This document shows positions 1 through 27,251 of a DNA stretch of 27,251 nt, piece after piece. The stretch's first letter is position 1. Each line of letters starts with the position of its first letter. The position numbers and the translations under genes were made by a program. The notes below the pieces were generated by a model. The model saw only the letters and a list, made by a program, of their open reading frames with translations. It did not search any database and was not told the origin of the DNA. Origin of the DNA: a virus; IMG/VR virus record IMGVR_UViG_3300044616_001468, positions 1 to 27,251 of that record; one strand, 5' to 3'.

Positions 1-377
1 AAGGCCACGGTATTTCCAGTGCGAGAGACATTAATGGTGCCAATATTCCCATCATTGTCGATTGTTCCGTATTCGCTGACATTTACATTTGTACCGTCAA
101 CGAGAATTGTTAGTTCGGTTGCATAGAACTTGTTGTCCCCTGCAGTGGTCTTTGATATTGAAACAATATACTTGACCATACGCCAAACTGTAGCGTCAAA
201 GTTATCAACAACAGTTACGTTCTCAATACCAGTGATTGTATTTTCATTGTTACCAGCAGAACCCAAATCTGTTGCTTGGGCTGATGCGGTGTCAATTAAA
301 TCTTCATAATTTTCTTGAGTAGGTCTATCTCCTGTTTGAAATAGAGTCTTAACTGATGGAATTGATACTTTAGCCAT
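1..377 (-). CDS. Virion-associated protein, 3'-truncated by window edge
   Basis: The reading frame opens at ATG 377 and runs off the left edge without a stop, giving about 125 residues of the N-terminal part. It begins MAKVSIPSVKTLFQTGDRPT and continues as a polar, Asn/Thr/Gly/Asp-rich, beta-prone sequence with no signal peptide, membrane segment or catalytic motif. It is the most distal gene of the minus-strand late block seen here, after other small virion-like genes, so a tail or fibre component is the likeliest role. This is an inference from context, as I do not recognise the family. TGA-TATAAT (plus 384-392) lies exactly 6 nt before the ATG with no Shine-Dalgarno, so the mRNA is probably leaderless. 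Confidence 0.75.
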   Translation of the reverse strand, partial: MAKVSIPSVKTLFQTGDRPTQENYEDLIDTASAQATDLGSAGNNENTITGIENVTVVDNFDATVWRMVKYIVSISKTTAGDNKFYATELTILVDGTNVNVSEYGTIDNDGNIGTINVSRTGNTVA

Positions 378-383
378 ATCGAT

Positions 384-392
384 ATTATATCA
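384..392 (-). promoter_or_regulatory. Extended -10 leaderless promoter
   Basis: Read on the minus strand this is TGA-TATAAT, followed by 6 nt and then the ATG of the gene ending at the window edge. A start site 7 nt after the -10 would coincide with the A of the start codon. No -35 consensus is obvious, which fits the TGn extended -10 class. Confidence 0.6.
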
Positions 393-409
393 CCTGTTTA
401 ATAAGACTA

Positions 410-634
410 TTAGAGGATGTAGTTGCTATATCCAATAACCTGTAGTGGAATTGCTGGGGTATTGCCCAAACCAATAGCCACAATTTGAATGGCTGAAAAC
501 TTAACTCTAAAAGGAAGTATGTCTGTGATTACGGTGTTTCTTGTTATTTCTTCTACTTGAACTACAGGATAATCAATAGAAAAAATTTTTTTGGTTTTAC
601 CATTAAGTTCATCAAGTATTAATGCCGTGGCCAT
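410..634 (-). CDS. Small late protein, unknown function
   Basis: This 74-residue protein is mixed alpha/beta with no recognised motif. Its ATG overlaps the stop of the upstream gene (TAATG arrangement at 634-636), so translation is probably coupled. It has no promoter of its own and no clear Shine-Dalgarno. Lying between two virion-like genes, it is most simply a small tail or virion accessory protein, but that rests on position only. Confidence 0.65.
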   Translation of the reverse strand: MATALILDELNGKTKKIFSIDYPVVQVEEITRNTVITDILPFRVKFSAIQIVAIGLGNTPAIPLQVIGYSNYIL

Positions 635-1050
635 TAATCTGTTACATCTTCAAGGATAACCATGCTACCCTGGCAAACTGTCCAGACTCTTGTTGGGTCG
701 CTAACCTGAATATCAAAGATGTCTCCTGTCTGCAAGACATTGGATTCTTCTGCTGTAAGCCAAACTGTAAACTCTCCAACAAGGTCATCTTCATCTGCAA
801 CTGGATGCAAAGCCATTATTGTAGTTGCATTATCAGTGATGACTCCTTTGTCTGATGCAAGGGTTGGTCTTTTAATCTTCATGGCAATGTCCCACTCAGA
901 TCCAACACCCTTTAAAATTAACGGGACCTTTGCATCATCTGTAACATAAACCTTAAACCCAGAAGTATCTCCACGAACTACAGTCCAGACAACAGTTGGA
1001 GGCGGATTGCCTACATTGTATAATGATTGAGATCCTCTTAAAGTTGCCAT
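634..1050 (-). CDS. Virion/baseplate adaptor-like protein (VRGDTS family)
   Basis: This 138-residue protein carries the segment W-T-V-V-R-G-D-T-S-G-F-K-V (about residues 22-34), then a beta-rich body. The same W-x-I/V-V-R-G-D-T-S pattern occurs in the 10708-11088 product, and a weaker form (Y-K-G-D-T-F-E-F) in the 9107-9862 product, so the three look like paralogues. Similar GDT-containing N-terminal modules are found in phage baseplate/fibre adaptor proteins of the BppU type. That assignment is from memory of the pattern, not a search. The gene is probably leaderless (TGA-TATAAT 6 nt before ATG) and its TAA overlaps the next ATG. Confidence 0.7.
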   Translation of the reverse strand: MATLRGSQSLYNVGNPPPTVVWTVVRGDTSGFKVYVTDDAKVPLILKGVGSEWDIAMKIKRPTLASDKGVITDNATTIMALHPVADEDDLVGEFTVWLTAEESNVLQTGDIFDIQVSDPTRVWTVCQGSMVILEDVTD

Positions 1051-1056
1051 AATGTT

Positions 1057-1065
1057 ATTATATCA
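1057..1065 (-). promoter_or_regulatory. Extended -10 leaderless promoter
   Basis: On the minus strand it reads TGA-TATAAT, 6 nt, ATG of the gene ending at 1050. The TGA of the extended -10 is also the stop codon of the upstream gene, so stop and promoter are fused. Confidence 0.6.
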
Positions 1066-1629
1066 CGACAAACCGTCCTTGAGTGCACCCCAAGTACCGT
1101 TTCCTTTTGTTTGAACTATAATCATTCCACCAAGTGATTTAATTGCTTGAACTGCAACCACTCCAACATATCTTGCTGGGCCAGTTGATGGACGACCACT
1201 TACCAAGGCTCCGTTTTGATCTACATAAATTTTTGTTCCAGAAGTACCTAAATCTGTTGTGTTCATTTGTATAATTCCAGAAACAACAACAACTCCGTTT
1301 GTAGAAGGCAGTGTGTCCGATTGCATTAATCCAAGAATTGGGACATCTGGGTTATGAGTAGGACTTGATGGGTTGTATAATTCTACAGTTGGAATTGCTT
1401 TTCCTTCATAAGTCGTTACCCCCGAAATAAATACTGGCTTTCCTGTTAAAATAGAAATAGATGAACTTACATTTCTTACGGGAGATGAAACACTTGTCAT
1501 TCCTAAAGATGGCAGTATATTATTTAAAGCATCAACCAGTACTTTAAAGTCTCCGTGTACATTAACAGGATCTGACGCAATAGGGTACGTCATAGTAGGA
1601 TAATTAGATGCTGAGGATGTCTGTGGCAT
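1063..1629 (-). CDS. Probable virion/tail surface protein
   Basis: This 188-residue protein is rich in Ser, Thr, Pro, Gly and Val, without signal peptide, membrane segment or catalytic motif. The middle and C-terminal part has the alternating hydrophobic pattern of beta-sandwich phage decoration or fibre-tip domains, with short repeats such as GVVVVSGII and YVGVVAV. I do not recognise the family. It is the first gene of the leftmost late transcript and is divergent from the lytic transglycosylase-like gene. TGG-TATAAT lies 7 nt upstream of its ATG, again predicting a leaderless mRNA. Confidence 0.65.
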   Translation of the reverse strand: MPQTSSASNYPTMTYPIASDPVNVHGDFKVLVDALNNILPSLGMTSVSSPVRNVSSSISILTGKPVFISGVTTYEGKAIPTVELYNPSSPTHNPDVPILGLMQSDTLPSTNGVVVVSGIIQMNTTDLGTSGTKIYVDQNGALVSGRPSTGPARYVGVVAVQAIKSLGGMIIVQTKGNGTWGALKDGLS

Positions 1630-1636
1630 AATCTTT

Positions 1637-1645
1637 ATTATACCA
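1637..1645 (-). promoter_or_regulatory. Extended -10 promoter, near-leaderless
   Basis: Minus strand TGG-TATAAT, 7 nt before the ATG at 1629. It is back to back with the plus-strand promoter at 1656-1685; the two -10 boxes are less than 40 bp apart. Confidence 0.55.
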
Positions 1646-1655
1646 CCCTCTAAAG

Positions 1656-1685
1656 TTGACTTTTGATAAATTTTTGTGTTATACT
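1656..1685 (+). promoter_or_regulatory. Promoter for lytic transglycosylase-like gene
   Basis: TTGACT (1656-1661), 18 bp, TATACT (1680-1685). The predicted start site near 1692 is the first base of an inverted repeat (TAACACCT 1692-1699, loop ACCA, AGGTGTTA 1704-1711), so the transcript would begin with a stem-loop. Confidence 0.65.
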
Positions 1686-1691
1686 AGGTAG

Positions 1692-1711
1692 TAACACCTA
1701 CCAAGGTGTTA
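1692..1711 (+). repeat. 5'-terminal mRNA stem-loop / operator palindrome
   Basis: An 8-bp inverted repeat with a 4-base loop begins at the predicted transcription start. It could protect the 5' end of the mRNA or be a DNA operator. Its arms resemble those of the hairpin at 11113-11155 (TAAYACCT...AGGTRTTA), with a matching C-G to T-A change in both arms. Confidence 0.55.
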
Positions 1712-1732
1712 TTGTTTTCTAAGGAGGAAACT

Positions 1733-2296
1733 ATGATTAAATTTATCGAAAGAAACAAAGAGATCATTAGCACACTCAGTATCGTAGCATTAGTAACTGT
1801 TTTGTCGAACGGAGCCAATGCTGATTCGGGTCTTGATACTAAAAACAACTTGAGCATAGAACAGGCTCAGACATCGGAAACCGCCTCGAAAGAGGTTTTT
1901 TTGGTTTCTAAAGCAAAAAAACTAGAGAGTTTTGAGAACAAGGTTTCTCTGACTGATTTAGAACTAAAGGAACTGCTTTCGCTAGTAGGATTCAAGGGTA
2001 AAGACCTTGTAGTTGCTTGGGCAGTTGCTAAAAAGGAGTCTAATGGGCGACCACTGGCTTTTAATGGCAACCACAAGACTGGTGATTCATCTTATGGAAT
2101 GTTCCAAATCAATATGATTGATACCCTTGGTCCTGATCGTAGGACTAAGTTTGATCTTGACTCTAATGCCGAACTCTTCAACCCCGTCAAGAATGCAGAG
2201 ATTGCATACTACATGACAAATGGTGGAGAAGATTGGTCTTCTTGGAAGGGCATTACTCCAAAGACCAGAATGTGGATGAATAAATTTCCTAAATAA
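1733..2296 (+). CDS. Secreted lytic transglycosylase-like (SLT fold) cell-wall hydrolase
   Basis: ATG 1733 is chosen because a full AAGGAGG lies 5 nt upstream; an earlier in-frame GTG (1706) lies in the 5' hairpin. The 187-residue product has a signal peptide (K/R-rich start, hydrophobic core about 11-24, A-N-A cleavage near 30), a charged linker, then an SLT/lysozyme-like domain. K-K-E-S-N-G has the likely catalytic Glu at about 102, followed by S-S-Y-G-M-F-Q-I-N (119-127) and a C-terminal N-P-V-K-N-A-E-I-A-Y motif typical of goose-lysozyme/SLT folds. It would cleave peptidoglycan glycan strands outside the membrane, for entry or release. It is the only plus-strand gene in the late block and forms an isolated unit with its own promoter and terminator. 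Confidence 0.8.
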   Translation: MIKFIERNKEIISTLSIVALVTVLSNGANADSGLDTKNNLSIEQAQTSETASKEVFLVSKAKKLESFENKVSLTDLELKELLSLVGFKGKDLVVAWAVAKKESNGRPLAFNGNHKTGDSSYGMFQINMIDTLGPDRRTKFDLDSNAELFNPVKNAEIAYYMTNGGEDWSSWKGITPKTRMWMNKFPK

Positions 2297-2309
2297 TCTA
2301 TAAAATAAT

Positions 2310-2345
2310 ATACCCCCTTGGAGAAATCCTTGGGGGTATTTTATT
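2310..2345. terminator. Convergent rho-independent terminator
   Basis: ATACCCCC (2310-2317) pairs with GGGGGTAT, with an inner GGA-GAAA-TCC stem capped by a GNRA-type tetraloop and a T-rich tail on the plus strand. It lies between two convergent genes ending at 2296 and 2344 and can serve both. Confidence 0.75.
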
Positions 2346-3144
2346 ATCTAAAATTAACTTCTGACTTAACCCCATCTGAGAAAGTGTAAGAAGGGAACCA
2401 GCCAAGAAGATCTCTGTTATCTATTTCTGATAGAACTGTTAGGTCTGGCAAATTTAAAACGGTATAAGTAATAGTAACACCATTAGCCTTATACTCGTTT
2501 ACCAGATCAATCATAGTAAACTGGTTTCCAGTAAAAATATCTGTAAGCAAAAAGTCGTTATCCTTAAGATACTCAATAGATAGTACATTGGCTTTTGCTA
2601 TATCTAAAATATGGACATAGTCTCTTGTTGAAGAAACGCTATTAATGTTTATATTTGGATTTTTACTAATTATTGAAAATATGTTTCCACCTTGCTCATC
2701 CTTTATTTTGTCAGATTTTCCAACAATGTTAAAATATCTTAAAATAACAAGTTTTTTACATAAAATTTTTAATATTTTTTCTTCTAAAAGTTTTGATTTG
2801 GCATATGGGTTGTATGGATTATATATTGCTGCAGAGGATGCAAATATAACTGGTATATTTAAAACCTTAGAAACTAAAGCAACAGACAAGGTAGATCCTA
2901 TATTGTTTAAATAATAAAGAATAGGGTTTTTTACAGACTCTGTAATTGATTTTTTAGCAGACAGGTGAATTATTGCTTTTGGTTTTTTTAAAGACAAACA
3001 AAATAGTTTAAATATGTTTCTTGTGTCATTGTTATTTTTTTTATCAAACTCTATAACGTTATATCCATTTTTTATTAAAAGTTCTTTTGTTGCTGATCCA
3101 ACATAACCAAATGATCCAGTCAAAACTACGCTAGCAGTTTTCAA
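2344..3144 (-). CDS. NAD-dependent sugar epimerase/dehydratase (GalE-like SDR)
   Basis: This 266-residue extended-SDR protein has the nucleotide-binding glycine motif G-S-F-G-Y-V-G (10-16), S-S-A-A-I-Y (103-108), the catalytic Y-A-K-S-K (Tyr114, Lys118), R-Y-F-N-I-V-G (136-142) and R-D-Y-V-H-I-L-D (174-181), all hallmarks of UDP-glucose 4-epimerase relatives. At 266 residues it is shorter than typical GalE (about 330). It probably makes or modifies the nucleotide sugar used by the neighbouring glycosyltransferase, in the cytoplasm; substrate unknown. The start is TTG at 3144, overlapping the end of the glycosyltransferase gene by 14 bp. It is the last gene of the modification cassette. It is very rich in Lys, Ile and Asn with AT-rich codons, more so than the virion genes, suggesting separate acquisition. 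Confidence 0.85.
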   Translation of the reverse strand: MKTASVVLTGSFGYVGSATKELLIKNGYNVIEFDKKNNNDTRNIFKLFCLSLKKPKAIIHLSAKKSITESVKNPILYYLNNIGSTLSVALVSKVLNIPVIFASSAAIYNPYNPYAKSKLLEEKILKILCKKLVILRYFNIVGKSDKIKDEQGGNIFSIISKNPNININSVSSTRDYVHILDIAKANVLSIEYLKDNDFLLTDIFTGNQFTMIDLVNEYKANGVTITYTVLNLPDLTVLSEIDNRDLLGWFPSYTFSDGVKSEVNFR

Positions 3145-4048
3145 CTATTTCACCATTTATAAAATCAAGCCCAGCAAATGTTCCATATTCTAGAAGAGTT
3201 CTTTCATTTCCAAGCAACATATCTCCAACTGTTCCTTCTGTTAAAGTTTTATAGATTAATTGTTTAGATACTAAATCTAAACGGTTAAATTCATCAGGGT
3301 AGTCTGTCCAAAGAATCTTTCTCTTATTTATTTCACCTGCAATGTTGTGATTATAGTAAAGATGATACATATACTGCTCATCAGGAACTAATATGTCATA
3401 CCCATGCGTGTAGGCCCTTGCTGCCAACCATATTTCTTCTCCGTAAAATGCAATGTCTGTGTTGAAAGGTAAAAATCCTTTAACAGTAAATATTGATCCT
3501 CCAGATACTGACTTTACAAATCTATTTCCATCGAGGATCGGCATTGCTGTTTGTTGTGGAATTCTTGTTAGCCTAAACTGATCTGGCTTTTCATGAAATG
3601 AGATATTAGATAAGTGGCCAGGTGGTAGAAAATCTTTTTCTACAAACTTAGCGGTTGCAGATGGATACCAGTAATTTGCTGGGTACATTGTAAGAAGTGG
3701 TTTGTGAATTCCCTGAATTTGATAATTTAAAACCGAGTTTATGGCAACTTCGTCCCAACCACTAATAAATCTAGAATGTGAGTCGCATTGAAGATAATAA
3801 TCTTCGCCATCATAAAATTGATGAGCAAGGGCTCTTCCGATTCCCAAACCAATATTTTCTGGAGCCTTGCTTTCAGCATGCTTAACATTAGGCAAATCAG
3901 GAACATTAATCTCTGATTCATCTACATAAACTGTGTGAACACCAAAATTAATTGTGTGGTTCCCAGATGACTGCTTTATTGCATCTAGAATTGTAGGGGT
4001 TACCTCTAAATCTCTATATGCTGCTATCTGAACAAATATGCTGGCCAT
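3131..4048 (-). CDS. GlcNAc-transferase-like glycosyltransferase (PF11397/GT60-like)
   Basis: This 305-residue GT-A-like enzyme opens with I-F-V-Q-I-A-A-Y-R-D (4-13), has a metal/nucleotide-sugar site Q-C-D-S-H-S-R-F (87-94) followed by G-W-D, a S-G-G segment (182-184), and the acceptor/catalytic region Y-G-E-E-I-W-L-A-A-R-A-Y-T-H-G-Y-D (202-218). This order is what I know from the Pfam GlcNAc family, whose eukaryotic GT60 members add GlcNAc to Ser/Thr or hydroxyproline of polypeptides. In-sequence context supports a protein target: the Thr-tract fibre gene is immediately upstream in the same direction. Its ATG overlaps the radical SAM stop (TAATG) and its end overlaps the epimerase start, so all three are probably co-translated. 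Substrate and acceptor are inferred. Confidence 0.8.
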   Translation of the reverse strand: MASIFVQIAAYRDLEVTPTILDAIKQSSGNHTINFGVHTVYVDESEINVPDLPNVKHAESKAPENIGLGIGRALAHQFYDGEDYYLQCDSHSRFISGWDEVAINSVLNYQIQGIHKPLLTMYPANYWYPSATAKFVEKDFLPPGHLSNISFHEKPDQFRLTRIPQQTAMPILDGNRFVKSVSGGSIFTVKGFLPFNTDIAFYGEEIWLAARAYTHGYDILVPDEQYMYHLYYNHNIAGEINKRKILWTDYPDEFNRLDLVSKQLIYKTLTEGTVGDMLLGNERTLLEYGTFAGLDFINGEIVENC

Positions 4049-5052
4049 TAGTCACCCCAAATCGCATGAACGCATGTTCTGCAGAAGTTTTCAAATGACT
4101 TAACTGTCATTAACTTATGCTCAATGCTCATCCATATATCGCTAATTGGCTTATCGTTTATATTTCCAAATACCGTTTCAAAATCGTAGTCATTACAACA
4201 AATAAAGGTGTCTCCATTAGCAGCAACGTGTAGCCATCCATTTGGTCTGCCACCTACTTCTCTTCCGTTACCACAACCAACTACTCTTTCCTTGCCTTTT
4301 TTCTCTTTGCTCTCAATAGCAGCCTTATTTGTAATAATTTGATGAGTATCTAAGTGACCATTTCTATCTACAAGGTATGGCATTTCGTATACTTGTAGTC
4401 CAGGAAACTTTTCTCTCCAACCATTTGTCATTCTTGCAAGTAATCCAGTTTCAAGATCTATGTCCATTTCTGGAGCATTTTTTAACTGTTGAATCCAACC
4501 ACCATACTCTACAAGAGAATTTTTATTAATACCGTTTACTTGTATTGACATGGCTTTGCTTGTTACCATATCTGGCAACTGCTCTACCGCATATGTCACC
4601 TGCTCTATTAATTTATCAAACATTTTTACGGGTTTTCCTGTTGCTTTTGCCCATTCTTCTGGATCTGATGCAGGAATATTAAAACAAATACCATGAACAA
4701 CATCTTGATATTCTCTAATAAGGTCAGTTCTTGCTTTAGTTAGTGGCGTTCCATTAGTTAACACAATGGTTCTTATCTTGTTTTTTCTTAAAACCTCTAG
4801 CATTTCTGGAAAGTACTTATAAAGAAGAACTTCGTTGTAGTGTGCCGTATATATAAAATCAAAATTATCAGAAACAAACGTGCCTTTACCTGCAACAAGT
4901 TGATTAATAATGCTTTCAAAGGTTTCAATTGGCATATTTGTTCTTTGTGCCAAAGGATTTTCTGCATATCTTACTGGACAAAACCAACAGCCTACATTAC
5001 AAAGACCATTGGGGTCAATTTGTGCCATTGATATTTTGTATTGATATTTCAT
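4048..5052 (-). CDS. Radical SAM/SPASM enzyme
   Basis: This 334-residue protein has the radical SAM signature C-N-V-G-C-W-F-C (Cys18, 22, 25) near its N-terminus, a TIM-barrel-like core, and a C-terminal SPASM-like Cys cluster (V-G-C-G-N, F-I-C-C-N-D, F-C-R-T-C) that would bind auxiliary iron-sulfur clusters. Members act on peptides or small molecules, using 5'-deoxyadenosyl radical chemistry in the cytoplasm. The gene is between a small zinc-ribbon-like protein and the glycosyltransferase, with a 1-nt gap and a TAATG overlap, so it is part of the modification cassette. Its substrate is unknown. It could modify a virion protein, a sugar precursor or a host peptide. Confidence 0.85.
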   Translation of the reverse strand: MKYQYKISMAQIDPNGLCNVGCWFCPVRYAENPLAQRTNMPIETFESIINQLVAGKGTFVSDNFDFIYTAHYNEVLLYKYFPEMLEVLRKNKIRTIVLTNGTPLTKARTDLIREYQDVVHGICFNIPASDPEEWAKATGKPVKMFDKLIEQVTYAVEQLPDMVTSKAMSIQVNGINKNSLVEYGGWIQQLKNAPEMDIDLETGLLARMTNGWREKFPGLQVYEMPYLVDRNGHLDTHQIITNKAAIESKEKKGKERVVGCGNGREVGGRPNGWLHVAANGDTFICCNDYDFETVFGNINDKPISDIWMSIEHKLMTVKSFENFCRTCVHAIWGD

Positions 5053-5053
5053 A

Positions 5054-5284
5054 TTACCACTTACCTATTGGACACTTGGCTGCTTCAAGTTTAGTTTTTA
5101 TAGACATAATGCATCCACACTTTTTGCATTGAGAGGTTAAAGAAATTAACTCTGGGCATGCTCTACATATTGACATTCTTGATGCTGCTAAATCATCGGC
5201 AGCATGTTTTGTCATTGGGTTTAGTAAGTCTAATGGAGTTACTCCATTTTTTTCTTTATATTTTTCCCATGCTGACTTTGACAT
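5054..5284 (-). CDS. Small Cys-rich zinc-ribbon-like protein (DUF6171-like)
   Basis: This 76-residue protein is charged and helical at its N-terminus. Its C-terminal half has C-R-A-C (Cys40, 43), C-K-K-C-G-C (53, 56, 58) and C-P-I-G-K-W (Cys71) as its end. The C-x-x-C...C-x-x-C-G-C...C-P-x-G-K-W pattern is shared by many phage proteins filed as DUF6171, as I recall. It probably binds zinc or an iron-sulfur cluster. A clear AGGGAGAAC Shine-Dalgarno precedes the ATG, and TATAAT (plus 5312-5317) lies about 28 nt upstream, so it looks like the first gene of the modification cassette. It may be an accessory or carrier protein for the radical SAM enzyme (inference). Confidence 0.75.
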   Translation of the reverse strand: MSKSAWEKYKEKNGVTPLDLLNPMTKHAADDLAASRMSICRACPELISLTSQCKKCGCIMSIKTKLEAAKCPIGKW

Positions 5285-5311
5285 TTGTTCTCCCTAAATA
5301 GTTGTTATTCT

Positions 5312-5317
5312 ATTATA
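5312..5317 (-). promoter_or_regulatory. -10 of the modification-cassette promoter
   Basis: Minus-strand TATAAT with TG immediately before it, about 28 nt upstream of the ATG at 5284. Unlike most late promoters here it leaves room for a leader containing AGGGAGAAC. Confidence 0.45.
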
Positions 5318-5324
5318 CACGATA

Positions 5325-5741
5325 TCACTCAGTGTATTGTGGCTGTGTTGGAGCCCAAGGAATTAAATCTGCCATGTCTCTATTCGTTATAGTAAATTTT
5401 TCTCCGTCAAAAGTGGCATTTGGAGATTGAACATATCTTCCATATGGGTAGTCTCTTAAATCAAGAACTAATGGATTGCTTAATAAGACGCTTCCAAAAT
5501 ATTCAGAAGTTTGTAATTCATTGATCATTGATCCATCTTTAATAAATCTAACTGTTATCCCGTCATGATTTGGATAACTTTGAGATACATCAATTACTGT
5601 ATTGCTAGACATAAACATTTCTTTATATTCGTTCCATGTTGGTATATCATATATGCATTGTCCATCAATTACCCAAACTAACGGTACTCCATTTATACCG
5701 TCGTTTCCTCTAACAAACTGTATATCTATATCTGTTAACAA
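5325..5741 (-). CDS. Small virion-like protein following the mucin-like fibre
   Basis: The start is taken as TTG 5741: AGGAGG (plus 5748-5753) lies exactly 6 nt upstream and the codon sits across the stop of the fibre gene. An upstream in-frame GTG at 5762 would place the Shine-Dalgarno inside the coding region. The product of 138 residues contains a W-V-I-D-G-Q-C-I-Y-D-I-P-T-W-N-E-Y segment and a beta-rich body. No family is recognised. Tight coupling to the 916-residue fibre gene suggests a fibre chaperone, tip or adaptor, but nothing in the sequence proves it. Confidence 0.65.
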   Translation of the reverse strand: MLTDIDIQFVRGNDGINGVPLVWVIDGQCIYDIPTWNEYKEMFMSSNTVIDVSQSYPNHDGITVRFIKDGSMINELQTSEYFGSVLLSNPLVLDLRDYPYGRYVQSPNATFDGEKFTITNRDMADLIPWAPTQPQYTE

Positions 5742-8485
5742 TTGTATCCTCCTCCGAAACACCTATCAAATGGTGGGTTTGAACAACTTGCTCCGCTTCC
5801 ACAGCCAGTACTACATCCAGTAGAAGCACAACATCCAATAGATACGTCAAACGATGTACAGGTTACCCCAGATGTTGGTGCTGCAGTTGTGGTTGCTGCA
5901 GTTGTGGCTGCAGTTGTGGTTGCTGCAGTTGTGGCTGCGGTTGTAGTTGCTGCGGTCGTAGTAGTTGTTGGTGCTGCAGTTGTAGTTGCTGCAGTCGTTG
6001 TTGTGGTTGGTGCTGGGGTCGTAGTTGCTGCAGTCGTTGTTGTGGTTGGTGCTGGGGTCGTAGTTGCTGCAGTCGTAGTTGTGGTTGGTGCTGGGGTCGT
6101 AGTTGCTGCAGTCGTAGTTGTTGCAGGAGCAAAATATGGGAAGAATGGAGGTGCTGCAGTTGTAGTTGTACAATTTGGCAATGCTGGTGCAGACCCTTGT
6201 TGATAAGTAATATTGCTTACGCCATCATAATTTCCACTTATCCAATTAGCAAGTGATGATTGAGTTGTAAAGGAAGATCCTCCGTCTGATATTGCAACTC
6301 CGTTTGTACAGAATGAAGCAAACCATCCAGTTGCTGCTGTCGTAGTTGTTGTAGTTGTTGGTGCTGGGGTCGTAGTAGTTGTTGGTGCTGGCGAAGTTGA
6401 TGCTGCAGTCGTAGTTGCTGCTGTCGTTGTTGTTGTAGTTGTTGGTGCTGCAGTCGTAGTAGTTGTTGCAGTAGTTACTCCACAACTTGCTGGTGAAACA
6501 GAAGGTGTATTTGATGTTCCTGCTGCACAGTTCCATCCTGAACCAATTTCTCCCATAGATGTCATTTCATTAAATATCGCACTACACGTTGTTCCTGCTT
6601 CAAACAGTGGTCCGACAACTGTTCCAGGACTATAACCTGCGCTTACGCTGCCACAATATGTGTACCAGACTCCTGATGTTACTGGTGCTACGGTAGTTGT
6701 AGTTGTTGTTGCTGCGGTCGTGGTTGTAGTTGTTGCTGGTGTTGAAGATGTAGTTCCTGGTGCGACTGTTGTTGTAGTAGTTGTAGTAGGATTACATCCA
6801 GTTGGTGTTGTAGAAACCCCACCCTGTGTAGTATTTCCTATTCCTGGCTCATCTGCATCACATGCAGCGTTTAGACCTGTTACTGCAGCACTACTGTTAG
6901 CGTAAGTTCCACTGACTCCTGCTCCATTAGTACAGCAAGCATAATAAGTTGTTCCTGTTGGTGCTGGAGTAGTTGTAGTGGTTGTAGTTGTTCCAGCACA
7001 TCCAGTTGGTAGTGCAGGAGCAGATCCTTGCTGGTAAGTAACATTACTTACATTTTCATAATTACCATTTATCCATGCTTCAAGTGCTCCAACGGATGTA
7101 TACTGAGATCCTCCGTCTGTCATTGCAATTCCATTAGAACAGAATGAGGCAAAATATCCACTTGTTGGTGCAGCAGTTGTTGTTGTAGTCGTGGTTGTAC
7201 TTGTAGTGACACCTGAAGGAACAGTGTAACTTATTGTTGAAGAAGCAGATGCTCCTTGTTGATTGTCAGAAGCATAAACAGTTAATGTTAAAGTATAAGT
7301 TGTTCCCTTGTTTGCCATTCCAAGGTATGCGTCAGTATCTGAGTTAGCATTACTTGTATAAGTGCTTCCATTAGCAGTTGAAGGAGACGCAGTTATTTGA
7401 TAAGATGATGCATTTGAATAGTTAAATATTGTCCAGATAGCCTGTTGTGTTTGTGTATCGGTACATCCTCCTACGTCAGGGTTTTCACACTGAGCAGAGA
7501 AAGAACTAATTGTTGGTGTAATTACTGGCGCTACAGTCGTAGTTGTAGTTGTTGTTGCTGCAGTCGTGGTTGTAGTTGTTGCTGGTGTTGAAGATGTAGT
7601 TCCTGGTGCGACTGTTGTTGTAGTAGTTGTAGTGGCTGGTGCTGGTGTTGAAGATGTAGTTCCTGGCGCTGCTGTAGTAGTTGTAGTGGCTGGCGCTGCT
7701 GTAGTAGTTGTAGTGGTTGTCGGTGCTGCGGTTGTAGTAGTTGCTACAGCAACACCTTCATATATATCTCCATACAAAACCCAACTATCTGTTGCAACTT
7801 TTATTAAAGTTCCCTTGCTATATCTTCCATCTAAGAATAATTGTGAATTTTTACTATTAATAGTCACACCAGATGCTGGAACAAAAGTTGTTTTTTCTGA
7901 ACCAAATTCAATAAAATGATATTGATATCCAACTGGAATTGCAACTGAAGAATTTAGCGGGATAGTTAAATTCATTGGTGAAGATGTTGACAAAAGAATA
8001 GTCTTGCTAACATCTGCCAACTCTAATGTAAAACTAGAATTTTTTGTAATAACTGTTGAGGTATTTGAAATGCTTGGCTCAAGATCAAATTGGAATGTTC
8101 CTGAGTTCCAGTCAATTCCAACTCCTGCAAGCGTTGACTGATTTACGGTAGAGTTATCTATTCCAGAATCAACATATGCTTTTGTTGCAAGAAGGGCTGT
8201 GTTTGCTATTCCGTGAACATTTATTGTGGCTGCATTGTGTGCTGCGATGGCTGCATCTCTATTTACTATTTCTGCTGCGTCGGCATCTACAAGGTTTTGA
8301 AGGTGTTTTGCTATTGAAGGGGATACAAGGTTTGATGGTGTTGTATTTGCGCCATCATAAGTATAGGATCCATAGTGATATAGTCTGAGCGCTGCCTGAA
8401 TATCGGCTGCATCTCCAAGACCTGGGATTTTGGCATTAAATAGTCCAGTACCATTAACGGTATTGTCAATATTTTCTGCTGCCAC
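5735..8485 (-). CDS. Mucin-like Thr-rich tail fibre protein
   Basis: This 916-residue protein starts at GTG 8485, with AAGGGTGAT as Shine-Dalgarno. Residues 1-245 are a fibre-like N-terminal part, including A-H-N-A-A-T-I-N-V-H-G-I-A-N-T (82-96), a repeat familiar from phage minor tail proteins. From about residue 249 on, long tracts of Thr with Ala/Pro (TTTTTAAP, TTTPAP, TTTVAPGTTSSTPA) alternate with compact Cys-containing domains. One, with F-A-S-F-C-x-N-G and Y-Q-Q-G-S-A-P-A-L-P, occurs twice. The last 45 residues are Cys-rich. The Thr/Pro/Ala tracts resemble O-glycosylated mucin stalks, extended and protease-resistant when glycosylated. With the glycosyltransferase cassette just downstream, a glycosylated host-binding fibre is the best inference. 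The DNA is highly repetitive and prone to recombination or misassembly. Confidence 0.85.
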   Translation of the reverse strand: MAAENIDNTVNGTGLFNAKIPGLGDAADIQAALRLYHYGSYTYDGANTTPSNLVSPSIAKHLQNLVDADAAEIVNRDAAIAAHNAATINVHGIANTALLATKAYVDSGIDNSTVNQSTLAGVGIDWNSGTFQFDLEPSISNTSTVITKNSSFTLELADVSKTILLSTSSPMNLTIPLNSSVAIPVGYQYHFIEFGSEKTTFVPASGVTINSKNSQLFLDGRYSKGTLIKVATDSWVLYGDIYEGVAVATTTTAAPTTTTTTTAAPATTTTTAAPGTTSSTPAPATTTTTTTVAPGTTSSTPATTTTTTAATTTTTTTVAPVITPTISSFSAQCENPDVGGCTDTQTQQAIWTIFNYSNASSYQITASPSTANGSTYTSNANSDTDAYLGMANKGTTYTLTLTVYASDNQQGASASSTISYTVPSGVTTSTTTTTTTTAAPTSGYFASFCSNGIAMTDGGSQYTSVGALEAWINGNYENVSNVTYQQGSAPALPTGCAGTTTTTTTTPAPTGTTYYACCTNGAGVSGTYANSSAAVTGLNAACDADEPGIGNTTQGGVSTTPTGCNPTTTTTTTVAPGTTSSTPATTTTTTAATTTTTTVAPVTSGVWYTYCGSVSAGYSPGTVVGPLFEAGTTCSAIFNEMTSMGEIGSGWNCAAGTSNTPSVSPASCGVTTATTTTTAAPTTTTTTTAATTTAASTSPAPTTTTTPAPTTTTTTTAATGWFASFCTNGVAISDGGSSFTTQSSLANWISGNYDGVSNITYQQGSAPALPNCTTTTAAPPFFPYFAPATTTTAATTTPAPTTTTTAATTTPAPTTTTTAATTTPAPTTTTTAATTTAAPTTTTTAATTTAATTAATTTAATTAATTTAAPTSGVTCTSFDVSIGCCASTGCSTGCGSGASCSNPPFDRCFGGGYNC
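5877..6125. repeat. Thr/Ala/Pro-coding tandem repeats, array 1
   Basis: Tandem units of about 39 bp (13 codons) recur three times between about 5985 and 6115 with few mismatches, each holding GTTGCTGCAGTCG and GGTTGGTGCTGGGGTC. They are flanked by degenerate shorter copies. On the coding (minus) strand they spell TTTTTAA and TTTPAP blocks. The repeats also create false valine-rich frames on the plus strand. Confidence 0.8.
6340..6475. repeat. Thr/Ala/Pro-coding repeats, array 2
   Basis: A second Thr-tract linker in the fibre gene, between the second F-A-S-F-C domain and the W-Y-T-Y-C domain. It contains TTTTTPAP and SPAP variants. Confidence 0.7.
6690..6790. repeat. Thr-tract repeat, array 3 (long direct repeat copy A)
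   Basis: About 75 bp here (from about 6712) is nearly identical to a segment starting near 7557. Both encode the TTTVAPGTTSSTPATTTTTTAA linker in pieces. The near identity points to recent duplication or gene conversion inside the fibre gene. Confidence 0.75.
7530..7745. repeat. Thr-tract repeat, array 4 (long direct repeat copy B)
   Basis: This is the longest linker nearest the N-terminal domain. It includes copy B of the 75-bp repeat (about 7557-7632) and further GTTSSTPAP units. It links residue ~249 to the first Cys-containing domain. Confidence 0.75.
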
Positions 8486-8503
8486 TATAGATCACCCTTT
8501 TTC

Positions 8504-8512
8504 ATTATACCA
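8504..8512 (-). promoter_or_regulatory. Extended -10 promoter of the fibre gene
   Basis: Minus-strand TGG-TATAAT. Here the GTG start lies 18 nt downstream, leaving a leader of about 12 nt that holds AAGGGTGAT. It is the same promoter type as its neighbours but with a short leader. Confidence 0.5.
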
Positions 8513-9104
8513 CCGTAATAAATAGGTGGACAAGTTTAGGCCCAGTCATATCTGACCAGACTCCATCTACATATTCTACTCCCTTTATTTCAAGTGGTAG
8601 TGCTAAGAATCCCTGTGTTGTTATTAAGTCTTTTACTATAAGGTTTGTTGCTAGTGGTCCAGATGTTTCTGACGAAGATATTGAGTACTGAATGCTGAAT
8701 CTGGAAGAACTCACAGTCCCATCTGATAAAGCATAGATATCTGTAACATTGATTGGTGGAATTGTTATCTTTCCATTTACTGGACTAAAAGGACCTTTTA
8801 TATCTGAGTAAAAATCTGTTTTTAAACTAACAAGAGGAGTCCACTGAGGAGTACCTGATGGAGTGGAGATATATTGAAAAACTGTTCTGTATGTATCTGA
8901 ACTTGGACTATAATCAACAGCAAGGTCTAATGCTTGAACATCTTGAGCAATTAAATTTGCTACACTAGCGTTTCTTGGATCTCCCTGAACGCCAACAATA
9001 ATACTTCCACGGTCACCTGGTGGTCCAAAATCTAAATCAAGTTTTATTTCTGCTGGCCCACCAAAGACCGCCATATCATCATTTGATAATAGTATGTCTG
9101 CCAT
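8505..9104 (-). CDS. Tail/fibre structural protein
   Basis: This 199-residue beta-rich protein has a short collagen-like G-P-P-G-D-R-G stretch near residues 27-33 in an otherwise Ser/Asp/Val-rich sequence. It has no signal peptide or enzyme motif. It lies between the GDT-motif protein and the mucin-like fibre. Its ATG is 2 nt after the upstream TAA, so it is probably translationally coupled. A fibre shaft or adaptor role is inferred from neighbours. Confidence 0.65.
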   Translation of the reverse strand: MADILLSNDDMAVFGGPAEIKLDLDFGPPGDRGSIIVGVQGDPRNASVANLIAQDVQALDLAVDYSPSSDTYRTVFQYISTPSGTPQWTPLVSLKTDFYSDIKGPFSPVNGKITIPPINVTDIYALSDGTVSSSRFSIQYSISSSETSGPLATNLIVKDLITTQGFLALPLEIKGVEYVDGVWSDMTGPKLVHLFITVV

Positions 9105-9106
9105 TA

Positions 9107-9862
9107 TTAAGCACCTGTTGCAGGGAATACTGCAGTAACTATTCCTGAGTCAATTGGATTTGTAACAAGTGTTGCGTGTTCTACTGTAAACTTATTTGCT
9201 GGAGTTCCAATAAGAGAATATGGCTGCTTTGCACTTACTGTAATTTTTGCAAGATACACTGTTGAAGCAACAAAATTTCCAACCAAAGGAGTTGTTCCAT
9301 TAGATTCAAACCAGGAGACTGTTCCTGAATGTTCTGCTGTTTCAAATACTGATGAAACTGGTGTTGCTCCTTTAACTGGTTTTGTGACTCCTCTAATATT
9401 ATAGTTTGAAAGTGTTGGACGGTTATTTGGATTTGCTCCAGTAACTTGGTCTGTAATAGTTATCTTGCCTGTCATCAGCGTGTATACTTTTTCATAAAAA
9501 GGATTTTCGTAATTTCCTTCTGCTGCCCTTACCTCAACGTCATAGACATACTCTGTTCCAGCATTTAGTTCTACTGAGTCAGACGGTCTAATTGCACACT
9601 GAACAAATGTTCCGTCATCTGATATTTTAGCAAAACATTTAATTGGGGTTCCTGCAGATCCACGAACGGTAGATATTGTAAACTGAGCGCTATCATATGG
9701 GGCTGAAACGTCCAAAGCATAGTCTGGACTATTTGCAAAATTTGTTGGCACTGTAAAAGCACCTAAAAGGTGAGATGTTCCGTCGTCCTTTTTCGGGTAG
9801 ATACGAAACTCAAAGGTATCACCCTTATAATAATTAAAGTCATAGGTCGCTGGAAATGCCAT
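9107..9862 (-). CDS. Baseplate/fibre adaptor-like protein with GDT motif
   Basis: This 251-residue protein begins with T-Y-D-F-N-Y-Y-K-G-D-T-F-E-F-R-I-Y, a charged strand-turn-strand motif like the V-R-G-D-T-S segments of the 634-1050 and 10708-11088 products. The rest is Ala/Thr/Val-rich with immunoglobulin-like spacing. The C-terminal half resembles a second beta-sandwich. It probably joins fibres to the tail. It is predicted to be leaderless (TGG-TATAAT 6 nt before the ATG). Confidence 0.65.
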   Translation of the reverse strand: MAFPATYDFNYYKGDTFEFRIYPKKDDGTSHLLGAFTVPTNFANSPDYALDVSAPYDSAQFTISTVRGSAGTPIKCFAKISDDGTFVQCAIRPSDSVELNAGTEYVYDVEVRAAEGNYENPFYEKVYTLMTGKITITDQVTGANPNNRPTLSNYNIRGVTKPVKGATPVSSVFETAEHSGTVSWFESNGTTPLVGNFVASTVYLAKITVSAKQPYSLIGTPANKFTVEHATLVTNPIDSGIVTAVFPATGA

Positions 9863-9868
9863 GGTTTT

Positions 9869-9877
9869 ATTATACCA
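9869..9877 (-). promoter_or_regulatory. Extended -10 leaderless promoter
   Basis: Minus-strand TGG-TATAAT, 6 nt, ATG at 9862. The stop codon (TAA) of the collagen-like gene lies inside the TATAAT hexamer. Confidence 0.6.
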
Positions 9878-10601
9878 CGCTGACGTAGACAGAATTGAGG
9901 ATTACGGATGAGTCAAAGTCTGTTCTGATTTGAGGCACTGCTCCATTGCCCCACATGGCTTGATCTTCAATAAATATTTGCTGTGTTGCTGATAAGTTAT
10001 AAACGTTTTGATATTTAAAAGACCCAACCAACTGGACAAACTCTTTGTCTTTGCTTGCAAAATATGTCCTTAGCCAAACTTCTGTATTAGCGGTATATGT
10101 CGTTAGTTCAAAGTTATATGTTACAAATACTTGGGATCCTTCTTTGATACCATGAAAGTTTAGGGCTCGCTGGTGGCTGTTCCAAAGACTGGTACATCCT
10201 TTTGGAAGGTATGTCTCATTCTGAGTTTTTTCTTTTGTGTCTAATGACAATGTCACCCACCCATCATCGCCTTGAGAGATTCCAAGTTTTATTGGTTTGT
10301 CAATAGTGTTTTCATATGAGGCCCAACCAGCCTGTTGTCCTGAAGAAGATAAAGAACTTAACCCGTTTTGTCCAGTTGCTCCCTTTTCTCCCTTTTGCCC
10401 CTTTTGTCCTTCTGGACCTATAGGACCTGGCAATCCATCTTTACCATCTCTTCCTGCTGGTCCTTGAGGACCTTGTGGTCCAGGAACTGGTAGAAATGAA
10501 AGAGTATTTTCTTGATATGTAGAGATTTGACTTTGCTCTACTTGAGCAGCATAAGAAGATTTTTTTGCACCAGGGAAGTCCATAGATTTAGAAGCAGCCA
10601 T
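9870..10601 (-). CDS. Collagen-like tail fibre protein
   Basis: This 243-residue protein has a short N-terminal region, then 13 consecutive Gly-X-Y triplets (about residues 41-80, with GPQ, GRD, GLP, GEK triplets) that would form a collagen-like triple helix. A C-terminal domain of about 150 residues with Trp- and Tyr-rich beta strands could be a trimerising or receptor-binding head. Collagen-like repeats are common in phage tail fibres. GATAAT preceded by TGA lies 6 nt before the ATG, predicting a leaderless mRNA. Confidence 0.8.
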   Translation of the reverse strand: MAASKSMDFPGAKKSSYAAQVEQSQISTYQENTLSFLPVPGPQGPQGPAGRDGKDGLPGPIGPEGQKGQKGEKGATGQNGLSSLSSSGQQAGWASYENTIDKPIKLGISQGDDGWVTLSLDTKEKTQNETYLPKGCTSLWNSHQRALNFHGIKEGSQVFVTYNFELTTYTANTEVWLRTYFASKDKEFVQLVGSFKYQNVYNLSATQQIFIEDQAMWGNGAVPQIRTDFDSSVILNSVYVSVV

Positions 10602-10607
10602 AAGGAC

Positions 10608-10616
10608 ATTATCTCA
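10608..10616 (-). promoter_or_regulatory. Extended -10 leaderless promoter
   Basis: Minus-strand TGA-GATAAT, 6 nt, ATG at 10601. It is one mismatch from the TGn-TATAAT used by the neighbours. Confidence 0.5.
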
Positions 10617-10621
10617 CGGGA

Positions 10622-10708
10622 TTATTTATTTACTTTAAAAGTTTTGTTTTTAATTCTAACCACTGATGGTAACTCAGGTCTAGGGGTTGTAATTTTTACT
10701 ACTGCCAT
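10622..10708 (-). CDS. 28-residue small late protein
   Basis: ATG 10708 overlaps the stop of the upstream gene (TAATG) and the frame ends in TAA 20 nt before the next start, filling the gap exactly. The product begins M-A-V-V-K-I-T-T-P-R-P and ends K-T-F-K-V-N-K, basic and without a membrane segment. Its reality rests on the coupled start and the absence of any other use for the gap. Function unknown. Confidence 0.5.
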   Translation of the reverse strand: MAVVKITTPRPELPSVVRIKNKTFKVNK

Positions 10709-11088
10709 TATAGGCTACCTGTAACATCGCCAATTACTGAGATGGTTCCAATCAGAGGAGTCCAGATTGTGTCTGAGTCAATTGTAACCTGTAGATCAAA
10801 GGTTAGTTCTGTTACTATTGTTTTATAGCCAGTACCCCATAGTTCTGTAATTGATGCTGGTGCCATAATGTCTACATATCCTGCTCCAGGTGTAATTTCC
10901 AGGGAATCAAGAGCATCAGATTGAGGATCATAAGAAGTAGCCTCATACGTCCAATCAGAGGTATCAAAATATGTGGTTTCATCATCATCTAAAAATTCAA
11001 CACGAAGTGGGGAGGTGTCGCCTCTAACAATTTGCCATTTAATTCTGGCTGGATCTGCTCCAAAAACCTCTGGTCCATGCATAGTCAT
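10708..11088 (-). CDS. Virion/baseplate adaptor-like protein (VRGDTS family)
   Basis: This 126-residue acidic beta-rich protein contains I-K-W-Q-I-V-R-G-D-T-S-P-L-R-V-E-F (about 17-33). It matches the 634-1050 product over that motif, so the two are paralogues flanking the late block. It probably forms an N-terminal attachment module for fibres or baseplate. It is predicted to be leaderless from TGG-TATAAT, 6 nt before its ATG. A terminator-like hairpin lies directly upstream of that promoter. Confidence 0.7.
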   Translation of the reverse strand: MTMHGPEVFGADPARIKWQIVRGDTSPLRVEFLDDDETTYFDTSDWTYEATSYDPQSDALDSLEITPGAGYVDIMAPASITELWGTGYKTIVTELTFDLQVTIDSDTIWTPLIGTISVIGDVTGSL

Positions 11089-11094
11089 AATGTG

Positions 11095-11103
11095 ATTATA
11101 CCA
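11095..11103 (-). promoter_or_regulatory. Extended -10 leaderless promoter
   Basis: Minus-strand TGG-TATAAT, 6 nt, ATG at 11088. It lies just after the T-run of the hairpin at 11105-11155. Confidence 0.6.
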
Positions 11104-11160
11104 TAAAAAAGACTAATACCTTGATTGGTGGGTATAGGACAAACCAAGGTATTAGCCAGT
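11104..11160 (-). ncRNA. Candidate short hairpin RNA (promoter directly followed by terminator)
   Basis: A minus-strand TGG-TATAAT (plus 11167-11175) predicts a start near 11160. Five nt later begins an inverted repeat, CTAATACCTTG paired with CAAGGTATTAG (11145-11155 with 11113-11123, 11 bp, 21-nt loop), ending in a run of six T. The predicted transcript is about 57 nt and almost wholly hairpin, with no open frame. It could be a small RNA, an early-pausing/antitermination element, or just an insulating terminator with a chance -10. Confidence 0.4.
11105..11155 (-). terminator. Rho-independent terminator-like hairpin
   Basis: An 11-bp perfect stem (11113-11123 with 11145-11155) is followed on the minus strand by C-T-T-T-T-T-T. 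It separates the GT32/holin unit from the tail genes. Confidence 0.6.
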
Positions 11161-11166
11161 AATAAA

Positions 11167-11175
11167 ATTATACCA
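11167..11175 (-). promoter_or_regulatory. Extended -10 promoter of the candidate hairpin RNA
   Basis: Minus-strand TGG-TATAAT with no start codon nearby. It is the same box as at the leaderless late genes but placed in front of a hairpin. Confidence 0.4.
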
Positions 11176-11296
11176 TAATAGACAAAATGGACATTGATAT
11201 TTAAAGTTATCAAATTGTTATAATAAAGAATGTCCGATTTGATACCATAAGTCTGTTTTAGCCAGGATTGCGATAGTGTATACTTTAAATATATAA

Positions 11297-11320
11297 GAAA
11301 AAAGAACTATCTTTATAGTT
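11297..11320 (-). terminator. Rho-independent terminator after GT32-like gene
   Basis: On the minus strand AACTAT-AAAG-ATAGTT forms a 6-bp stem with a 4-nt loop followed by C-T-T-T-T-T-T, 14 nt after the stop at 11334. A near copy of one arm lies just upstream and could form an alternative hairpin. Confidence 0.65.
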
Positions 11321-11333
11321 TTAAAAACTATCT

Positions 11334-12005
11334 TTATATATAGTATATAGGCCAATTCATATTAATGCAAAGTGTGTGATAATTAATTTTTTCTTTGTTA
11401 AATACAACATCTAAATTACTATTAAACAAGGTTTTGTATTCAGCAGCGTGACTATAATAATCATTATTAAAAAATATTAATTCCTTGTTTTTCATTGCTA
11501 CTTCTGATACAATTCTATTTTCTAAAGATGCAAAAGGTAAATTTGGAATATCTTTTATGTCTGTATTTCTATATTCTAAAATAATTTTATCTATCATTTC
11601 TTTAATAATTTTATTATTTTTTACTGCGCCAAAATTTGAAGATCCTATACCTGAATGTTGAAATCCCTCTGGAGAAAATACAAGGTCTTTACCGTCATAA
11701 ATATTTAATAATGTTTCATCTATACCTTTAACACATACAGCATCCATATCGGAATAAAATCCTCCGTGATTATAAATTGTAACTAATCTCCAAATATCTG
11801 ATTGGTGTGTTTTAGCAGACTCTAAATAATAACTATGTAAAAATTCATCATATTCTTTTACTGCCAAAGATCTTTCTTCTGCTCCGACATATCTATATTC
11901 CCACCCTGGATTTAGATTTTTCCAAGTGTTTGTAATGTCTTTTTGAAATGGTAACAGATCGTTATATTTGTTTTCGTGAGTTTGCCAAATAATCTTTGGT
12001 ATCAT
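11334..12005 (-). CDS. Glycosyltransferase with DXD motif (GT32/PF04488-like)
   Basis: This 223-residue enzyme has the typical start M-I-P-K-I-I-W-Q-T (1-9) and S-D-I-W-R-L-V-T-I-Y-N-H-G-G-F-Y-S-D-M-D (69-88), whose D-M-D is the DXD metal/sugar-nucleotide motif of the OCH1-like, capsular and toxin-type families. It probably transfers a hexose to a glycan or protein in the cytoplasm. It follows a holin-like gene with a 5-nt gap and ends in a terminator. Codon use is very AT-rich, like the epimerase at 2344-3144. It may extend sugars laid down by the PF11397-like enzyme, or modify host surface glycans. That link is inference. Confidence 0.85.
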   Translation of the reverse strand: MIPKIIWQTHENKYNDLLPFQKDITNTWKNLNPGWEYRYVGAEERSLAVKEYDEFLHSYYLESAKTHQSDIWRLVTIYNHGGFYSDMDAVCVKGIDETLLNIYDGKDLVFSPEGFQHSGIGSSNFGAVKNNKIIKEMIDKIILEYRNTDIKDIPNLPFASLENRIVSEVAMKNKELIFFNNDYYSHAAEYKTLFNSNLDVVFNKEKINYHTLCINMNWPIYYI

Positions 12006-12010
12006 TTTAA

Positions 12011-12280
12011 TTACTTCTTGTCATTTTTAGCAATATGTTCAAGCAAAATTCTATACAATTCGTCTAGTTTTCTTTCTTGGCGATCTCGTGATTCTTCGGA
12101 ATTAATTTTTTGTTCCTGAACAGCCAACTCTAATCTTGACATTTGGTCTTTCATCGATGATCCAGAATTGGGCTTAAGTTCGCTGAGATAATGTTTTACC
12201 ATCCACTTGATTGCAAAGGCGATTGATGATACAATTGTAAGTATCGCTACGATTAAGGAAGCCCAGTCTTGTATTGTCAT
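12011..12280 (-). CDS. Holin-like small membrane protein
   Basis: This 89-residue protein has one hydrophobic segment (W-A-S-L-I-V-A-I-L-T-I-V-S-S-I-A-F-A-I, about 6-24), a basic stop-transfer K-W-M-V-K-H, and a charged C-terminal helix with coiled-coil character ending N-D-K-K. This resembles single-TM phage holins or membrane-anchored accessory proteins. The frame stays open upstream to about 12475, but only ATG 12280 has a promoter near it and avoids the divergent gene. No endolysin is adjacent; the wall hydrolase lies 10 kb away, so the holin call is tentative. Confidence 0.6.
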   Translation of the reverse strand: MTIQDWASLIVAILTIVSSIAFAIKWMVKHYLSELKPNSGSSMKDQMSRLELAVQEQKINSEESRDRQERKLDELYRILLEHIAKNDKK

Positions 12281-12289
12281 AACTATATT

Positions 12290-12298
12290 ATTATAACA
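12290..12298 (-). promoter_or_regulatory. Extended -10 promoter of holin-like/GT32 unit
   Basis: Minus-strand TGT-TATAAT, 9 nt before the ATG at 12280. It is the divergence point between the late minus-strand and the plus-strand operon at 12.3-14.0 kb. Confidence 0.5.
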
Positions 12299-12314
12299 GG
12301 AGTATTTGAATAAA

Positions 12315-13085
12315 ATGAAAACAGAGATACTTAACACACTAGAGCATTCGACGAATCTTATTATATCCCCTGACATGGATGGTTTTATGTCCGCAAAATT
12401 ACTAGAGCGTTTTAACGGTTCGAAAATAGTGGGTTCGTACGATAAAAATCTTTTATGTCTCGCCGACGGGATCAATCCAGAAGAATGTTTGTTCGTCGAC
12501 TGCGATATGAATCGACAAGAGTTTGTATCTCTCGGAAACCATATGCGACTCTTGGAAGATAATATGTCTGTCGAGTCGTTTAATCCAAATGTTCACTTTG
12601 GCGTTTCGACATATAGCGACAAGTTTCCTTTCGCAACCGCTTTTTTGATAAGTTTCGCAATAGAGGCTGATCTCTCCGAACAAGACCTTATACGCATGGC
12701 TTTCGCTGACTCAACTCTCAAGAACATGGAGAAATACAGCGACAACATGCGAAACTGGTCTACACGGATGGATCATTTTGCAACAAGGTACATAATAGAC
12801 AATTCGGACATTGCAAGAAAGAATGATGCACAAGCAAGGTTTGATTATGTTGATCAATCATTTGTGTCAAAACGTTATGGCAAGGAACGTTACTTGGATA
12901 CCCTTAATAAGGCCCTAGAAGGGCAGGGGATGAAGTTCCAGGAACTAACCAATGGTAGGAAGTACCTGTGTGACAAAGTTGGCAAAGAAACCCTTATAAG
13001 GTATAATAGAGATATCATCTCTTATGCAGAGATATTTACAGGGGAGTACTCTGTAACTTACGACCAAGAAAAGGAATGGGTATGA
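12315..13085 (+). CDS. DHH-phosphoesterase-like protein
   Basis: This protein of about 256 residues has N-L-I-I-S-P-D-M-D-G-F-M-S-A near its start (Asp20 and Asp22) and a later L-F-V-D-C-D-M, matching the spacing of the first two aspartate motifs of DHH phosphoesterases (RecJ/nanoRNase type). The third motif, normally D-H-H, is at best G-N-H-M, so activity is uncertain. If active it would hydrolyse short nucleotides or single-stranded DNA ends. AGGAG (12298-12302) is 12 nt before ATG 12315 and 3 nt before an in-frame TTG at 12306; either could start. The first ~450 bp is unusually rich in TCG/CGA triplets, unlike the rest. It leads a four-gene operon. Confidence 0.5.
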   Translation: MKTEILNTLEHSTNLIISPDMDGFMSAKLLERFNGSKIVGSYDKNLLCLADGINPEECLFVDCDMNRQEFVSLGNHMRLLEDNMSVESFNPNVHFGVSTYSDKFPFATAFLISFAIEADLSEQDLIRMAFADSTLKNMEKYSDNMRNWSTRMDHFATRYIIDNSDIARKNDAQARFDYVDQSFVSKRYGKERYLDTLNKALEGQGMKFQELTNGRKYLCDKVGKETLIRYNRDIISYAEIFTGEYSVTYDQEKEWV

Positions 13086-13267
13086 CAAAAGAACAAGCAG
13101 TAGACATAATGATGGAAAGCATCAATGCAGATAATCTTGCATTAGGCCTCCAGGCTGGACTAGATGAGACAGCGCTAAAGTCTCAAATTGAGCAATCACA
13201 GCCAAGCCTTGGCTTTATGATGTCAAACATCTATGACAAGTTAAAAGCAGGTGGCGTAATTGCCTAA
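13082..13267 (+). CDS. Small acidic helical protein, unknown
   Basis: This 61-residue protein starts at an ATG overlapping the previous stop (ATGA), with AAGGA 6 nt upstream. An in-frame ATG at 13076 would put the start inside that Shine-Dalgarno. Helix-rich, Met- and Gln-rich, no motif. It is probably co-expressed with the DHH-like protein. Function unknown. Confidence 0.7.
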   Translation: MTKEQAVDIMMESINADNLALGLQAGLDETALKSQIEQSQPSLGFMMSNIYDKLKAGGVIA

Positions 13268-13460
13268 GTTTTATTACAAACCAATTTTAGAAAAGATTCA
13301 AGAAGCATATCTGGCAAATGCCCAAAAAGAGTACGAGCCAGGGTTTGATGTCGAGTCAAATGTAAGACTTGTTATTGAAGCAGATACTGAGGAGTTGGCT
13401 GATCTATCTCGTTATGGGTTTGTTGATATTCGTATGTGGGAATTAGCCAGTGAAGGTTAA
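13260..13460 (+). CDS. Small hypothetical protein
   Basis: This 66-residue protein starts at TTG 13260 inside the end of the previous gene, with AGGTGG about 6 nt upstream. It begins M-P-K-F-Y-Y-K-P-I-L-E-K and is acidic afterwards. It is held in place by overlaps with genes on both sides. No domain is recognised. Confidence 0.65.
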   Translation: MPKFYYKPILEKIQEAYLANAQKEYEPGFDVESNVRLVIEADTEELADLSRYGFVDIRMWELASEG

Positions 13461-14040
13461 CCTTCTATCCCCCGACATTTACGAGATTGAAGACTTTGTA
13501 AGTATCCAAGAGCAAGAAGAGGTTTTGAACTATTGCAAAACCTTAGATGAGGCTGAATGGTGGAAATCTTATAACGAAGAATACGAAAAAGGTTTCTTTT
13601 TTGGAAAGCAAAAAATAGGAGAACTTCCACCAGTCTTTTATCAAATTAGCGACAAAGTAAAAACCTTGTTTGACGATGTTTTATACTTTGATCACGTTTC
13701 GTTGCAAAGACACCCAAGTGGAAACTTTATGGAAGTACATAAAGACTATTGGAATAAAGAGATTGATTACTATATTCGTTATGGGATTGTTATATATTAC
13801 AATGACGATTATCTAGGTGGAGAGATACATTATCCATCCCTGGATTTTTCTCACAAACCAAAAGCCAGGTCTTTAGTTATGCATGGTGGAAATATACCAC
13901 ATGGAACCACAGAAGTTACAAGTGATGGCTATAGGTATTTTTCTACTTCGTTTGTTAGAGGAACTGTCGACAAACCAGTTATCTTAAACCCAGAGTTATT
14001 TGGTGATGTTGAGAAAACTGATGGATCTGCTTATCCTTAA
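13450..14040 (+). CDS. 2-oxoglutarate/Fe(II)-dependent oxygenase (prolyl hydroxylase-like)
   Basis: This 196-residue double-stranded beta-helix protein starts at GTG 13450 overlapping the previous gene. It shows the iron-binding facial triad: H-K-D (His97, Asp99) and H-G-T-T (His151), then a distal Arg in Y-R-Y-F-S (Arg162) that would hold 2-oxoglutarate. The flanking G-G-E-I-H-Y-P and R-S-L-V-M-H-G-G segments are typical of the P4H superfamily. Phage members hydroxylate proteins, nucleotides or small molecules; the substrate is unknown here. A hydroxylated Pro on the Thr/Pro-rich or collagen-like fibres is one possibility, since the PF11397-like family includes enzymes that glycosylate hydroxyproline. 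This is the last gene of its operon. Confidence 0.85.
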   Translation: MKVNLLSPDIYEIEDFVSIQEQEEVLNYCKTLDEAEWWKSYNEEYEKGFFFGKQKIGELPPVFYQISDKVKTLFDDVLYFDHVSLQRHPSGNFMEVHKDYWNKEIDYYIRYGIVIYYNDDYLGGEIHYPSLDFSHKPKARSLVMHGGNIPHGTTEVTSDGYRYFSTSFVRGTVDKPVILNPELFGDVEKTDGSAYP

Positions 14041-14207
14041 GCGCTATTTCTTATAAACTGTGCTATATCGTGTGACGCATTATGATACATACCGTGAAAT
14101 TTATTCTCAACTTGTTTTGCAATAGCAAACCTTATTCTCTGCTCAATCTGAAATAATAAAATTGCTTGTGCTTGTTCTGGAGTTAGTTGTTGTTGATCGC
14201 TATCCAT
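14037..14207 (-). CDS. Small helical protein, unknown
   Basis: This 56-residue protein starts M-D-S-D-Q-Q-Q-L-T-P-E-Q-A-Q-A-I. ATG 14207 is chosen because it overlaps the stop of the upstream gene (ATGGATAG). An in-frame GTG 12 nt earlier is possible. Gln-rich helices follow and the gene ends against the oxygenase stop in tail-to-tail orientation. No motif recognised. Confidence 0.6.
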   Translation of the reverse strand: MDSDQQQLTPEQAQAILLFQIEQRIRFAIAKQVENKFHGMYHNASHDIAQFIRNSA

Positions 14208-14367
14208 TTTTGCAACCACATTCTGTGCAACAGGTTTCTGAAAATAATTTTACAGCCAGGTTGGGCTCTTCTATTGACCTTCCCATATTGTCTGTTACTG
14301 GTATAGGCTTGGATTCGAATAAGAATTCGTCATCCCAGGCATTTTCTAGATTATCTAAGATTCCCAT
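14200..14367 (-). CDS. 55-residue protein with Cys-rich tail
   Basis: It starts M-G-I-L-D-N-L-E-N-A-W-D-D at ATG 14367 with AGGAG 6 nt upstream. The acidic body ends S-E-T-C-C-T-E-C-G-C-K-N-G, giving four Cys in seven residues that could bind a metal. It overlaps the next gene by 8 nt. Function unknown. The Cys tail resembles the C-P-C-G-Q-C-D end of the 15494-15670 product. Confidence 0.65.
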   Translation of the reverse strand: MGILDNLENAWDDEFLFESKPIPVTDNMGRSIEEPNLAVKLFSETCCTECGCKNG

Positions 14368-14398
14368 ATTGATCTCCTAATGATTCTGAAAAATAAAA

Positions 14399-14659
14399 TT
14401 AGATGGAAAGTTTCCAGTTTGCATAATCTGCTTGTTCTTCTTCAGAGCCAAATTTTTCAAACAAGATATCATACATCTCTACCAAAGTTTTACCATCTGC
14501 CCACTCTTGAGTGATAGTGATGCCAACTTCCTGTCTTTCATCGGCTGACATTGCGCTTTGATCCAAACCTTTTTCGACAGTTATGCTTAAAACCAGTTTG
14601 GCCATAAACGTCTCTAGTAACTCAGGTTTTTCTGAAGCCTCAAAATAGTTAGTTAACAT
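14399..14659 (-). CDS. Acidic 86-residue protein, unknown
   Basis: It is helical and acidic (E-A-S-E-K-P-E-L-L-E-T-F-M-A-K-L near the start), with AGGAGG 6 nt before ATG 14659 and TGC-TATAAT (plus 14686-14694) about 26 nt upstream. It is the first gene of a short minus-strand unit with the two Cys-tail/Gln-rich genes. No family recognised. Confidence 0.7.
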   Translation of the reverse strand: MLTNYFEASEKPELLETFMAKLVLSITVEKGLDQSAMSADERQEVGITITQEWADGKTLVEMYDILFEKFGSEEEQADYANWKLSI

Positions 14660-14685
14660 AATTCCTCCTACAAGAACTCTATATA

Positions 14686-14694
14686 ATTATAGCA
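14686..14694 (-). promoter_or_regulatory. Extended -10 promoter
   Basis: Minus-strand TGC-TATAAT with a leader of about 20 nt containing AGGAGG before ATG 14659. Confidence 0.5.
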
Positions 14695-14797
14695 CCTCTT
14701 TCATTGAGCCTTTCTATACCATGCCCAAAACCCAAATAGCCTAAAATCTGAATATTTTGTCCAGATGTATGATACATAGTATTGAGAATAAAAACAT

Positions 14798-14829
14798 AAA
14801 AAAATAGTGCGCCCATAACGGACACACTA
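14798..14829 (-). terminator. Rho-independent terminator
   Basis: On the minus strand TAGTGTGTCC, loop GTTAT, GGGCGCACTA form a 10-bp stem (two G-U pairs) followed directly by seven T. It lies 22 nt after the stop of the 14852 gene. Nearby, ATGTATGATACAT (14766-14778) is a 13-bp perfect palindrome of unknown role. Confidence 0.8.
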
Positions 14830-14851
14830 CTAGTTTGATCTATCTAGTTGC

Positions 14852-15133
14852 TTAGATTTTGGGTGCCTTACCCTGTATCCACCCACTATGGATGCCTACT
14901 AGTGGCGCATCAATGTTGACTGCCGTACCTAATGGTAGTGCCGACTCAAACAATTCAATAAACTCTAGTAGGTGTTCCTTAGTATCGAATTCCATACCCT
15001 TAGTAGTACCCATTGTTGTTGTTAATGTTGCTTTTATCATTTGTTCTTCTTTCTTGTAATGGCTTCTGTCGTAGTTACTTATTGTTCCCCCGCTTTTGAG
15101 GTGTGCCCTTCGTCTATCTCGTTCGGATAACAT
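14852..15133 (-). CDS. Small protein, paralogue of the 16983-17168 product
   Basis: The frame allows 93 residues from ATG 15133 (AGGAG about 10 nt upstream) or 62 residues from an internal ATG at 15040 (preceded by GAAAGAAGAAC). The conserved part is only the C-terminal 60 residues, which align with the 16983-17168 product: thr-rich strand, helix with E-F-I-E-L-F, L-P-L-G-T-A-V, G-I-H-S-G, G-K-A-P. The N-terminal 31 residues are Arg/Ser-rich and may be non-coding leader. Function unknown. It is the last gene of a four-gene minus-strand group. Confidence 0.6.
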   Translation of the reverse strand: MLSERDRRRAHLKSGGTISNYDRSHYKKEEQMIKATLTTTMGTTKGMEFDTKEHLLEFIELFESALPLGTAVNIDAPLVGIHSGWIQGKAPKI

Positions 15134-15138
15134 AGTTC

Positions 15139-15255
15139 TTATGCTCCTAGTGTAAAGGCTAACACTAATGCTATGCCTAAGCCTATAAATGCTCCAATAG
15201 GGGCATAGTCTGCGTTCTCATCTAACCAATCAATCAATGATGTAAAAGGGTTCAT
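15139..15255 (-). CDS. 38-residue single-TM protein
   Basis: ATG 15255 has GGAG 8 nt upstream. The N-terminal half is M-N-P-F-T-S-L-I-D-W-L-D-E-N and the C-terminal half a glycine-containing hydrophobic helix (A-P-I-G-A-F-I-G-L-G-I-A-L-V-L-A-F). Topology and function are unknown; candidates are a minor holin-like or membrane-modulating peptide. Confidence 0.6.
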   Translation of the reverse strand: MNPFTSLIDWLDENADYAPIGAFIGLGIALVLAFTLGA

Positions 15256-15257
15256 TC

Positions 15258-15404
15258 TTATTTCTCCATAACGCTAATAATAACCTTGAAATCTTTTTCT
15301 GTTAGTAATACACCAGCGCAACCCCATAGACCTGCTAACCAGTTATCGCCGTACTTCTCTTTTGCTAACTTAACGGCTTCATCTCTTAATTCGTCTTTTA
15401 TCAT
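15258..15404 (-). CDS. 48-residue hypothetical protein
   Basis: ATG 15404 begins M-I-K-D-E-L-R-D-E-A-V-K-L-A-K-E-K, a charged helix, followed by W-L-A-G-L-W-G-C-A-G-V-L-L. The stop is 2 nt before the next ATG. A TGTCAG-type promoter lies at 15437-15458. No motif recognised. Confidence 0.65.
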   Translation of the reverse strand: MIKDELRDEAVKLAKEKYGDNWLAGLWGCAGVLLTEKDFKVIISVMEK

Positions 15405-15436
15405 TTACTGTCCTTTGTTTGATTCTTATACTTAGT

Positions 15437-15458
15437 ATTCTACACTAGGGGACTGACA
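15437..15458 (-). promoter_or_regulatory. TGTCAG-N10-TAGAAT promoter (minus strand)
   Basis: On the minus strand TGTCAG is followed by exactly 10 bp (C-rich) and TAGAAT. This is the same arrangement as several plus-strand early promoters. Confidence 0.55.
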
Positions 15459-15493
15459 AAACCAGCCCTATTTGGGGGTGTGTTGGTGTGTGC

Positions 15494-15670
15494 TTAGTCA
15501 CACTGTCCGCATGGGCACTGTGGGAACTCACGCTCCTGCTTAATGCGGTTAGCCATACGCTCAACCTTGATGTAGGTATCGGCAGAGGCTCCTCTAAAGG
15601 ACACTACCTGACCATTTGCTACCATGTGGGCAGCCTTAGCGATTTTTTGTTCTAATGTTAGTGAATTCAT
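15494..15670 (-). CDS. 58-residue protein with Cys-rich C-terminus
   Basis: ATG 15670 has GAAAGGAATT as Shine-Dalgarno. The helical body ends F-P-Q-C-P-C-G-Q-C-D, a short metal-binding-type tail. It is read from a consensus-type promoter (TTGACT-N17-TAGTAT, 15703-15731). Function unknown. Confidence 0.7.
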   Translation of the reverse strand: MNSLTLEQKIAKAAHMVANGQVVSFRGASADTYIKVERMANRIKQEREFPQCPCGQCD

Positions 15671-15702
15671 TTTGAATTCCTTTCTTTATTTTCTATAGTA
15701 GA

Positions 15703-15731
15703 ATACTATCACACAATACCCCAAAAGTCAA
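15703..15731 (-). promoter_or_regulatory. Promoter of 15494-15670 gene
   Basis: Minus-strand TTGACT (plus 15726-15731), 17 bp, TAGTAT (15703-15708). The CGACACGCCG element lies just upstream of the -35. Confidence 0.6.
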
Positions 15732-15866
15732 GTCCAAACACGGCGTGTCGTATGTGATTTATACCACACTGATCGCACGTGCCATTTTGTCAAGTCGACA
15801 CACCGATACTACTAGGATTGTTACGCTATTGTTATAATTCCCCCGATAAATGTGACCTACCTCTCA

Positions 15867-15882
15867 TGTGATACACCTCACA
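15867..15882. promoter_or_regulatory. CRP/GlxR-like operator (perfect)
   Basis: TGTGA-TACACC-TCACA. This matches the half-sites of CRP-family regulators (E. coli CRP, actinobacterial GlxR). Its centre is about 70 bp before the start site predicted from the promoter at 15916-15937. Confidence 0.6.
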
Positions 15883-15915
15883 ATGTCCGATTTATCCCAT
15901 TTATACCCCTCAATT

Positions 15916-15937
15916 TGTCAGACCCCCCTGCTATACT
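15916..15937 (+). promoter_or_regulatory. TGTCAG-N10-TATACT early promoter
   Basis: TGTCAG (15916-15921), 10 bp (mostly C), TATACT (15932-15937). The normal -35 position has no TTGACA, so TGTCAG at about -27 may replace it or bind an activator. It drives the gene starting at 15993. Confidence 0.6.
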
Positions 15938-15992
15938 TACAGTATCAAGAAAAAATGAGGTAAAGAAATCCTCTAAAGAAAGGTGGTCTAAA

Positions 15993-16181
15993 ATGACTAC
16001 ACTAACAATAACAAAATGCTCAGAGTTTTCAGAGCATAACCCTATGAAATCTGCTATCTCAGAAATTGGAGATGAGCAATTTACTTTCTGCCAAGATTGT
16101 GAAAATAACATTGAGCGTTGGTATGATGATACCGACCCTGAGCGTCTACCTATGTGGACAAGATGGAAGGTGTCTAAATGA
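15993..16181 (+). CDS. Small putative zinc-binding protein
   Basis: This 62-residue protein starts at ATG 15993 after GAAAGGTGG. An earlier frame opening exists, but it runs through the promoter. Contains F-C-Q-D-C-E-N-N-I-E-R-W, a C-x-x-C pair with an additional early Cys. First gene of a five-gene operon whose members overlap by 1-8 nt. Function unknown. Confidence 0.7.
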   Translation: MTTLTITKCSEFSEHNPMKSAISEIGDEQFTFCQDCENNIERWYDDTDPERLPMWTRWKVSK

Positions 16182-16342
16182 GTATTTGGACTAAATTCGC
16201 TACTGTAAGCGATTACCCTAAAGGCTTAATGAACCTATGCCCATGCGGTCAGGTTGTATTAGCCCCCGCCCTCTACCATGAGGGTCAGCCTTATTGGGAA
16301 AATCCTAATAAGTGTAAAGAATTATTCGAAGGAGTAAAATAA
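16178..16342 (+). CDS. 54-residue protein with C-P-C-G motif
   Basis: It starts at an ATGA overlap with the preceding stop. Begins M-S-I-W-T-K-F-A-T-V-S-D-Y-P, with L-C-P-C-G-Q-V-V-L in the middle and a further Cys near the end. Probably a minimal zinc-binding fold. No family recognised. Confidence 0.65.
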   Translation: MSIWTKFATVSDYPKGLMNLCPCGQVVLAPALYHEGQPYWENPNKCKELFEGVK

Positions 16343-16509
16343 TGAGTACCTATGTAAACCTCGCCTCAGTATGTGGCGCAACATCAGCAAGCGTTGATGT
16401 CTATGACTTAGACCTTAACCCTCACGGGGTTATCTGTTGCGATAACTGTAAGTCTATCGTGTTATGCCGTAAGGCTTGGGATTTTCTTTATAAGGAGAAT
16501 AAAAAATGA
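16342..16509 (+). CDS. 55-residue Cys-containing protein
   Basis: It starts at a TAATG overlap. Contains G-V-I-C-C-D-N-C-K-S-I-V-L-C-R-K, resembling half of a treble-clef zinc site. Function unknown. Confidence 0.65.
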   Translation: MSTYVNLASVCGATSASVDVYDLDLNPHGVICCDNCKSIVLCRKAWDFLYKENKK

Positions 16510-16601
16510 AAACACTCCAACAAAAATTAGATGAAAGCGCAATTGCGTTAGAACCAATACTTTGGGAATTGCTAAATGAAATTGAGGAAACTAATGAATA
16601 A
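16506..16601 (+). CDS. 31-residue acidic peptide
   Basis: ATGA overlap with the previous gene, with AAGGAG 9 nt upstream. The sequence M-K-T-L-Q-Q-K-L-D-E-S-A-I-A-L is a single amphipathic helix by pattern. It overlaps the next start by 8 nt. Confidence 0.5.
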   Translation: MKTLQQKLDESAIALEPILWELLNEIEETNE

Positions 16602-16683
16602 CTTTTTTGTAAGCGGTAACGCATTGTTTTGGTTTTCTTTTATTTGTTTATTTTATGGCGCTTATTTATTTGTAAAAGAATAA
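16594..16683 (+). CDS. 29-residue membrane peptide
   Basis: ATG 16594 follows the GAGGAAAC of the preceding gene end. The hydrophobic, aromatic-rich core (L-F-W-F-S-F-I-C-L-F-Y-G-A-Y-L-F) is flanked by M-N-N and V-K-E, a single short transmembrane helix. It is the last gene before a terminator. A phage membrane peptide of unknown role. Confidence 0.5.
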   Translation: MNNFFVSGNALFWFSFICLFYGAYLFVKE

Positions 16684-16692
16684 ATAAAAAAG

Positions 16693-16720
16693 ATCGCAGA
16701 AATAAAACACTGCGATTTTT
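16693..16720 (+). terminator. Rho-independent terminator
   Basis: ATCGCAG (16693-16699) and CTGCGAT (16710-16716) form a 7-bp stem with a 10-nt A-rich loop, followed by a T run. It lies 9 nt after the last stop of the operon. Confidence 0.75.
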
Positions 16721-16730
16721 CCACGTGGCG

Positions 16731-16751
16731 TTTTCCACAGGCTGTGGATAA
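16731..16751. promoter_or_regulatory. Inverted pair of DnaA boxes
   Basis: TTTTCCACA (16731-16739) and TGTGGATAA (16743-16751, TTATCCACA on the minus strand) match the TTWTNCACA DnaA-box consensus and face each other across 3 bp. Confidence 0.6.
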
Positions 16752-16802
16752 CTAATGTGTTTAAGGTCACACAAATATTTTCCCATTTTACGGCGTGTCG
16801 AT

Positions 16803-16831
16803 TTGACTTTTTGACTTTTATCTGCTAGTAT
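16803..16831 (+). promoter_or_regulatory. Promoter 1 upstream of 16983 gene
   Basis: TTGACT (16803-16808), 17 bp, TAGTAT (16826-16831), with CGGCGTGTCG directly upstream of the -35. A transcript from here would include the two short direct-repeat minigene-like units. Confidence 0.55.
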
Positions 16832-16866
16832 TGCTACTATAACAATTAAATAAAGATAAATAAGCA

Positions 16867-16919
16867 ATGAGCCTTAGCAAATAAATGTGACCAGTATCAC
16901 AGTGAGCCTAAGCAAATAA
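16867..16919 (+). repeat. Direct repeat pair flanking an operator
   Basis: TGAGCCTTAGCAAATAA and TGAGCCTAAGCAAATAA lie 35 bp apart around the TGTGA-N6-TCACA site. With the base before each, both read as start-AGC-CTN-AGC-AAA-TAA (M-S-L-S-K-stop), differing by a silent third-base change and ATG versus GTG. Confidence 0.5.
16886..16901. promoter_or_regulatory. CRP/GlxR-like operator (perfect)
   Basis: TGTGA-CCAGTA-TCACA, centred about 65 bp before the start site of promoter 2. Confidence 0.6.
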
Positions 16920-16929
16920 GTGCCTAATT

Positions 16930-16951
16930 TGTCAGCCCCCCCTGTTATACT
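16930..16951 (+). promoter_or_regulatory. TGTCAG-N10-TATACT early promoter 2
   Basis: TGTCAG (16930-16935), ten bp of mostly C, TATACT (16946-16951). No TTGACA is present at -35. Confidence 0.6.
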
Positions 16952-16982
16952 TAATTATACAAACAAACGAAAGGTAGTCAAA

Positions 16983-17168
16983 ATGACTTACACTATAACA
17001 CTAGAAACCTTTACAGGTTCTACCAAAAAAATCAGCCTTGCCTCTAAAGGTGCGGTTGCTCAATTCATCTCAACTTATCCAACACAATTACCTGTTGGCG
17101 TATCTGTAAAAATGTCGTGTGACGCTTTAGGCGTTAGCGGTGTTCTTAGAGGAAAGGCGGTTCTATAA
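16983..17168 (+). CDS. 61-residue protein, paralogue of the 14852-15133 product
   Basis: ATG 16983 follows GAAAGGTAG. A beta strand M-T-Y-T-I-T-L-E-T-F, a helix A-V-A-Q-F-I-S-T-Y, then L-P-V-G-V-S-V and a G-V-L-R-G-K-A end align with the minus-strand paralogue. A small alpha/beta fold of unknown role; first gene of an operon of five. Confidence 0.65.
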   Translation: MTYTITLETFTGSTKKISLASKGAVAQFISTYPTQLPVGVSVKMSCDALGVSGVLRGKAVL

Positions 17169-17324
17169 ATGATAAACTCCGTCTTAACAATTCCCTGCGA
17201 GGAATGCCACTCAACAGGTTTAATCTTTTTTGGCGATAATGATAATTTCGATGTCGAAACTTGCGTATGCGATTTCGGTATGGAACAAGACTTAAACTTA
17301 TTTAACACACCCGAAGCAAACTAA
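17169..17324 (+). CDS. 51-residue zinc-finger-like protein
   Basis: ATG follows the previous stop directly. Contains I-P-C-E-E-C-H-S-T-G and E-T-C-V-C-D-F-G, a C-x-x-C...C-x-C arrangement as in DnaJ-type or rubredoxin-like zinc knuckles. It is acidic at the C-terminus. Function unknown. Confidence 0.7.
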   Translation: MINSVLTIPCEECHSTGLIFFGDNDNFDVETCVCDFGMEQDLNLFNTPEAN

Positions 17325-17344
17325 AAGAATAGGAAATAAAATAA

Positions 17345-17551
17345 ATGGTAAAAGTAGAACACTCACTAAAGTTCGTAACAGAGTTTGATGAAACTCATCC
17401 AGTGGCACAACATGCCTTATCGATACCTCACTCAGATTTAATTGCTATGCTTGAGGGAATGCTAAAAGATTTAGTAGCGCCTGCGCTAAAAGAAACACTT
17501 GACGAGATAAATGCTCGTGGGTCCTACGCAATTCTAAAGGTGGCCGAATAA
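17345..17551 (+). CDS. 68-residue helical protein
   Basis: A weak Shine-Dalgarno (AGGAAAT) precedes ATG 17345. The C-terminal half is an amphipathic helix (M-L-E-G-M-L-K-D-L-V-A-P-A-L-K-E-T-L). It overlaps the next gene by 1 nt. No family recognised. Confidence 0.65.
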   Translation: MVKVEHSLKFVTEFDETHPVAQHALSIPHSDLIAMLEGMLKDLVAPALKETLDEINARGSYAILKVAE

Positions 17552-17751
17552 TGATGACTCGTAAAGACTATGTAAAGGTTGCCGAAATTCTTAGCAATTA
17601 CTTTGCTACATCTGTTTTTGATGAGCAAGGAGAAATGCTGTTCGCTGATTTAGTGGATGAATTTTCTCTAATGTTTGAAACAGATAATCCAAGATTTGAC
17701 GCAAACAGATTTGCTCTTGCTTGCTATAAAGAATTGGAGATGAGTAAATGA
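17551..17751 (+). CDS. 66-residue hypothetical protein
   Basis: It begins at a TAATGATG junction. M-M-T-R-K-D-Y-V-K-V-A-E-I-L and D-A-N-R-F-A-L-A-C-Y-K-E-L frame an acidic Phe-rich centre. Very similar small proteins with R-K-D-Y and N-R-x-x-F are widespread in actinophage accessory regions as far as I recall. Function unknown. Confidence 0.7.
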   Translation: MMTRKDYVKVAEILSNYFATSVFDEQGEMLFADLVDEFSLMFETDNPRFDANRFALACYKELEMSK

Positions 17752-17900
17752 TTTTAGATAACGGAACACTAATTGCAATTGTAATTGCTTTGGCTGGATC
17801 TCTTTCAATGATGTTATTATTTTGGAAACAAAATGTAGAACAACAAAAAGAAATTCGCAGACTTCAAGTTGCTTTGCGAACTGAACGACTTAAAAAATAA
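17748..17900 (+). CDS. 50-residue single-TM protein
   Basis: ATGA overlap with the previous gene. One transmembrane helix (L-I-A-I-V-I-A-L-A-G-S-L-S-M-M-L-L-F-W, about 8-26) is followed by a charged Gln/Arg/Lys helix. The layout resembles a miniature of the holin-like product at 12011-12280. Role unknown. Confidence 0.65.
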   Translation: MILDNGTLIAIVIALAGSLSMMLLFWKQNVEQQKEIRRLQVALRTERLKK

Positions 17901-17908
17901 AATAAATT

Positions 17909-17933
17909 CCTGAGCATGAATAAAAACTGCTCA
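17909..17933 (+). repeat. GAGYA 3' stem-loop, copy 1
   Basis: TGAGCA, 11-nt loop ending AAAC, TGCTCA, 8 nt after a stop codon. It lacks a T tail, so it is not a typical intrinsic terminator. Confidence 0.6.
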
Positions 17934-17949
17934 AAATTTCACGTGGGGT

Positions 17950-17970
17950 TTATCCACAGGGTTATACACA
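17950..17970. promoter_or_regulatory. Tandem DnaA boxes
   Basis: TTATCCACA (17950-17958) and TTATACACA (17962-17970), in the same orientation with 12-bp periodicity. Confidence 0.6.
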
Positions 17971-18009
17971 GGGTGATTTATGATGTTGGTTACGACACTC
18001 CCGAAATTT

Positions 18010-18025
18010 TGTGAGATTAATCACA
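18010..18025. promoter_or_regulatory. CRP/GlxR-like operator (perfect)
   Basis: TGTGA-GATTAA-TCACA, centred about 84 bp before the start site of the 18067-18095 promoter. Confidence 0.6.
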
Positions 18026-18066
18026 CGACTTGAGCGTCTCACTATTTAAGATTACTCGCTAGTAGG

Positions 18067-18095
18067 TTGATAATTTATGAGTAATAGGCTAGACT
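18067..18095 (+). promoter_or_regulatory. Early promoter, upstream of 18211 gene
   Basis: TTGATA, 17 bp, TAGACT. Confidence 0.45.
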
Positions 18096-18157
18096 TACAT
18101 AGTAAGAAAAAATAAATAAAAGAAAGTCTATCCGCATACGGCGTGTCTAACCGAAAA

Positions 18158-18179
18158 TGTCAGACCCCTATGATAGGAT
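18158..18179 (+). promoter_or_regulatory. TGTCAG-N10-TAGGAT early promoter
   Basis: TGTCAG (18158-18163), 10 bp, TAGGAT (18174-18179), about 32 bp before ATG 18211. Confidence 0.5.
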
Positions 18180-18210
18180 AGAATTATCAACAAAAAGAAA
18201 GAGGCAATAA

Positions 18211-18423
18211 ATGTCCGCAAATGTCTACACTATCGAAAGCCTACTTGTAGGAAAAACTTATCACTCTCGCACACTAAAGGGAGAAATTATCTCAGCAGAA
18301 AAGTCTGATGTCTGGTATGGAACAGATACAGAAAGTTATCGTGTTCAGGTTCGCCCTCACTACTCAGCCCCACTTAATCTAAAAGATACTTATCGTATTC
18401 TCGCAGTAAGGATAAATGACTAA
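18211..18423 (+). CDS. 70-residue beta-rich protein
   Basis: AAGAGG lies 6-7 nt before ATG 18211. L-V-G-K-T-Y-H-S-R-T-L-K-G-E-I-I-S-A and Y-R-V-Q-V-R-P-H-Y suggest a small SH3-like barrel. It shares the theme of a short beta-barrel after a strong promoter with the 21027 and 21303 products. Leads a seven-gene operon. Function unknown. Confidence 0.7.
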   Translation: MSANVYTIESLLVGKTYHSRTLKGEIISAEKSDVWYGTDTESYRVQVRPHYSAPLNLKDTYRILAVRIND

Positions 18424-18590
18424 TGCTAAAAGAATACATTGACGAAAACGAGTTTTATTTAATTAAAGATGAGATGAGATTTTGTTGTGATGAGTCACAA
18501 TTTAAATACACTTGTAAAGCCCACGGCGAGGCTATGGGTTGCTATTACCACGAGTTTGACTATACACAGAATTGCGAGGAACAACACTAA
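18423..18590 (+). CDS. 55-residue Cys/His-rich protein
   Basis: TAATG overlap. F-C-C-D-E-S, Y-T-C-K-A-H-G, G-C-Y-Y-H and N-C-E-E-Q-H give several Cys and His residues that may bind a metal. A TGTGATGAGTCACA near-palindrome lies inside the gene, probably by chance. Function unknown. Confidence 0.65.
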   Translation: MLKEYIDENEFYLIKDEMRFCCDESQFKYTCKAHGEAMGCYYHEFDYTQNCEEQH

Positions 18591-18733
18591 TGGGATACAT
18601 TGAAATTTTTAGAATTGACAACGAGGGCGCAGGTTGGATAGACTTGTCTCAGGCTAATAGCGATGAATTGTTTAATTTAGAGTTAGGCTTACTTAATGAA
18701 GGCGCACTATTTACAACGAAAGAGGCAGAATAA
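18590..18733 (+). CDS. 47-residue acidic protein
   Basis: TAATG overlaps at both ends. M-G-Y-I-E-I-F-R-I-D-N-E-G-A-G-W-I-D-L is a beta hairpin-like start. No motif. Confidence 0.6.
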   Translation: MGYIEIFRIDNEGAGWIDLSQANSDELFNLELGLLNEGALFTTKEAE

Positions 18734-18951
18734 TGGACTATGAATACTTAATCACTTGCCAGTATGACTCAGAGGCACAACCTCATTGGGAACAACGCTA
18801 TGAAAATGAATTTGGCGCATGGGAAAGTTTTTTTCGATTTACTGATTGGGGACTTGCTAACGAATACTCAACAGTTAATCTTTACACTCCAACAGGAAAG
18901 TGTTACACCAAAGTATTTTATCGTGACGGAAGGGTACAGGTAAAAGCATAA
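18733..18951 (+). CDS. 72-residue aromatic-rich protein
   Basis: TAATG overlap. Many Trp/Tyr/Phe residues (H-W-E-Q-R-Y-E-N-E-F-G-A-W-E-S-F-F-R-F). Strands near the end read C-Y-T-K-V-F-Y-R-D-G-R-V-Q-V. Unknown small phage protein. Confidence 0.65.
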   Translation: MDYEYLITCQYDSEAQPHWEQRYENEFGAWESFFRFTDWGLANEYSTVNLYTPTGKCYTKVFYRDGRVQVKA

Positions 18952-19076
18952 TGCCACTATACGAATTTACTACTTTCATAACTATCGAGGCAGATAACGA
19001 AGAAGATGCCGTCCGTTGGTTTGATTGGAAAACCGAAGATTTAGAAACCTATGTCGCAGAAATTGAGGAGAAATAA
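18951..19076 (+). CDS. 41-residue protein, DEED-type
   Basis: TAATG overlap. M-P-L-Y-E-F-T-T-F-I-T-I-E-A-D-N-E-E-D-A resembles the strand-helix segment F-E-L-E-V-T-V...A-R-D-E-E-S-A in the C-terminal half of the 22367-22795 product, so the two may share a fold. Function unknown. Confidence 0.6.
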   Translation: MPLYEFTTFITIEADNEEDAVRWFDWKTEDLETYVAEIEEK

Positions 19077-19078
19077 TA

Positions 19079-19366
19079 ATGGGAAGCGTAACAGCAATTG
19101 GATTAGCAGATAGCGTATTAGATTTAGAAACGCAGTTAGCGTATCACTTACAGGGTAATCACTATCCACCAGTACCACTAAGCATGGTGCAACCTTGCAT
19201 AGATGCTATTGACGCATACTATGATGAGGACTATGACCGATTTATTGCTATGCCTGAAGGCGTATTCTATAAGGGTATGAGTCATGCCCCTGCCCATGCT
19301 ATTGTAGACCAACACCACTTATCATGGTTCATTGACCCAGTAGATAACTATGAAGATGAGGAATAA
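19079..19366 (+). CDS. 95-residue conserved actinophage-type protein
   Basis: Starts M-G-S-V-T-A-I-G-L-A-D-S-V and contains L-A-Y-H-L-Q-G-N-H-Y-P-P-V-P-L-S-M-V and D-A-Y-Y-D-E-D-Y-D-R-F-I-A-M-P-E-G-V. I recall close relatives as hypothetical proteins of actinobacteriophages, which supports the host guess. His-rich C-terminal half (H-A-P-A-H-A-I-V-D-Q-H-H). Function unknown. Confidence 0.7.
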   Translation: MGSVTAIGLADSVLDLETQLAYHLQGNHYPPVPLSMVQPCIDAIDAYYDEDYDRFIAMPEGVFYKGMSHAPAHAIVDQHHLSWFIDPVDNYEDEE

Positions 19367-19367
19367 A

Positions 19368-19610
19368 TTGTCTGATACAATGATTGCTATGGAACTAATT
19401 CACGCTGATGATCTAACACCAAGCCAATTGATGATTGGCGATTTAATTAAAGTTGGTGATGACATTGTTGAAGTTATTTATTTAGAAAGTGATTCAACAG
19501 GAGATAACTATTCAGTAGAAACTCAAAACGAATTTGGTGAAAAAGAAGTTATCTTGTATAGTTATACTGATACAATTCCGTTTTATGTTTTTATTGAAGA
19601 TGAAGAATAG
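19368..19610 (+). CDS. 80-residue acidic beta-rich protein
   Basis: TTG 19368 is chosen because GAGGA lies about 6 nt before it. In-frame ATGs at 19350 (inside the previous gene, no Shine-Dalgarno) and 19380 are alternatives. M-I-G-D-L-I-K-V-G-D-D-I-V-E-V-I-Y-L and a very acidic tail suggest a small SH3/PRC-barrel-like fold. Last gene of its operon. Confidence 0.6.
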   Translation: MSDTMIAMELIHADDLTPSQLMIGDLIKVGDDIVEVIYLESDSTGDNYSVETQNEFGEKEVILYSYTDTIPFYVFIEDEE

Positions 19611-19618
19611 TTAAAGTA

Positions 19619-19644
19619 TTTTTGTGTGCTTCCCCGCACAAAAA
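19619..19644 (+). terminator. Hairpin after 19610 gene
   Basis: TTTTTGTG...CACAAAAA with an inner GTGC-TTCCCC-GCAC option. It lies 9 nt after the stop. The symmetric T/A flanks allow termination from either side. CACGTG follows at 19648. Confidence 0.5.
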
Positions 19645-19668
19645 TGCCACGTGCTACACGTCCCGCCC

Positions 19669-19684
19669 TGTGAGATTTGTCACA
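19669..19684. promoter_or_regulatory. CRP/GlxR-like operator (perfect)
   Basis: TGTGA-GATTTG-TCACA, centred 53.5 bp before the predicted leaderless start at 19730. This is the same distance as at 24804-24819. Confidence 0.65.
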
Positions 19685-19693
19685 GTTTAAGAT

Positions 19694-19723
19694 TTGACAT
19701 TTTTTCCCCATGTATGCTAAGAT
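19694..19723 (+). promoter_or_regulatory. Leaderless early promoter
   Basis: TTGACA (19694-19699), 18 bp, TAAGAT (19718-19723), then 6 nt to ATG 19730. An overlapping TATGCT (19713-19718) is an alternative -10. Confidence 0.55.
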
Positions 19724-19729
19724 TAATTT

Positions 19730-19882
19730 ATGAAGAAAAATCCAGAGGAATTACGCAGGCTTATGGAATTACGCCGTAGCAACGCTGCCTCTGCCGTACC
19801 CTCTAAAAAGAAATATACTCGCAAGGGTAGAAAATGTCAGTCAGAAATGCTACAATTAGATAAACAACAAAAAGGAGAATAG
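19730..19882 (+). CDS. 50-residue basic protein
   Basis: ATG 19730 has no Shine-Dalgarno and lies 6 nt after a -10, so it is predicted to be leaderless. The product is strongly basic (E-E-L-R-R-L-M-E-L-R-R-S-N, K-K-K-Y-T-R-K-G-R-K) and could bind nucleic acid. It is followed by the zinc-ribbon gene after 4 nt. Function unknown. Confidence 0.65.
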   Translation: MKKNPEELRRLMELRRSNAASAVPSKKKYTRKGRKCQSEMLQLDKQQKGE

Positions 19883-19886
19883 CCCC

Positions 19887-20063
19887 ATGGGAAATATCGC
19901 AGATGAATTTTATGATGAATACTACGCAACAACCTGCCCTGAATGTAAAGAAAATGCCGTTGACGCATATGAGGAAAAATGTACTCATTGCTTGCTAGAA
20001 GAAATGTCCGCACACTACAATGAAGACATTGCTCTAGAAATGAGTCTAGGCCTTGACTACTAA
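19887..20063 (+). CDS. 58-residue zinc-ribbon-like acidic protein
   Basis: AAGGAG lies about 10 nt before ATG 19887. T-C-P-E-C-K and K-C-T-H-C-L form a classic two C-x-x-C ribbon. The rest is acidic. It overlaps the Gp88-like gene by 11 nt. Confidence 0.7.
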   Translation: MGNIADEFYDEYYATTCPECKENAVDAYEEKCTHCLLEEMSAHYNEDIALEMSLGLDY

Positions 20064-20787
20064 TACACTTAAACTAAAAAGATCTAAAGACAGAAAGGTC
20101 GCTAATGCCGTCACCTCTAATGGAAAACAAGCAAGTATCGCAAATACCTTTGGCCTACCTGCTGGAAAGGCTTTCTCGTGCCCTGGTGCCACTAGTGTAT
20201 GTGAAAGCGTATGCTACGCAGGAAAACTCGAAAAGGTATTCCCAACCGTAAAGGTTAACCTATTACACAATTGGGCCCTGCTAAAAGACGCAGACTATTT
20301 AACTATGCTTAATCTCATTGCTGAGATGATTGCTGATTTCAAGGCTGATTGTATAAAGAAAGACGCACCTATGCTATTTCGCATTCACTGGGACGGAGAT
20401 TTCTTTAACGATACTTATGCCACTGCCTGGTCCGATGTAATCAAACTTAATCCTGATATTCAATTCTGGGTATACACTCGTGTTAAGTCTGCTGCTCTAA
20501 TCCTTAAAGACATTGAAAACCTATCACTTTACTTTTCTGCTGATAGTGAGAATGTTAAAACTGCCGTTGATCTAAAAATTAATAGCGGTGTTCGCATGGC
20601 ATACCTTGCTAAGAATTTTGCTATCGGTCAAGCCGATGTAAAAGAAATGATTGGTAAGCCTGCTGCTAAGTGTCCTGAGAATAATAAACAAATTCCACTT
20701 ATCTCATCCGCTGGCTCCGCTTGCGTTTCTTGCTCATTGTGTGTATACTCTAAGAGTGACATAATTTTTTCTGCGACTAAGAAATGA
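20053..20787 (+). CDS. Gp88-like protein (PF17338 type)
   Basis: This 244-residue protein starts at TTG 20053 inside the preceding gene end. It shows K-A-F-S-C-P-G-A-T-S-V-C-E-S-V-C-Y-A-G-K (Cys43, 50, 54), a central F-R-I-H-W-D-G-D-F-F and F-W-V-Y-T-R segment, and a C-terminal C-V-S-C-S-L-C cluster. This matches my memory of the Gene product 88 family of actinobacteriophages. The Cys layout and W-D-G-D region recall radical SAM-like TIM barrels, suggesting an iron-sulfur protein, but no biochemical function is established as far as I know. It is the largest gene of its operon. Upstream genes are a basic peptide and a zinc ribbon. Confidence 0.75.
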   Translation: MTTNTLKLKRSKDRKVANAVTSNGKQASIANTFGLPAGKAFSCPGATSVCESVCYAGKLEKVFPTVKVNLLHNWALLKDADYLTMLNLIAEMIADFKADCIKKDAPMLFRIHWDGDFFNDTYATAWSDVIKLNPDIQFWVYTRVKSAALILKDIENLSLYFSADSENVKTAVDLKINSGVRMAYLAKNFAIGQADVKEMIGKPAAKCPENNKQIPLISSAGSACVSCSLCVYSKSDIIFSATKK

Positions 20788-20792
20788 GATAA

Positions 20793-20855
20793 ATGAATTC
20801 CTTGCAATTAATATTTTTATTTTGGTTGTTAATACTTTTATTTTTTCACCAATAA
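20793..20855 (+). CDS. 20-residue hydrophobic peptide inside an inverted repeat
   Basis: A short frame starting M-N-S-L-Q-L-I-F-L-F-W and ending L-L-F-F-H-Q is almost entirely hydrophobic. It sits between inverted arms CCTTGCAATT (about 20801-20810) and AATTGCAAGG (about 20858-20867), which enclose nearly the whole frame. GAGAT is the only Shine-Dalgarno candidate. It could be a type I toxin-like peptide with a structured mRNA or a chance frame in a long-loop hairpin. Confidence 0.35.
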   Translation: MNSLQLIFLFWLLILLFFHQ

Positions 20856-20952
20856 AAATTGCAAGGATCCACGTGGGCAAAACTTTTGGTTTGTCAAGTT
20901 GCGACACGCCTTTAAGATGTGATTAAGGACACACCCCAAAACCCTCCCTTGA

Positions 20953-20982
20953 TTGGCATTTCTGACATTTTTCTGCTAGAAT
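20953..20982 (+). promoter_or_regulatory. Early promoter, upstream of 21027 gene
   Basis: TTGGCA (20953-20958), 18 bp, TAGAAT (20977-20982). TATACT (20983-20988) with CTGACA 15 bp before it is an overlapping alternative. An imperfect TGTGA-N6-ACACA lies at 20918-20933. Confidence 0.45.
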
Positions 20983-21026
20983 TATACTATAAGCAATTAA
21001 CCCCCACAACAGAAAGGCAAGACCCA

Positions 21027-21197
21027 ATGACACTTCACGGATACACTTACCAAATTGGTGATTTATTTACAACCAGCAAGACAGGCGTTACAGGTCGTAT
21101 CGCAGGTTTTACACCAATGTCTAATAAGGTTACCAGAGTTAGTCTAATCTTGGCAAATGGCGCACAACGCCTTGCTATGGTCAAGACAAGCAAATAA
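21027..21197 (+). CDS. 56-residue small beta-barrel-like protein, paralogue A
   Basis: AAAGG lies 9 nt before ATG 21027. M-T-L-H-G-Y-T-Y-Q-I-G-D-L-F-T-T-S-K-T-G-V-T-G-R-I aligns with the next gene product (Y-K-V-G-D-T-F-T-T-Q-K-S-K-V-S-G-V-I), so the pair is a tandem duplication. The pattern suggests a KOW/SH3-like fold that might bind nucleic acid. Monocistronic, with its own promoter. Confidence 0.65.
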   Translation: MTLHGYTYQIGDLFTTSKTGVTGRIAGFTPMSNKVTRVSLILANGAQRLAMVKTSK

Positions 21198-21227
21198 TCT
21201 CACAATGTGAGAAATGTCGAAATGGAT

Positions 21228-21257
21228 TTGACATTTTTATCCCCAAAATGTTATACT
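21228..21257 (+). promoter_or_regulatory. Early promoter, upstream of 21303 gene
   Basis: TTGACA (21228-21233), 18 bp, TATACT (21252-21257). The palindrome TCACA-A-TGTGA (21200-21210) lies upstream. Confidence 0.65.
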
Positions 21258-21302
21258 TAGGTATAACCAAATAACAACCCCTAAACAGAAAAGAGAAACA
21301 AA

Positions 21303-21467
21303 ATGGCAGTAGCAACAGCAACTTACAAAGTCGGAGATACTTTCACGACACAGAAGTCAAAGGTCAGCGGAGTAATCACAGAGATTACACCACAGGCTAA
21401 TGGAAATGTTCGTGTAAAGTTAGATGTAAATGGCGCAACTCGTTATACAACTTGGACGGCTAAGTAA
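21303..21467 (+). CDS. 54-residue small beta-barrel-like protein, paralogue B
   Basis: The purine-rich leader AGAAAAGAGAAAC precedes ATG 21303, as it does for the 21547 and 23027 genes. It shares the G-D-x-F-T-T motif and overall strand pattern with paralogue A. Strong promoter, single gene, and a GAGYA stem-loop after its stop suggest high expression. Confidence 0.65.
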   Translation: MAVATATYKVGDTFTTQKSKVSGVITEITPQANGNVRVKLDVNGATRYTTWTAK

Positions 21468-21483
21468 GTAAATAGTTTATTCC

Positions 21484-21506
21484 TGAGTATGAATTAAAAC
21501 TACTCA
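21484..21506 (+). repeat. GAGYA 3' stem-loop, copy 2
   Basis: TGAGTA, 11-nt loop ending AAAAC, TACTCA. Compared with copy 1 the C-G pair is T-A on both arms, a compensatory change. Confidence 0.65.
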
Positions 21507-21546
21507 ACACCCCCAACTAATACCCCACAAAAGAAAAGAGAAACAA

Positions 21547-21969
21547 ATGGCTAGAGCAAAAGCAATCTCAGTTAAAATCGCAACACCAAAGGTAATCAAG
21601 GCACTAGAAAGCGCACTTTCTAAGTTAGAAAAAGACTTCTCAACACAAGAAGCAAACGAAGCAAAGTATCAGAAGTCACACGAAGCATGGAAAAAGGAAA
21701 TTGGAAAGTGGGCTATTGCTAACTTCTCAAAGGCTGAAAACCTACGCACCAACTATCGTAATTGGAACAACACTCTCAATGTTGATTTCGACATTGTTAC
21801 TAAGGAAGGCACTTTCCCTGCCGAGCCTGAGCGTGAGTTCGAGCAAATCGGTCATCACACTTATCGTGAGTCAAAGAAGGAATTGGAAAACGCAATCCGT
21901 ATTCTTAAAATGACAGATGAGGAAACTGTAAATACTAGCACCTATAATGCGGTTGCTCAGTATCTCTAA
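21547..21969 (+). CDS. 140-residue helical protein
   Basis: Leader AGAAAAGAGAAAC then ATG 21547. It is highly charged and helical (S-A-L-S-K-L-E-K-D-F, H-E-A-W-K-K-E-I-G-K-W), with R-N-W-N-N near the middle. No signal peptide or Cys. It may oligomerise or bind nucleic acid. No promoter is obvious directly upstream, so it may be read from the 21228 promoter past the stem-loop. Confidence 0.65.
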   Translation: MARAKAISVKIATPKVIKALESALSKLEKDFSTQEANEAKYQKSHEAWKKEIGKWAIANFSKAENLRTNYRNWNNTLNVDFDIVTKEGTFPAEPEREFEQIGHHTYRESKKELENAIRILKMTDEETVNTSTYNAVAQYL

Positions 21970-21983
21970 TTAAACCAACAACC

Positions 21984-22006
21984 TGAGTATGTTGATAAAC
22001 TGCTCA
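21984..22006 (+). repeat. GAGYA 3' stem-loop, copy 3
   Basis: TGAGTA, 11-nt loop ending AAAC, TGCTCA (one T-G wobble), 14 nt after a stop codon. Confidence 0.55.
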
Positions 22007-22036
22007 CCCACCCCCACTCAACGAAAAGGATTTAAA

Positions 22037-22189
22037 ATGTATAATTTCACTATCACACAAGGCAAGAAGACTATTCTCCAGTTTACAGATAAGACTGCTA
22101 TCAAGGCTCATGCTATCGTAACTACCGCCAACGAATTGGCTAAGTATAAGAGCCAGCACCTATCGTATACATACCAGTACGCAAAGTAA
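22037..22189 (+). CDS. 50-residue hypothetical protein
   Basis: AAAAGGA lies 6 nt before ATG 22037. M-Y-N-F-T-I-T-Q-G-K-K-T-I-L-Q-F is a strand pair followed by an Ala/Lys helix and a Tyr-rich end. It resembles the beta-start small proteins elsewhere in the region. Function unknown. Confidence 0.65.
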   Translation: MYNFTITQGKKTILQFTDKTAIKAHAIVTTANELAKYKSQHLSYTYQYAK

Positions 22190-22270
22190 TTAGACTTCGC
22201 CAGGCTGATTAGGGCGATCATATAAATACTATAGAGCCAGTTCACACCAACTGCAAGAAGTGTAACTACC

Positions 22271-22292
22271 TGAGTATGTATCAAAACTGCTC
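22271..22292 (+). repeat. GAGYA 3' stem-loop, copy 4
   Basis: GAGTA, 11-nt loop ending AAAAC, TGCTC, about 80 nt after the stop at 22189 and just before the next promoter. Confidence 0.5.
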
Positions 22293-22305
22293 CCCGCAAG
22301 GGCCC

Positions 22306-22335
22306 TTGACAAATGTCAGTGGCACCCAGTACAAT
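22306..22335 (+). promoter_or_regulatory. Early promoter with internal TGTCAG
   Basis: TTGACA (22306-22311), 18 bp, TACAAT (22330-22335). TGTCAG (22314-22319) is exactly 10 bp before the -10. Confidence 0.65.
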
Positions 22336-22366
22336 TGAATTAACCAACTAACAGAAAGAGGCCCCC

Positions 22367-22795
22367 ATGGACCAAACAGAAACATCAGTAACAGTAATAC
22401 CAAACACAACACAGGAATTCCTTCAGTCTCAAATTAAAATCAAGGATGAGCGCATTGCTCAACTTGAGGACCACATTCAAAAAGTAACTCAGCGCTCATA
22501 TGCAGATTCTGCAGAGCGTAACCGTATTACAGAAGATATGCAGACATGGACTCTCTCAGCGCTTGAGAGTGGAACAATTAATGAGTCAGAAGCAGAAGAG
22601 ATTGCGGAAATCGTTGGATTCGAATTAACGAAAGAATTCGAATTAGAAGTTACAGTTATGTATTCAGTCACCGTTAATGCTCGTGATGAAGAGTCTGCAC
22701 AGAATGTAATTCACGATATTGATTTTGATACCGTTCAATACGACTCAGATAATATTTCTTGGTTGTCATCCAGTGTTGACAGAATAGATATTTAG
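22367..22795 (+). CDS. 142-residue coiled-coil protein
   Basis: GAAAGAGG lies 5 nt before ATG 22367. A Thr-rich start is followed by a coiled coil (about 20-50: S-Q-I-K-I-K-D-E-R-I-A-Q-L-E-D-H-I) and a C-terminal strand-helix domain (F-E-L-E-V-T-V-M-Y-S-V-T-V-N-A-R-D-E-E-S-A) shared with the 41-residue 18951 product. Similar two-part proteins occur in actinophages. Function unknown. Confidence 0.7.
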   Translation: MDQTETSVTVIPNTTQEFLQSQIKIKDERIAQLEDHIQKVTQRSYADSAERNRITEDMQTWTLSALESGTINESEAEEIAEIVGFELTKEFELEVTVMYSVTVNARDEESAQNVIHDIDFDTVQYDSDNISWLSSSVDRIDI

Positions 22796-22816
22796 TAGGG
22801 GGCTACTAAAGGACCT

Positions 22817-22841
22817 GAGCATGTCTCTACATAAACTGCTC
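22817..22841 (+). repeat. GAGYA 3' stem-loop, copy 5
   Basis: GAGCA, 15-nt loop ending AAAC, TGCTC, 21 nt after a stop. It is the only copy with a longer loop. Confidence 0.5.
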
Positions 22842-22874
22842 TCTCATTATTCCGTGAAAAATTCCACGTGGGGC

Positions 22875-22894
22875 TTATCCACAGGTTATCCACA
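22875..22894. promoter_or_regulatory. Tandem perfect DnaA boxes
   Basis: TTATCCACA twice (22875-22883 and 22886-22894), same orientation, 11 bp apart from start to start, i.e. on one face of the helix. CCACGTGG (22864-22871) lies directly upstream. Confidence 0.65.
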
Positions 22895-22966
22895 TGATCA
22901 AGATCACATTGTGATTTACGATACAGTTACGAAATGCCCCAATTGTCCCATGCTTACTTATACGAT

Positions 22967-22995
22967 TTGACTTTGTCAGTCCACCCATGTATACT
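22967..22995 (+). promoter_or_regulatory. Strong promoter of DUF932-like gene
   Basis: TTGACT (22967-22972), 17 bp, TATACT (22990-22995), with TGTCAG (22974-22979) exactly 10 bp before the -10. Confidence 0.7.
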
Positions 22996-23026
22996 TAGAT
23001 TAACAACAACAGAAAAGAGAAAACTC

Positions 23027-24043
23027 ATGGCACATGACCTAGAAACACAAAACGGAAAAGCATCATTCGCATCTTTCCGTGAACCTGCTTGGCATGGATT
23101 GGGTACAGTCTTTACAGAAGAAAAATCTACATCAGAGATGCTGGCTGCTGCTAGTCTTAATGGTTGGAATGTTCGTCTTGAAGATTTGGAAACCCCTTCA
23201 CATTTAACAAGCGACAAGGCGTACCAATACGTTTTGCGTACTAACCCAACAGATAATTCTCAGACCGACATTCTTGGTGTCGTTGGTGAGCGTTACCATG
23301 TTTTACAGAATGAAGATTTATTTTCATTTGGCGATAACATTCTAGATGGTGGTGGTCGTTGGGAAACGGCTGGCTCAATCAAGGGTGGTCGTGTTGTATT
23401 CGGTGCGTTAGCACTAGAGCGAGAAACAGTTCTTGACCCTAGCGGTGTTGCCGATAAGGTAAAGACTTATTTGCTCATCAACACATCACACGATGGCTCA
23501 ATCGCTATTCAAGCAAGCATCACGCCAGTTCGTGTTGTATGCGCTAACACTCTTAACCTTGCGCTTGGTTCAATCAAGAAAAAGAATGGCATCAAGCAAT
23601 CATTCAAGATTCGTCACACACAAACAGCAAGCGGTAAGGTTGCTATTGCTCGTGAAACTCTTGGCATGGCTAATAAGTACATGGACGAATTTGACATCAT
23701 GGCTAAGGCAATGATTGAGAAAGAAGTCACTGCTCTTGATTTCAACAAAATTATTCTTGCTGCTTATCCTAAGCCAGAAACAGATGCTAAGGGTTCACTA
23801 AAGAAGTGGGAAAATAAAGTTGATGTCATTAACGACATTTACACAGGCGAGTTTAACGGAATGATTGCGGGTAATTCATGGGGTGCTTTCAATGCGCTAA
23901 CTGAACGCCTTGATTGGTATCGTTCTGCTCGTGGTGGTTCTAACGAATCCATTCTCGCATCAGCATCAGGATTTGACCCTGCGATTAACGCAGAAAAAAA
24001 TCGTTTGCTAAAAGTTGTACAAAATGTTATGTCTTTAGCATAA
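23027..24043 (+). CDS. DUF932/TIGR03299-like phage-plasmid protein
   Basis: ATG 23027 follows the AGAAAAGAGAAAAC leader. An upstream in-frame start at 22934 would run through the promoter. The 338-residue product has the family start (A-S-F-R-E-P-A-W-H-G-L-G-T-V-F), then G-E-R-Y-H-V-L-Q-N-E-D-L-F-S-F, S-H-D-G-S-I-A-I-Q-A-S-I-T-P-V-R-V-V-C-A-N-T-L and a helical C-terminal part, as expected of the full-length family (about 300-370). The family is common on phages and plasmids; a role in DNA or RNA handling is suspected but unproven. It has the strongest-looking promoter of the window and paired DnaA boxes upstream, suggesting abundant early expression. Confidence 0.85.
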   Translation: MAHDLETQNGKASFASFREPAWHGLGTVFTEEKSTSEMLAAASLNGWNVRLEDLETPSHLTSDKAYQYVLRTNPTDNSQTDILGVVGERYHVLQNEDLFSFGDNILDGGGRWETAGSIKGGRVVFGALALERETVLDPSGVADKVKTYLLINTSHDGSIAIQASITPVRVVCANTLNLALGSIKKKNGIKQSFKIRHTQTASGKVAIARETLGMANKYMDEFDIMAKAMIEKEVTALDFNKIILAAYPKPETDAKGSLKKWENKVDVINDIYTGEFNGMIAGNSWGAFNALTERLDWYRSARGGSNESILASASGFDPAINAEKNRLLKVVQNVMSLA

Positions 24044-24054
24044 CAAAAAATCCT

Positions 24055-24075
24055 GAGCAAGATTTAAAACTGCTC
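24055..24075 (+). repeat. GAGYA 3' stem-loop, copy 6 (abuts tRNA)
   Basis: GAGCA, 11-nt loop ending AAAAC, TGCTC, ending 4 nt before the tRNA 5' end. It may be part of the tRNA precursor. Confidence 0.6.
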
Positions 24076-24079
24076 GCAT

Positions 24080-24153
24080 GGAGTGTTAGCATAGTTGGTT
24101 AATGCGCTACCCTGTCACGGTAGAGATCACGGGTTCAAGTCCCGTACACTTCG
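24080..24153 (+). tRNA. tRNA-Asp (GUC)
   Basis: A full cloverleaf is seen: acceptor GGAGTGT/ACACTTC (one G-U), D arm with AGTTGGTTA loop, anticodon arm CTACC-CTGTCAC-GGTAG with anticodon GTC at 24114-24116, T arm ACGGG-TTCAAGT-CCCGT. The discriminator is G (24153), the aspartate identity base, and CCA is not encoded. It reads GAC/GAT, frequent codons in the very acidic early proteins. It lies just downstream of the DUF932-like gene and is probably cotranscribed with it. Confidence 0.93.
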
Positions 24154-24189
24154 CAAAATCCACGTGGGGAACAAATAGTACAAATCGGA

Positions 24190-24290
24190 CATAAAAATGT
24201 CAAATAAAAAAATCTTTACGAAGACTATAAAAGATCCCCCAAAATGTCAAACCAAAAAATCTTTACGATAGAGTTGACATTTCCCCCAAA
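24190..24290. repeat. Two-unit direct repeat upstream of 24309 promoter
   Basis: ATGTCAAA-N2-AAAAAATCTTTACGA occurs twice, 47 bp apart (TTACGA at 24216-24221 and 24263-24268), each followed by a CCCCCAA run. GACAT-AAAA-ATGTC (about 24188-24201) is an inverted repeat overlapping the first unit. The pattern suggests a repressor-binding array. Confidence 0.55.
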
Positions 24291-24302
24291 CCATGCGATA
24301 AT
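24274..24302 (+). promoter_or_regulatory. Leaderless early promoter
   Basis: TTGACA (24274-24279), 17 bp, GATAAT (24297-24302), 6 nt, ATG 24309. Confidence 0.65.
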
Positions 24303-24308
24303 TAATAC

Positions 24309-24473
24309 ATGACCCAAACAATGAGAACTATTGACGAATTAGTCAATGAGATGTACATGGACAATGAGCAACATCTCGAATACATGGAAAATATGAACGG
24401 TGGGGATTGTGATTGTAACATCCACACTACCTTGAATACAATAGTCAAATACTGGTGGGATGAGGAGAACTAA
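24309..24473 (+). CDS. 54-residue acidic protein
   Basis: Predicted leaderless. Met-rich, acidic, with G-D-C-D-C-N-I-H near the middle and W-W-D-E-E-N as its end. First of three TAATG-coupled genes. Function unknown. Confidence 0.65.
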   Translation: MTQTMRTIDELVNEMYMDNEQHLEYMENMNGGDCDCNIHTTLNTIVKYWWDEEN

Positions 24474-24631
24474 TGTTAGGTTATGAGAGAGATGATTTAG
24501 ATAACATGGTTCTTGCTATTGATTCTGCTTTAACTACCGTGAATCCTGACGATGACCCTTGGCTACATAGAAACCTTACACAAGCCTCAGACTTCCTATC
24601 AGGGCTATGGGCAGAAGGGTACTTTGACTAA
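24473..24631 (+). CDS. 52-residue acidic protein
   Basis: TAATG overlaps at both ends. M-L-G-Y-E-R-D-D-L-D-N-M-V and D-D-D-P-W-L-H-R. No motif. Function unknown. Confidence 0.6.
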   Translation: MLGYERDDLDNMVLAIDSALTTVNPDDDPWLHRNLTQASDFLSGLWAEGYFD

Positions 24632-24861
24632 TGTGGAGTAGATATACATTTGTTTGCGACCCTGATGAATGCGATGCCCTGGTTGAGTTTACTGCTAGGG
24701 ATGACTTTGGCTTTCCCCTGGGAGTTGTGGCAATGAAATGCCCTTGTGGTAGGATGTTAAACTATATTAGTTATGAAGAGGCTTACGCTCCGATCATTAC
24801 AGATGTGAGCAAGGTCACACCCCGTGAAGTTGTAAAAATCAACACGAACCCGTATAATTAA
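24631..24861 (+). CDS. 76-residue zinc-ribbon-like protein
   Basis: TAATG overlap. F-V-C-D-P-D-E-C-D-A-L-V-E and A-M-K-C-P-C-G-R-M form the two halves of a C4 ribbon, as in small phage transcription-accessory or zinc proteins. The 3' end of the gene carries a perfect TGTGA-N6-TCACA and a promoter for the next gene. Confidence 0.7.
   Translation: MWSRYTFVCDPDECDALVEFTARDDFGFPLGVVAMKCPCGRMLNYISYEEAYAPIITDVSKVTPREVVKINTNPYN
24804..24819. promoter_or_regulatory. CRP/GlxR-like operator (perfect, inside a gene)
   Basis: TGTGA-GCAAGG-TCACA, centred 53.5 bp before the leaderless start at 24865, exactly as at 19669-19684. Confidence 0.6.
24830..24858 (+). promoter_or_regulatory. Leaderless early promoter inside preceding gene
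   Basis: TTGTAA (24830-24835), 17 bp, TATAAT (24853-24858), 6 nt, ATG 24865. Confidence 0.6.
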
Positions 24862-24864
24862 TAT

Positions 24865-25020
24865 ATGGACCTAAACACACTTATAGAGTATATAAAGATA
24901 AACATCATCTCTCTAGAGCAAGACCTAGAAAACGAGGACGGTGCTGATAGCATTGTTCCTTACCTTGAAGGTGCCATTGATGTATCCCGCCATTATTTGG
25001 AGGCAGTCAATGGAGAATAA
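24865..25020 (+). CDS. 51-residue helical protein
   Basis: Predicted leaderless. M-D-L-N-T-L-I-E-Y-I-K-I-N-I-I-S-L-E-Q-D-L-E is a heptad-like helix. It overlaps the next gene by 11 nt. Similar layout to the 25739-25915 product. Function unknown. Confidence 0.65.
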   Translation: MDLNTLIEYIKINIISLEQDLENEDGADSIVPYLEGAIDVSRHYLEAVNGE

Positions 25021-25297
25021 CACAACACTAGACCCATACTTAATGAAACAAGTAGAAATGGGTATGGACGGAGCAGATATCCTGCATGGTCACCTTAAAA
25101 CTCTTATGTATGAGGCAGAGCAACAGTTAGACCTTTGTATTGAGGCAGAGGAATACTCAGAGGAAGCCATGGACTCTATGGCTCGTACAGAGGCTTCAGG
25201 CTATCTTGACGCACTGTCTGAGGTTTATGCCCTAACATATGCTATCGCTTTTGCCAAGGAAGAAGTAAAGAACCGCAAGGAGATTCTTGGTGAATAA
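25010..25297 (+). CDS. 95-residue helical acidic protein
   Basis: ATG 25010 lies inside the end of the previous gene, with TTGGAGG upstream. It is a long acidic helix protein (H-L-K-T-L-M-Y-E-A-E-Q-Q-L-D-L-C-I-E-A-E-E). An earlier in-frame start exists but would overlap most of the preceding gene. No family recognised. Confidence 0.7.
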   Translation: MENNTTLDPYLMKQVEMGMDGADILHGHLKTLMYEAEQQLDLCIEAEEYSEEAMDSMARTEASGYLDALSEVYALTYAIAFAKEEVKNRKEILGE

Positions 25298-25742
25298 CGA
25301 ACGCTTTATTGAAATGGACTTTGATGAGTGGTGTGATACATACAAACCAATCATTAACCATATAGACAGTAATGCATCCTTTGACAATGGCTATGGCGGT
25401 ATTATGTTTGAGACATATGGTGATGAAGTAGAGTTTGTTAAGTCTCAATCCCCTGACAAAATTTGGATGTATGGTGACGGAGACGACGGCGGTTCATATG
25501 TATGGAGCGGCTGGGGATTTGTAAATAGATTAGGATACTTCATCACTGAGGTACCTTGCCCACCTGATACAACCATTCAGGTCAGAGTTAGTTATAACTG
25601 GTTCTATTGTGAAAACTGCAGCGCTGAATTCGAGGACCCTGATAATACTATCAGAGATGCCTTCGATGAGCACGATTTGTATAAATGCCCACAATGTGCT
25701 ACACTTGAAGAAATGACCCTAGTAGGATTGGAAAAGAAATGA
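25290..25742 (+). CDS. 150-residue protein with C-terminal zinc ribbon
   Basis: GTG 25290 is chosen: AAGGAG lies 7 nt upstream. TTG 25287 is possible. The N-terminal 100 residues are Gly/Asp/Trp-rich (M-Y-G-D-G-D-D-G-G-S-Y-V-W-S-G-W-G-F), then W-F-Y-C-E-N-C-S-A-E-F and Y-K-C-P-Q-C-A-T give a C4 zinc ribbon. Function unknown. One of the larger early proteins. Confidence 0.7.
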   Translation: MNNERFIEMDFDEWCDTYKPIINHIDSNASFDNGYGGIMFETYGDEVEFVKSQSPDKIWMYGDGDDGGSYVWSGWGFVNRLGYFITEVPCPPDTTIQVRVSYNWFYCENCSAEFEDPDNTIRDAFDEHDLYKCPQCATLEEMTLVGLEKK

Positions 25743-25915
25743 TGACAAATGAAGAAATGCTAGCCTATGTAAAAGAAAGAATAGCAACCCTAACCGAACT
25801 CAGAAATGAAATGCATGCCGAAGGCAATCATGCTTCAGATGAATACACTGCTGGAGCAATTGACTCCTATGACATTATGCGTATTAAGTTAGAAGGGACC
25901 GTTACATTCCTATGA
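25739..25915 (+). CDS. 58-residue helical protein
   Basis: ATGATGA junction with the previous stop; starts at 25739 or 25742. Predicted amphipathic helix (L-A-Y-V-K-E-R-I-A-T-L-T-E-L-R-N-E-M). C-terminal A-G-A-I-D-S-Y-D-I-M-R-I resembles a small helical bundle seen in many phage hypotheticals. Confidence 0.65.
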   Translation: MMTNEEMLAYVKERIATLTELRNEMHAEGNHASDEYTAGAIDSYDIMRIKLEGTVTFL

Positions 25916-26070
25916 ACGAATACACAGTAGAACTTATTCATGAACCAAGCGGGGCCCATATGAATTTTGTTATGTTCAGTGATGTCAAGCAGGATGAAGT
26001 AGCGCTGGCCAAGGAAATTTGGGCAGACATGTCAGTTGTTGTATTAGACTACGTTGAGGAGGAAGAGTAA
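25912..26070 (+). CDS. 52-residue hypothetical protein
   Basis: ATGA overlap. M-N-E-Y-T-V-E-L-I-H-E-P-S-G-A-H-M-N-F-V-M-F then acidic tail V-E-E-E-E. TAATG junction to the next gene, with GAGGAGGAAG providing its Shine-Dalgarno. Confidence 0.65.
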   Translation: MNEYTVELIHEPSGAHMNFVMFSDVKQDEVALAKEIWADMSVVVLDYVEEEE

Positions 26071-26435
26071 TGGGAGCACGGATTAACTTTGTATTTAAAG
26101 ATGTTGAGGATGAGGCCCATGTAGTACTCTATAGTCACTGGGGTGAGACAGAATGGCAGCGGGACCTAGCAATGGCGCTGCAGCATTCAAAGCCTAGGTG
26201 GAAAGACTATGCCTACTTCACCCGCATGATGATTAGTTATTTAATGCAAGACTCTGTTCTTGAAGAAACAGGGTTTGGTATCTATGCTATCACAGGCAGC
26301 AACTTTGATTTAGGTGAGACCACGGTAGTCATCGATATCGCTAAAGAAACTATCAATCATGTGGGCTCCACTGTCGTAGTTGACTGGAATAAATTTATGG
26401 TAGCATACCTACCAGTTTTGGCTGAGCAGATCTAG
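26070..26435 (+). CDS. 121-residue conserved phage-type protein
   Basis: Begins M-G-A-R-I-N-F-V-F-K-D, with V-V-L-Y-S-H-W-G-E-T-E-W and G-I-Y-A-I-T-G-S-N. I recall similar proteins with this opening as hypothetical proteins of actinophages and other phages. An alpha/beta fold without visible catalytic residues. Last gene before a strong terminator. Confidence 0.7.
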   Translation: MGARINFVFKDVEDEAHVVLYSHWGETEWQRDLAMALQHSKPRWKDYAYFTRMMISYLMQDSVLEETGFGIYAITGSNFDLGETTVVIDIAKETINHVGSTVVVDWNKFMVAYLPVLAEQI

Positions 26436-26462
26436 GGAGTGGGTCCTCTAGATTAATAAGGT

Positions 26463-26503
26463 GGGAAGGGTCGGCGTGGGGCTTGCCCTTCCCCCTACTT
26501 TTT
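26463..26503 (+). terminator. Rho-independent terminator
   Basis: GGGAAGGG (26463-26470) and CCCTTCCC (26486-26493) form an 8-bp GC-rich stem, with TTTTT at 26499-26503. The -35 of the next promoter overlaps its 3' arm. Confidence 0.75.
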
Positions 26504-26511
26504 GGTACAAT
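26483..26511 (+). promoter_or_regulatory. Promoter overlapping the terminator
   Basis: TTGCCC (26483-26488), 17 bp, TACAAT (26506-26511), leader with AAGGGAGAAC before ATG 26529. Confidence 0.5.
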
Positions 26512-26528
26512 AGATACAAGGGAGAACT

Positions 26529-26735
26529 ATGCGTATAAGCAGACGAGTCACAGAGGAAGAAAAGGTTGCCATGAAAATGGGCAACATGGTTTCTGACCTC
26601 AGAGTTGATTTGGAATTAGTCGGGGAATACTTAGCAAAATCTCAGCCCCATGTAGTGTATAATCGTTTACAGGTAATAGCAGAATCAGCCAAAGAAACTA
26701 AGGAAGGTACAAATTATGGCAAAAACAACTTTTGA
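26529..26735 (+). CDS. 68-residue basic helical protein
   Basis: GGGAG lies about 5 nt before ATG 26529. Starts M-R-I-S-R-R-V-T-E-E-E-K-V-A-M-K. Possibly a small DNA-binding or regulatory protein; no clear helix-turn-helix. It overlaps the next gene by 20 nt. Confidence 0.65.
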   Translation: MRISRRVTEEEKVAMKMGNMVSDLRVDLELVGEYLAKSQPHVVYNRLQVIAESAKETKEGTNYGKNNF

Positions 26736-26982
26736 TAACAAGGCTTTAATCCTTGGACAGTTATGGATTAATTATAAAATGGAAGATGAGTGGGTTGATT
26801 TCGTTGAGTACAACGATTTAGGTTTGCCACTTGCTTTCGCATTTGCCGAGGGTATTATCAATGAAACTCCATCACTACAACAATACATAAATGAAACATG
26901 GGACTTACTACTAGAGGGCATGGAACTTGACGACATTGGGTTTGGTGACTTTCAAGAACTAGTTGACAAACAAAACGAGTAG
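26716..26982 (+). CDS. 88-residue acidic protein
   Basis: ATG 26716 with AAGGT about 10 nt upstream. W-I-N-Y-K-M-E-D-E-W-V-D-F-V-E-Y-N-D-L-G-L-P-L-A-F-A-F-A-E-G is a recurring pattern of phage proteins whose core may be a small helical repeat. Function unknown. Confidence 0.7.
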   Translation: MAKTTFDNKALILGQLWINYKMEDEWVDFVEYNDLGLPLAFAFAEGIINETPSLQQYINETWDLLLEGMELDDIGFGDFQELVDKQNE

Positions 26983-27153
26983 CGTGACCCGAAAGGGCAC
27001 GTGCCATACTTTTATCAAATTGTCAAACCCCAAACCTCATATCCAGACATTACGATCCAAACCATAATATCCCCAAACCAGGACATTACGAACCTCCAAA
27101 ACTTTCCCCCTGCTGAACTTATACCATAGTTTTTAAGGTTTGTCAAACCATGT

Positions 27154-27159
27154 TATAAT
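27154..27159 (+). promoter_or_regulatory. Extended -10 leaderless promoter
   Basis: TGT-TATAAT, 6 nt, ATG 27166. The preceding gap carries CACGTG (26998-27003) and two copies of GACATTACGA 36 bp apart (TTACGA at 27050-27055 and 27086-27091). Confidence 0.6.
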
Positions 27160-27165
27160 GATATT

Positions 27166-27251
27166 ATGCCACACCACTTTGCAAAGATGTATGAGAACAA
27201 GTCCCATAGACATGATTCTCTTTCTGACTCTGCTGTCTTTAATGAAGCAGT
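27166..27251 (+). CDS. 5' end of a gene cut by the window edge
   Basis: The frame opens M-P-H-H-F-A-K-M-Y-E-N-K-S-H-R-H-D-S-L and is open to the right edge (28 residues). Predicted leaderless. Too short to assign. Confidence 0.55.
   Translation, partial: MPHHFAKMYENKSHRHDSLSDSAVFNEA

Follow-up and report, generated by a model that had tools for sequence, protein, structure and literature searches.

The window, i.e., the whole stretch of 27,251 nucleotides analysed here (positions 1 to 27,251 of the viral record IMGVR_UViG_3300044616_001468), contains a single run of same-strand genes in which a fibre gene comes first and a PF11397 glycosyltransferase and an epimerase come last. The fibre gene (5735..8485, minus strand, as are all genes of this cassette) encodes a tail-fibre-type protein of 916 amino acids, the proposed substrate, made of an N-terminal fibre module, Cys-containing domains and four poly-Thr/AAP stalks. 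There follow the genes of an unknown 145-aa protein (c5, 5325..5762), which as listed overlaps the end of the fibre gene, of a DUF6171-like small Cys-rich protein (5054..5284; phrog_13558, 7.5e-17; PF19668, 9e-5, below cut-off), of a radical SAM/SPASM protein (4048..5052; PF04055, 1.2e-9; PF13186, 9.8e-9), of the 305-aa glycosyltransferase (3131..4048) and of a 266-aa GalE-like nucleotide-sugar epimerase (2344..3144; PF01370, 2.6e-22), for which a role in donor supply is proposed. The reading frames of fibre, transferase and epimerase are those of the original prediction, made from sequence alone. Its description of the epimerase as GalE-like also holds, GalE itself not being established because the GalE model TIGR01179 gives 1.4e-28 and 99.7 bits, short of the equivalog cut-off of 262.3 bits.

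Upstream of the fibre lies the backbone gene (8505..9104, minus strand) that served as the basis of the enzyme-independent sampling described below, and the variable interval is closed at its other end by a conserved convergent gene (1706..2296, plus strand), lysozyme-like by eye and without a PHROG match. A collagen-like protein gene (9870-10601) lies within the same gene run as the fibre. A GT32-like gene (11334-12005; PF04488, 48.2 bits, cut-off 23) and a 2OG oxygenase gene (13450-14040; PF13640, 23.9 bits, below the 27-bit cut-off) are both real ORFs.

The fibre and its threonine stalks

The four stalks, all on the minus strand, are located at 7523..7756 (42 Thr in 78 aa), 6668..6790 (23 in 41), 6326..6481 (31 in 52) and 5861..6130 (51 in 90), and are separated by directly visible Cys-containing domains, so that the predicted 916-residue fibre with Thr stalks between Cys domains, heading the cassette, is confirmed. 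Threonine makes up 26% of the whole protein and 54–60% of each of the four linkers, by which the mucin-type criterion of dense Thr/Ser-Pro tracts is met. There are 21 runs of 4–8 Thr, whereas 1000 shuffled sequences of identical composition contain 3.1 on average and never more than 11.

A DNA microsatellite origin of these tracts is ruled out by codon mixing, since adjacent Thr codons within the runs are seldom identical (22/118 = 0.19, where usage predicts 0.315) and each of the four Thr codons is used; identical neighbours are rarer than expected in 35 of the 40 loci tabulated. The Thr tracts are selected at the protein level. Part of the N-terminal region of the fibre is repeated in a second ORF of the same phage, which matches PHROG tail-fibre families (matched by contig coordinates).

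The PF11397 glycosyltransferase

The assignment of 3131-4048 to PF11397 held in an HMM search, the match (E=1.7e-31, 110.4 bits) being five times the gathering cut-off of 21 bits, a cut-off also passed by the homologues L069, L052, L242 and L062. Residues D89, H91, E204, E205 and H229 are invariant, the D89-x-H91 motif and H229 being so across an alignment of 65 rows. The AlphaFold model (pLDDT 95.0, pTM 0.93) was compared with PDB structures, and the top 29 of the entries shown are all polypeptide GalNAc-transferases (Z 18.6–22.0), the best being 6nqt_F (Z 22.0, rmsd 3.1 over 259 residues), with the next class at Z 16.2. Structural modelling, which the original prediction had suggested as a check, thus returned over the whole length of the enzyme the predicted fold of the mucin-initiating polypeptide GalNAc-transferases, and the model meets the criterion of a GT27 catalytic GT-A fold.

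On the other hand, a profile of 65 transferase sequences matched no PDB chain at E up to 10; the criterion of profile-detectable homology to GT27 is not met and the link to GalNAc-transferases therefore rests on the predicted fold only. GT27 enzymes have a C-terminal ricin-type lectin domain; none is present here, the 305 residues aligning to residues 135–440 of GalNAc-T2 and to nothing beyond. Nearly the entire protein is occupied by the confidently modelled GT-A domain, which leaves no room for a membrane anchor.

Linkage of stalk and enzyme

Within a core set of 72 viral homologues, counts being limited to those with enough flanking sequence, a Thr-dense ORF (13 or more Thr in 30 residues) lies at most 5 kb upstream of 48 of the 53 unique enzymes and downstream of none of 43; after clustering at 70% identity the figures are 20/22 and 0/19. 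Among the five exceptions, L220 and L063 have a Thr-dense ORF further off, at 7 kb, in L032 and L243 the Thr runs, of which there are several, are less dense, and only L237 is without a clear Thr tract. The outcome that would have refuted the original prediction, i.e., homologues regularly lacking a Thr-rich protein, is thus not observed in the close clade. Further away such cases do occur: L052, L053, L094, L100, L115, L169, L190 and L349, PF11397 enzymes of similar phages that are distant by profile (A1-profile E above 1e-60), have no Thr- or Pro-rich neighbours, and two bacterial relatives (28% identity) have no Thr-rich neighbour up to 8 kb on each side. The coupling therefore holds for the clade and not for the Pfam family.

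Enzymes only ~41–54% identical to that of the window keep the pairing in contigs with little other similarity. At the loci L220–L262 none of the four upstream backbone genes, collagen-like included, is found in 42 of 43 cases, and beside the enzyme there is a Thr-dense ORF in 33/43 and a DUF6171-like gene in 37/43. The latter gene occurs in 57 of 58 stalk-bearing cassettes, and in L062 its product is fused to the transferase.

When 99 phage intervals were sampled by the backbone gene, without using the enzyme as a criterion, 13 contained poly-Thr stalks and the core enzyme, none poly-Thr stalks alone, five the enzyme alone and 81 neither, so that this survey of related phages finds the enzyme in 13/13 poly-Thr intervals. 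All five intervals with the enzyme alone carry Thr-Pro stalks, and the exact acceptor may therefore vary. Of the 13 poly-Thr cassettes, 10 contain the radical SAM/SPASM gene and 8 the c5 gene; across all 99 intervals the radical SAM/SPASM gene occurs 16 times, 14 of them alongside the core enzyme. The suggestion that the 2OG oxygenase and the GT32-like enzyme extend the pathway is not supported, 10 of these 13 cassettes having no 2OG gene inside and the GT32-like gene occurring in 4 of 32 loci (many of them short), all four copies being 100% identical.

Poly-Thr stalks and core enzyme co-vary on the backbone tree: in seven independent pairs on supported branches the two differ in the same direction in 6.4 (average), in the opposite direction in 0 and show no difference in 0.6 (median p 0.016, range 0.016–0.063), and the reverse test with nine pairs gives 6.0, 0 and 3.0, respectively (median p 0.031). 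Indeed, phages whose backbone proteins are 94–98% identical yet differ in stalk type differ also in the enzyme (L121 vs L017/L023; L036 vs L004/L037). The L121 record has a distant PF11397 gene elsewhere, so that its interval lacks the core enzyme without the phage being devoid of PF11397 altogether. Two short Thr runs occur in L136 and L137, where no enzyme lies within reach. Genes, Thr tracts and the linkage of fibre and enzyme are thus shown.

Sister cassettes with Pro-repeat stalks

A 2OG gene is found in 44 of 45 intervals with Pro-repeat stalks (33 with family c1, 11 solely with the 2OG-like family c3), compared with 3/13 poly-Thr intervals and 8/41 intervals without such stalks, and the Thr-Pro dipeptide count predicts its presence with an AUC of 0.97. 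When the hydroxylase-like gene of other phages was taken as the starting point, an ORF with Pro repeats lay upstream in 39/45 and downstream in 3/58 cases (10/15 and 3/21 after clustering at 50% identity). In the tree test this half shows no opposed pair and is not significant (median p 0.06–0.13). At E<=0.1 the c1 profile retrieves 49 PDB sequences, of which 3itq is the best (6.9e-9) and which bear the names of prolyl hydroxylases, Egl nine, PKHD hydroxylases or predicted protein. The Fe-binding HxD...H of c1 (H131, D133, H184) is invariant in 14 sequences; the prolyl 4-hydroxylase criterion, similarity of profile to solved enzymes plus HxD...H, is met.

Stalk and enzyme set seem to be exchanged as matched modules. 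A bolder reading, which we favor by a narrow margin only, is that tailed phages carry interchangeable stalk-plus-enzyme cassettes obeying a code, whereby poly-Thr/AAP stalks would pair with the ppGalNAc-transferase-like enzyme, as a phage mucin, and Thr-Pro, Val-Thr-Pro or Pro-Phe repeats with prolyl-4-hydroxylase-like oxygenases and other transferases, as a phage counterpart of the hydroxyproline-rich extensins. If so, a cassette swap would alter the surface chemistry of the fibre.

Proposed mechanism

The likely reading (probability approximately 0.82) is that the cassette glycosylates its neighbouring fibre. The PF11397 enzyme would be a soluble GT-A glycosyltransferase working in the cytoplasm of the infected cell and transferring sugar from a UDP-sugar to the threonines of the T(4-8)-A-A-P-type stalks, while the epimerase would supply or shift the donor sugar and the DUF6171-like protein would probably aid the action of the enzyme on the fibre; the stalk between the binding domains would thereby become mucin-like, stiffer and resistant to proteases. 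That the enzyme modifies the stalk, as originally proposed, is supported by linkage, tree and fold; there being no activity, glycan or virion data, it remains an inference that the enzyme is catalytically active and that Thr is its acceptor, as do the identity of the sugar, the roles of the accessory proteins and the benefit to the phage.

Mucin-type glycosylation is generally regarded as a eukaryotic trait; the co-occurrence of stalks and enzyme across related viruses suggests, as the likely interpretation, a mucin-like sugar-coating by phages of their own fibres. Searches of literature that excluded most subscription journals brought up no report of phage mucin-like stalk glycosylation, nothing on DUF6171 and, on PF11397, work on a brown alga only. 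If the reading is correct, phages offer a compact system that can be separated genetically, encodes the enzyme next to its substrate and is possibly usable in bacteria; it would account for low-complexity stalks left unnamed by annotation and would allow, in uncultured phage groups, the enzyme to be predicted from the stalk repeat and vice versa.

Alternative explanations

The best surviving rival, itself unlikely, is that the enzymes alter host surface glycans, whether to exclude superinfection or to aid release, and accompany the fibre since both match the same host receptor. The joint swapping of fibre and cassette between similar backbones is as expected in this case. However, the enzyme tracks the repeat chemistry of the stalk and has no room for a membrane anchor, and a protein substrate is suggested by its predicted fold, which belongs to polypeptide-acting transferases, and by the prolyl-hydroxylase-like genes of the alternative cassettes.

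It is very unlikely that the Thr tracts serve as low-complexity linkers without modification, the target of the enzyme being a different virion protein, e.g., the collagen-like one. Collagen-like and other fibre-type proteins do sit in the same gene run, and a collagen-like gene is present in 17 of 18 core-enzyme intervals (fetched sequence), but 70 of the 81 intervals that lack the core enzyme have it too, poly-Thr stalks never occur without this enzyme in the 99 intervals, and the L220–L262 loci mostly keep the Thr-dense ORF in the absence of the collagen-like gene.

Equally improbable is hitch-hiking, in which a fibre module and a gene close by would be inherited as linked neighbours with no coupling of their functions. 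Adjacency and joint movement of the genes speak for it, as does a tree test based on seven supported pairs only; against this, the pairing survives at the low enzyme identities mentioned above in contigs otherwise little alike, and close backbones switch both traits at once.

A DNA-modification system, in which the two enzymes, oxygenase and transferase, would produce modified bases and attach sugars to them, finds some support in the PHROG names of the 2OG genes, which mention DNA enzymes, and in phage transferases reported to glucosylate DNA (PMC12619734), but is all but excluded by the poly-Thr cassettes lacking an oxygenase, the polypeptide-enzyme fold predicted for the transferase, the best matches of c1 to prolyl 4-hydroxylases and the location of the genes with fibres.

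Comparison with known systems

Mycobacteriophages likewise decorate their own structural proteins, the glycans reportedly sitting at the C-terminal ends of capsid and tail-tube subunits (Freeman et al. 2023, as described in PMC12619734 and PMC12691614), whereas here the Thr-run stalks of a fibre are proposed. In the glycosylation of Skp1 hydroxyproline a prolyl hydroxylase acts first and a GT60 enzyme afterwards (PMC6939170), and some sister cassettes likewise contain a prolyl-4-hydroxylase-like gene together with a PF11397 transferase; unlike Skp1, where one proline is concerned, the phage stalks are repeat-rich, and there is no biochemistry on the phage side.

PF11397 covers the GT60 polypeptide α-GlcNAc-transferases, among them Trypanosoma cruzi TcOGNT-2, Dictyostelium Gnt2 and Gnt1, which acts on the hydroxyproline of Skp1, and the enzyme of the window resembles them in PF11397 sequence. 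The T. cruzi enzyme, assigned to GT60 (review PMC6939170), glycosylates the peptide KPPTTTTTTTTKPP using UDP-GlcNAc and Mn2+, and this acceptor, a run of eight Thr between prolines, resembles the phage TTTTTAAP (PMC3769586). The window enzyme differs from GT60 in being viral, apparently soluble, encoded beside the gene of its proposed substrate and accompanied by radical SAM and DUF6171-like partners, its donor and activity being inferred.

Compared with the GT27 polypeptide GalNAc-transferases, to which it is similar in predicted fold (Z up to 22.0 over 259 residues), the window enzyme consists of the catalytic part only, without lectin domain or sequence-profile match to the PDB. The DxH motif and a later His have a role in GT27, and both the motif and a later invariant His are found in the phage enzyme. 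Favored GT27 acceptors have Pro at +3, and the core loci that contain Thr runs, 53 in number, have Pro at +3 after 63% of 429 runs, in 160 cases as A-A-P.

The phage and its fibre locus

The 27,251-base IMG/VR virus record can be assigned to a tailed phage because a 118 kb contig carrying its genes at 100% identity encodes portal, head-protease and head proteins. Read in the direction of transcription, the minus strand encodes a collagen-like protein and two more proteins ahead of the 916-residue fibre (5735–8485); behind the fibre come an unknown gene, then genes for a DUF6171-like and a radical SAM/SPASM protein, the PF11397 glycosyltransferase (3131–4048) and an epimerase. In the ORF listing there are overlaps between the fibre and the gene following it and between the PF11397 enzyme and the epimerase, an operon-like arrangement. 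Part of the N-terminal region of the fibre reappears in a second ORF of the same phage, which has matches to PHROG tail-fibre families. Among isolated phages, megablast with positions 1–15000 (15001–27251 were excluded from the query) returned zero matches. A tRNA-Asp gene (GTC) lies at 24080–24154.

The Thr tracts of the fibre are a feature at the protein level: the fibre contains 21 runs of at least four Thr as opposed to a mean of 3.1 and a maximum of 11 in 1000 shuffles, and within these runs identical neighbouring Thr codons occur at 22 of 118 positions against an expected fraction of 0.315, synonymous codons being mixed. The identical-neighbour fraction is under expectation in 35 of the 40 tabulated loci (L-numbers denote loci collected from other viral contigs), the exceptions being L011, L220, L238, L240 and L252. 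In the 53 loci with a core enzyme (i.e., a member of the PF11397 clade of the window gene) that have Thr runs, there are 429 runs; Pro occupies position +3 after 63% of these, and 160 are followed by A-A-P. By eye, a small Cys-containing domain (WFASFC/YFASFC ... YQQGSAPALP) can be seen twice between the Thr stalks, at about 6180–6330 and 7000–7160.

Co-occurrence of the enzyme with Thr-dense proteins

The 91 unique viral PF11397 proteins collected comprise 72 core enzymes (E<1e-60 with the A1 profile) and 19 distant members. A Thr-dense ORF (≥13 Thr in 30 residues) is found upstream of 48 of the 53 core enzymes for which 5 kb of upstream sequence are available and downstream of none of 43; one or more Thr runs, less dense, are present in three of these 43. 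After clustering of the core enzymes at 70% identity the figures become 20/22 upstream vs 0/19 downstream. As to the five misses, in L063 and L220 the tract is farther off, L032 and L243 have several Thr runs (11 Thr in 30), and only L237 has no clear Thr tract beside the enzyme. None of the four backbone genes of the window that were tested is present in 42 of the 43 loci L220–L262, several of whose contigs end close to the enzyme; a Thr-dense ORF is found in 33/43 and a DUF6171-like gene in 37/43.

No Thr-dense neighbour accompanies the distant PF11397 members in L052, L053, L094, L100, L115, L169, L190 and L349, and the stalk–enzyme coupling therefore belongs to the clade. An opposite-strand distant PF11397 gene lies on the minus strand at about 5.7–7.0 kb in L052–L057, L094 and L100 (1.4–2.3 kb in L054); in the four cases examined (L052, L053, L094 and L100) no Thr- or Pro-rich partner adjoins it. 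No isolated phage was matched by tblastn with the window enzyme, and searches with divergent relatives reached Xanthomonas phage XacN1 and two Stenotrophomonas phages at about 25%; the XacN1 neighbourhood is, according to its annotation, not a fibre locus. The bacterial genome scan yielded two relatives at 28%, neither with Thr-rich neighbours.

Covariation of stalk and cassette

Phages were also gathered independently of the enzyme, via the backbone gene located upstream of the fibre (8505–9104, minus strand) and its second family. The 191 loci obtained were reduced to 118 by removal of duplicates, to 104 by presence of the conserved convergent gene closing the interval (1706–2296, plus strand) and to 99 by restriction to loci from the two backbone-gene samples. 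The collections were similarity-ranked and only the best loci kept (80 of 204, 80 of 122, 80 of 417 and 80 of at least 570), and stalk classes and cut-offs were fixed only after the sequences had been inspected.

With a poly-Thr stalk defined as at least three Thr runs, 13 of the 99 intervals have both stalk and core enzyme, none has the stalk alone, 5 have the enzyme without poly-Thr, all of these bearing Thr-Pro stalks, and 81 have neither. Intervals with and without the enzyme number 13 and 4 when one run suffices, 13 and 1 with at least two runs and 13 and 0 with at least three. A broader enzyme profile, trained partly on distant PF11397 proteins, gave 14 "discordant" intervals, and the narrower A1 profile was used instead.

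The backbone-protein tree implies 8 changes of stalk and 12 of enzyme. Of the 7 independent pairs that can be drawn on supported branches, not one is opposed (p 0.016 at the median, 0.016–0.063 overall); the reverse test likewise has no opposed pair among its 9 (median p 0.031). Individual exchanges can be recognized: although its backbone protein is 97–98% shared with L017 and L023, L121 differs from them in cassette and has a stalk of the Thr-Pro type, and a second swap of stalk and cassette separates L036 from L004, the twin of the window, at 94%. The record behind L121 carries a distant PF11397 gene elsewhere; the 12 kb retrieved around that gene contain no ORF rich in Thr or Pro.

Predicted fold and proposed mechanism

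The AlphaFold model built from 65 viral sequences (pLDDT 95.0, pTM 0.93), which replaced an earlier one from 17 sequences (pLDDT 64.6), was compared with the chains ranked highest by Foldseek, 998 being realigned. Polypeptide GalNAc-transferases fill the first 29 places (Z 18.6–22.0 over 247 to 268 residues), ahead of a chondroitin polymerase (Z 16.2), and Foldseek's own ranking likewise puts the GalNAc-transferases first. Invariant in the enzyme alignment are Asp89-x-His91, Glu204-Glu205 and His229; GT27 enzymes bind Mn via DxH and a later His. Since no PDB chain matches the enzyme in a sequence-profile search, the link with the GalNAc-transferases is one of fold similarity and not of family membership. 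The Trypanosoma cruzi enzyme initiating mucin glycans, which a review (PMC6939170) assigns to GT60, has been assayed on KPPTTTTTTTTKPP (PMC3769586).

The original prediction raised the possibility that the transferase modifies the Thr stalks. The association of the two is borne out by the data; the mechanism remains a probable account, the whole evidence base consisting of sequence and prediction, so that the modified residue, the sugar, its linkage and the benefit are all inferred. The epimerase would provide or shift the UDP-sugar donor, from which the sugar would be passed, in the cytoplasm of the host, to Thr of freshly synthesized fibre protein, ahead of assembly or in the course of it; the resulting dense glycans may lengthen the stalk, make it more rigid and protect it against proteases or unwanted adhesion.

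The radical SAM gene occurs 16 times in the 99 intervals, 14 times together with the core enzyme. All but one of the stalk-bearing cassettes (57/58) contain the DUF6171-like gene, and in L062 (7595–8791) a DUF6171-like domain is naturally fused to a PF11397 transferase adjoining a Thr-Pro stalk; because of these two facts, it is possible, albeit only by inference, that the DUF6171-like protein guides modification enzymes to stalks in general. In the isolated cyanophage Synechococcus phage syn9 (gp29 region, L268) a DUF6171-like gene lies a few genes ahead of three putative fibre genes.

Variable cassettes and Pro-repeat stalks

The stretch between the fibre and the conserved convergent gene is occupied in these phages by a variable gene set. 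The 13 poly-Thr intervals contain the core enzyme in 13 cases, a DUF6171-like gene in 13, radical SAM in 10 and any 2OG gene in 3; the 45 with Pro-repeat stalks (18 Thr-Pro and 27 Val-Thr-Pro or Ala-Pro-Thr) contain the core enzyme in 5, a 2OG gene in 44 and a DUF6171-like gene in 44; the 41 without such a stalk contain them in 0, 8 and 14, respectively. In this last class, L122 and L088 each have a 2OG gene, and their Thr-Pro dipeptides number 63 in the former and 76 in the latter. The tree test of 2OG genes vs Pro stalks gave no opposed pairs and was not significant.

Participation of a 2OG oxygenase, which the original prediction had envisaged as a possible extension of the pathway, is rejected for most poly-Thr cassettes, given the 3/13 count. 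In the window, a 2OG-Fe(II) oxygenase-like gene (13450–14040), under the PF13640 cut-off, lies outside the cassette on the opposite strand; a possible target is the collagen-like Gly-X-Y protein of the fibre gene run (9870–10601; 13 triplets, counted by eye). The GT32-like gene at 11334–12005, the other proposed extension, is present in 4 of 32 loci compared, each at 100% identity.

The main 2OG family (c1), found in 33 of the 45 Pro-repeat intervals, matches prolyl 4-hydroxylases. In another 11 the sole 2OG-type family is c3, a family without matches in Pfam or PDB and termed 2OG-like solely from its conserved HxD...H pattern, an inference from sequence alone. Families with Pfam links to GT61 (c6), weakly to O-fucosyltransferases (c7) and to GT8 (c10) occur in 30/45 Pro-repeat vs 0/13 poly-Thr intervals; when PF11397 and two unnamed transferase-like families are added, all 45 Pro-repeat intervals are covered.

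With family c1 as the starting point of a search through viral contigs in general, a Pro-repeat ORF (≥8 Pro in 30) was found upstream in 39/45 cases and downstream in 3/58 (38/44 and 3/59 with different match boundaries); clustering at 50% gave 10/15 and 3/21, respectively. This sample revealed a third stalk type, made of PPFFPPFF-like repeats, and in many of the loci L293–L348 proteins with PPFFPPFF, PPHFPPHF or SPPGFFAPP repeats are encoded upstream of prolyl-hydroxylase-like genes.
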